A stretch of DNA of 64,000 bases from Mugil cephalus (lineage: Eukaryota > Chordata > Actinopteri > Mugiliformes > Mugilidae). The position numbers were made by a program, and so were the translations under genes. Shown one piece after another: positions 1 to 64,000 of the stretch (position 1 is the stretch's first letter; every line of letters begins with the position of its first letter). The stretch lies in NCBI RefSeq assembly GCF_022458985.1, contig NC_061777.1:20735668-20799667 (forward strand), read 5' to 3'. The notes below the pieces were generated by a model, which searched no databases, was not told where the DNA came from, and saw only the letters and a program-made list of their open reading frames with translations.

Positions 1-641
1 CTGTAAGCAAGTGGGATTAATAGACACATATATAATGTCGTTGCCGACCGACGATCGGCGACGTTGTATAGAAAAACTATTGTGTCCTTATGTCCATGTA
101 ACCTACCCGAGAAATGGGTGAACGACCCACTCGGTGACCGGACGTATCATATCAGGACATTTACTCTTACATCACTGAATCGCCCAGTAATGTGTGACAT
201 CTGTCATCAATTCATAATTATTCCATAATCTTAAATGAATAAATTATGACATAAATACAGCATGAAGCTTAGCGATCGTTAACGCTTTCATTAAAAAAAA
301 AAAACGCTTCACAGTTAATGTGAATGTTAAAGTAACTGCGCTCTGTAGTTACCTACTGTCATTTCAGTTCGTCATGAATATTCACTACTTTTAAATTTTA
401 ATATTATAACTAACAACTCTAACGATTGACATTAGCTAACGTTAGCATCGTTATGCTTAAGTGTTTGCCGCACACATACACAGTGTACTTTCCATCTTTG
501 TCCACCCGTTTTATGGTCTGAAGCCATACATTCATTAGGTTTGTCCCTCCATCTTGAGGGGAGCAGAGAAAATCTCAGAATTTTATATTTTAAGTTGTTT
601 GACAAAACAATTCACAACGCAGCATCTCATAGTGTTTGTAT

Positions 642-801
642 CTATGGCAACCTCTCCTTTGTTTTCCCCCCACAAGGGGGCGTGGCCTTACCAGTGACGT
701 AAAGTTACTCTTCCTCTGACTTCCATGTTTGTGGCTCCAGCGGAGTGCGCATGCGTGAACATCAAAGCCACTCGGGGCTTTGATCTTTTCACATGACGTC
801 A
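642..801 (+). promoter_or_regulatory. Promoter-like block of array copy A
   Basis: Same block as in units B and C: a CTCF-like core (ccacaagggggcg), a gtgacgtaa half site, a GC-rich gcgcatgcg stretch, and a perfect palindromic CRE (tgacgtca) at 794-801. It lies about 260-420 bp before the shared ATG at 1064. Promoter function is inferred from these motifs and from conservation across the copies. Confidence 0.45.
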
Positions 802-867
802 TTGTGTATTTTCTTTATATTCAAACGGATCTGGTTAAGTTTTAGTTCCTGATTTCCAGACAGCTTG

Positions 868-980
868 AAGGAAGTATCTAGCATCCAGACCACGTAAGGA
901 AGTATCTAGCATCCAGACCACGTAAGGAAATATCTAGTATCCAGACCAGTAGGGACGTATCTACCATCCAGGCCACGTGA
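868..980 (+). repeat. 28-bp minisatellite upstream of copy A
   Basis: Four head-to-tail copies of a unit like ggaagtatctagcatccaga followed by ccacgtaa. The copies end in donor-like gtaagg, gtaagg, gtaggg and gtgaac. The array lies between the CRE block and the ccccag acceptor-like site before the gene. Confidence 0.85.
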
Positions 981-1063
981 ACATCTATTAACTATTAATT
1001 GCATCCCAAGTTTTACACTTTAGTGTTTTTTCCCCAGGGTGAAGAAAAAACAAACCAACAGAA

Positions 1064-2822
1064 ATGTCTTCAGTGGAGATATGCAAAGTGCAGATGGCGA
1101 GTCCTGTAATTATTACGGCAGAGGATGTTTTGCCCATAGTAATTGCGCATTTTGAATCAATCTCTCCAGCACAGTGGAGCTTGCTAGCTGCAGATAGTTG
1201 TGACTCACAAACACATGCTGCACTGGCTGACATGCTCACTGAAATAGTACAAAGTATTTCTGCCCAAGTGCTGAAAACCATTCTTCCAGCGGTTCGGCAG
1301 GAGCACATTGCTACGAGTGATTCTCCGACCAATGCGCCAGAAGATGTGGAGAACTTTAGTGCAACCACCATGGGAGACACCTTCTCCGCCAGCTTTGCCG
1401 TCGCCCTTAACGTCCCACAGTTTAGAAGTGAGGATGCTAAAGAGCTGACAGCTCTGGTTGAGAGCGAGGTTTCCCAGAAGGTAAAGTCCGCTCTTTCTCT
1501 GGCTATCAACAGCTCTGCTGAATCCCCAGAGCCTGCAGTTTATGTCAGTGGCTCTATGTCAAGTATTGGTCGTCTAAATCAAATGGTATTTCACGCTGCC
1601 ACATGCCTGAAAAAAGTTGTAGCCAGACTCAAACAACAGTGTTGTGGAGTATGTCAGCGGCCAGAAACCTCAAAATCATCATCGAAGTCAGCTGCTTCAA
1701 CGAGAAGAATGCCCATACATCGCATTCACTCAAACTGAGTCAATTTGTCCATCAAAACTCTCATTAATTATGGCACACCAAACACATTTACTTAGGTCAG
1801 TATGAAAACGTTTACACTGCTCCTCAACAAAGGCTGAATTGTCAACCAGTAAAAACTGTAACCGTTTAGGCAGTTTGAAGAGACATGCCAACATTCATTC
1901 ATAGAGGGCCTTGCTAGACTGAAAAGCTTTAAACGGATCCCATAGAATGTCTTTCCATCCACTTCTACAACAATTTAACATTTCCTAGCATTTGAGAGAA
2001 AGTGAAAACGCTGAGTTGTTTGGAGTAAAAACCGACCTGAATTTGAGAATAAGCTGTCACAAATAGACGAACAGCATCCAGGAATTTCCGACTTCAAGAT
2101 TAAACCTCAATATCAGAATGAGTTGTCTCACCTGATCAATCCCATTGTTCCAGAGGGAAAGAAAGTTTTTGCTGGGACTAAAAGGTGCAACATTGAACGA
2201 TTCACTTCAGAAGTCAGTAGCGGGAAATTAGAAAGTTTTCAAACAGGAAATATCGACATGGGGTTCATGACAATGCCCATTTCTGAGGAAAAAAGTATGA
2301 TCCGATCAACTTAGGAACAGATCGGCAGTTCTGATTACTGAGTCAGTTCATGATTAGGACTCATTATGTGTATTCAACACTTTTCAACACTGAAGTCACC
2401 AACTGACTCAGAGGAATGAGTCGGTAATGGAAAAAAGTTCTTGAAAAAGGTTTTCCGCGTTCTTGATCGACTAATGACGGAAAGATCAAGTCAGATTTAG
2501 ACCAGTTAATCTAGGCTGAGTGATTGTACGTGTGATATAAATTAATGAATACACACAGAAAACGGTAAGAAAGAATTAGATCCATAATTCCGTAAGGTGA
2601 TTCCGGTTAAATGCCCAGACAATTGAGAATACACGCAACGAAAAAACTCACCAAGGCCGTGAAAGACGAGGCAGAATTTGGTCTTCGGACCGGTAGCGTG
2701 ATTCCACGTACCTTTCATGACGGGTTTTGAAGTACTCAAAACACTGCATTTCAACCAGCCTCCCAAGAATAAATTTGCATTTTTCTCACGGCAAGTCGAA
2801 ACCGCAACCCGTCCCCAACTGA
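1064..2822 (+). pseudogene. Array gene copy A, intact 5' part only
   Basis: The first 212 codons match copies B and C almost perfectly, including the same start context (agaaATGtcttc). After 1699 the frame is lost, and an in-frame stop follows at 1736-1738. Recognisable patches of the rest persist, for example tgttccagagggaaagaaag near 2146 and aaaaaactcaccaaggcc near 2641, and a counterpart of the stop codon lies at 2820-2822. Since the damage coincides with the edge of the degraded block, the real locus may well be a third intact gene. Call it a pseudogene only if better sequence confirms the breaks. Confidence 0.6.
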
Positions 2823-5268
2823 AACCGCCTTTACGGGCACCACGGATCCTTCCACCTCCTCTTATGCCTTTCCTTTATTTTCCCTGATCTTACTTTCCTG
2901 TCCTTATTGTTTCCCTTCCTATCCCTTTCTGATACTTTATCCTCTTTCACTATATCCTTTATTCCCTGAGATTTCAGCTTTCTTTCATTTATTATTAATC
3001 TACATCCAAATTCAGGTCTAATTTCAATTCTCTCTTTAAACTTAAACCTTTTAAATATCTATTAATTTCTATCTAGATCTTTACTTCACAATCATTTCAT
3101 CTTTCTGTTCTTCCCTTTAAAAATAAAAAAATTAATTAATTAAACTTCAATAAAATTAATAATATAATAATTATATTAAGATACTGTTCATAATCTTCAT
3201 TTCCCTTGCCCATTTTCTGTTTTAATTTTAAATGATTACGATTCAGTCATAAAGTTTTACTTCTGTGCACTTTCCTTATTTCTAAAGTTAAATCTTATTA
3301 CACTATTATAATTTATATCCTGGCATAAATTTAAAACTTAATTTATTGTGGACAATTTCCAAAAGTAAAGATAATCGTAAATTAATACTAATAAGTTAAA
3401 TCTAAAATGACATAATAAATAATTAACCTCTTATTCTTCAATTTTCCATCACTTTTTCCTTCTTCACTTGAACTTTTAAATTAATCAATGTATAAAAATG
3501 TAAAATTAAAATCAATCGATCACGTATTTATTTGTAAATATATTAATTTTAATATCTCACCCAACACAAATTACATCCAAAGAATAACTATTATATACAA
3601 CTGATATCATATGAAAATTCCAACTATTTATGAGCCATAATTGTAAGGTCTTTAAATTTCTAAATTTTCTACTGCTTGAATTAAAAATATTTAAACTTTA
3701 TAAAATTTTTCAACAATTTTCTTTGTTTGTCCAAATTAAAATATATACGTTCGAAGTGTTTAGTATAAAAAATCAATTCATGTATTTAAAAGTTATTTTA
3801 ATTTACATTTTACATTCCTCTGATTGTGAATCCAAAAATAAAATTAACCAATTGGAAATTACTATTTAAAATTACTATGCCTAAGTGGTATGATTCTCGT
3901 GGTGATTGTTCCATACAATTCAATTGATTAAATTGATGTGAAAATTATTCATAATACTAGATAATGATTGATTGTCGGTAATATTTTCAGAATGATTTGA
4001 TATAAAAGTTTATTATGTGCAACTTTAAGCTTGTACTCATTGGTTCAAATGTCAACATATAAAGTCAATTATAGTTTGACCTATCTTGTTATCACTATAA
4101 ATTGATTTTCACGTATACCATTTCTAATTAACTACCTGTGATTTAGTCTAGTATTGACATCAAATGATCTCTGTCATGATGTTCATGATTGTAAAAAATA
4201 AATAAATAAAAAATTCAGATAAATTGAAACTATTGTAAAATAAAACTTCATTTGAAGGTAAATTTAGACTAGATATGCGTTTCAATCATTTAAGTCTAAC
4301 AATGTCTTTTAACATTTAAACTTTTCAGTTATTACCTGTAAATTCAAGAACTTTCTAGATAATGTCTCACATGAATTTACTTATCGTATCAGCCGTCATT
4401 AATGATTCAACAATTTCTCATATAAATTAAAGCTTGGGGTAATGTCCCTCATTTTTCCTTGTATGTTCCGTAACTTTTTTGCAATGAAGTAAAATATGTT
4501 TCCAGTGACTAAATCTGTTGCAGCTTTATCTGTTGAATTAACAAATTTTAATAAACGTTATAAAGTTTAATCAACCAACTTGTTCTTCAAATTTTTGCAT
4601 AATCAGTTAAAGTCAGTAAATGTGAAAAAATAATTTAATGTTTCTAAACCTTGTTGAACGCAATTGATTACATTTCGTTTTGCGTTAGTTGATATTAGAC
4701 TTCTTATTTCATTAGTGAACATAACAGTCGGCAAGAACAGGCACAAATTGTTCAATAGCAATTCATTTAGTGAAAGCAAACCACGGCTGTAAGCAAGTGG
4801 GATTAATAGAAATTATGTTTGCCAAATGCACGTTTGTATAAAAAACTTATTTACATTATTAATACCGAAATATATAACGTAAGCACTGTTGTTCATGTTG
4901 ATATACCTTAATCATGAATCCCGAATAATGTATATTCTAATTTTTTACTAATCATTAAGATAATTTGACATAATACAGCATAAGCTCGGATCGTTTTTCT
5001 TAAAAAAAAAAATACCTTCACAGTTAGTGAATGTTAAAGTACTGCCTATTACCTAGTCATTTCAGTCTCATGAATAAATTTAAATTTTAAATTATAACAA
5101 CAACTCCATTGACATTAACTACCGTTATGTTAGCAAGTTGCCAAATACATCATTTCCATGCTGTCCACCGTTGACGTTAAGCAAACATTACTTGTCCATT
5201 ACTCGGAAAGGATCGAATTTATATTTTAAGTTGTTTGAAAAACATTTACAACGCACATCTGTGTTGCT
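1700..5268. other. Degraded block, probably uncorrected or gap-filled sequence
   Basis: Left of 1700 and right of about 5268 the array copies match almost base for base. Inside the block every segment is peppered with short losses and substitutions. Coding sequence equal to C 12431-14164 (1734 nt) is reduced to 1123 nt at 1700-2822. Leader sequence of 641 nt in unit A is 482 nt in unit B. The block crosses the A/B boundary and treats coding and spacer DNA alike, and both edges are abrupt. That pattern fits low-coverage long-read gap filling; real decay would be expected to follow unit or gene boundaries. The AT-rich open frame at 3630-3869 lies inside it and is not a gene. Confidence 0.75.
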
Positions 5269-5426
5269 ATGGCAACCTCTCCTTTGTTTTCCCCCCACAA
5301 GGGGGCGTGGCCTTACCAGTGACGTAAAGTTACTCTTCTTCTGACTTCCATGTTTGTGGCTCCAGCGGAGTGCGCATGCGTGAACATCAAAGCCACTCGG
5401 GGCTTTGATCTTTTCACATGACGTCA
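5268..5426 (+). promoter_or_regulatory. Promoter-like block of array gene B
   Basis: Contains cccccacaagggggcgtgg at about 5292-5310, matching the CTCF core at all but about one position, a cAMP-response half site (gtgacgtaaag), a CpG-rich gcgcatgcg stretch, and a perfect CRE (tgacgtca) at 5419-5426. No TATA box is evident. The ATG lies 261 bp after the CRE, beyond the minisatellite and a likely small 5'UTR intron ending in ttttttccccag at 5662. Conservation in three units supports a role; the role itself is inferred. Confidence 0.5.
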
Positions 5427-5491
5427 TTGTGTATTTTCTTTATATTCAAACGGATCTGGTTAAGTTTTAGTTCCTGATTTCCAGACAGCTT

Positions 5492-5604
5492 GAAGGAAGT
5501 ATCTAGCATCCAGACCACGTAAGGAAGTATCTAGCATCCAGACCACGTAAGGAAATATCTAGTATCCAGACCAGTAGGGACGTATCTACCATCCAGGCCA
5601 CGTG
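5492..5604 (+). repeat. 28-bp minisatellite upstream of gene B
   Basis: Four copies of the same 28-bp unit as in A and C, each carrying a gtaagg-like hexamer that could act as a splice donor. The only good acceptor-like site before the gene is ttttttccccag just downstream. Confidence 0.85.
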
Positions 5605-5686
5605 AACATCTATTAACTATTAATTGCATCCCAAGTTTTACACTTTAGTGTTTTTTCCCCAGGGTGAAGAAAAAAAACAAACAGAA

Positions 5687-8056
5687 ATGTCTTCAGTGGA
5701 GATATGCAAAGTGCAGATGGCGAGTCCTGTAATTATTACGGCAGAGGATGTTTTGCCCATAGTAATTGCGCATTTTGAATCAATCTCTCCAGCACAGTGG
5801 AGCTTGCTAGCTGCAGATATTTGTGACTCACAAACACATGCTGCACTTGCTGACATGCTCACTGAAATAGTACAAAGTATTTCTGCCCAAGTGCTGAAAA
5901 CCATTCTTCCAGCGGTTCGGCAGGAGCACATTGCTACGAGTGATTCTCCGACCAATGCGCCAGAAGATGTGGAGAACTTTAGTGCAACCACCATGGGAGA
6001 CACCTTCTCCGCCAGCTTTGCCGTCGCCCTTAACGTCCCACAGTTTAGAAGTGAGGATGCTAAAGAGCTGACAGCTCTGGTTGAGAGCGAGGTTTCCCAG
6101 AAGGTAAAGTCCGCTCTTTCTCTGGCTATCAACAGCTCTGCTGAATCCCCAGAGCCTGCAGTTTATGTCAGTGGCTCCATGTCAAGTATTGGTCGTCTAA
6201 ATCAAATGGTATCTCACGCTGCCACATGCCTGAAAAAAGTTGTAGCCAGACTCAAACAACAGTGTTGTGGAGTATGTCAGCGGCCGGAAACCTCAAAGTC
6301 ATCATCGAAGTCAGCTGCTTCACCCAAGCAACAGATACTATCAAGACCAGAGCGATGCAGCTCTTCAGAACTACAATCTGTAGTCGCTGTCCCATCATTG
6401 AAAAAAGCTGTGAGTGAAATTCTCATCAGAATCTGCAGTGAGTCACCAGATTTGGCTGAAGAGACGGAGGATGATCTGCCCCCACTTACCACCTCTCTGG
6501 AAGCTCAAGCAGCAGCGTCACAAATAGTGAGTGCCATATGTGATGACCTGCGTTATTGCGATTCTGGTGAGAGCACATCACCCACACCTCATTTCAATAG
6601 GGTGCTCCTGGTCAATAAACTGAAAAACTTCTTCAACTCACTGGCTTCTCTGCTAGGAAACGGTGCTGATGTCAACCAGCACACAAAACAACAGCAGTTT
6701 TCTAACTTTGTCAGAAGCCAGTTTAAGAAAGTGATGGCAGAGCTGACGGCCGGCTGTCAGAAAAGAGACCCTGATTTCATTGTCAGTCTTGAAGCTTGTG
6801 AACACGTAGACCGAAGCGAATGTCTTTTACCAGGTAGTGTTCCATCTTCTTCAAAATCTATACCTTCTCCTTCCGCATTGTCGCAGAGGAGTATGGTGAA
6901 AAATGTATCGTCTCTTGATTTTGAGGCTATTAAACCCGACATTGATGGTATGCTGGAAAAATTAAACCAGTCACCCAAACCTGTGAAAGAAGTCAGCAGC
7001 TCACAGGAAAACACGTACAGCAGGGAAATTAGGGAGTTTTCCAAAGAGCTGACAGATAAAATCTACAGACATATGATGGTTGGTCTCACCTGTCAAATCC
7101 CCCATGTTCCAGCGGGAAAGAAAGTTTTTGACTGTGTCCTCTCCAGGTTCAGGAGAAACAGTGATGACGATGAGTTGCACTTTTCTCCTGAAGTCATGTA
7201 TGCCATGACTGAGGACTCGGTTGAAAAGTTTATGCAACAGGTGCTTCTCTGGAAGGAGAGAGATCTGATGCAACCAACTGCCCACATTGAGGAAGTGTCT
7301 GGTGCAATGACAGCAATCGAAAATCTTATGACAACAGTGCTGTCCCCGGCAGGTTCCTCTATGTCTGACAATGAGCAGGTGCAAACGTGTCATGATTTAG
7401 GACTCAATTCAGGTGTAGGTGATTCAGAACATACTGATTTAATATCCAACACTGTAAGGATTCACGCTGACTCGCGAGATCTGAGCTCAGGAAATGGGAA
7501 TGGAAGGATCCCGTCTCCTGAAAAAAAGGTTTCGCCTTCGCCAGTTTTTATGGGCGATGCACTTTGTTTCAGACCGGGACGAATGTCTCAAGAGTCAAGA
7601 GATGAACCTACAGCAGAGCCAGTTAGTTCTTCACCTGTAACTGAGAGCATGACTGATGACTTGGTGACGTGTCTGATCATGAGAATAATAATGAAATCCT
7701 ACAAGGAAAACAACAGGGTGATAAAGAAAGACATGATCAACAGAATAATTGACCGGTTAACAGGCAAAGTCCTGAGTGAGATCAGCTCCACTGATACAAC
7801 TGTGAGAATTGAACACGTCAACATGAAAAAACTCACCAAGGCCATGGTGAAAGACCTGAGGAGAGAATTTGGGTCTTCGGAGTCGCTGCTGTTAGCTGTG
7901 ATATCACAGGATACATCTTTTGATGACGCGGTTTTGAAGTACCTGAAAATCCATCTGCATTTCGCAACCAGTCCGCCTCCAAGGAGATCTAGAATTTGCA
8001 GATTTTTCTCACGAGTCTGGAAAGCCTGCAAAACCTCGATGTGTGTCCCCAACTGA
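5687..8056 (+). CDS. Array gene B: uncharacterised 789-aa protein with an intronless coding region
   Basis: I do not recognise this family. The start is taken at MSSVEI (5687) rather than the in-frame ATG at 5624, because an acceptor-like ccccag lies between them and the MSSVEI start is the one shared by all copies. The protein alternates helix-prone leucine-rich blocks with Ser/Pro/Thr-rich linkers. Blocks lie at roughly residues 18-80, 118-195 (ending in a CCGVC cluster near 193-197), 240-370, 455-560 and 650-740. It ends in a basic, aromatic, Cys-containing tail (RICRFFSRVWKACKTSMC) that could sit at a membrane or be lipidated. There is no signal peptide and no clear transmembrane helix. 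The whole reading frame is one exon of 2370 nt. It is about 98% identical to gene C. Confidence 0.8.
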   Translation: MSSVEICKVQMASPVIITAEDVLPIVIAHFESISPAQWSLLAADICDSQTHAALADMLTEIVQSISAQVLKTILPAVRQEHIATSDSPTNAPEDVENFSATTMGDTFSASFAVALNVPQFRSEDAKELTALVESEVSQKVKSALSLAINSSAESPEPAVYVSGSMSSIGRLNQMVSHAATCLKKVVARLKQQCCGVCQRPETSKSSSKSAASPKQQILSRPERCSSSELQSVVAVPSLKKAVSEILIRICSESPDLAEETEDDLPPLTTSLEAQAAASQIVSAICDDLRYCDSGESTSPTPHFNRVLLVNKLKNFFNSLASLLGNGADVNQHTKQQQFSNFVRSQFKKVMAELTAGCQKRDPDFIVSLEACEHVDRSECLLPGSVPSSSKSIPSPSALSQRSMVKNVSSLDFEAIKPDIDGMLEKLNQSPKPVKEVSSSQENTYSREIREFSKELTDKIYRHMMVGLTCQIPHVPAGKKVFDCVLSRFRRNSDDDELHFSPEVMYAMTEDSVEKFMQQVLLWKERDLMQPTAHIEEVSGAMTAIENLMTTVLSPAGSSMSDNEQVQTCHDLGLNSGVGDSEHTDLISNTVRIHADSRDLSSGNGNGRIPSPEKKVSPSPVFMGDALCFRPGRMSQESRDEPTAEPVSSSPVTESMTDDLVTCLIMRIIMKSYKENNRVIKKDMINRIIDRLTGKVLSEISSTDTTVRIEHVNMKKLTKAMVKDLRREFGSSESLLLAVISQDTSFDDAVLKYLKIHLHFATSPPPRRSRICRFFSRVWKACKTSMCVPN

Positions 8057-8092
8057 AACCTGCTTTTACGGGTCATCACAGGTGATCCTTCA

Positions 8093-8260
8093 CCTCGCCC
8101 TATCCTCTGTCTTGCCCTTTCCTTTATCTTTCCCTGTCCTTTATCTTTCCCTGTCCTTTATCTTGCCCTATCCTCTGTCTTTCCCTGTCCTTTATTTTTC
8201 CCTTTCCTTTATCCCCTATCTCCACTACCTTTATGTCCTCTTTCACTATATCCACAAACC
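8093..8260 (+). repeat. Pyrimidine-rich simple repeat after gene B
   Basis: Imperfect tandem copies of tttccctgtcctttatc. Unit C (14200-14330) has fewer copies than unit B, so the tract changes length between units. It is followed by AT-rich DNA with several aataaa strings (8455-8515) that could serve as polyadenylation signals. Confidence 0.75.
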
Positions 8261-8872
8261 TCCCTGAGATTTCCTGCTTTCTTTCCCTTTAACGTATTAA
8301 TGCTCTACTACTTCTATCTCTTCCTCCTGTCTTTTCCTCAAAGCTTTAAATACCTTTCTTACTATCTTATTAACTTTCTTACTATCTAGGCTATTTTACA
8401 TAGAACTTTCAATTATGTATTGTATTAATTATAAAATGTGTTGCATTCCCCAAAAAAATAAAAAAATAAATAAAATAAAATTAAATTAAATTAAATTAAA
8501 TTAAAATAATTATAAAGCATAATTAAGGCTTCCATCATAGACGTCTGTCTCATTTCCCTGTGCTCCCTCTCTCTCTCTCTTTTTACTTTTTTAGAATTGA
8601 TTACATATTCAGTGTCATAAAAGTATTAATATTTCTCATGGCAGCGGACTCAGTATTGATATGTCGATGTGAAAATAGTTTTTAAAAAACACACGTATAG
8701 ATCAGAAGTATCGACATTCCTGGATCAAGGCATAAATCCTTAACAACGTTCAGGTCTGGGTCTGGACAGAATTTTCCAGACTGACTGTTTGAGCTCATAA
8801 TCTGTGACAGCGGTTACTCCTGATCATCACGGGTCTAATCTCTCCATGGCAGCACTGACTTACAGATATATT

Positions 8873-9396
8873 TTAACCCTCTTATTACATTCAATTTTTC
8901 CAACACTTTTTGTCCTTGGTGTCAATTGGACACCAGCAATTTAAACTTAAATGACAACAGTTAACTGAAATGAGTTTTAAAAAATCCCAAATGTATGTGT
9001 CAGGTACTTTATATTTGACTACTATTACTACTATTATTGACTATCCCCCACCCCACACCACATATACTGTACATCCAGAAGAATAACTATTACACAACTC
9101 TGGAGAAATAAGCAGATCACCATAAAATCTAATCTAACTGGCCTTAAATTGGAAAGAGATATGTTTAAGTGTCTTTATATTGTTTCTCAGTACATATTCT
9201 TGTTGTCTGTAACATTTGATATGAAAAACTATTATCACAACTATTATCAAGAATAATGATGAGTATTTTGTCAGGGCCAATATATGTGTCAGTGTCTGTT
9301 TTGAATGATAAAAAGTAATTCTAATGTTAGTCATATTTTTAGAGACTTCAAACACTGAATTGGGTCAAATTGAGCCCAACATAATAAAAGAGTTAA
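8873..9396. mobile_element. piggyBac-like MITE in unit B (524 bp)
   Basis: The ends read TTAACCCTCTTATTA and, inverted at the right, TTAACTCTTTTATTATG. They are flanked by the TTAA target typical of piggyBac-superfamily elements. It contains the ggtgtcaattggacacc palindrome-like core common to such fish elements. It has no transposase frame. It is present at the same place in unit C, so it inserted before the duplication. Confidence 0.6.
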
Positions 9397-10732
9397 ATTT
9401 AGAAAGTTTAGTCCAATTTACTAACATTATGTCATGATTCTGTGTCCCTACCCCCCATTTCTCCCATATTACACATTCATCCTGGTGTTTTGTTTCTTAG
9501 TGATTGTGTTACAGTCTCAAAGTGTCTTTTTGTCTTCTTCCAGATGGGTTGGATGCATGTAAAACAATAAAATAAAATAAATAAAAAAATCTCAGAGGTA
9601 AAATTGACATCTATGTGAAATAACGTAGCCTACATTTGGCAGATATTGTTACTCAAGACTAACTGCAGATGTGTTTTGGTCATTTATTTCCAAGTCATCA
9701 TGCGTGCGCCTTTTAATGCTTGTGTTTTCCTATTTTAGTCAAACTCTAAACCTCATTAGGAGCACACGACTTATTCAGTGAATATCTGCTAAACAGCAAT
9801 GGAAATGATGTCATGCTGTATGTATGCTTGCTATTAAAACTGAGTGAACCGCATCCCCCTCCATAGTCATCATTTTGCACTGGATGGTTAATGATCCTCA
9901 TGATGAATAGTCACCAGGTAAAGATTAGGAGCAAATGAACTGTATCATTTCAACATTGAAATGCATCTGTAAAACTAAAAACTATTGCACCTTTGATAGG
10001 TTAAAATGTAGGCTTGATGATAATAAGTCTGTATTACACAATCCAAATGGATTCCGTCTGCACACATGATTACTTTTTGCCATGACATTAAAGTTCACAT
10101 GCAGTAGATGCTGACGTAATATTCAAGAAACGTTCTCCTCAAACCCTTATTGAGAGGTAACCTCCATTTTACTTGTGTCAGTATCACGCGTCAGTCAGTG
10201 AGATTCAAGATTCAAGATTCTTTATTGTCATTATGAGAACATAACAGCTCTGGGGAAGAAGCTGTCCCTCATTGTTTTTCCTTGTTTTGATGTTTCTGTA
10301 CCTTTTTTCTGATGGGAGAGGTACAAACAGTGTGTTGCCCAGGTGGATGGGATCCGTTGCAATGCCTCTTGAAATGCCTAGTTTGTATTCTTAACAAAAG
10401 TTATTAATAAAGCGACATAATAAAGTTTGAAATCATATCAAACCTTCACACCTTGCTTTGCTTCAATGTTGATAATAGATCCACGATTAAAGTCTGTAAA
10501 TAGAGAAATAAAATATATTCTCTCATGTCTTAACTGGTTGTTGACCGTCGCTGATTTGTCTCATTAACCGATTGCTCTGCTTTTTTCTGTATTAGTTCAG
10601 ATCATTGACTCTATATACTCGATGGCTTTAGTTCAGACTCACGTTTGTCAAAACAATGTGTCGGCCATAGAAGAGAGTAGCAAATTAGTAGCAATAAGCC
10701 ACATCTCCATTTAGGTGAAAGCAAACCACTGG
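9397..10732. other. Non-coding tail of unit B
   Basis: No gene is supported here. The segment at about 10208-10380 (caagattctttattgtcatt, then ctggggaagaagctgtccct) resembles a widespread fish dispersed repeat with 'gaagaagctgtccctca' and 'tgtaccttttttctgatggg' phrases. The rest is AT-rich unique-looking sequence. The matching DNA in unit A is in the degraded block, and it is missing from unit C. Confidence 0.5.
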
Positions 10733-11379
10733 CTGTAAGCAAGTGGGATTAATAGACACATATATCATGTCGTTGCCGACCGACGATCGGCGACGTTGTA
10801 TAGAAAAACTATTGTGTCCTTATGTCCATGTAACCTACCCGAGAAATGGGTGAACGACCCACTCGGTGACCGGACGTATCATACCAGGACATGTACTCTT
10901 ACATCACTGAATCGCCCGGTAATGTCTGACATCTGTCATCAATTCATAATTATTCCATAATCTTAAATGAATAAATTATGACATAAATACAGCATGAAGC
11001 TTAGCGATCGTTAACGCTTTCATTAAAAAAAAAAAAACGCTTCACAGTTAATGTGAATGTTAAAGTAACTGCGCTCTGTAGTTACCTACTGTCATTTCAG
11101 TTCGTCATGAATATTCACTACTTTTAAATTTTAATATTATAACTAACAACTCTAACGATTGACATTAGCTAACGTTAGCATCGTTATGCTTAAGTGTTTG
11201 CCGCACACATACACAGTGTACTTTCCATCTTTGTCCACCCGTTTTATGGTCTGAAGCCATACATTCATTAGGTTTGTCCCTCCATCTTGAGGGGAGCAGA
11301 GAAAATCTCAGAATTTTATATTTTAAGTTGTTTGACAAAACAGTTCACAACGCAGCATCTCATAGTGTTTGTATCTATG

Positions 11380-11533
11380 GCAACCTCTCCTTTGTTTCCC
11401 CCCCACAAGGGGCGTGGCCTTACCAGTGACGTAAAGTTACTCTTCTTCTGACTTCCATGTTTGTGGCTCCAGCGGAGTGCGCATGCGTGAACATCAAAGC
11501 CACTCGGGGCTTTGATCTTTTCACATGACGTCA
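11380..11533 (+). promoter_or_regulatory. Promoter-like block of array gene C
   Basis: Same layout as in gene B, with the CRE tgacgtca at 11526-11533. The CTCF-like core has one G fewer (acaaggggcgtgg) than in A and B, which could weaken that site in this copy only. Confidence 0.5.
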
Positions 11534-11599
11534 TTGTGTATTTTCTTTATATTCAAACGGATCTGGTTAAGTTTTAGTTCCTGATTTCCAGACAGCTTG

Positions 11600-11712
11600 A
11601 AGGAAGTATCTAGCATCCAGACCACGTAAGGAAGTATCTAGCATCCAGACCACGTAAGGAAATATCTAGTATCCAGACCAGTAGGGACGTATCTACTATC
11701 CAGGCCACGTGA
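11600..11712 (+). repeat. 28-bp minisatellite upstream of gene C
   Basis: Four copies with the same sequence and spacing as in units A and B, except a single change in the last repeat. The copy number has not changed between units, as expected for recent duplication. Confidence 0.85.
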
Positions 11713-11794
11713 ACATCTATTAACTATTAATTGCATCCCAAGTTTTACACTTTAGTGTTTTTTCCCCAGGGTGAAGAAAAAAAAACAAACAGAA

Positions 11795-14164
11795 ATGTCT
11801 TCAGTGGAGATATGCAAAGTGCAGATGGCGAGTCCTGTAATTATTACGGCAGAGGATGTTTTGCCCATAGTAATTGCACATTTTGAATCAATCTCTCCAG
11901 CACAGTGGAGCTTGCTAGCTGCAGATAGTTGTGACTCACAAACACATGCTGCACTTGCTGACATGCTCACTGAAATAGTACAAAGTATTTCTGCCCAAGT
12001 GCTGAAAACCATTCTTCCAGCGGTTCGGCAGGAGCACATTGCTACGAGTGATTCTCCGACCAATGCGCCAGAAGATGTGGAGAACTTTAGTGCAACCACC
12101 ATGGGAGACACCTTCTCCGCCAGCTTTGCCGTCGCCCTTAACGTCTCACCGTTTAGAAGTGAGGATGCTAAAGAGCTGACAGCTCTGGTTGAGAGCGAGG
12201 TTTCCCAGAAGGTAAAGTCCGCTCTTTCTCTGGCTATCAACAGCTCTGCTGAATCCCCAGAGCCTGCAGTTTATGTCAGTGGCTCCATGTCAAGTATTGG
12301 TCGTCTAAATCAAATGGTATTTCACGCTGCCACATGCCTGAAAAAAGTTGTAGCCAGACTCAAACAACAGTGTTGTGGAGTATGTCAGCGGCCGGAAACC
12401 TCAAAATCATCATCGAAGTCAGCTGCTTCACCCAAGCAACAGATACTGTCGGGACCAGAGCGATGCGACTCTTCAGAAGTACAATCTGTAGTCGCTGTCC
12501 CATCATTGAAAAAAGCTGTGAGTGAAATTCTCATCAGAATCTGCAGTGAGTCACCAGATTTGGCTGAAGAGACGGAGGATGATCTGCCCCCACTTACCAC
12601 CTCTCTGGAAGCTCAAGCAGCAGCGTCACAAATTGTGAGTGCCATATGTGATGACCTGCGTTATTGCGATTCTGGTGAGAGCACATCACCCACACCTCAT
12701 TTCAATAGGGTGCTCCTGGTCAATAAACTGAAAAACTTCTTCAACTCACTGGCTTCTCTGCTAGGAAACGGTGCTGATGTCAACCAGCACACAAAACAAC
12801 AGCAGTTTTCTAACTTTGTCAGAAGCCAGTTTAAGAAAGTGATGGCAGAGCTGACGGCCGGCTGTCAGAAAAGAGACCCTGATTTCATTGTCAGTCTTGA
12901 AGCTTGTGAACACGTAGACCGAAGCGAATGTCTTTTACCAGGTAGTGTTCCATCTTCTTCAAAATCTATACCTTCTCCTTTCGCATTGTCACAGAGGAGT
13001 ATGGTGAAAAACGTATCGTCTCTTGATTTTGAGGCTATTAAACCCGACATTGATGGTATGCTGGAAAAATTAAACCAGTCACCCAAACCTGTGAAAGAAG
13101 TCAGCAGCTCACAGGAAAACACGTACAGCAGGGAAATTAGGGAGTTTTCCAAGGAGCTGACGGATAAAATCTACAGACATATGATGGTTGGTCTCACCTG
13201 TCAAATCCCCCGTGTTCCAGAGGGAAAGAAAGTTTTTGACTGTGTCCTCTCTAGGTTCAGGAGAAACAGTGATGACGATGAGTTGCACTTTTCTCCTGAA
13301 GTCATGTATGCCATGACTGAGGACTCGGTTGAAAAGTTTATGCAACAGGTGCTTCTCTGGAAGGAGAGGGATCAGATGCAACCAACTGCCCACATTGAGG
13401 AAGTGTCTGGTGCAATGACAGCAATCGAAGATCTTATGACAACAGTGCTGTCCCCGGCAGGTTCCTCTATGTCTGACAATGAGCAGGTACAAACGTGTCA
13501 TGATTTAGGACTCAATTCAGGTGTAGGTGATTCAGAACATACTGATTTAATATCCAACACTGTCAGGATTCACACTGACTCGCGAGATCTGAGCTCAGGA
13601 AATGGGAATGGAAGGATCCCGTCTCCTGAAAAAAATGTTTCGCCTTCACCAGTTTTTATGGGCGATGCACTTTGTTTCAGACCGGGACGAATGTCTCAAG
13701 AGTCAAGAGATGAACCTACAGCAGAGTCAGTTAGTTCTTCACCTGTAACTGAGAGCATGACTGATGACTTGGTGACGTGTCTGATCATGAGAATAATAAT
13801 GAAATCTTACAAGGAAAACAACAGGGTGATAAAGAAAGACATGATCAACAGAATAATTGATCGGCTAACAGGCAAAGTCCTGAGTGAGATCAGCTCCACG
13901 GACACAACTGTGAGAATTGAACACGTCAACATGAAAAAACTCACCAAGGCCATGGTGAAAGACCTGAGGAGAGAATTTGGGTCTTCGGAGTCGCTGCTGT
14001 TAGCTGTGATATCACAGGATACATCTTTTGATGACGCGGTTTTGAAGTACCTGAAAATCCATCTGCATTTCGCAACCAGTCCGCCTCCAAGGAGATCTAG
14101 AATTTGCAGATTTTTCTCACGAGTCTGGAAAGCCTGCAAAACCTCGATGTGTGTCCCCAACTGA
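11795..14164 (+). CDS. Array gene C: uncharacterised 789-aa protein with an intronless coding region
   Basis: Same length and architecture as gene B, with no gap between the two proteins. By-eye comparison gives about 15 amino-acid replacements and a similar number of silent changes (for example LAADSCD for LAADICD, VSPFRS for VPQFRS, IPRVPEGKK for IPHVPAGKK). Replacement sites outnumber silent sites roughly threefold, so this suggests mild to moderate purifying selection since duplication and a working gene. The start is set at the ATG within agaaATGtcttc, just after the acceptor-like ttttttccccag. The function is unknown. Confidence 0.8.
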   Translation: MSSVEICKVQMASPVIITAEDVLPIVIAHFESISPAQWSLLAADSCDSQTHAALADMLTEIVQSISAQVLKTILPAVRQEHIATSDSPTNAPEDVENFSATTMGDTFSASFAVALNVSPFRSEDAKELTALVESEVSQKVKSALSLAINSSAESPEPAVYVSGSMSSIGRLNQMVFHAATCLKKVVARLKQQCCGVCQRPETSKSSSKSAASPKQQILSGPERCDSSEVQSVVAVPSLKKAVSEILIRICSESPDLAEETEDDLPPLTTSLEAQAAASQIVSAICDDLRYCDSGESTSPTPHFNRVLLVNKLKNFFNSLASLLGNGADVNQHTKQQQFSNFVRSQFKKVMAELTAGCQKRDPDFIVSLEACEHVDRSECLLPGSVPSSSKSIPSPFALSQRSMVKNVSSLDFEAIKPDIDGMLEKLNQSPKPVKEVSSSQENTYSREIREFSKELTDKIYRHMMVGLTCQIPRVPEGKKVFDCVLSRFRRNSDDDELHFSPEVMYAMTEDSVEKFMQQVLLWKERDQMQPTAHIEEVSGAMTAIEDLMTTVLSPAGSSMSDNEQVQTCHDLGLNSGVGDSEHTDLISNTVRIHTDSRDLSSGNGNGRIPSPEKNVSPSPVFMGDALCFRPGRMSQESRDEPTAESVSSSPVTESMTDDLVTCLIMRIIMKSYKENNRVIKKDMINRIIDRLTGKVLSEISSTDTTVRIEHVNMKKLTKAMVKDLRREFGSSESLLLAVISQDTSFDDAVLKYLKIHLHFATSPPPRRSRICRFFSRVWKACKTSMCVPN

Positions 14165-14980
14165 AACCTGCTTTTACGGGTCATCACAGGTGATCCTTCA
14201 CCTCGCCCTATCCTCTGTCTTGCCCTTTCCTTTATCTTTCCCTGTCCTTTATCTTTCCCTGTCCTTTATTTTTCCCTATCCTCTATCCCCTATCTCGACT
14301 ACCTTTATGTCCTCTTTCACTATATCCTTACTACTTCCCTGAGATTTCCTGCTTTCTTTCCCTTTAATGTATTAATGCCTGATCCTATCCATAACATTTT
14401 CAGCTCTACTATTTCTATCTCTTCCTCCTGTCTTTTCCTCAAAGCTTTAAATACCTTTCTTACTAACTATCTTATTAACTTTCTTACTATCTAGGCTATA
14501 TAGAACTTTCAATTATGTATTGTATTAATTATAAAATGTGTTGCATTCCCCAAAAAAATAAAAAATAAATAAAATTAAATAAAATTAAATAAAATTAAAT
14601 AAAATAAAAAATAATTATAATAAGGCATAATTAAGGCTTCCATCATAGACGTCTGTCTCATTTTCCTGTGCTCCCTCTCTCTCTCGCTTTTTAGTTTTTT
14701 AGAATTGATTACAGATTCAGTGTCATAAAAGTATTATTAATTCTTGTGGCAGCGGACTCAGTATTGATATGTCGATGTGAAAATAGATTTTAAAAAACAC
14801 ACGTATAGATCAGAAGTATCGACATTCCTGGATCAAGGCATAAATCCTTAACAACGTTCAGGTCTGGGTCTGGACAGAATTTTCCAGACTGACTGTTTGA
14901 GCTCATAATCTGTGACAGCGGTTACTCCTGATCATCACGGGTCTAATCTCTCCATGGCAGCACTGACTTACAGATATATT

Positions 14981-15512
14981 TTAACCCTCTTATTACATTC
15001 AATTTTTCCAACACTTTTTGTCCTTGGTGTCAATTGGACACCAGCAATTTAAACTTAAATGACAACAGTTAACTGAAATGGTGACAGTTAAAAAAAAAAT
15101 CCCAAATGTATGTGTCAGGTACTTTATATTTGACTACTATTACTATTATTATTGACTATCCTCCACCCCACACCACATATACTGTAAATCCAGAAGAATA
15201 ACTATTACACAACTCTGGATAAATAAGCAGATCACCATAAAATCTAATCTAACTGGCCTTAAATTGGAAAGAGATATGTTTAAGTGTCTTTATATTGTTT
15301 CTCAGTACATATTCTTGTTGTCTGACAACATTTGATATGAAAAACTATTATCACAACTATTATCAAGAATAATGATGAGTATTTTGTCAGGGCCAATATA
15401 TGTGTCAGTGTCTGTTTTGAATGATAAAAAGTAATTCTAATGTTAGTCATATTTTTAGAGACTTCAAACACTGAATTGGGTCAAATTGAGCCCAACATAA
15501 TAAAAGAGTTAA
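14981..15512. mobile_element. piggyBac-like MITE in unit C (532 bp)
   Basis: Orthologous insertion to the one at 8873-9396, with the same TTAA-bounded ends and the same flanking DNA. It differs by small indels and a few substitutions, which can serve as a neutral clock for the duplication. Confidence 0.6.
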
Positions 15513-15562
15513 ATTTAGAAAGTTTAGTCCAATTTACTAACATTATGTCATGATTCTGTGTC

Positions 15563-15676
15563 TCTCCATTATCATGTTTTAAGTTTCCTGTTCATTTTGT
15601 TAAATCCCTTGGTTTCCTCATTTGTTTTTCTCCCCGTGTTTTCCCTTGATTGCTTTATTGGTTTCCATTATACATG

Positions 15677-15745
<69 letters not shown>

Positions 15746-16340
15746 TAGCCTTGTCTTTCCATTTGGTTCACAAGATAATTAATGTAATAATTAAGAAAAA
15801 AATCCATAAGTTCTGCCATGTACTCAGTGACATCTATGACAACGACAAGATAATGGTTTAATTTAAAGGGTCACAGTGCAAACAGATCGGAAACAACCTA
15901 TTTGATTCTCATCATGATGCATTTATGTCAAATTTCTGTGAAGTAAGTGGTAATTACACCTATCGGATAAATGTAAAAACTAATGTCATAGAGGACAAGT
16001 ACAAAGTTGCATAAAATGCTCATACTAATTGCTACGTAGTTTCACATGAAAGTAAACTGCCGCTGGTACAGGGATACAGGCGACCCATGTGGTCAACAGG
16101 TTGAACATGTAAAGCCAACATTTAGAGCAGCTTCCTGCACCTTTGACTGACCTTTCCTCTGAACAATATCACTGTTTTCCAGAAAAGAGATACATGAACC
16201 TACACTTGTGTAAATATTCAGCAGTATTTCCACTGGTATTCAAATCAGTGTGAATCTCTCCAGCACAGTAAAGCTCATCTTTTACAATCCTTCTCTCCAA
16301 CTCACCCTCTCATTGTAGGTGTAGGACTCTTGGCACTGTT
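15563..16340. other. Spacer between the array and crybb2, with a (GATA)n tract
   Basis: A perfect (gata)n microsatellite fills about 15676-15745. The rest is unique-looking non-coding DNA in which I see no gene. Confidence 0.7.
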
Positions 16341-16342
16341 GG

Positions 16343-16604
16343 TGCTGAATCATGTGGATATCAAACAATGACTGGCTGGACAAAACTGACAACTAATGAA
16401 ATAACTTTGTGGGAGTGTGACACCCCGGGGTGGGGGAGCAGCTGCACGGTGACCCCTCATTTCAGTCTGCTGGGCCTATGGCAGGCCGATCTGCCGGCCG
16501 GCTTGGACACTGTGGGTACTGTTGGCAGAGTTTCCGCCCGTGGGCGCCCTGTATAAATTGAGCTCATCGTGCCATCACAAACACACTGGCACAGACAGGT
16601 ACTG
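16343..16604 (+). promoter_or_regulatory. crybb2: crybb2 promoter and non-coding first exon
   Basis: A TATA box (tataaa) stands at 16552-16557. Transcription would start around 16580, giving a short 5'UTR exon that ends before the donor actg|gtaagg at 16604/16605. About 200 bp upstream, tgctgaatca (16343-16352) matches a half Maf-recognition element, the kind of site used by lens Maf factors in crystallin genes. Usage in this fish is inferred. Confidence 0.6.
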
Positions 16605-16908
16605 GTAAGGGGTTCATGTCCATCACTCTGTATTTTATAAAGTTTTATATCTTATTTTTGCCACTTTGTTTTAGGTGTGATTGAAAAATTCTCTTTGCTC
16701 TCATTGCTTCCCTTCTGTGTTTAGACGGCTGTGAACTGTGTAAACTTTGGATGTGTTTGGAAAAATTCTAAAAACGAATAGCTGCTTAAACATTGTAAAC
16801 CAAGATATAAAAAAACAAATCTTATAGATATCCAACAATATTTATCAATTTTTTTAAATCTAACTTATCCTGTTTCTTTTCAGTTTTGTCCTTGCCAATC
16901 CAATCACT

Positions 16909-18051
<1,143 letters not shown>

Positions 18052-18195
18052 CCTGTGACTCCTTCCTGTCATGATTCCAGGCCTTGGCACCCTTGCTCCC
18101 CTTCCAGCAGCAACCCCCTGTCCTTCATTTACTCCACAAATCATTATCGATATCTACTGCAGCTGTTGCAGTAGTGATTTTCTTTGAAGCAAACT

Positions 18196-18201
18196 AATAA
18201 A
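18196..18201 (+). terminator. crybb2: crybb2 polyadenylation signal
   Basis: Canonical aataaa 145 bp after the stop codon, followed by a T-rich, gt-containing stretch. Confidence 0.7.
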
Positions 18202-18479
18202 TCTTCATTGCTTACATTTCTCTTGGTCTTCTGTTTTGCTCCCAACAACAGTTCCTCTGTCTGCAATGCTTAACAAAAGAAATGCATTTCAAGTCATGAC
18301 AAACCCATGAATTACCAGTTGATCGGGTGTCAACAGGCACCTTCGTGAGGGAAGATCATCCAGGCCATAGCTTATCCAAAAATATAGCTAACACAAAGCC
18401 GTTGTATTTCTTTCATCTCTATTTGGGGATTGGGTTTTTAAGTGCAATGCCAACTCCGACCAGTAGGCAGCACTGCATG

Positions 18480-18666
18480 GACGTACACACATGTCGTCAC
18501 TTCCTGTTTTCCGGTGGTGGTCCGGTAACACATGATGAAACATCAGGCTACTGGACCTACAGTACCTCATGCGTACATAACTTAAGTAGGCATTTGTTCA
18601 AAGTATCTTTAGTTGTACTTCTTCGCCACAGCCTCAGTTAAAACCTCGGTACTGTTTGAAACTCTG
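18480..18666 (+). promoter_or_regulatory. ctu1: Likely ctu1 promoter and 5'UTR exon
   Basis: TATA-less stretch with ETS-type sites (cacttcctg, ttttccggt), as in many housekeeping promoters. A donor-like aaactctg|gtaaga lies at 18666/18667, and an acceptor-like attaccag sits at 19251, five bases before the ATG, suggesting one 5'UTR intron. This is inference from signals only. Confidence 0.35.
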
Positions 18667-19256
18667 GTAAGAAATATTCCTGATATTCGTAATATAAATG
18701 CGAAATGGTAAAGTCTGCCGTACCTCTTGCTTTCGCTGATTTTGAGTAAACTTTTTAATTCGGCATGCATTAAAAACACAAGTAATAACCAGTAACATGT
18801 CCTAACTCCCGTCCCAATATCTATATGTTTTGTTAGGTGGTAATGAGTACGTTTCTGTTGTGCAGTGCATTGTGGGAAAATGTTGTTAATTAAAATCACA
18901 TTAACAAAACTAAACGAAGTAATGTAGTATATAGAGTCTTTAAGTGAAGTTCTTAAACATTTCCAACTTGTTACATTGCACAACCAAACCTGACTGGAAT
19001 GAATATGTTGACATTGGTACCCTGTGTTTTTGGTAGTGGTATCGTATTTGTGTAAAATTATGTTATGTTGTGTTGAAAAGTATTAGACTACAGTGAAATT
19101 TTAGAAAAATGTTTCCCTCTCTAAAATAACTGTTTATGAAAATACAAACTCTGACCTTACAGCATGAGAAAACAAAAATTTAAAAGCTCTCTCTGATTTA
19201 AACAACATACTGAACACATATTGTGACCATTCATTGTTGTCCTATTACCAGCCAAG

Positions 19257-20384
19257 ATGCCTGTTATGTGCAGCAGCTGCACTGAGAAACGTGCTGTGCT
19301 GAAACGTCCAAAAACCAGCCACTCGCTCTGTAAGGAGTGTTTCTTCTGGGCCTTTGAGGAGGAGGTACATCAGACCATAGCGGCTGCACAGCTATTCAAA
19401 CCTGGGGAGACGGTAGCAATCGCAGCCTCAGGAGGAAAAGACTCCACCGTGCTTGCACATGTTATGAAACTCCTAAATGAGCGCTACAACTATGGCCTTG
19501 AGCTTATGCTTCTCTCAGTGGACGAGGGAATCAGTGGTTACCGAGATGACTCTTTGGAGACAGTGAAGAGGAATCAGCAGCAGTATGAGCTTCCGCTGAA
19601 GATTGTCTCGTATGAGGAGCTCTATGGCTGGACTATGGATGCTATAGTGAAGCAGGTAGGACTGAAAAATAACTGCACCTTCTGTGGTGTGTTCAGAAGA
19701 CAAGCCTTAGACAGAGGAGCCCTCATGCTGAAGGTGGACAAGATATGTACAGGTAAATACATAGGATTGTGAAAGTGTGCATTCACGAGGACTGTTAGCA
19801 TTGATGTTTTGTTTCAATGACTGTATGTGTGTGTGTTTTTTGACACAGGCCACAATGCTGATGATGTGGCGGAGACTGTTTTGATGAACGTCTTGCGAGG
19901 CGACGTGGCTCGACTGCGCCGCTGCACTGCCATCTCCACGGCCAGCGAGGGCGAAGGGGTTGTGCCACGCTGCAAGCCTCTCAAATATGCTTATGAAAAA
20001 GAAATTGTCCTGTATGCTTACTTTAAGAAGTTAGACTACTTTTCTACTGAGTGCATCTATTCTCCCAATGCTTATCGTGGCTATGCAAGGACTTTTTTAA
20101 AGGACCTGGAGAGTATAAGGCCAAGCACCATTGTGGACATCATCCACTCCGGGGAGACACTGTCTGTCCGGGAAGGAGTGAAGATGCCTGTCCAGGGAAA
20201 CTGCAGCCGCTGTGGCTACATCTCAAGCCAGGCGCTGTGCAAGTCATGTGTGCTGTTGGAGGGCCTGAACCGAGGTCTGCCTAAGCTGGGAATAGGCAAG
20301 CACCACCGCCTGCATGATAAAATCCTCTCCCAGCAGCCTTTTACTGAGAATGAGGAGAGAAAGCTGAAGTCAGTGGAGTTTTGA
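19257..20384 (+). CDS. ctu1: Cytosolic tRNA 2-thiolation protein 1 (CTU1/NCS6)
   Basis: Catalytic subunit of the CTU1-CTU2 complex, which uses ATP to adenylate and then thiolate the wobble uridine (U34) of cytosolic tRNAs for Lys, Glu and Gln, with sulphur delivered by URM1. Exons are 19257-19752 and 19849-20384, joined in frame (ACA G|GC CAC) to give 343 aa; human CTU1 has about 348. An N-terminal CxxC...CxxC zinc site lies at residues 5-28. The PP-loop SGGKDS is at 58-63. The CTFCG and [11 protein letters not shown] motifs carry the candidate catalytic cysteines, and [10 protein letters not shown] is conserved. A C-terminal zinc motif (CSRCGY...CKSC) completes the protein. All key residues are present. 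Confidence 0.96.
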
Positions 20385-21000
20385 CAATCGATGACCTGTT
20401 TTATTGACTATGAAATGATGTTTTATATGGGAAAATTTCTTGTATTGATTTATTATTAGCCAAATATTTATTGAAACTTTTTATGGACAGTTTATTTTGG
20501 TGAACCAGAGAAAACCTCTTTTCTTAAAGCATCTTCACAGCCTAGAACGTCTGTTCACTGCTGTTTTACAGTTTCTAAACTGGAAAACTGAGGTGTTATG
20601 CAGACGTACTTCCCAATTAAGAAATGGTTACTTCATTATTCGACTGAATACTCGCAGAATGAAAGATGTATCCAGCCTTTTTTTGGCCATCAATGTATTT
20701 TACATAAAGACAGAAAGTGTTCATTCATTTCATTCAGTTCATATATTTGAACACATACTTTAAAGGAACTGGATGTGTTTATAGTATATTAAGGGTGTGG
20801 GATGGCTGTCTATGTTTCCAAGTTTTGGATTCTAACACTGAAAGCATAAGTTGTTTTATTTTTTTTTTGTGTCTCAGTAAATCTCTCTTATCCTGACAGC
20901 TATGGTCACCTTGTTAGATTCTTTATGAATTATGATTTAATAAATGCAATTTCCTACATCTTTCATGCTTCTGTGTTTTGTGTGACATGTCATTCCTTTG
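20385..21000 (+). other. ctu1: ctu1 3'UTR with polyadenylation signal
   Basis: AT-rich non-coding tail. A canonical aataaa lies at 20939-20944, followed by a gt-rich element (gtgttttgtgtgaca), about 555 bp after the stop. Open frames within it have no coding character. Confidence 0.55.
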
Positions 21001-21118
21001 ACTCCCACAAGCAAACAGACATTCACACTCCAGTGTCATGCACTGGCAACAACTGGGAGTTCACTACCAAACCTCTGGTTCGCTGACAACCAGCTCTACC
21101 TACTGAACTGCAGCCGTT
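21000..21118. repeat. Fragment of a dispersed fish repeat
   Basis: The end phrase (gctctacctactgaactgcagccg, preceded by a gggagttcactaccaaacctctgg-like stretch) resembles the common fish repeat that ends in 'cgctctacctcctgagccacagccg'. Only a degraded fragment is present. The family assignment is by eye. Confidence 0.45.
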
Positions 21119-21214
21119 CAATATAATGTATCCATTATATAAATGCAGCTTGATTATGTTTTCATAACCAAAATAGCAATACACCTAAAATAGCAAAAAT
21201 GTGTCGGTGTCCAA

Positions 21215-21720
21215 AACACGCTGATCAGTCCTAACATTATAACCATTGATGGGTGAAGTTATTTAATAATGGCACTTGTTAGTGGGATATATATAAGGCA
21301 CCAAGTGAACATTTTCTCCTTCAAGTTGTCATGTTGGAAGCAGGAAAAATTGAAGGATTTGAGTGATGTTAACCAGGGCCAAATTATGACACCTAGTCAA
21401 AGTATTACCAACCCTGCAGCTCTTGTGGGGTGTTCCCAGTCTGCGATGGTCACTACCTAAGTCAAAAGGTCCAAAGAAGCAAAAGTGGTGAAGGTCATGA
21501 GAAAACAAATCTATACTAAATGAAGAAGTGAAGGCTGACTTGTGTGATCTGTTCCGATGAGGGCAGCAGCCTCTTTCAGCAGGATAATAGAACCTCCCGC
21601 AAGGCAGATACCACAGGACATCATCAAGGGTCTAGTGAAGCTTATGGCTTGATGGGTCAGGGCTGTTTTGGCGACCAAAGGGAGACAAATAATGCACATT
21701 ATACAGATTTATATGACACG
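21215..21720 (+). mobile_element. Tc1/mariner-type transposon, internally deleted
   Basis: Starts with the terminal sequence cgctgatcagtcctaacatt and runs through phrases typical of a fish Tc1-like element: gatttgagtgatgttaaccagg, ctgcagctcttgtggggtgt, cctctttcagcaggataata and gggtcagggctgttttggcg. The middle of the transposase gene is missing, and the rest carries stops and shifts. It is a dead copy of the same family as those at 22950, 26520 and 50553. Confidence 0.75.
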
Positions 21721-21839
21721 GTGATAGATGATTAGATGCATGCGATTGTGAAACCAGTTGTATGGGTTCAAATAAAACCAACTGTTAGATAAATAGTAGA
21801 TATACTATCTAAAAAAAAAAGAAAAAAAAAATTAAACCT

Positions 21840-22070
21840 GTAATTCCAGTCTCTGGTCACTAGATGTCGCCAATGGCAGAACTTCAGTCCGAGTGCGCGT
21901 TCTGGTTAAGTACACATGCACATATTTGCAGCGCGTTCACGAGAAAGAGAGCTGACCAACTTCCAGAGCAGCAGCAGAGTTGAAGTTTAAAAAGGAAAAT
22001 TCTGATTTCGGAAACACTCAGGAAACTCTCCAAACAGAAAACTGACACAGTCCACACCCAGGCAGCCACC
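21840..22070 (+). promoter_or_regulatory. pxn: Paxillin 5'UTR and proximal promoter
   Basis: CpG-containing stretch (gtgcgcg, gcgcgttcacg) leading into a purine-rich leader and a good Kozak context (gccaccATGg). No TATA box at a sensible distance. Extent estimated. Confidence 0.45.
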
Positions 22071-25000
22071 ATGGACGATTTAGGTGAGTTTTTCCCCCAA
22101 AAATCCCAGTTTTTTGCCCTCAGTGAAGAGCGGATAAGCAGGGTGGAGGAGTAGTTAACGTTACGACGAGGTTTTACGTTGAAAAGGCTGTTTGTGCTTC
22201 ACTGTAGGTCAGTCGTGTTACTCTGGAAAAAAACAGCTAGTACCTGATAAAAGTCTTATTAATGTTTGACACGTTTCCTTCTTTTTTGTTTTAAATATAC
22301 GTCGGGGAAACTTAGTGGCTGGACACCGTTAGCCTTTACCCCCTTTTAAACTTTCCCTCGCCATGGTAACCGTTAATATCTCTCATTAATAATAATAATG
22401 ATAACAACAACAATAATAGTTATACACCTGTTTAAATCAGGCGCTTTTAATCAGTATGCACTGCCAGGGGGAGGAGATATTTTGCTGACATTTTGACATC
22501 GAGCTTTTAACGTTACCTCCTCAACTCTTTCCCCCGGGGCTATTCATTCCTGCTTTGAAGTGGTGGAGTCAACAGGCCTCCCCATTTAGTCTGCTCGGTG
22601 TACGGCACAATGTGAGCTCAACCCCGGCCTGGATGACTTAAAATGACCCTACAGTGTGATGGAACAGACTTTAATGCTAGTGATATATAATTACTGACCA
22701 CTTTCTTCCCTTTTTTTTTCATGAGGACTGAACGGGAAATTTTAAATATGGGATACAGTAACATTTCAATACAGTTCTATGCAAGTCATACATTTAATTA
22801 AAAAGCTAAAACCACCACCGTAAACAAATCTGGAATCTTCTCTTATTATGTCACAAGTGCTGTCAGCGTGTCCCGCTTTGGTTGTGAATACAATAGGATG
22901 TGGTTTCTGTAGTGCTTGTGCTGTTGATTTCTGAGGTTACACATCAACCAGTCATGACAAGTGAAGTAAGTGAGTAACACTGATTATCTCGCTCCCATGG
23001 CGCCTGGGGATGTATTGGGTAGCAAGTGATTTTGTCCTCAAAAGTTGATGTGTCTGATAGAAGCAGAAAAACATGAACATGGACCAGGGATTTGAGTTAC
23101 TCTGACGAGACTGTAATGGCGTAGACAAGTGGGTCAGAGCGTCAACAAAACTGCAGCTCTTGTCAGGTGTTCTTGGTCTGGAGTGGTCAGGTCAGACTCA
23201 ATACCAGCTAAAAGGTGAACGGTGACAGGGGTAATATGTAGTCAAGATTTAGATCCTACATATGAGCTACTGTAGCTCAAGTAGCCTGAAAGGTTAATCC
23301 TGGTTTTGATAGAAATCTCTCACAACACAGAGTGCATCACTGTGCATTCAAAACCTTCACTCTGCACTAAAGTTGCTTACATTTGTTTATGACTTACTCC
23401 TTGAGGATTTCTGTCAAAACTTGTAGTAACCAGACATGAACTACATTGTCTACCAGCTAAGAAAACCCTCACAATTTACTGACATTTTGAATAAAACATA
23501 CCGTATTTGTTTTTCATGTACCATAACCAGCATGGTAATTTAATCAGACACAGAGTTATGGCCCACACTTTAATTATACGCTCATATATGGTGGTTCTCA
23601 GTATCGAATACCTAAGTTACCTAAGTTACTAGTTGACAGTAATTACAGTCAATTTTAATACAGTCCCTTTATCTGCCGTTTGTTTTCAGCAGCAGCACTG
23701 GTTGAACATATATTGTAGTTACTATGTTCATGCTTCATTATTTTTTTTATGCCCTCCTGATCATTGGCCTTTGATCTTTGACAGTGAATGTCTGAACTTC
23801 TAATTCTGTTGCTGTAGTAATCGACAGCTGGTCAGTCTGCTCTCCTTTTACCTGACTTATTCAGAGTAAATCACTTGCTTCACCTGTCAGGTACTAGGAA
23901 AGGTTCCAGCCTACTGATCTCCCTCTGTAGAATGGCAGTAAAATGGATTTGTTTAAGTGGAGAGATGACGGGCCAGATTTCTCATTCAGCTCTCAGAATA
24001 TCTCCAGGGCACATTAGGTGCCTCTTTCTGCTGTAGGCTACTGAAAGGACCGATTGTTGTTTGAGAGGGAGTCTGCAGTCTTGTTGAAGGAGGGGGCGAG
24101 GCTGCTCAGGAATTTCGAACATCACTCTGTCAGGGTCCAAGGCCAAATACTCTCTGGGTCATGACTTGCCTCCTGCCACTGCTCCTAACTCTTATGTGCT
24201 GCCACCAGAGGGAGGGCCAAACCTGGGTCTCCTGGTAATTGCATGGAAGTTGTTGAGAACTTTGAGATGCCCTACTGCCCTGCAATAACACTTTTTATAC
24301 ACATCATGTGCCCTTGCAAAAATATGTATTCAAGTACAACTCATGTAAAATATTTGTAAATACTTTATTACACTTAACTCCCAGCTAACCAGAGTCCTTG
24401 TACAGCTTACTGACAGGTCCACATGGGGGTGTTTGGAAACCTGCTCAGACTTCTCTTTTGTCTCTCCTCTTATTCTGTTTGTATATTGATCTGCCCAAAG
24501 TTTGAAGAGCTCTGTCAGAGCTCTTCCAGTCCTGTCAGTTTTTTACAGTCAAAACCAGGAGGCGGCCAGGCTACGCCTCAATTTCATTAGTGATGTCACT
24601 GCCAAGGGGACAAGTCCTCATCCAGGTGATGACCTAAAACCACATGTGGCACAGTGTCCCCCTGTCTGACGACCTCTCCTCCTTCTGTGTCTCACCTGTG
24701 TCGAGTGTGCCACCACTGTTACGTTCTCTGTGAATTCCTCAGGATTGTGTAAAATTCAGGCAGACTGACCTCGCCGTATTTGCTGTGAATGCCTTGCTTC
24801 CTGTCTGCAGGTTTACAATGAACAAACTGGATCATGGCAGGCATGTATTGCCCTGGACCATCACGAGCAGGGGAACATGCTTTGTCAATCAGTGTCAAGG
24901 ATTACTCATCAGATAAAGTAGGGAGCTGCCCCATTTAGTTCGTATTTGCTACTTAATATGTATTATTTAAACACAATATTAACTGAAATTTCAGCTTCTG

Positions 25001-28000
25001 CATTTCACCCAACCACGGGCCTTTGTCTAAATGGAATTTGGCAGCAGTTTGATCAAATGAAATCTTCAGATCATGAAAGGAAATTTGCATTATACACATG
25101 TTGTCCCGCTCATTTCCTTTGGACTATGTTGTAGCCCAGTCAAACTTGCCAAATAGATCTGTGAAGTGCCTATAAAAAAGTATTCATCACCTTGGATGTT
25201 TTTCCATTTTATTGCTTTTAGAAATTGAATCATGATCACTATAATTTGCAAAAAAAAAAAAAAGAAAAGAAAGAATTAATTTAAAAAAATTAAAAATATT
25301 TAATGTAAAATAAGTGACATCATAAATTCACAGCCTTCATGTCAGTATTACTAGATTCACCTCTTGTGAGTCTGTGTGGACTGGTCTTAGTCAGGATTGA
25401 TCTGGACTCTTTTCAAAACCGCTCATGCTCTATCAAGTTGTACAGTGATCTGGCGTGAACAGCACTTTTCTAGTCCAGCAAGTACATTGTTCATCTGGAA
25501 ATAGAAAATGGAGAGAAGTTTCCTCCCTATTAAGGTTTCATATCCCTATGATCGTCTGACAAGAAATGAGATTAACAGCAGGTGATATTTATTGTTTAAA
25601 AGCACACAGGCGATAAAACTATGGGAGCCCTTCAGCTTTAGTTTCAGGCCCATGTATACTATCTGTGTGATGGCGGCACCTTATAAACAAGCATTTTGTA
25701 AATACACAGCAGGCCTCGAGTATTTACTGTAATTGTATCAGTTGATTACTTTGCAGAGGAATGAATAGGGCTTGGCTGAGATGTAAGCAGCACTGTCCTA
25801 AATGTTTACAGTGTTTGCACAGCATACCAAAAAATCTTAGAAGGTCTTCAGTGGTTTCTGTGTCCCAGTGAGTCGGCAGCACAGAGTTAGTGTTACCAGA
25901 CTAGCTATCAACACCCTGTGAGAGCTGCAGGGTTACTGCATACCACCCCTAACCAGTAGGCTGGCCTGCGAGGCCGGAGTGAGGACTGTAAATCAGTCTT
26001 GTTCCTGAGCTCCACACCCATCCTGTTCTGGGTCTGGGGAAGAGAGAGCTACATGGCTGACCTCATCGCTTAGGCAACAGAGCCTGCCCCACATCCTCAG
26101 GAAACAGTGGAGAAAAACAATGAGCAGAGTCAGTGCTGGAGGCCAGCAAACACTGGTAGAGGGGGCAGTTGTGGGCCTGGTGCTAGAACAGCGTTTCCAC
26201 TATTAATGCTGTTGTACCGCACTGTTGTTCCCCTCGCTGTGCCCTTCAGTGTCTTCCTCTTCCTCTCAGGCTGTTTCCACACCTTCCCTTTCTCCCTGTC
26301 TTGTAACTTGGCTCAGAGAACAGTGCTGATCATTTCCCTTACAGGTCTGTGTAATCTAGTTGGAATCTGGGTCCCGGCTTGATTCTTTCAATATTAGTCA
26401 AGTTCAGGACATCCCAGGACTGTGGAGAAGTGATCTTTGTGTTCACTAAGCAGAACAAGGAATCTCACTTCTGCCTTTTGTGTGTTTAAGTCTTACATTT
26501 TTACTCATCTTAAAGTTTTTTTGGAATGGTTTGAGGAACACAGCACAATGTGTTAAAGGTGTTTACGTGGCCTCCAAATTACCCAGCTCTCAATTCCAAT
26601 CAAGCATCTGTTCGCAGAGGCCTCACCTTGTAGTTTGAAGTGTCTGCTGTTAACATCTTGGTCCCAAATACCACAGCACATCTTCAGGGTCTACTGGAGT
26701 CCATGTATTAACAGGTCAGGGCTGTTTTGGCAGCAAAAAGTGAAGTGTTAATTAAACAAAAGAGGAATTTTTGATTTGATTTCCTGACATTATGTGGATT
26801 ATTTGTTTTATTTTATTGAGGAAAAAGAGGAATACCGAGGAAAGAAAGGAACAATGCATTAAATAATTTTGTTTAAAAAAAAATGCATTATTGATTACAA
26901 GCCAGATTGTGTGTTGTAGCCAGGCATCACTCACTGAATGCATGTGGATATCCGTTAATTGCCTTTTTGTGGAATTGCCATCTGTCTGCTTTCAGTCAGT
27001 GTTTAAGCACAAGAAGGACAAGACAGCCTTTCTTTGACAGCCCTCCTCATCCTACCCAATTACACTCTTAGGGCACAAAAGGCTCCTCACTGACATACTG
27101 TTTTCATACATGGGTGGCTATGAATGTGTCCTCAGTGACTGGGTGTTACATCAGTCTTGAGACTTTCCCTTGTCATCTGATTTACTAGTCTGTGGGGAAG
27201 TACTTTTATTTTGGTCCAGCCTTCTCTCAAGGGGGGTGTCATCTTTCGGATATGGGTTGCTCGGCAGGGTATTTTTAGTTAGTAATCACCCTAAGATGCT
27301 ACTGTCTTTTTGTTTGTGTATTCATTCATCTTTTGTATGGGGTTGTGGGGTCTCAATTATTAATCGTGGCTGTCTTTAAGCTGCAGGGCGTGTCATGTAC
27401 TGCTTTTTTTGGGCCGCCCTTTTTATCTGTTTACGCATTTTCTCACATTTTGTGTTCATCTGGTTTCTACACAGCCCTCCCTGTCTGTCTCACTGGCATC
27501 CCACCCTCCACCCCCTCTCCATGGCCCCTGCCTGTCTTGTTTGATATAAATATCATGATGGGTTGGCCTGATGGGGTAGGGTTTCGTTGTGGGACTGTGG
27601 CCATTTCTGCTCTTTTGCTCCCTGGCTATAAACAGGTGAGCTGTGGACCCTGGTGGCCCATCACTGTTAGCCACGTGTTAATAGAAAAGATTAAACAGTC
27701 CCTATGTCCTCCCTGCCTTCCTGCACTGTACTGGTCCTACATTCTGTGGGAAATGGGCAGTAAAAACACTGACATCTCCCTTATCCTGGAATTCAAAGCA
27801 TGCTGTAGTTAGCGGGAACAACTCCTGTAATTGTCAACACATTATTTTCATTTTCTGGCCTGACAGATGAGGTTTTGTGTTTGAACACATTCTTCATCAG
27901 CTCACTACCTAGACTCCTGCGCTGGAGGAAGAATGTCTGCTTGACTAGATTTTATTACAAAGCATCGCGAATCCAGCTTGGAGTTTAAATGAGGTTTCTC

Positions 28001-31000
28001 TGGATTAGGGCAGTTTTAAATTTTGAATTCTCCTGTTCCCGGGGCACCTTCCCTGTGTCCCCATGTGATTGCTCGCTTTCTGCAAAGTGGACAGAGGAAT
28101 GTGTGGAATTCCCCATGTACCTTCACTCCCATCTGATAAACACTGCAGGGCCATGGCAAGGCCTTGGGTGGGTGGATAGTGGTGCACGGGCAAGACTGTA
28201 CATGCACCCACTGCCACAAGAATGTGTACAGTATCCACATGACCCCACAGTTGTTTGTTGAACATAATTAAAGATGAGAATAGTTGCCACAGTGTCACCG
28301 CAGTTGGATCCATAGACAGAGTTACTGTTGACATAACAGCATATTGTTTGAATGAGGTCCGATGAATTCATCTTGAATTATTAGTTGCTGTCACCTCTTT
28401 TTAGATGACAGCTTTATTCACCCAGTCCTTGTACAATGAGCTATTGAGTCAAGATGCTGTTAGAGCAGAATTGGACTTTGTCCATTGCAGCTCCTACCCC
28501 CTGTCTGGAATGGAAAAGATTAGCCTGTTACTTGGCTTACAGTGCATGTTTGCATTCTTAATGCTTCTAACTCTTTGTCGACCAAACTTGTTTGAGACTG
28601 ACGAAGGCTTGTTGTCTGTACTTATCCCCGGCTCAATGCTGCCCTCCACAGGGGAAGGAGGAAAGCAAAAAACATATCGGTTGCATCTTTGCTCTCTATC
28701 ATTTTATAACCTGCTATGAAAGATGTTTAAGAGAATTAGCAAATTGTGCCTGCGCATAGTGAAGTGCAGACTGAACAGTCACAAAGCACAAAAACATGGA
28801 TTAAGCAAATCCATCCGTCCACATTAATCTTCAAAAGTGACCTTAGCTGAAGAACTGTCTGTTTTCTAATCCCACCATCCCCAGTTTTTCTGGTGTGTCC
28901 TGCACCTTCGGCACTACAGTGACGGCCATTGGTGATTTTAAAACTGATTTTCCAGAGAGGTTACAAAGTTGGAAGCGCAAACTGTTGTTTTCGTTTTACA
29001 TCTTTAACTAATCTGAACATTAAAATACACAAACATTTTGACAACATGATCATCTACAATTAGTGAACTGTGATGATGATTCAGGAGAAGACAGCTTTGT
29101 ATTCTGGTCACCAAATATATCTAAAAACTATAGATTTATATTCTCTCCATCAAAGTAAGAATTGACTGATTGCTCTATCAGTTGAAACCTTGTGTGTCAT
29201 TCAACTCTCAACCCAGATCCATGATATGTTCATAACTACATAGATTCTCAGCGCAACTTATCTTTTTTTTTTTTTACTAACCAAAACTTGTTGGGTTTAA
29301 AACATACCAGAGCTGTTTATTTCCCTTCAAGGAAGGAATAGAGTTGTAATGCGTTAGCTGGCATTCAAACAATTATTCTAACCGCCATGGATATCCCCTG
29401 TGGAGATCTTTTCTGGAGTTCATGGGCCTGTGCCCGACTCACAGATGTGTAGTATCAGCAGGTGGGAAGGAGGAGGAGAAGGAGGAGGAGGAGGAGGAGG
29501 AGGCATAACGAGTGCTGCTGAGACTCTGTTAGAGAAGGAGTGTGAAAAACTTGGCTCCGTCTACAAGTGTTTTGGAAGGCCTCAGGCAGTACGGCTGTCC
29601 TCTCTGTCAAGGCTACTAAAAACTTTCTAGGAATACATTGCCATACTTGGTGAGGCATTTGTTTTTTTAAATTTAAAAGTTGAAATACGAGTCTGCGCCT
29701 TTATCCCGATCACTGCATTTCATATGATCACCTTTGTCACAAAACCTGTTGTGGTATTTTCCCTGGCGCAGGCTTTGTTTTATGAGTGACAAAGTCAACT
29801 TCGGCAAGGCCTTGTTTAGCATGTCGGCACCAGGTGCAGATTATTTTGAGCTTGTCATGATATTTCAGCACATTTGGAGAGACGTGGTCTACTCGCTGAG
29901 CTTACTGCTTTAAATAGGGTTGCGCTCCCTTGTGGTTTATGTCAAACTTCCTGACTTAAACATTTGACTTCTGGTCATGATCCCTCATTAGACTGAAGAC
30001 TATGATGAAGAGTTGACACTGACGATAGAGGTTATATAGGGCATAGTCTCATACTATTTTGCTTGAGTGTCGCATTTTCACTTTAAACATAGAGTACGTC
30101 TGACAAATGTAATGGTACATTCCTGTTGATCATAGTCAGTGTAGCTACAGATTTGATGGTGAGAATGCAGTAAGGAAGTTTGTTGCTGAGAGAAAGGCTC
30201 ACTGAAGGATACTGTCACTCAGTTTTAGACCACTCCCCCAGCAGGCTGGGTGCATGTTATCACTCACTCGTTCCTCACACTATCTTCGTCTACATTGCTG
30301 TCCACCACACACACACATATAATCCTTCCTGGGGAATATTACAGATACAGCAGGTGGAAAGAATGTGAGTACCGATACTAGACTTTCTAAGGATTGAAAG
30401 TTACTTTGTTTGGTTCTCAGATTATGTTGTCTTTGTTGGATAGTTTAGTCTTAACATAGATGAAGGAAACATTCATTAAGGCCTGATATCCCATGTATTC
30501 TTCTTTGTGTGCATGTGTAACACTACAGTTTTATATAAAGGTTTTATGTTGTTGTCGCTTGATATAGAGGTTGAATCGGTGTTTGAAGTAATTAGATGAC
30601 AGAAAAGTTAGTACACTTTTCAAAGCACACTGTTGTTGAAATGACTTCAGTAAGGACAGGAAACAAGTTAAAGTTAAGTCGCTTTGTATTCCACAAAAAG
30701 TTTACCCTTTTTGTCTGATATTTGTAACAATTTTCCAGCTTTTCGGGTGGTCTCATCTTGATTGTTTGAAACGATCTGTATCCAAGCCTCCATGGTGTAA
30801 CAGTATGCACCGGGTGATTGCGGTCTATTCTGGACAGACCGTGGATGGATAGATTGTGTGATGTAAGAGTCTATTTTGTTCCTGCGTTCCACCGAACACT
30901 CGGCAGAGTAACACTGTACCATGTTAATCCTGGACAGAATTCAGAAACACTTTCTGTGTGTCTGCCACTTTGTTTCATCAGTCTGTCTTGTTAAATTCTC

Positions 31001-34000
31001 ACTCATTCTCTTAAAGCAGAGACTAAACATAGACATAACTCTCATTAACTACAGAGTCGTATATTTAGTGTTGACTGCTGGGAAAAGAATGCAGGGGATT
31101 TCAAAGGTGTAATGGGTTTATGTATGAAGTTGGGGCTCAGTGATCTTGCACTTGGATGAGAAAGCTTTTTTTTCTTGTTGACATGCTGGAACGGGAGACT
31201 CGGAGTCGCTGCCATTGTCTGTTTACAGCCTGACGCCACAGTCAATAGTCTCTGCAGAGCAACCATTAAAGTTTTAACTGGTTTCCAGCCCAACCGTGCT
31301 TGTATGCTCAGACCAATCAGGAATTTGGCTGTGATATATTTGTTTAAATTACACTGAGAGAGTATGTTAGCTATGTTGGTGATATGTTTCAGACGCGTTG
31401 CTGGCGGACCTGGAATCTACTACGTCCCACATCTCAAAACGGCCAGTGTTCTTACCTGAGGAGACCCCCTACTCCATTCCTACGGGAGGACACCCCTACC
31501 AAGATGTGTCGGTTCCACCGCCAGTCCCTCCTTCTCCCCCACCTCCAGTCCCTCCTCCTCCCTCAGCCGAAGCTCTGAACGGGTCCCTGACAGATCAACC
31601 AGACTCCCACCACTCCTCTCAGCAAGTAGGTCTCCATGCCGCTGTTCAGACCTCATCTGAAAATATCTCTCCGCATGTGTCTCACAGTTTTGCGATTGGA
31701 TGAGAGCGATAAAGGTTTAGCCTAGATAGCTCAGGTGGTACAGCATCAGACTTTTAATCTGAGGGTCCAGAGTTCATGGCCCTGTTCAGGTACAACAAAT
31801 ATCTGTCTATCTTCCATGTAACAATAAATCTGTCTAGTAAGCTGTGGGGTCTGTGCACACATTAATACAGTATATTCTGCTAGCTATTTACTTTGCTATC
31901 TTAGAGACCAGTGCAGAAATTTATTATTGCAGCAATAAAGTTGCTGGTCATTACTAAGAAAATGTGTAACTTAATTTCACTCTGCTACTTTACATACATA
32001 AATATGACCATGTCACAAATTAGCTACTTGCCAATGATGTTTTTTTTTTTTTTTTTTAAGTATAGAATTACACATAGTCTTCTCAATATTCAATATTTTG
32101 TTTTTGTTGTTTTTTTTTTGTTTTAATATATGGGTGCATAAATGTTATAATTTGTTTGTGATGTGATAAAATTCATCATTGTAAAACTAAAGGAAATTAA
32201 ACTGATGTATGTTGTGCAGTCGTTAGGTTCAGCCCAGAAGAGCTCTTGGTCCAGGGACAGCAGCAGTTCTCCATTGTCTCACATTGAAGAGGACCACGTC
32301 TACAGGTATCCTGCAAACTTTATATGTAGTGCGGGTAAAGCTAATCACATTATCTGTCTTTTTTTTTTTATCTTTAGTGTCTATTAACAGTTGCCTCTGT
32401 GTCTCTTCTCTTCAGTTTTCCAAACAAACAGAAGACGTCAGACTCATCAACAGCCATGTCTTCTGCGCTGGGCAGTAACCTCTCAGAGCTCGACAGACTT
32501 CTGCTGGAACTCAATGCAGTGCAACAGAGCTCACCTTCATTCCCCACTACAGGTGAATAAAAAGCCCTTAGCTTTGTTAATTCTGTTTGTGCTGAGCAGT
32601 TTTAGTAAAGTTATGTGTCCACAGAGGAGGCAGCTCCACCCTTACCATCCAGCAGCATTACTCACTATGAGAACGGCAGCGGCCCTGACATCTTGGTCAG
32701 CCCGCCGCCTCAGGAAAAACCCAAGAAGAATGGGACAAGGTTGGAGGAAGGCCGACCCACTGTGAAGAGTATGTTGGACGAGCTCGAGTGCTCGGTGCCT
32801 TCACCCAGGTAAACAGTTCCTTCACTGTATAGTCAGATCAGTGATGGGATCCATGACTTATAGGTCCTTCTCCAATCAGAGATGTATGTCCATGTGAATG
32901 ATGTAGGTTTTTATTCCTCTCACCTCACTAAAATCTGAGTTTCAAGTATGCGCTAACAAGCAGGACTTGTGACATGACCGCCAGCTTGTTAGCCAGTCCT
33001 TGGCACACTAGCAAGATGAAAAGTTCAGATCAAACCTGTTGTCTCAAGAGCTGTGATGTAGCTGCTGTGGGTGAAGATATTTACGTTACATAATAATATC
33101 AATATACAATACTATAAAAAACAGTAGAAAAACACTAGTGGCAGAAAAACGTTTTGACTTGTTATTAGAAATAGTGTGATAACTTAGAGTACATAACTGG
33201 TAGTTTGACTTTGGTTGTTGGTAAACATTCAGTATTTGCACTTAATTCTAAATCACATCGTAATATGTATTTTCTAGCCCTTCTCTTCAACACGGTGATT
33301 TGGACACATCATCTCAGCAGCAAGCCAGAATTTCAGCTTCCTGTGCCACAAGAGAGCTAGATGAGCTGATGGCCTCTTTGTCTGACTTCAAGGTAAAGAG
33401 AAACATGAGTGAACAATGGAAATACATGTCATCAACACAACATGCACTTCCCCTTTCATGTTCCTGATAATTTCTTTCCTCTTCTTCTTCCTCTGCTTAT
33501 GCTTCTCTTTTCTCTAGCCCAGTTCTTTGGGCTCTCTGCTGGACCCAGCAGGAACATTTTCCAGCTCTCATCATCCTCCAGTCACTTCCTCCGTGCCTTC
33601 TCCTTCTCTTAGTCTGTCCCAGCCGTCTGCCTGTGCCTCTCCTCTTTTCTCTTTACCTGCTGGTTTCGAGCTACACATAGATGAGGATGGAGGAGACGGC
33701 GGCATATTGAGGCCCCATTCAAGCCGTCTGCTTCCTCACAGTCCTACATCCTCACTTTCTGCAGCCAGTGACCTAGACCTAGACTCTGTCATAGATGTCT
33801 CTGCCACCATGCTGTCATCACAGACCAAGAATCTGCTAGTCCTGTCTCAGTCCGCTTCCTCTAACTTCAACCTGATGAGAAATGGCTCAAGTCCTTCAGA
33901 TACCACCTCCCCCTCACTTACTTCTGTTAACACTGTCCTGGACCACAAGTCCTCTAAGTCCCCTAGTCCATCTGTAGACCGGGCCTCACCCTCAGCTACT

Positions 34001-37000
34001 GTTGGTAAATTCCCTGCTTGTTTTCCTGACCTTGATTTCTCTACTACACCTCCGTCCAAAAACTTCACCCCTCCTCTCTCCGTTCCTTCACCACACCCTG
34101 TCACTGTCTCTGTATCTCCAACTTCTGCTCATATATCCTCAACATCTTCACCATCTCCTGTCTCTCCACCAATGGACCCCTCTGGACTGGCCTTTGCTAG
34201 CACCAGCAGACTGTTGGAGACTGCACCAGCAGCCCAGAGAGTCAGCCCCCTCTCTATACAGCAACCCCCCGTAGTAGAACCTTCTCTGGACGAGGCTCTA
34301 GACAAGCTGCTAGCAATGAGTTTTCCACAAAATCATGCAACATCATATCTAGACGATCAACAGGTGAAGACGGAGGCGCAGTGTCTCGGCAGAGGAATGC
34401 AGGAGGTGCAGGAGGACTTTATTCTGCCCCTAGACAGGAACAGTGTGCTGCCGGACACTTTCACCAGCGCCACCAACACCATCACAGACGGCTCAGTAGA
34501 CGGAGGCACCGATGGGAACGGAGACCTGGACTGGGCTGACGAGGAACTGTCAATGTCCTTTCATGATGGACTGGATGGCACCATGACGCCATACACTGAG
34601 AGGTTGTACACAGATGGCAGCATGACCCCACTGACAGAGGCCAGCTGGATGGATGAGTCCATGACCCCGTCCTCATGCCCCGGGACCCCTGATGTTGCCC
34701 TGGACCTGCCCCTGATTCAGAGTCCCAATATAGACAGAGTCTCTGCTTCTGGACATGTATGCATTTCCACTCCTGCTTGACACAACACGAGCCAGTTTGC
34801 CTTTTTGTATTTATTTATTTGCTCTTGGCTGTGAGACATTTGCTTCTATATATGCTAGCCTCTGCTTCAAAGTCAATTGATTGATCAGTCAAATGACCTC
34901 ACATACCGCTGAAGTTTGTAAGACGGTTTTGTCACCTTTATGTGGCAGAGTTACTGCTGCAGACTGTTATGCAGAGGCTAGCTGAATGGACATGAACTAA
35001 TCAGAGTTTTTGCTTTGATTGTGCACTTTACTACTAACTGGCTGTTTGGTAGCACCAGCAATCAACATGGCACCGCCAGTTTTGTGTAAAGGATTCTAAT
35101 GCAGCTTCTGTTGTGAAGTGGTTGTGGCTGCCTGAGAGTCTGGGAGGAATGTCCATTTACAAGAGAGGCATATGACGTGAGCATGCAAGAAATACATGAA
35201 TTGTGACTACGCCCACTGAACTCCACTGCATCCTGGCATGTGTGATTTCTAAATAGTTTGTGAGACTCACCTGCTCCTCCAGAGCTCTGCTGCCAATGCT
35301 TAAGCTGCCGTATGGTTAAAGTGGACATATGATAAGATGCTTACCATTCCCTCTTAGATAAAGTCAGTGATTAGGCGCACAAAGGAGACTCCCAATGTTC
35401 ACCCCATGTACCGAGACGGTCATCTGCGCAGGAAGATGGGACCCGTCATTGTTAACAAGAACACTTCTCAGGACCGTCTCATAGAGGAGCTGCAGGGTAA
35501 GCTTGGGATTGGCCGCTCAGAGCGGCGGCGTAAACAGTCTGACGAATGGCTGACTGACGGTGTCATCATCACGTCCAAACCTCAGCGTTTCCGTCCTGAT
35601 TGGGGCAGCAGTGAGGTCGACAAGGTTGGCTTCAGTGTGCTCAAAAGATTTCCCAAGTTTTCCTCTTCCAATTATTTCACCTTTTCTATTTTTCTACACC
35701 TTCTCTCTCTGTCTCTTTGCCTCTCTGTTTCTTTCCCTTCTTTAGATCATAATCCCCCCTGAGTCTCCTGTCCCTGTGAGGAAGGTGCTCTCACCCGTCT
35801 CCCCCCCTACCCCTCGTCGACCCCCTGTTACAGAAGAACCTAAACAGCCGCTCATCCCAGTGCAGCTACCCCCTGTCCCAATACCCCCACCTCCTCCTCC
35901 GCCTCCCTCTCCCCCACCACAGCCTTCCCATATTCAGGAACCAATACCTGTTGCACCTATGCATATAATAAAACCCTCACCTCCACCAGCCCCAATTCAG
36001 GAGCCTCCTGCCCCCAAACCAGAGCCCCCTCCCCCTGTCCTTAATACCCCAACACGACCTCCACCGCCAGTGGAGACAGTTCCACTAGTTCCACCCAAAG
36101 TCCTGGTTTCTGTAGGCTGCCAAACAGAGTATGACCCCATCTTCTCCCCAATGCAGGCACGAATCTCCATCTCTTATTCCTCTATTATTTACACTTGTAA
36201 GAAACCCACCTGTGTTACGTTCTCAGATCTCCGTGTATATCAGACAACACATTTTCATGTTTAAACATTTCAGATTATGGCTCAAGGAAAAGGTGGAGTT
36301 CCTGGTGGGCCTCCAACACAGGTCAACAAGCTGGACAACATGCTCGGTAGCCTGAAGTCTGACCTCAACAAACTTGGGGTGCAGACGGTACCTAAGGGAA
36401 TGTGTGGTGCCTGCTGTAAGCCGATTGTTGGACAGGTGACATACTTATTGTATCCATCACACAAATACAGCATATAAACCTTCTAATATCTAATCTAATA
36501 ATTTCTGTACTGAATGAAGATCGGCTTCTCTGTTTGTTTAGGTGGTGACAGCCATGGGACGCACGTGGCACCCTGAACACTTTGTGTGCACTCACTGTCA
36601 AGAGGAGATCGGTTCCAGGAACTTTTTTGAGCGTGATGGTCAGCCCTACTGTGAGAAAGATTACCATCATCTGTTTTCCCCACGATGCTACTACTGCAAC
36701 GGGCCCATACTGGATGTGAGTCACTCCTCTTTGTGTGTTGTCTCTGTAAATTTCTAGAATAATCTGAATAATCTAGCCAAATTGTTGTCATGTCAATTCA
36801 GAAAGTTGTGACGGCGCTGGATAGGACATGGCATCCTGAGCACTTCTTCTGCGCTCAGTGCGGATCCTTCTTTGGGACAGAAGGTATTGTAATTTTCTTT
36901 TTTTGCAGTAATTTAAGACTGTGAACTTGAATTTGTACACATTTGTGTTAGTATTATATAGTGAATACACGTGTTTCTGTTTTTCCTGTGAAGGGTTTCA

Positions 37001-38680
37001 CGAAAAGGATGGAAAAGCCTACTGCAGGAAGGATTACTTTGACATGTTTGCACCGAAATGTGGAGGCTGTACTCGAGCGATTCTTGAGAATTACATCTCA
37101 GCTCTGAACAGTCTGTGGCATCCAGAGTGTTTTGTTTGCAGGGTTTGTATCGTGCTTCTTTTCATTTAATAGATCAGACTGGTAATACATCACCCAGAGT
37201 AGGCTCCCGTCACGGTGCCCGTTTTAGGGGTAAACAGTCCCTTGTGCTGCAAACAAACTCCAACTGTAGTTTAGATGAATAACGCTGTCAAAAATTGTTG
37301 GTTGCATCAGCAGTAAAACTAAGAATGCCAGGCAAGCTTTTGTGTAGAATATCTGTAAGTATGAGAGATCTGCTTGAAGACAAACACTAACTAGCTCCGT
37401 ATTACAGTATGACTACAGACAGACTTTGTGACTTTTTGAGCGTCTAATATATTAAACTTTTCCTTTTTAAACTTTTTGGTTTAATTTCACCATTTTATTC
37501 CTGCTGTGTTACGTACCAAAAAGCAGTTTCAAATTAAAAGCTGTCTAATCAGTAACCAGTAATGGAAGCTACATAAGGGAACTAAATAACTAAACATAAA
37601 TTGGGTTATCTACACTTTGTCTTTGGGCACAGTTTGAATGAAATGATTGACAACATGACAGAGACATCACTAATTAGACGCCTTCTCCATTAAACAGTTT
37701 TCACTTTAATTAATTTAATTTTAACACCTATAACATAGTGTCAGTGGCACGGATGCCTGCTAGTCACAGCACATAATACAACAGGACATAGACAGGAAGC
37801 CTGTATGCCCCATCTGCTTTGTAAATTTTTCTACAGTTGTGTGCTGCCTTGATTCTACAGTCTCCTGTAACCGATGTCAAGTAAAGAATAGGTAGTGAAG
37901 GGACCAGGTTCTGTGTGGGCCAGTGTTTTGGGCCCAGGTTAGACTGACTGGGCTAATATATAATGTAGTTCGGCCATTTATCAGAGCTCAGTGCCGTTGC
38001 TACATGATTACTGTTTGTAATCAGAGTGTGAAGTATATGTTTGTTTGTTTTGAACTGGATTATAACACCAGCTTGATGTAGGAAGACAGAAGAACGGCTG
38101 TGACTGAAGATAAGCCTGTCCTATGCGCCATAGATGTTCGGTAGCAGGCAGAGTGGACATACATTTATTTAACAGTGTGCTGAAGACATTCATAAACAAA
38201 TTGAACGGTCTAGTGTGAGTGTTAGTGGTTTCCAGAAGGGAACAAAGATGTGTTTTAAGATAAAACGTCTGTCTGATATCAAGTTTCTGTGTCTCATAGA
38301 GAAAGACAAAGAGTCCTGTTCCTGATGTATTTTTCAAATCCCCACCAAAGAGGAAGCGACTTTACTTCTGTGTGAGGATAAGAGTATTAAAATACACGGT
38401 CTGTGTCTTGCAGGAGTGCTTCACCCCTTTTGTTAATGGGAGTTTCTTTGAGCACAATGGGCAGCCCTTCTGTGAAGTGCACTACCACGAGCGCCGCGGC
38501 TCCCTCTGCGCCGGCTGTCAGAAGCCCATCACGGGACGCTGCATCACCGCCATGTCCAAGAAATTCCACCCGGAGCACTTTGTCTGCGCCTTCTGCCTGA
38601 AACAGCTCAACAAAGGCACCTTTAAAGAACAAAACGATAAACCTTACTGCCAGGGCTGCTTCATCAAGCTCTTCAGTTAG
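22071..38680 (+). CDS. pxn: Paxillin, focal-adhesion adaptor
   Basis: Scaffold at focal adhesions that binds FAK/PYK2, vinculin and parvin through LD motifs and membrane/cytoskeletal partners through LIM domains. Exons: 22071-22083, 31393-31625, 32220-32305, 32416-32552, 32625-32808, 33278-33392, cassettes 33518-34756, 35358-35624 and 35746-36156, then 36274-36435, 36542-36715, 36802-36883, 36994-37142 and 38414-38680. All junctions keep frame. Without the cassettes the product is 533 aa, with them 1172 aa. LD motifs: [14 protein letters not shown] (LD1), [13 protein letters not shown] (LD2), MLDELE (LD3), [13 protein letters not shown] (LD4) and [12 protein letters not shown] (LD5). Four LIM domains follow, with all expected Cys/His, ending CFIKLFS. 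The SH3-binding run [16 protein letters not shown] follows LD1. Intron 1 is 9.3 kb. Whether this is the a or b fish co-ortholog cannot be told here. Confidence 0.95.
22950..23360 (+). mobile_element. Tc1/mariner 5' fragment in pxn intron 1
   Basis: Matches the left half of the same Tc1-like family: gtaacactgattatctc, gtagcaagtgattttgtcct, gatgtgtctgatagaagcag, gtgggtcagagcgtca, ctgcagctcttgtcaggtgt and gagctactgtagctcaa. Heavily decayed, and ends without its transposase C-terminal half. Confidence 0.7.
23360..26520. other. pxn intron 1, middle part
   Basis: No gene seen. At about 25155-25480 a dispersed repeat starts with gtgcctataaaaaagtattc and includes attgcttttagaaattgaat and an A-rich run, phrases seen in a common fish DNA repeat. 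The rest is unique-looking intron sequence. Confidence 0.5.
26520..26745 (+). mobile_element. Tc1/mariner 3' fragment in pxn intron 1
   Basis: Right-hand end of the same Tc1-like family: ggaatggtttgaggaacaca, cgtggcctccaaattaccca, gctgttaacatcttggtccc, ataccacagcacatcttcag and caggtcagggctgttttggc. Same orientation as the left-half fragment 3.2 kb upstream, so the two may be halves of one insertion separated later. Confidence 0.7.
26746..31392. other. pxn intron 1, right part
   Basis: Non-coding. A (gga)n microsatellite occupies about 29466-29513 and a T run lies near 29263. Several open frames of 60-160 codons (for example 27333-27812 and 28405-28719) show no domain, no splice-consistent context and no resemblance to anything I know. 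I treat them as chance. Confidence 0.6.
31720..31792 (+). tRNA. tRNA-Lys(TTT)-like sequence in pxn intron 2, probably a pseudogene
   Basis: A 73-nt sequence with a clear tRNA layout: D-arm gctcaggtggtacagc, a perfect five-pair anticodon stem around loop CTTTTAA (anticodon TTT at 31753-31755), and a T loop starting TTCA. It closely follows vertebrate tRNA-Lys-TTT. Defects: acceptor pair 5-68 is A/C, pair 1-72 is G/T, one D-stem pair is C/C, and one T-stem pair is A/C. No CCA is encoded, and no terminator-like T run of four or more follows within the first 20 bases. It lies in the same strand as pxn. Confidence 0.65.
33518..36156 (+). CDS. pxn: Paxillin long-isoform cassette: three in-frame exons (639 codons)
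   Basis: Three consecutive exons inserted between the LD4 exon and the LD5 exon. 33518-34756 has 413 codons and is Ser/Pro/Thr-rich; 35358-35624 has 89 codons and is basic, with [13 protein letters not shown]; 35746-36156 has 137 codons, is very proline-rich and ends [15 protein letters not shown]. Every one is a multiple of three and starts and ends in phase 0, so all can be skipped. Tetrapod PXN is also annotated with very long isoforms, so the arrangement is likely conserved. The last exon uses a gc donor (atgcag|gcacga), since no in-phase gt is available. The first carries an extra LD-like motif ([11 protein letters not shown]) at 34286-34318. Confidence 0.75.
37143..38413. other. pxn: Last pxn intron
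   Basis: 1.27-kb intron between the exon ending the third LIM half (cag agg|gtttgt) and the final exon. AT-rich with no further feature seen. The donor gtttgt is weak but is the only one that keeps frame. Confidence 0.6.
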
Positions 38681-40335
38681 AGAGCGTCACCTTTGGGTCA
38701 GGGCTTCGATTAGGGTCTAAAGCCTTTTAGTGCAGGTAGAGTAAGAATGGATTTTGTTTGTTCAAAGGAAGTTTTTTTTCTGATGATGATGTTGGAAGTA
38801 TTTGTGGGTTGGGTATGTGCATGTGGTTGAAACAGCACACTGACTCTTCTAGACTTTTTCCTGTCTTTCAGAAATGTGCAGAAACCTTTTTAGACTGACA
38901 GCAGTTTATTTTTGAAGATTTTGTGGGTGTTGAGCTGATCAGTAAATGCAGACATATTTGCAATTCACAGTTCTAAACATGGGAATATTTGTTTCAAATT
39001 AACCCTGATGCAGAGAAGATGTAACTTTTTACAAAGGCAAAAAAACAAACAAAAAAAAAATGGTCAATCTTTTGTGTAACTGTTGATTGTTGATTGTGTT
39101 TTCATATCTTTTTAGAGGGTGGTGAATTATTACTGCACACATTGAAATTCATAAAATCCTCTTACTCACTGGTTGAGTGCGCCATTTTAAAAAATCATTT
39201 AACAGTGGACGATGGCTTTAAAATATATACAGTTGAACAGAACTCATGGGGATAACATGGACAGACCCATGTCTGTAAAAGAGTCTGCATTCACAATCAT
39301 TTACTTTGTGTGAAATGAATCTTTAGAATCAAAAACGCTCGTAGCTTTTACAAGTGAATCAAAATCTGAATCTCAACGCAAATCATGCGTGGATTTATAT
39401 GTTCCAGTTATTGTGAATGGAAAAGAATTCACTGTCTAATCATCCACCACTTTTACATTTTTGTGCTGCCAACGCATTCCTTGTCTTTTCACTGAAGAAA
39501 AGAGAAAAACAATCTGAAAACAGTCGTCTCGTACAGTGAAGTGAAACTGCACAAAGACATTGGGAGTATATTTTATGTCTCTTACACTACCATTACTGAG
39601 TTTTATTTCTTTGTAAATATCCATTGCAGCTACATTGTGAGGACGGCATGCTTAGGATGTTTAATAACCACTTATTCAAAGAAGGAGAAGACTGCTGGGA
39701 CGGCATAGCAAAGATATTTTTGCTGTCATTACTGTATTGAGAAGCTGATGAATGTTTATTACTTTTGAAAGAAGTACACGAAATCTGCCTGTGATATCTC
39801 AATAACTACGCAACTGTGGATTAACAACTTTGTATTTCACACGTGTTGCTTGGCTGCCTGTGCCCTTGTGTCAGTATCATGTCTAATAACACTGGCAAAT
39901 TCAGCAAATTACTGGTAGCAGCTCGATAGTCCAAGAGAGGCTGGCGGTCTGCTAGAATAGGTCGTAGGTTTTAGATGACTAGGTTCCCCTCAGCATCTGA
40001 TAAGCATCTACTGTATGAGCACCAGGTGGGGGGGCTGTACACGGTCGTTCACCAAGAGCAGCAGATATATTTGGCCTTTTTTTTTTTTTTCTTGTTCAGG
40101 GAATACCAGAGCCTTAAATCATTTCCTCACTCTATTTAAGATACCATGTAACAGTTGTCTTTTCAAATCAGTTTAGTAGAGTGTTATTTAACCAAAGCCA
40201 TGCCTTCTTTGAATTGTTGTGTCTGTTCACTATTGTTTTTGTTTTGTTTTTTCTTTTCACTTTGAATGTCAATAGATATGAATAGTGAAACTCCTCAATT
40301 CTAGTCTGATTACACAAATAAATTCTGTTTTGGTA
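38681..40335 (+). other. pxn: pxn 3'UTR with polyadenylation signal
   Basis: Long AT-rich tail typical of a 3'UTR. The likely signal is aataaa at 40317-40322, about 1.64 kb after the stop. Open frames on either strand here are short and without character. Confidence 0.55.
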
Positions 40336-40559
40336 TCAAAAAGTAATCCGTGGTCTCAATTTATGCTTTACCCTTTTATGAAAGCTTAAGGATGTGGTGA
40401 GGTTTTTTTTTAGAAAGCACATTGCACCTTTCAAACTTCAAAGAATACAAATAAGGAAGCTCATTATATGTTTGTAACTAAACTTCAGATTGGAACTATT
40501 TATACATTGGAGGGTACGTGTCACAAAAGTTTATTTTTGAAAGAAAAAAACAAAACAGA

Positions 40560-40734
40560 CCCAACTGGAGTATCTCCGGTACGCACCCTCTACCATGTGA
40601 TGGCGGTAGTGCAACAATCTAGTGAAACCTTTAGACAAAGAAGAAGAGTTCCTACTGGATTGGACCGCGACGTAGCACGTGACCAGGATCGTTAGACCCG
40701 GAAGAATGACAATTGTTTATTGCTGATGTTTCAG
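40560..40734 (+). promoter_or_regulatory. rnf181: rnf181 promoter and non-coding first exon
   Basis: Compact region with CpGs (gtacgcacc, ggaccgcgacgtagcacgtg) and an ETS-like ccggaaga. It is followed by a leader ending at the donor gtttcag|gtaagt (40734/40735). The next exon starts at 41288 after tttgcag, with the start codon at 41330. Confidence 0.5.
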
Positions 40735-41329
40735 GTAAGTCCATGGAAATGAGTCGATAATTTGCCATGAATTAACGTCACTTGTTGCTTTTATACATTG
40801 TGCGGGAGGTGTTTTATTTGTACAACCTCAAGAAAATCTAGTGTCGGGACTTCACCCGTAACCGTAAGTGTTAAAATATTATTTCATCTGTGAAACTTTC
40901 GAGGTTATGCTCGTTGCTTTGTGCTTGCCGTCACTAATTAACTAATTAACTAACTAAAACTAATAAAGTTTTAAAGCTTTTAAAATGAAATGGCAACAAA
41001 CCGTTTCAGTTCGTGTTGTTGTGTTGTATGTTGTAACGATTCGCTCCTGGGAGTTAAGTTGAAATTTTCAATAGTTTATTATATCTATTCATGAATATGA
41101 AATATAATTTATATGAATAATACATACAGTCGTGTCGCTGTGGTGTGCGTGTTTTCTGTTTCATGAAGAAGTGTCACATTTTTCTACATATTTCCTGTAG
41201 TGACAGTAAACTAATTATTGCTGTCAGTTAGGTGCGGATTTAGTTTTTGGACAAATTAGTGAACTGTAAACATCCACCTGTTTGCAGGTATCTTGATGCA
41301 GAGAGGACACAACCGGAGGCTGGACCAAA

Positions 41330-42205
41330 ATGGCATCCTACTTTGATGAACACAACTGTGAGCCCACCAACCCAGAGGAACAGTATCGCCAGAATGCACT
41401 GCTTGAACTGGCCAGGTGAGACTAAGCATAAATGATCCTCAATATAATGTTTGACTTTGGTCAGTGGCGTGTGGCGCTCTGACTGACTGTTGGTCTTTGT
41501 GCAAAGGTCTTTAATGCAAGGACTGGACTTGATCGACTCTGGGGTGTTTGACTTATCTGACTGGGACCAGCGGCTTCCTCCTCCAGCTGCCAAAACTGCT
41601 GTCCAGACCCTCACTGTGGTCATCATTTCTCCAGAACAAGCAGGTGAGCGACATTTACTGTAGCAAAACTTGTTTGATGATTGTCTAGCAAATGTAGGGG
41701 AAGAAATGAAAACTACGAACAGGCAGGGATCAGATATGCGTCAATACGAAGATGACCCATGAGGAGATTTAATGTGTTCTCACAGACAAAGGCCTCAAGT
41801 GTCCTGTGTGTTTGCTGGAGTTTGAGGAACAAGAGACTGTTCGTGAAATGCCTTGCAAACACCTTTTCCATTCAGGATGCATACTCCCCTGGTTGGGGAA
41901 GGTAAGTCTCGCAAATGTGAGATAAGTTTGAGTGACTACTTGAAAAATCTATTGAGTCTTTCACATTTTTTCCTTCGTAGACCAACTCCTGTCCGCTCTG
42001 CCGACTTGAATTACCCACTGACAATCCCGAGTACGAGGAGTTTAAAAAAGACAAGGTGAGTGTTTAGATACGGATCGTTTCGGTTGTTCCTCTTCTTCTT
42101 CAGTGGTGCTTCAGCTGAATAGTTGTTTATTTTTCTGTCATGTAGGAGAGAAGAAAACAGAGGGAGAACCGACTGGAGGATCTACATGGAGCCATGTACA
42201 CATGA
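41330..42205 (+). CDS. rnf181: E3 ubiquitin-protein ligase RNF181
   Basis: RING-H2 ubiquitin ligase, first described as a partner of platelet integrin alphaIIb. Coding exons 41330-41415, 41507-41643, 41786-41901, 41981-42055 and 42146-42205 splice in frame to 157 aa; human has 153. The N-terminus [18 protein letters not shown] is family-typical. The RING runs from about residue 80 to 120 with all eight ligands in C3H2C3 order (CPVC, then CKHLFHSGC, then CPLC), followed by the conserved [16 protein letters not shown] and a basic tail ending GAMYT. No defects. Confidence 0.96.
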
Positions 42206-42265
42206 CACAACGGTTCTGTGGTGCAAGTTTGTGACTTTTTAGTGAAAATTATAAAAAAAAAAAAA

Positions 42266-42271
42266 ATTAAA
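42266..42271 (+). terminator. rnf181: rnf181 polyadenylation signal (variant)
   Basis: attaaa inside an A-rich stretch about 60 bp after the stop. No canonical aataaa is nearer, so the assignment is tentative. Confidence 0.35.
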
Positions 42272-42367
42272 AAAAGTTTGACGAAATGTGTAAAGCTGCA
42301 TTCTCACCATTATGAGCAGAACATCATTTTAACCATGGGGAGGGCAACAAGTAAGAAATATTATATG

Positions 42368-42436
42368 GGGCGTTGTTTAGCTCACTGAGCAGAGCACCAA
42401 CCCCACGTGTTGAGACTATAGTCTTCGCTGCAGGCG
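42368..42436 (+). repeat. tRNA-like (SINE-type) fragment
   Basis: gttgtttagctcactgagca, then gagcacc, ccccacgtgttgagac and tatagtcttcgctgcaggcg resembles a widespread fish tRNA-like repeat of the form 'tagctcagtggttagagc...ctatagtcctcg'. It has an A-box-like start but no convincing cloverleaf. AT repeats follow (42440-42480). Confidence 0.45.
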
Positions 42437-42489
42437 AAAAATATATATTTAAATATATATATATATACATATATATTATACAGTATATT

Positions 42490-43985
42490 AGGAATATCTG
42501 GCATCTATAGTGTTTCCTAAGCAAGATAACAAAACTGTCAGGAAATGCTGGTAAATAGCCACAAGGCCAGCATCACATTTAAATAAGATCCACTCTTAGA
42601 AATAACAAATTCAGGCCTAATGTCTGTTTATCTGGTGTAGTTTCATGGCTAGAAATGAGGGTAACTATTGTAATGTGTGGCTACAACAATGAAGGTTTTT
42701 CTCAACTTCATTTGATATGGTGTGAATGCAGCACAAAAGACATATAAAATCTTATTTTGTTACTTTAGCTAGGATGAAAACATTTCAGGATGCTGTGGAC
42801 AGTTGCACCCTAAAGCACGTAGTCTCTTGATTCCATTTTATATAAATGTATGAGCTTAAAATGTACAAAACCAGCTGCATCTTTCTCAATTAATATGAAA
42901 TATTTATGAAAACTGTTTTCTTTCTGCATTTTTTTTTTTTTTTCAATCTGGATGCTTTTGTTTGGCAACTTAATTTGTATGGACAGATTCAGACATAAGT
43001 AGTAGCTGACATGGACATTATGGATTATATTTGTACAGAAAATGACATCTGTATTCCACTGAGCATGTTCATTTTAAAGCCTACTCCTGCAACTGTCTAA
43101 GTGTTGTTTTGTTTGTTTTCAGTTATTTTTGGGCAGGTTTGTGCCTTTATTGTGATACTTTGTTGTGGAGAGAGACAGGAAGTGATGGGATGAGAGAGGG
43201 GAAATGTCACACAGGGGTTGAGCAACAATACTGTCCTAAAACATGAAGTATATAAAGCACAGGCCGAGATAATTTGACTTATCAGTCCCCTGTTATTTTA
43301 CATTATGCATTTTTATGTTATCCCCTCTTTGCCTGGTAAATACCCACATACTGCAAACTCCACACTCCCACTGGAACACAGGCTCCCTAAACATCCGCTG
43401 TCTCCAATGGAATAATTTTTTTCCAGACTTAACAAAGACCCTCTGTTAACCACAGAAGACATTATACAACTGATTACGCTGTGTGAGTACTCTTCTTGCA
43501 GACTTAGCTGACCTCTGTGGGGGAAGGGGTGGAGATCCCTTCTGCAGCTAGTCCCGAGATGTTGTTTTGATATTTAAGATAGCATTCCCTCTCCTCTGAA
43601 GACAGAAGACGCATTAATCACTAAACCAGAATAGTCTGATTTGGTTCTGATGCATCAACATCACATGGCAACTCTTAATTATGACTTAAACCACCTCCAC
43701 AGTACAGCAGTAATCCATGTGGCCGTGTTTTAAGGGACCTTTGTTTAGCTTAGAATGAGAGTTTTATCAAGATGTAAATCTGACATTTTTCTGCTTAGCT
43801 AAGAAGTGACATGGAACGTAATGGTTTCTCCTTAATGCAAAGGGATGAGTATTCAGTTGGCTGCCACTAGAGGGCACTAAAATCCTACATACTGGACCTT
43901 TAAATAGTGTATTTTGCATTTTATAAGGACACAAAGATGTTATTTCTGGTGTTAAAGAAAAACCATCTGCTAATAATTTATCATT
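42490..43985. other. Spacer between rnf181 and tmem150a
   Basis: Convergent intergenic DNA without a gene. At about 43125-43225 a sequence like tttattgtgatactttgttg and gagagacaggaagtga resembles a common fish dispersed repeat. Another repeat-like phrase (ccactagagggcactaaa, then tactggacctttaa) lies near 43862-43905. Confidence 0.5.
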
Positions 43986-46489
<2,504 letters not shown>

Positions 46490-49400
46490 CTACAACATGG
46501 CTATGCTCTCTGGGGTACAGTTGAGATGTGTGGATGTGCTGCTTCCCCCGGGGGACTTGAGGCCCTTGGTCGCGCCGCCCATTGTCGAGCCCCGGGACCT
46601 GGGGCCCAGGATGACCCCTGAGCCGTGGTGGCTCTGCTGCAGGCCCGCCATCAAGGTCTCGCTGGTGACTGTGCCGAACTCGTAGGTGAAGGTGCCGTAG
46701 AAGACCAGGATGTCCACGGTGAAGACCCACTCGCAGATGGCTGCAGCGTGCTGCAGGATGAAACTCTCGTGGATGAAGAAGATGCCGCCTGAGGGGAGGA
46801 CAAGTTAAGGAGCATCTCTGGTAGATCCAGGCGTCAGACAAACCTAATCCTATTGTGCTTGTGTTCTGCATATATAATGTACGCTACATAACTGCTGCAT
46901 CCGCACAACACAAAGGGTTGTCTGACTAGTGCGTGAAGGATACTAAGGACCAGGGAGACCATGGCTCCGAGTGCCAGAGCCACCCGGAAGTGTGCCATCC
47001 AGTAGTCGAGGGTGGTCACGGCCACCCGGTAGGTGAGCACACACTGCAGGCACACAAACAGCAGCCCTGCTGGAAATGCAACGCCGGCACCCACGTAGTG
47101 AAGAGATTTGGCGTGATCGACCTGTCAGACGGGAAACATGCAGTCAGGACAGCTGTGACTCAACTCCTTGCTTTATGCAGTTCCTGCTCAATCAAAATAA
47201 AAGATTTCAAAACATTCTTTACCTGGAAGTTTCCTACCATGACCAGACCGATGGCGTTGGTGCAACCAGACACCAGAGCGCTCGTGTTGACCCAACATCT
47301 GTGGCTGTGTTCGATCACCTGTGCGTAGCGCAGAAAGCACACCATCACCACTGCAGGACAGAGGAGGAAACACGCACACGTCAGCTGCATTCACACAACC
47401 AACAAAAAGCTGCAGAAATCTTTCGATATCAACAAGAAGAATTAACTGTTATTTTCCTCTAGTTCATAAAAAAATCAAAGTGTTTTCTTTCTTCATGTTC
47501 TTTACGACTGTTTAAAAAAAGACATTTCCTCTTCTTGACGTCCATTTTCATTGAACAAGAAAGGCTGTTGGGCAGTGGCGCCACCGATTCTGCTGATGCT
47601 ACACTATCTGGATTGTTTGACCGTGGTCTCAGACGGGCTGTGTTCTCTACTGTTGACATCTCTGGTTGCATGAGGGGGCACTTTTCTCTGCAGGCTGAGC
47701 GTCACTGTTTAGAAAACTGTAAAACTGCAACGTTGCCGCGTGTTTCACTACATACAACCAAGGCAGTAAAACATGCAATAACATTACAAGCTGCCAACAT
47801 TAACGTCTGAATTAAAGTACATCAGTTCTATACTAGCGGGACAAAGGGAAAAGACATTAAATGTCTAGACACACAAACATGAGGAAATAAAATAAAGGGT
47901 ATGAGCTGAAAATTCGAATCCATCTTAGATGAATGATGAAGCCATAGTGAAAACGGCAGGAGAGACGCAATTAAGGGTAGATTGGGGAAATTGGGGCAGA
48001 AATGAGTGGTGATAAAACACGACAGGACGTGGAGGAGTAATGGAGGAAGGACAGTGGGGGGAAGTGGAAGGAAAGCTTTATTCATTATTGATTAGAGAGC
48101 ACTGGCTATTTCAAGCCCCTCTATAACTCTTGGTAGCTAGTGGCTGACATCTGTGGGCACCGAGCAGGATTAATATAACACACAGAGCGGGGACAAACAT
48201 TAAACACTGTTAACCTAGCTAGCCGCTCAGCTATTTTTGTCTAATTGTGTTTGTGTTAATGAGCCACAAAGAGAAATTAAGATTCAACTCACTCGACTAA
48301 TTATACGAGGATGGACTTTTACAAGCCTGTCATATACTGTCTTGCTTTTTATGACCCCGTCTACAAAATTATTATCCACAAAGAAGAAAAGAACAAATGT
48401 TGATTTGCACATAATCTAGTTTAGTCAGTTTATTAGAAGTTTGATGCTGTTTTTACTGAATCTCAACACAACGACCATGACTCTGTCATTAACGCGCATC
48501 TGTGTTTAATTTGCACGAAACAAAAAGAAGGGTAAAAACGACGACACGTGATTGATGAGATCATTTATCTGGGGGCGGTGCAGCTTCCTGGAGTCTTTAC
48601 TAGTTGCCTGGAAACCTCACAGACACAACAAGCCTCTAGGAAGCAGCTGCGCCCAGCGCTGGCACATAAATCCACGTTGTTATTTATCAGTGAGCTTTGG
48701 AGACGCTGGTAGGAAGATTTTGTGCGAAACTCTGGACACGTTTAAGATGTTACAGCGTTTACGCCCAAAATTCTCCCCCCCACCCTGAAAATTTTAATTT
48801 TAGTAGCGAGTATCTGGTCTGGAGTCGATTCATTACGCACGTCATCTGAGCGCTGTGGACCTTGTTTAGACTCCACGATGGTGCCACACACACACACACA
48901 TATATATATATATCTTTAAAAATCAGCTGAAGGTGACTCAAGGCATTTCAGAGAAGTACACGTCACATAACTGATGCTCTGACTGGTTGTACGACTGTTC
49001 AGTTGTTTTTTTTCTCTCCACTGGTTGAAACACGTTCTATAATGAGCCCAAATGGTGTCGTAAAAAAAAAAGACATCTTCCAAAAAAACGTACAGTATTC
49101 CTTTAAAAGTGTATTATTGTGTTCAGCTTAAGGTTTAGTTGCCATGACTCATGACGTTTGTGTGTCTGCGTGCAGTTCATCTGAGCCGGGGTCTTACCCA
49201 TGAAGGCTCCAACGTTGCCGATCAGACTGAACAGGCAGCTTTCAGGGGGGTACGAGCCACATTTACTGTAGAACACAAACAAAACAGTTTTCAATGTTAC
49301 AATAACTTCTGCTCAAACACATCTATATTGCTGCATACAGACCGTGGTCATTAGAACCATCAGTCACAGTTTATCACTGTGAAGGACTGACTTTTCGTTC

Positions 49401-50192
49401 ACATTTTAAAGACGGTTTTCTAAACTTTCTAAAGCTTTTGGATTTTTTATCATGTAAAAGTTATTTTCCACAGAAATACAAAAACGAAACTCAGATTAGA
49501 AATGACACAATGGAAAAAGCATCTGAGTCACTTGAGGCATGTTTACAAGAGTGCTTTTGTGCTTGCCCGTGCTTAGAGGCTTATATGCTGATTAAACTAA
49601 TGCAATTCATGCAAAGCGTGGGTAAATGGCTACCACGGAGCTCCAACATAACAAGGTACGTATTCATGCCTCAGGGCCTCCACTGACACAAATTAGCTTT
49701 TGTATTTTGCAGAGACAAAGACATAAAGTGTGGACCTGATGAGGGGGATGTCCTGGATGGTGCAGCATGTCTTGGGGAAACCTGGTCGGGGCAGTTCCTC
49801 TGTGCACGTTACATTGTAAGACCTGTGGCAGCAACACAGTGAGTCAGTTCATTCTCCACTGCCCTTTTACATTTTTACACCCACAAGAAAAACAAAACAA
49901 AACACACATACCAGTTCTCCACAGGACACACGTGGTGATTCATCACAGCCATGGCATACCTGCAAAAAAAATAATAACGTAAAGTGAGAACGTCAAATAC
50001 GTATACGTCACCTAGTCCCTAATGGCACAAACTATTATCAGGACACAACTATTCTCATCAGGACACTGTAGTCTGTGCTTGTTCCTCCATATGTTTAAAT
50101 GTCACACCGCACATGACGCAGACTCACACTATCCATATTCCTGTGATGGAGAAGGCAGACAGGCTGACAGGCAGGACGATCCAGGCAGTCAT
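46490..50192 (-). CDS. tmem150a: Transmembrane protein 150A
   Basis: Six-pass membrane protein of the DRAM/Frag1-like TMEM150 family; the mammalian protein modulates the PI4KA complex that makes PI4P at the plasma membrane. Minus-strand exons in order: 50192-50128, 49959-49912, 49822-49736, 49265-49198, 47350-47223, 47121-46944 and 46788-46490. All splice in frame to 290 aa; human has 271. It begins [20 protein letters not shown]. The first loop holds a Cys-rich segment ([35 protein letters not shown]), then [43 protein letters not shown] and the family-typical end [17 protein letters not shown]. The extra length is in the cytosolic tail before that end ([17 protein letters not shown]). Confidence 0.95.
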
Positions 50193-50552
50193 TGGGCTGG
50201 CAGTGAGTTGGCTTTGTCCCAAGCATGGGGTGAGAGGGGGGCTTCGGGCTGGGGTGGCAACACGACAGAAGGGATCAGGTATGGGGTGGGTGGGGGTGTG
50301 GGGTCACTAACACACAGGGGAACACACAGGGGGGGGGCATGAGAGGACAAAAGGGGGAATGGCACAGCTCTTCTGCTCCACAGGACCCTGCAACCAACAG
50401 CAACCTGAAAGAAGAAGAAGAGGGTGTTGATTTGTTAAATATAGGAAAAAGCATTCAGACCAACTTTAATTATGTCCATGAATGGAGGTGAGCTCCAGGA
50501 GTCAAACTGTTATATGTATTGTGAGTTTGAAGTCATCTCACTCAAAATAGGA

Positions 50553-51262
50553 CATGTACGCTGATCAGGCATAACATTATAACCATTAGCAGGCGAAGTG
50601 AAAACCACAGATTATCTGATTATCATGGCACCGATCAGTAGGTGAGGTATATTAGGCAGCAAGTGAAGCTTTTGTTCTCAGAGTCTGAAACAAGAAATAT
50701 GGCCAAGAGGACGGATTTGAGAGCAAAGGTTGTGGTCCGATCCAAACAATGAGCTACTGTAGCTCAAACTGCTGACAAAGTTGACGCTGGTTCTGATGCC
50801 AAAGGTGTTACAACATACACTATATCGCAGTTTGTTTTACACGTAGCTGTGTAACCACAGCTGCTCACACCATCCACACTGACCCCTGTCACACTGTTAT
50901 AAGAGCCAACAATGGACACATGGGGACCTCTTGGCATTGGAGGAAAGTGGTCTGATGAATCATGTTTTCTTTTACAGGATAACCCACCCTGTCACAAAGC
51001 AAAGATTCTTCAGGAATAATTTGAAGAACACAATGACAAGTTCAAGGTGTTGACTCGGCCTTCGAATTCCCCAGATCTCAAAACAATTGAACATCTGTGG
51101 GATGTGCTGGACAAAGAAACCCAATCCACAACAAAACAGATGCCAATGACTTGGTTCCACATATCACCATCAGAGAGGAGTCCACGCCTCATAGATTCAG
51201 GGATGTTTTGGTAGCAAAAGAGTGACATGTGATCGTAAGGCTACGGCTGATCAGTGTATTGC
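50553..51262 (+). mobile_element. Tc1/mariner-type transposon with both ends, internally deleted
   Basis: Left end tacgctgatcaggcataaca, right end ctgatcagtgta; the ends are inverted repeats. Inner phrases: gtatattaggcagcaagtga, gagctactgtagctcaaact, ggtctgatgaatcatgtttt, caggataacccaccctgtca, ctgtgggatgtgctggacaa and ttttggtagcaaaagagtga. A large part of the transposase gene is missing, so it is a 0.7-kb non-autonomous relic. It lies upstream of the tmem150a start, perhaps in its first intron. Confidence 0.8.
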
Positions 51263-52039
51263 AAATGTGTTGACTTTCACTAAATCCTACGCCAACATAC
51301 CAAAGTAGATATTAAGAATAATACAAAATAAAACAATGGTCCCAGTCACCTCCCATCTTCAGTGGTATTTTTGGTAACACCCTGATGTGCTGACACGCAC
51401 GTACTATCTCTGACTGTGTGACAGGAAGAAACTTGTGGTTTGGATCTACTGAGAACACCACAGAGAGATAAAGAAAACAAAGCAGTCACATTGTCACACA
51501 GCCTTGTAATGTAAGCTGACAGTGTGCCAATGGTGCTGGACATGAAGCAAAAAATGCAAGTGATAGTTTGTATGTCACAGCTTTGAGTGGATAAACTGAG
51601 GGGAATTTCTCCCACTATCACCGTTTAAGATCAGTGCGTTGTTTATAGAAACAAGAAATGCAGTTTACTGTAAATGTTACCTTATCCAACCTATGACAAA
51701 ATAAGTCTTTAATGACAACTTTCTCCAAAGGAGACGGCACCTCTTGGAAAGGAATTAACAACGTGAAGCTGTAACAACAACTGTGAGGATAAAGTGTGGC
51801 CTCCTGAGAATTCATCCAAGGTCAGCGCTGTGGTGGACCGAAGCCGGGCACCACAACGGCCATATTATTTTACAGTGTACAGTTACAAGTGTGCCCTTGG
51901 CTCGGAGGGAGCACACAGTGAACTCAGGCGAACTAGACTTAAACAAATCCACACAAAAAGACAAAACGATGTAATATGTTTTTATGAGGAGTTTCTTATC
52001 TAACCTAATTATAGGGTGCAGGAAAACTAGATATTCCCC

Positions 52040-52200
52040 ATACAGCTTACCACTTATCCGCCCTAACAGTCAGTCAATGTTTCAACCAGCTCGTGTGACG
52101 TCAACAACGTCTTTCCATTTGCTGTTGTTAGAAATAAAAAGACGAAATGGGAAGTGTCTTACTTCCGCTGTGCCAGACATTAAAATTCATATTTCAGACG
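52040..52200 (-). promoter_or_regulatory. tmem150a: Possible tmem150a 5'UTR exon and promoter
   Basis: On the minus strand an ETS-like gcggaagt (plus-strand acttccgc near 52160) and a gacgtca element near 52096 precede a donor-like agtg|gtaagc (plus-strand cttac near 52045). This would make a 5'UTR exon about 1.9 kb upstream of the coding start. Signals only. Confidence 0.3.
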
Positions 52201-55200
52201 CATGACAATGACTCACTGATTTCACACTTTTTCTTTTTAGACAGTTTGTGAGTAGTAATAAGAAATGTGACGCCACCAAAACTGTGATGAGCATGTGTCT
52301 CCATGTCTTAGGACACTCGGCCAAACGACTAATCGATTAACTAAGAGATGATGAAAATGTCAGATGCAACCCTGTCGACTATGTCAACGTGATTTTAAAC
52401 AGTGACGCCAATGCTTCTACAGAGGTTCTACACAAGAGTAAACACAAACAAAAAGGGATACACGACAGGCCGTGTCATTGTGACTGGACTCCAGTTTGAC
52501 AGGTTCACCATTAGTTTAGTTTAACCTCGGCAAAGGTGACCAAGAGTATGGATGCATTTTTTTAGGGAAGGTTTGGTCAAAGGTTAGGTTGAGTTCTACT
52601 GTTTGCAAGCAGAACACCCTTCATTGATATCACCATACTTCAGACGACAATGACTCATGTGCCCCAATGACCACCTCCAATCCGCAAAACAAGCTTCTGC
52701 ATCTGAACACACATTATTAGACAGTGACCGAGTGAGTATTTGTTTGGGGTACACCGCCTCATTCACTTCTCTCTAAAATACTGTCAGTAAATGAGTTTGA
52801 CATCATCTCCACTGGTTTCTCTGGTTACCACTGCTTTCTCGAAATATCTTCCGACTTTACCATAGTCAAAAAACTCTCAAGCTGTTAATGCATATTATTT
52901 TTTCTTTTGTGGCTTCATGTTTGTTCACCATTAAGGTAAGTACAGTCTTTATGCAGAGATTTAATTACTTAAGGTACGGACACACCAAACTGACATCAAA
53001 GAACTACCAGTACCTTACGTCTCCTGTCTCCGAGTAAAAAAAAAGCTGCACTTTAAACTAGAACTTGCGCAAAGAGTAGCTAGTGGCCAGGGAGCAGATA
53101 CGTTCTGCTTTTACATGAAAGTAAAATAAATCTTCAGAGAAACCAAAAGAGCAACAGAATCCTGCTGACCAGCTTGTCTACGGTCGGTTTATTTATTCTA
53201 GATTATTATATCGTGAAAATATCAGTGCAGTTGGATGTTGAAATGGCCACTAACGCCCAGTGGTGGCCCCGCACCATAGAACGGCCGACCCTTGGCATGG
53301 TGTGTTATGGCCTTTAAAGCTGGATTTGTAGTGTACTTATTTTGTTTGTGTCGTTTTCTCCAATTGTTTCCATACACAAGTAGTTACTGCTACCTGCCCT
53401 CATGATTCAAGTAAAGATGTGCTTCAGACTACGTGGTGGCTGTTTACTCTGGTGAGAGTATAAAGACATAAAGACAGCAGTGGAGCTGTAAAAGCTAATG
53501 AATCGATTCTATGAATGAAGGCTGCAATACACACTGAAACTTGTGGTGAGAGTGTCCACAGAGATAGAGAAGCCTGTAAATAGGAAACAAGAGAAGACAT
53601 AAAGAAAACTATAAACTGCCAAGCCACAGCAGGAAATAAAAAGGTCGGGAGAAAATTGTTGCTTTGATGCCATGGCACTGAAATAACAATGACTTTTTTT
53701 ACATGGACGTATTGCTCTGTATTGGACTTCTCCTTTTGTATTCTTTATTTTAGGGAAATGATACTGATGAAATAAAATCACAACAGCTGTTAAAGTTTTA
53801 AACCTTGTCATACGGTTTATTCTAGTTCATAAATCGTGCTCTTTGATCTTGCAGATATCATTAAAACAGCAAAAAACACAAAACAAGCAAATACTTATAC
53901 CTGATCATGCAGTAAGATTTTCTAAAAAGCAAATTAAACAATGAATAACTGGTAAAGGTTCACGCGTTGTCATACAGTATGAGGATCACTACATTTCTTT
54001 TTAATACTGTGACCGAGCCAGTATGAAGGTGTAGATAAAAGGGGCCAAAGCACCACCGACCCGCGCAGCCGTCCACAGCAAATACTCGCCACCGTACTTG
54101 TAAGACTACGTGCAACAATGAGCATGTCCTATTGTGAACAGACAACTATTATCAACCACCCATTGCAACGACCACTGCAACCGAGCAAACGCAGTAACAT
54201 AGCGGGGCTCTGGAGCCTCCTCTCAGGAACCGGCTGGCGGCATAGTTAGCCTCGTTAGCTTCAGCCTGGCTAGCTGGTTAGCTTGTACTTCACCAGTTGC
54301 CTTGACTTGACACTTGGTCGCATCTTCATTTCCGCTAGCCTACACGACAAGCTGCTAAACAAAACACACATCGAAGCCAACAACACTGATTCAACTTCGT
54401 TGGCTAATCCGGAAAAACGATTGTACACCTACCTTCCACCTGCTATCCCCACAACAGACCTCGACAACCTTGGTTTCCCTTTAAAAAAAAAAAAAAAAAA
54501 AAAAGAAGAAGAAAAAAACAGCGTTTTCTTAACTGATAAATACACAGCAGCTGAAACAACTTCTGGTTGTACTTGTCAAAATAAAATGCCGCGATAGTTT
54601 CCCTTATAATGGTATTACTCTTTATATAAACCTCAAAGTCATGTGTCAGAGTGTGTTTCCTTTCTTTGTATTATTTTAATATGAGCGTGAAACATAGAAG
54701 CTCTGCGTGTTTGTCCCAACATACCAAACAATGTGTCAATTGTAATAAAATAGTACATAACTTGGAAGGATGCTCATTGCCCAGCCAATAGCATGTAAGA
54801 AAACATCTTAGATGTTAGTTTAACTTACATAAACAGTTTATATTCGTCCTCTGATCAATCACGGGGTGGCTTATCTTGTCAGATCAAACGTGAGCAAACA
54901 CGCTTTTATTTTTGCACAATCGCATAATCTCTTATTCTAGTGTGACTAACTTGACGGAAATCTTAGCCCTGCCAGGCCCTTATGCTACGCCTTTATGGGG
55001 TTCTCTTTTTATAATGTCTTTAATTTTTCGGTGAGAATTTGCTGTAAGAAGTCTGCTTTAAATGTTAATGAACTCTAAAATATTGTCATTATTTTTTAAT
55101 AATCTACAAAATGATTGCTGACACAAAATATATTTTATAAAACGTACAAAAATATCTGTACTCTACAGAATACTTGCGATTTTATTATAAAAATTAGGAT

Positions 55201-55700
55201 GGCTGTGATAACCAAAGGCAGAAAGAGAGAAAAAAAGAGCATGGTAATTAACCTTGGGAATTGGTTAGATGGGGGAAAATGGTTTCAAGTTTCTGTAACA
55301 AATGAAATGATTTTGCCCTGTCACAACTGATGCAGGTGATCATTACAGAAAAATGAACACATTTCAGATTAGAAAAGGCACATCTGGTCTGCTAATAACT
55401 TTTGTCAGTTGCTTTTTTCTAATTGAAGTATCCCAGTAGTTCCAAACAGTGAACACGCTAAAAGAAAAGCTGGGATTCAGTCATCATTATTTAAATATGC
55501 TTTCCTGTGGTGCTATGTCATCACAATCCCTCTTGGTTTAATTTCACATTCAGATGTAACAAAACATTTATGTTGCTATATAAAAACACCAAATCAAATT
55601 TGCAGACAGCTTTATTTTTTGCTCTCAGGCAATCTTTTGTAGTTTTTAATGAGAACTCAGATTCTTCTGGTAAAATAATTTATGTCAAATCATAGTGAAG
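52200..55700. other. Intergenic region without a recognised gene
   Basis: No frame of substance. Around 54180-54360 there is a gene-start-like stretch with repeated gttagc/gctagc words, often seen in fish 5'UTRs, but no coding exon follows on either strand. A run of about 22 A residues lies at 54483-54504. Confidence 0.5.
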
Positions 55701-55734
55701 AATGCAATTTATTCAGAGGTCAAATTCATCTAAT

Positions 55735-55936
55735 CTCATCTTCTACTACTGCTTATCCTCACTAGGATCACAGGGGTGGTGCTGGAACCTATTCCAGTTG
55801 TCATCAGGCCAGAGGTGAGGTACACGCTGGACATGTTGGTTGCCAGTCTATTGCTGAGGTCAAATTATTTTCGGCGAGAGGTGAGGTACACGCTGTACAT
55901 GTTACCAGTCTATTGCTGAGGTCAAATTATTTTCAG
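55735..55936. repeat. Dispersed fish repeat with an internal tandem duplication
   Basis: ctactgcttatcctcactag, gatcacaggggtggtgctgg and acctattccagttgtcatca resemble the very common fish repeat 'ccgcttatcc...gggtcgc...ggctggagcc'. The last part (gaggtgaggtacacgctg, ccagtctattgctgaggtca, aattatttt) occurs twice in tandem with a period of about 65 bp. Confidence 0.6.
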
Positions 55937-56034
55937 TAACAAATTAATAAACAGATGATCCTTTGCACAGTCATGGTCACTCCACCTGTTTTTATCACTG
56001 TGTCACTGTTGCACCACTTCTTTTACGTTTTTCT

Positions 56035-56038
56035 TCTT

Positions 56039-56069
<31 letters not shown>

Positions 56070-56093
56070 TTATTATTATTATTATTATTATTT
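56035..56093. repeat. (TTC)n(TTA)n compound microsatellite
   Basis: About ten ttc units followed by about eight tta units, 260 bp upstream of the GAS8-like gene start. Frames reading through it are Leu/Ser/Ile runs and not genes. Confidence 0.9.
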
Positions 56094-56350
56094 TACAAGT
56101 ACAAATTATTGCTACATGTGTCCAACTGAAAGCATCATTTATTGAGGTTTATTTACGACTACAGACCTCTGGATAACTGATGAAGATGAAGGTGAAGATG
56201 ATGATTTCTAAATCACAGATCACATGACATGGTTGCCATAACAATGACTATTACACCTTTAATTTAACACTAGTCTAATTGATTTTTGAAATTCAACTAC
56301 ATTTACACTTTCATCTGTTTGTGTTGTGTGTGTTTGAATATTATTTCAAG

Positions 56351-59300
56351 ATGGTGAGTTCATTCGCAGATGTTACAACTGTTAAGAGGTTAAAATTATT
56401 ATTATATTCAATTTAAGTATTGATCGGATGTCCGCTGGGCTTAGCCGCTAGCATGCCATTTAGCTAGAAAAATAAATGAGACATTCGCATGTTTGGAGCT
56501 TTAAACCGTGTTTAACCGTGTTCCTGAAATGTTTTCCACACAGCCACCCAAGACTAACACCAAAGGAAAGGGCAAGAACCAGAAAAAGGACAATGGGCCT
56601 AATGAGGACATGCCCAAAGCTCAGGTTGGCGTTAGCGGCTAACGGAGCTAAAAGTTATCGTGCACTGACTTACAACATGTAAAACGTAAAAGCAGTAAAG
56701 TGGTTAATTGTATCAGTCTAAGTTGTATAATTGGATGCAAATGTGTGTATTTATTTGCAATCCAGTTAACAGATTGTGTTTGGTGTTAGCTTAGCATCAA
56801 GCAGACACTAACTCAGTGCCAGAGTTTATTCACTATCTTTCCAGGGAGACAAGACTGAGGACGGTGTTGTGGACGCACCTGGAAAGTCACCAGCGGTGGT
56901 GGCCAAGCATTCAGCACCAGAGAAGACAAAGGATGAGGTCTGAGCTGATAGATAAAATACCAGGATCAGCCACAACATTATGGATAAAATCGATATCATT
57001 ATACTTTAATCACTTGAACTGGCCCGATGGTTAATTGTAGCAGCCTGAGTAGACATTCTGACAGTGCGCTGATTCTACCAATTACCACTAGATAGTAATT
57101 TATCAATTCAGCATCTTTGGATGTAAAGGCAACTATTTTATTAGTATAATACTAATAATGAAAAAAACAAAAAAAACAAAAACGTAGTCCTCACAATAAT
57201 TTTATCTCATGTAAGAGTCAATGCTTTTCTTTTCTTTGGTGCAAATCCACAATAAACACAGGGGTTGATAATGTACAGGGAATTAAAACATTTACTTAAA
57301 AAAAACTGGATTACCTGGACAATTTGGCGCCACAAGTGGCACCACGTGAATCACTGACTCAACTATTGAAAGACATGAGAAGACACAAGTCTACAGCAGT
57401 CAGTCTGACAGGTCACTGTCAAACACCTCAATTGAATGTGGTGGAAAAAATCCTTCCCCTCTGTGTTGTCCCAATTGACAACCCAAGATTAAACCACAGA
57501 TTACCTCAGATACTTAATATTGGTTTGCAGTGCAGACCTTTGTTGTGATAACTCATAGCTGTGAAAGCTGCACTCTAGCTTCGGGAAAACTGTTCTTGAT
57601 ACAAATATCTTGTACTTGCAGCTGTGGGATGAATATTTAAGGCTCCAAAAGGAGCTTGAGAGTGTGCAGAGGCAGAAGAAGCACTTTCATATTGAAACAA
57701 ACAAAGCTCAAAGATTCTGCGAAAACTCCAAGAGAAACCTGGAGGTGGCAAAGGGGAGGATGAGAGAAACGCTCAAGTTGAAACAGGAGGCTAAGAAACA
57801 ACACCAAGCTGAAATAGAGGTAAGCTTTGTGCGCACTACCTAGGCGTCAAATGCACAACTCAGTGCCACCATGTTTGAATAAGGCAGAGTTAGCCTCCAA
57901 CTGCAACGTAAAACTCAAAGTGAATCTGACACCCAGTGTTGATCCATATATTGATACTTTGACTTGTTTTACTGAGAAGGAGTACTGTATATGTCAAGTG
58001 TCACTTTTATAATTATATACCAGATGTTCTTTTTTTAATTATCTGGAACTTTATTTAAAAAACAAACAAACAAAAAACATGTCAAAACTTTGGGTTTAAA
58101 ATTTTAAAGCTTAATCGAAATTATTTTATGATTTAGTCAAAATAATGATCAATAACAACAACTTCCATCTAAAAGAATCAACTTACATAGGTGTATAAAT
58201 TTAACACCACATCATGTTTGACCACTGTTCCCAGGAGCAAGAGCTAAAGCTCAAACAGTTGAAGACTGCGCAACAAAATGAGCTTTCTGAACTAAAGATG
58301 GCTGCCAGCGCCACAGCCTCTACGATCCACGAAGAGCTTAGGGAGCCAGAGGTGGAGCTTCAGATGAAAAAGCACTGTCTACAGCTAGACCAGAAAGAGA
58401 AAGGGTCTCGTGCCAGAGTCAACATTAGAATGCTCCAGCAGGTGAGCCCAGAATAAGGTTTACGCTTTTTGATTCTCTAGTTGTTGCTTATTTTATTTTT
58501 CGGCATCTGTACTATAAACGTGTCCATTTTTTTTAATAGAAACAGCAGGATGAATTGGCGGGCTTGTATATGAGTTTTGAAAAGCAAGTTAAAGGTAAAT
58601 ACACTTGTGTTGCATGTTTGAATTCATGTCAAATTGAGTGCCGTTGTAAACTCTGCTTGTAAACTGATTGCTCACTTTTTAACGTTTAAATAGAAGTCGA
58701 CGCACAATATTTGAACAAAAGATATTCAATGGTAAAGGAGAACGAGAAAAGAACAAAAGCTGAAATCACTGAGACTAGGGAGGAGATGGAACGACGCACC
58801 ACAAATACTGTATTAGACCATGAGACGGCTTGGCTGTTTTTCGACAATGTGAACAAAAATATCTTAGACGCACAGGACTTACCCAAAAAGAAGACCTTAG
58901 AGGTAAGACGTGTCACAACTCACCATAGTACTGTCAGACATAGTGGCGCACAAAATGCATCTGGAGGGTACAAACAATAGAAATTAAGATGTCGATATAA
59001 CTGAATGAGGTACATGTTGCTATTGTTGTCATGCGACAGAATGAACTTGAAGCTCTGAAGATGAGACAGGATAATCTGACAAGGAAGCTGGCAGCAGCAG
59101 TAGAGAAGAGAGGACGTCTGACTGGGACTCTACAGGAAATGGAGGAAAAGCTGTCAGAGAACCGGCAGCAGCTAGCTGCCCAGAGAAAAGCCATGGCCAA
59201 GAGTTGGAAGGTTTGCTGCTGTTTCAGACAGTGCAAAACATTCAGCTACCTTGTATCAATATCACATATTTTATTTTTTTTCGCTTTTTAGAAAAAGTCA

Positions 59301-61519
59301 AATCACAACAAATGTGTATTTTTATTGGTATTTGTGCATTGCTACTTAAATTCTAGAGGAACCATAAAAGAGCAAATGCTAAAAGATTATCTGATAACCA
59401 CTGAAGACATTTACTAGACGATTCTAATTGGACATGTAGCAACTGTCCACTGCTGAAACATTTCATTTTTAATCTTCAAAAACCAGTTATATTCATTTAA
59501 ATGAAACTGAGAAGTAAAACTAAAAAAAATCCATAAACCTCTGATAACCTGTCCAACAGAAGACCAAAAAGAAATCTGCACGTGTACTCGAGGAGAGACG
59601 CGACCTGTATTTGAAGCATCATCAGTTGGAGCTGAGACATGAACAGGTAAACTGCTCTAACTGCTTGTTAATCCTTAATCATTCTCTGAACATGTGATTC
59701 ACGCTTCATCCAGATTCAGAATAAGTTTGACGAGATGCAGAAGAGGCAGACCGAGGCCATTCTAAACATACAGCAGAGAGGCAGCCTGAAGTCTATGTTT
59801 GCTGAGGACAAGATAAGGGCCATGACGGAAACGTTTGAGAAGGAGCAGCTTAAACTCTGGGTGGCGCTCACTGTTGGACAGGGAGACCAGACGGCTTTAA
59901 AAAACATTAAGGTGCAATGTGTAGCTGTGTGCTTTATATTTAACCTGTAGTTTGTACAACCACATACAGCAGTGATGCTGCGATCCATTTACCTCCTTAG
60001 TCTGAGGGTAGTTTGACTGTGTTTGAGAAACCACAACGTTGTTTTCAGCAATAGAAACAAATACAGACACCACATAGATAGACACTGAACAGTACAGTGT
60101 ATATGTCTGATTAAATGAGACACAAATTGAGGTTTGTTTGTGGTTGCTGAGGTTGTGGAGGCTCTGGTTGAAATTCCCTACAGGGAACTCGGGATATCCG
60201 ACTTCCCATTTCAAACAATCACACCATCGCTGTGTGATTTCGTGGCCTCATCAATGGCCCCAGTGCCTTTCCTCCTGTACCAAACATCCCATTAAATCTG
60301 GGAATGCCAGTTGCATTATGTCCTAAGCAGCTCTGGAGATGTTTTCTAATAAGTTTGTCAAGGAAAAAAAAAGTTGTTTTTTGTGTTGAGTATAAAGAAC
60401 GTTGCACCATTGCAGTTTACAAGGTATTTTTCTATCTGTAGGAACTATTTCAATCCAAAGATGCCATCATTAAGGATTTGGAGAATAACTTGTTAGGAGA
60501 TTTAAAGGTAGGTCATCAATTACCTGCAACATTTATATAAGTTACTGCATTTGTTCATCTCACCAGATGAAATTCTGCCATGTTTTATTAAAATACACAT
60601 GACTGGTAGGACTTCAAACACTTGATTAAGGAAGCGGAGGATATGGGAATCTCCACAGAGAAGTGGCTCCCAATCTGTAACATGGACAAGGCTCCTGTTG
60701 GTCCCATGGTTAGTGATCACGTATCCCGCGTCTGATTGCTTGTGTACATTTGTTAAATTGATCTGAATGTACTTATAATTATTTTCATTGTTGTTTGTTT
60801 ATTTGGTGCTGTCATGTTTTAATGACATAAACCTGTGATTTGCAGAACATTGCTGATCTAACGCAAAAAATGATGTCGCTGTCTATCTCTGAAGACAAGC
60901 CTGACCAAACTCTGGGACCAAGCCATGATGCCGCCAGTCCAGACAGGGAGCAATTACAGCATCCAGGTTCACAGTCATCTGTTATTCCTCAATATTGTCC
61001 AACCCAAATCAAGTAATCTCTTTCATGTGGCTGCTGTTGCATAAATCTACAATTAACCTAGATTATTTTAACATTTTAATGCTTCACTGGGTGAATATAT
61101 TGTCCAGTATTTAATTGCTGCAGCGAGCTATCACAAGATCAAGTTCTCCAGGTTGTTTTTTTTTGGGCCTTGCTGCCGAATGTCACCCTTTTCAATAGTA
61201 TAACTGAACAGAATATTAGTTGACCAAAGTCTTCAGACAGAAAGTGCAGAAAAGGTCAACCTCCATTCCCTCATGTCCCTCATCAGAGCGCACACAGTAA
61301 CAAGTATGAAGGAACCCTCTTCCCTCTGTTATACAGAAGTGTCAGCTGTTATACATGCATTCATTAGTAGGAGTCTGAATTTATTTTGGAGGTTTGCGGG
61401 TTCTTCAGTCTGGGATGAAGCTGCTTGGAAATTTATTTATTATTTTTATTTGTTTTCCAGGAGCTTCTTCTTGTCCTCAGACGTCCAATGGAGAACCATC
61501 CTCTGTGCTGCACCCTTAA
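56351..61519 (+). CDS. GAS8/DRC4-like dynein regulatory complex coiled-coil protein
   Basis: GAS8/DRC4 is a subunit of the nexin-dynein regulatory complex of motile cilia. Exons: 56351-56353, 56544-56624, 56845-56937, 57622-57819, 58235-58441, 58540-58594, 58694-58902, 59040-59210, 59560-59646, 59714-59911, 60442-60507, 60610-60708, 60846-60966 and 61461-61519, giving 548 aa in one frame (human GAS8 has 478). A basic N-terminus MPPKTNTKGKGK recalls MAPKKKGKKGK. A nearly continuous coiled coil from about residue 60 to 450 aligns by pattern with GAS8, for example NLEVAKGRM, KQHQAEIE, QNELSELKM and SKDAIIKDLENNL, which matches the SKNSTIKDLQ stretch. Identity is modest, so it is probably a diverged paralog and not the conserved gas8 itself. 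The initiator Met stands alone on exon 1. Confidence 0.75.
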
Positions 61520-61604
61520 AACATCCGACACTTTGCATCACTTTCACCGAGTGGAATAGGAAAGGTGGAATCTTCAAAAAAGCTTTCTCAGTTTAGTTGT
61601 GTGT

Positions 61605-61610
61605 AAATAA
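61605..61610 (+). terminator. Polyadenylation signal of the GAS8-like gene
   Basis: Canonical aataaa 86 bp after the stop codon, followed by T-rich sequence. Confidence 0.65.
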
Positions 61611-61839
61611 ACATGTATTCTCACTTTCAGTCTTCATTAGTTTGTTTATTTGTTATTAGTATGTGTATTATTTGTATTTATATATGTGTGGGCAGATTTG
61701 GCTGTTTTTACTGATTTACTGAAGTTGTTTATCTGTTTACAGGAGAGAGACAGATGGATTTTATACCAACGTTTTCTTTCTTAAAATGTTTCCCTGGAAA
61801 CATTCCCTGGATTATCTTTCAGCTGGCGCCAACTGACAC

Positions 61840-62412
61840 AATGAGTAGCTTCTCATTAAACAACCATATGGAAAGACACATCCTGTAGTTGTTAGTCATT
61901 AGTCTGTTTGAGAAGGGTCAAATCATTGGCATGCATCAAGCAGAGAAAACATCTAAGGAAATCGAAGCAGAAACGACTAAAATGACGAAAAGAATTGTTC
62001 AACAAAACCAAAGTGCTATGATCTGGGGTTGCTGCAGTTGCACAGGTCGAGGTTCACCCAATTTATGTCCAAATAATGAGGTCAGCTGACTACATGAATA
62101 TAATGAATGACCAGGTTATTTCATTAATGGATTTTTTCTTCCCTGATGATATGGACATATTCAAAATGATAATGTCAGGATTCATGGGGTTCAGATTGTC
62201 AAAGAGTGGTTCAGGGAGCACGAGATATCATTTTTACACATGGATTGACCACCACAGAGTCCAGATCTTTACCCCATCATCAATACAAGATGTTGGTGAA
62301 AAATGAATGCAAAACCAGATGGAAATAAATATTGCAGAAGCCTATTGAAACAATGTAATATTAGTCTGTGGCCTTCCTTTTTTGTGGCGACTTTTTTTGG
62401 CCAAGCAGTGGC
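61840..62412 (+). mobile_element. Tc1/mariner-type transposon of a second family, internally deleted
   Basis: Contains gaagggtcaaatcattggca, tgcatcaagcagagaaaaca and atctggggttgctgcagttg, then ggttatttcattaatggat, gagtggttcagggagcacga, gaccaccacagagtccagat and the right-end phrase ttggccaagcagtgg. These are hallmarks of a fish Tc1-like element distinct from the one at 50553. Roughly the central 600 bp of the transposase gene is missing, and the left inverted repeat is not recognisable. Confidence 0.75.
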
Positions 62413-62539
62413 AATTTGATTTTTTTTTATTATTATTATTTATTTTTCTGGAGGCAACTGATAAACCTGAGCTGTACATAAGGCAATCATCAGAGGGCGA
62501 CAAAACAATACTTAACCGCGTCGTGTAAATTTCCAATAA

Positions 62540-62703
62540 AAGATTGACAGGTTCATTAAACCAATGCCTCGTCGCAGAATGTGCTGATTAGCCAATGGGG
62601 CTAATCGGAAGGCAGGTACCATAAGTCAACGTTGGAGTTAGTTGTAGGAATAGTCTGTCACGATTCGCCTCCTGTTGCATAAAGGTGGCCCAGAGTATTA
62701 CAG
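62540..62703 (+). promoter_or_regulatory. Likely promoter and 5'UTR exon of the piwil2-like gene
   Basis: CpG-containing stretch (gcctcgtcgcaga, taatcgga) ending at a strong donor, attacag|gtgagt, at 62703/62704. The next acceptor is ccctgcag at 63518, giving a short non-coding first exon. Signals only. Confidence 0.4.
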
Positions 62704-63518
62704 GTGAGTTATCCAGCTGTACATTTAAAGGGCTAATGGTCTATTCTTAGTTGTATAAAAACTGAAAAATATATATTTTGTCTGGGAGTTTGTTTTTGAA
62801 GTGTCATTTCTAAATGGTTGTCGAAATCACGTGTTTAATTAAATTAAACACGTGCTTCAGTTAGCTAGCTAGCCGCCCGTAGTTTTGGCTAACCGTAGCA
62901 CTATATGCTAACACCAGAGCCTGTAGAGAAATATTTTGACTAATAAAAATGAGCTCTGTTCATTTTGAGGGTCAGATAGCCGAGCTTGGTAATGGACGCT
63001 TCAACTATGGGAATGAGATTATTATGTTTGGGAAACCTGTGGAGTAACGTTAAGGTGCTGTATGTCAAGCTAATCAAAATTAGCATTAAAAAAACACTCT
63101 AAAGCAAGTGACACTAAACTACATTTCCTTTTAATGTTGGTAATTTATTTGCTTATTTATTATGAAACACAGTTAAGTTCGGACTATATTAGGTTAGCTA
63201 ACATGGCAACGTAGCTTAATGCATTTTGGCGCCTTATATTAATGTATACACTAGAGAAGTTTAATTAATATCTACGATCATTTTAGCAGAGCCACAGCTG
63301 GAAATGCAGTCTCCTCAGACTCGTGTGTGTGTGTGTGTATACGAGCATAGACTGATGCTGACTGACACTAGGCAGAATACAGAAGCTAATATTTAGGGAA
63401 TATCAAGATGCATATTGCCATTCAGACAAAACATACCATGGTAAACTGCCTTTACCTCCGATGCTTCATTTTATTATTAGTAGGCAACCAATAACATTAT
63501 TTGGCTTTTTCCCTGCAG
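62704..63518. other. First intron of the piwil2-like gene
   Basis: AT-rich 0.8-kb intron with a short (gt)n run near 63323. Nothing else seen. Confidence 0.45.
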
Positions 63519-63552
63519 TTAATCTACTGTTGTGTCACCTGACAATATCAAT

Positions 63553-63975
63553 ATGGACCCAAGAAAGTCTCCTAATATCAGCGATATGATGGGCGTTCTT
63601 TGGCTGGGACGAGGAAGAGGACTACAGTCTGAGGAGTTGGGTGTAGGACGTAGCAGAGGGCTGTTGATCCCTACAGAAGAGCCTACTGTTGAACAAATTA
63701 GAGTTGGACAAACCAGCCCTGGTGCTGATTTACAAGGACAAGGAGCAGCCCTGCCCACTTCTGAACCAGGGATGGGACGAGCTACAGGGCTACAGCCTAG
63801 TGATTTAAAACTCGGCCGAGCCAGGGGGTTGTTCTTCCCAGCAGCTCAAACAAAGGTAGGTGTGGCGAGAGGTGGAATCCTACCTCAGCTGGAGCCAGAG
63901 CACCGACATACACCTTCGACTGAGGAATTGACATCAGATCTACCTTGGGATGCTCCTACTAAGGCAACAGAAGAG
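63553..63975 (+). CDS. piwil2: Piwi-like protein 2, first coding exon (gene runs off the window)
   Basis: Piwi-clade Argonautes bind piRNAs in the germline and silence transposons. Only the disordered N-terminus is in view: 141 codons up to the donor acagaagag|gtcaga (63975, phase 0). It starts MDPRKSP, as PIWIL2 proteins start MDP, and carries spaced arginine-glycine motifs (GRGRG, GRSRG, GRATG, GRARG, VARGG). Such sites are symmetrically dimethylated and read by Tudor proteins in this family. An in-frame GTG upstream (63532) is ignored because the ATG has a better context and matches the family start. The PAZ and PIWI domains lie beyond the window, so the naming rests on this region alone. 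Confidence 0.6.
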
Positions 63976-64000
63976 GTCAGAACCTGACAGCAAACACTAT

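Follow-up and report, generated by a model that had tools for sequence, protein, structure and literature searches.

For single-exon genes of teleosts, an origin by retroposition with later tandem duplication has been described, and among those that have a parent, 63% bear a protein name (PMC8207432). Among zebrafish orphan and lineage-specific genes, nearly 28% of the orphans are single-exon; retroposition has been proposed for such genes, and reproductive expression of young genes has been noted (PMC3599513). In the 64,000-nucleotide stretch of the Mugil cephalus genome analyzed here (the window), an array of large genes resembles the genes treated in the relevant parts of PMC8207432 in being intronless and tandem and in having intron-bearing relatives in the same genome. 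Unlike what those parts describe, it has no named family, its relatives occupy about 100 loci, and the upstream sequence was duplicated too. The likeness to the zebrafish orphans lies in the single exon and the proposed retroposition; the superfamily itself is not described in the portion of PMC3599513 that bears on them, and word searches of the open-access literature returned no description of it. What we report is an expanded and apparently uncatalogued gene family; its general kind is known, its scale is unusual, and its intron record is useful. With moderate confidence, and from sequence comparisons, we read the array as a protein-coding, recently expanded branch of an uncatalogued superfamily, with an intronless lineage, spread as DNA, and a putative role as a membrane adaptor.

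The features of the window are listed in Table 1. The first-pass annotation had proposed a recently amplified, intronless gene family with two complete head-to-tail genes and a third copy in uniform units of about 5.9 kb. Both 789-codon reading frames are present and continuous, and recent amplification is borne out by the near identity of the W2 and W3 proteins (Table 1) and by further copies on the same contig with 96 to 98% identity. The uniform spacing did not hold, the starts at 1064, 5687, and 11795 lying 4,623 and 6,108 nt apart; elsewhere on this contig, at C8:18.60-18.62 Mb, a second array has a spacing of about 5.6 kb. The third copy was recovered in part, with a homologous start and a short open frame. 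Homology of the repeated unit extends up to about 2.1 kb to the left of the window start (L026), and unit 3 matches window positions 1 to 1699 with 98.9% identity. The NG86 dN/dS (omega) between W2 and W3 is 0.24. By these comparisons the array is more than a chance occurrence of open frames, with full-length ORFs of 56 to 74% identity on two other contigs.

Table 1. Features of the array and its flanks (window positions unless L026 is given)
Feature	Position	Strand	Basis or remark
Left beta-crystallin gene	L026 3050-4277		
NRF1-like site, W1 counterpart	746-756		
CRE, W1 counterpart	794-801		
28-bp minisatellite, further copies	868-978		
W1, first copy (open frame here)	1064-1738	+	ORF, homology; homologous ~220 codons only
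Stretch of probable assembly corruption, from the second half of unit 1 into the upstream part of unit 2	1700-5214	.	indel-dominated, GC 0.31
Tandem unit	5215-9446	+	alignment; 96.4% identical to 11311-15562
NRF1-like site TGCGCATGCGT upstream of W2	5371-5381	+	motif match
CRE TGACGTCA upstream of W2	5419-5426	+	motif match
28-bp minisatellite, 4 copies, between motifs and ATG of W2	5493-5603	+	
W2, complete single-exon gene, 789 codons + stop	5687-8056	+	ORF
N-module, residues 1-195, common to superfamily	5687-6271	+	omega 0.32-0.34, four pairs
Middle module M1, residues 236-360	6392-6766	+	
Middle module M2, residues 412-556	6920-7354	+	
C-module, residues 649-757	7631-7957	+	
Basic amphipathic tail with cysteines	7958-8053	+	hydrophobic moment 0.68, net charge +5 (best 18-residue window)
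Copied fragment of upstream beta-crystallin gene	9445-9561	+	intron end and last-exon start by eye; exon matches Pfam
Tandem unit, counterpart of 5215-9446	11311-15562	+	alignment; 96.4%
NRF1-like site, W3 counterpart	11478-11488		
CRE, W3 counterpart	11526-11533		
28-bp minisatellite, further copies	11600-11710		
W3, complete single-exon gene, 789 codons + stop	11795-14164	+	ORF; protein 98% identical to W2

The frame of W1 is lost near position 1700, with homology reaching about 1723. When aligned with 6323-11310, the stretch from 1700 to 5214 shows 701 indel events (591 deletions and 110 insertions) and 314 mismatches, that is, 2.23 events per mismatch. The same lenient gap costs gave 14 events to 55 mismatches (0.25) for unit 3 against unit 2, 0.09 and 0.13 for coding paralogues, and 0.88 and 0.81 for two noncoding paralogue comparisons; such costs raise every ratio, and all controls still fall well below 2.23. 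The edges are sharp, with 98.9% identity directly to the left (1-1699) and 96.4% directly to the right (5215-9446). Because the change in identity is abrupt, we read the stretch as probably a failed assembly consensus rather than a product of decay.

Searches of 634.8 Mb of genome in 24 contigs at the DNA and protein levels, with the window on C8, yielded a branch of 22 loci. Of these, C8 has nine, C13 has five near 23 Mb plus a decayed copy at 5.32 Mb, and C6 has four; one of the two on C10 is a fragment, and the single locus on C19 is decayed. Intact ORFs of 744 to 789 codons are present in seven of the 22 loci, on three contigs: four on C8 (W2, W3, and two outside the window), two on C6, and one on C13. 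Protein identity to W2 is 96 to 98% on C8, 74% on C13, and 71% and 56% on C6. Over 15 distant intact pairs the NG86 omega is 0.39 to 0.45, while YN00 gives higher values of about 0.49 to 0.59 for the same pairs. Judged by these ratios, the seven intact copies are under purifying selection. The duplicates might instead be mostly nonfunctional, with a once-useful gene decaying and selection a signal of the past, as 15 of the 22 loci, W1 included, are not intact, C8d carries 6 frame-shifting indels, and the recent C8 pairs have omega values of 0.24 to 0.47 on few changes. We consider this unlikely in view of the seven intact long ORFs, among them C6d at a dS of about 0.8; moreover, in the near copies C8b, C8c, and C8e no more than one or two single-base indels interrupt the frame, and these could have arisen in the assembly. 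The decayed copy on C19 (L025, 23.22 Mb) lies beside ORFs that by eye look transposase-like and Ty3/gypsy-like.

A search of the contigs with the W2 protein also returned distant long ORFs, and the use of other members as queries extended the set. With the N-module of a C16 member, at least 148 matches were obtained at an E value of ≤0.001, which fall into at least 114, 103, and 99 loci on 21 of the 24 contigs when clustered by start at 2, 3.5, and 5 kb; adding selected matches from two other searches gives at least 133, 122, and 113 loci, respectively, all counted among the best candidates scored and including some fragments. The key matches among members have E values of about 1e-8 to 1e-26, and the best reversed decoys had 0.038 when two different proteins were compared and 1.9e-4 when a protein was compared with itself reversed; the weakest matches among the most distant members (about 1e-4) do not improve on the latter. 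On these matches, the window array is one branch of a superfamily of roughly 100 to 115 loci on 21 of the 24 contigs. The earlier proposal of an undescribed family stands as to the lack of a catalogued family and missed the scale, the window being one branch of a genome-wide superfamily.

Members range from two-exon genes for 417-amino-acid (aa) proteins to ORFs of more than 1,900 codons. C19x (795 aa) has three segments colinear with W2 at 29 to 33% identity; C15x and C21x have 757 and 728 aa. The largest are C4x (L031; open frame of at least 1,933 codons, three N-modules), C2x (L032; at least 1,855 codons, two N-modules), and C16x (L033; 1,515 codons, two N-modules). These three giants are about 79 to 87% alike in their best segments and have NG86 omega values of 0.47 to 0.54 over 546 to 563 codons. 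The end of C2x resembles the C-region of a compact gene (33%, E value of 2e-9), and its similarity to the W2-type C-module is weak (hhalign probability of 24%). The giant ORFs lack introns, repeat modules internally, and carry basic stretches that recur along the protein.

The lack of a recognizable family in the window proteins, as first noted from the sequence, was upheld by profile and PDB sequence searches, which gave no convincing match. In Pfam, W2 and W3 score at most 14.4 and 12.4 bits, respectively, where the cutoff is 27, and the best result among the other five intact branch members is RhoGAP in one of them (E value of 0.0029). NCBIfam and PHROGs searches with W2 and a PADLOC search with three proteins gave nothing convincing, and no PDB sequence gave a match of note to the members searched. 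Among the giants, Ipi1_N (PF12333; 24-bit cutoff) is passed by L031 (36.2) and L033 (24.6), these being whole-protein scores of repetitive proteins, with two stretches in L031, and DUF5918 reaches 28.2 in L031 against a cutoff of 27; the likeness to Ipi1_N is not seen in the window proteins. The family could still be a fast-evolving member of a known one, such as the AKAP-like or fibrous-sheath proteins, whose sequence has diverged beyond the reach of profiles; such scaffolds are presumably similar in their modular build, their linkers of low complexity, and their basic amphipathic stretches. With W2 and W3 lacking any Pfam match near the cutoff and PDB sequences giving none of note, we find this explanation doubtful. 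With no accepted model for the window proteins in the libraries searched, a module that recurs about a hundred times in one vertebrate genome would mean that current annotation by family misses a sizeable and recent gain of genes.

The W2 protein divides into four blocks, linkers, and a tail (Table 1). When four pairs were split by module, omega was 0.24 to 0.43 in the four blocks and 0.23 to 1.93 in the linkers, where 10 of the 12 values were ≥0.46; the tail is weakly constrained (0.48 to 0.98). Helical periodicity is found in M1 (z score of 2.8), M2 (2.8), and the C-module (3.0) but is not significant in the N-module (1.3). The description of helix-prone blocks separated by Ser/Pro/Thr-rich linkers agrees with composition and selection, and with periodicity in three of the four blocks, the N block being the exception. 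Profile comparisons among the W2 modules gave nothing, and the idea that they are repeats of one another was dropped. The basic amphipathic tail ends W2, C19x, C15x, and C21x; it is shortened in C6d and missing from the end of C16x, in a comparison that does not reach the ends of C4x and C2x. The helical modules of the window protein may bind partners, as in an intracellular adaptor, the disordered Ser/Pro/Thr linkers would serve as spacers or phosphorylation stretches, and the basic, cysteine-bearing tail would hold the protein on membranes. The protein is perhaps a membrane-associated adaptor of the germline, a function we infer from these features and from those upstream of the gene.

Upstream of the genes lie two motifs, which we take to be NRF1 and CRE sites, and a minisatellite (Table 1). 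Within 600 nt upstream, the NRF1-like site (≤1 mismatch) is present in 16 and an exact CRE in 18 of the 20 branch copies examined, compared with 0 and 14 of 1,000 random 600-nt windows of the same region; the counts are taken over near-identical duplicates and are hence nonindependent, and motif distances vary. Both sites are absent upstream of C10a and C10b, and none of six more distant members has the motifs, three of these having less than 300 nt available. NRF1-like and CRE sites may be linked to germ cells, and their conservation here weakly suggests germ-cell expression. An X-box (RFX) site was also considered; it is near perfect upstream of W2 only, with at least 3 mismatches in the other 19 branch copies, adjoins the corrupted stretch, and was dropped. 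A tract resembling a 3' splice site before the ATG (about 5650-5662) occurs in the aligned C8 copies and not in C13b, C6c, or C6d.

The C8 copies have more than 4 kb in common, flanks included, and the C13 and C6 copies have upstream sequence, ORF, and 3' sequence in common. Because upstream motifs and flanks are common to the copies, the window branch spread as DNA together with its promoter. Retrogenes are expected as copies without the promoter and flanks of their source; the branch copies have kept both.

The intron record comes from compact relatives. L034 and L035 are two-exon genes for proteins of 417 and 416 aa, and in the gene model of L034 a GT-AG intron of 198 nt splits the N-module at the position equivalent to W2 residues 51/52, a point at which the window ORFs and C19x have no intron. 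In a DNA search with L034, among the best 40 of 355 candidates, 19 loci have query positions 1-482 and 673 onward adjoining and so lack exactly that intron. Among the same 40, 12 loci, the query included, give a single match spanning the intron region; in 8 of these the target length differs from that of the query by no more than 40 nt, and in the other 4 it is 65 to 201 nt shorter and may lack part or all of the intron. Inspection of three among the 19 showed stop-to-stop frames of 448 and 427 codons in L040 and L041, respectively, and a broken frame in L042. As these three are 84 to 88% alike, with some flanking sequence in common, one event and later spread could account for the 19. Since the 19 dispersed loci and the window genes lack exactly that intron, it is plausible that the intron disappeared long ago in an ancestor, on one or several occasions, through retroposition or intron loss. 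From this it does not follow that the window copies are retrocopies; among themselves they are DNA duplicates. The retrogene origin first suggested for the array thus gains from its intron-bearing relatives and loses in that the close copies multiplied as DNA. The presence of intron-bearing and intronless forms in one genome makes the route from compact to giant genes directly testable. A further tandem array, with five matches to the 3' part of a compact gene about 4.8 kb apart, was seen at C8:5.32-5.34 Mb.

Could these genes be part of a mobile element, or be carried by one, with the protein an element ORF and transposition the means of dispersal? About 100 dispersed loci on 21 contigs would fit, as would compact-lineage copies with common flanks and A-tracts near the 3' end. 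However, by eye the homology runs past the A-tract, and at three compact-lineage loci no convincing target-site duplication was found, only a match in A-runs and words of 7 to 8 bases. Transposase, reverse transcriptase, and virus-type profiles had no convincing match in the members scanned, the nearest being weak single-member hits to Herpes_UL6 (E value of 0.023), Phage_int_SAM_6 (0.084), and HCMV_UL15A (0.77). Coding selection, upstream motifs common to copies, and the inclusion of a piece of a crystallin gene in the tandem array speak against it as well, and we think a mobile element quite unlikely. In the history that we favor, of a protein-coding branch spread as DNA, an intron-bearing ancestor would have given rise, through retroposition or loss of the intron, to a lineage without it; this lineage would have gained a promoter and longer middle parts and then spread by tandem and segmental duplication. 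It is very unlikely, in our estimate, that the superfamily of some hundred host loci renews itself by alternating retroposition and DNA duplication, growing from 417-aa two-exon genes to intronless genes of more than 1,900 codons by internal module repetition, with germline conflict, either gametic drive or the suppression of selfish DNA, as the driving force.

The array sits between two beta-crystallin genes, one about 1.7 to 3 kb to the left of the window start and the other at about 16.9-18.1 kb, presumably crybb2; the exons tested match Pfam PF00030. A piece of the left gene is contained in the repeated unit, so that the duplication broke within this gene or next to it. Downstream of the array, a two-exon gene at 19257-20384 with PP-loop and zinc-ribbon Pfam matches is presumably CTU1-like, and a tRNA-Lys (TTT) gene was found by ARAGORN and Rfam at 31720-31793. 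Farther on, Pro/Ser-rich and LIM-like pieces at 33518-38680 look paxillin-like by eye (one piece, when scanned, had no Pfam hit), and an exon of the Frag1/DRAM/Sfk1 family (PF10277) lies on the reverse strand at 46837-47124.
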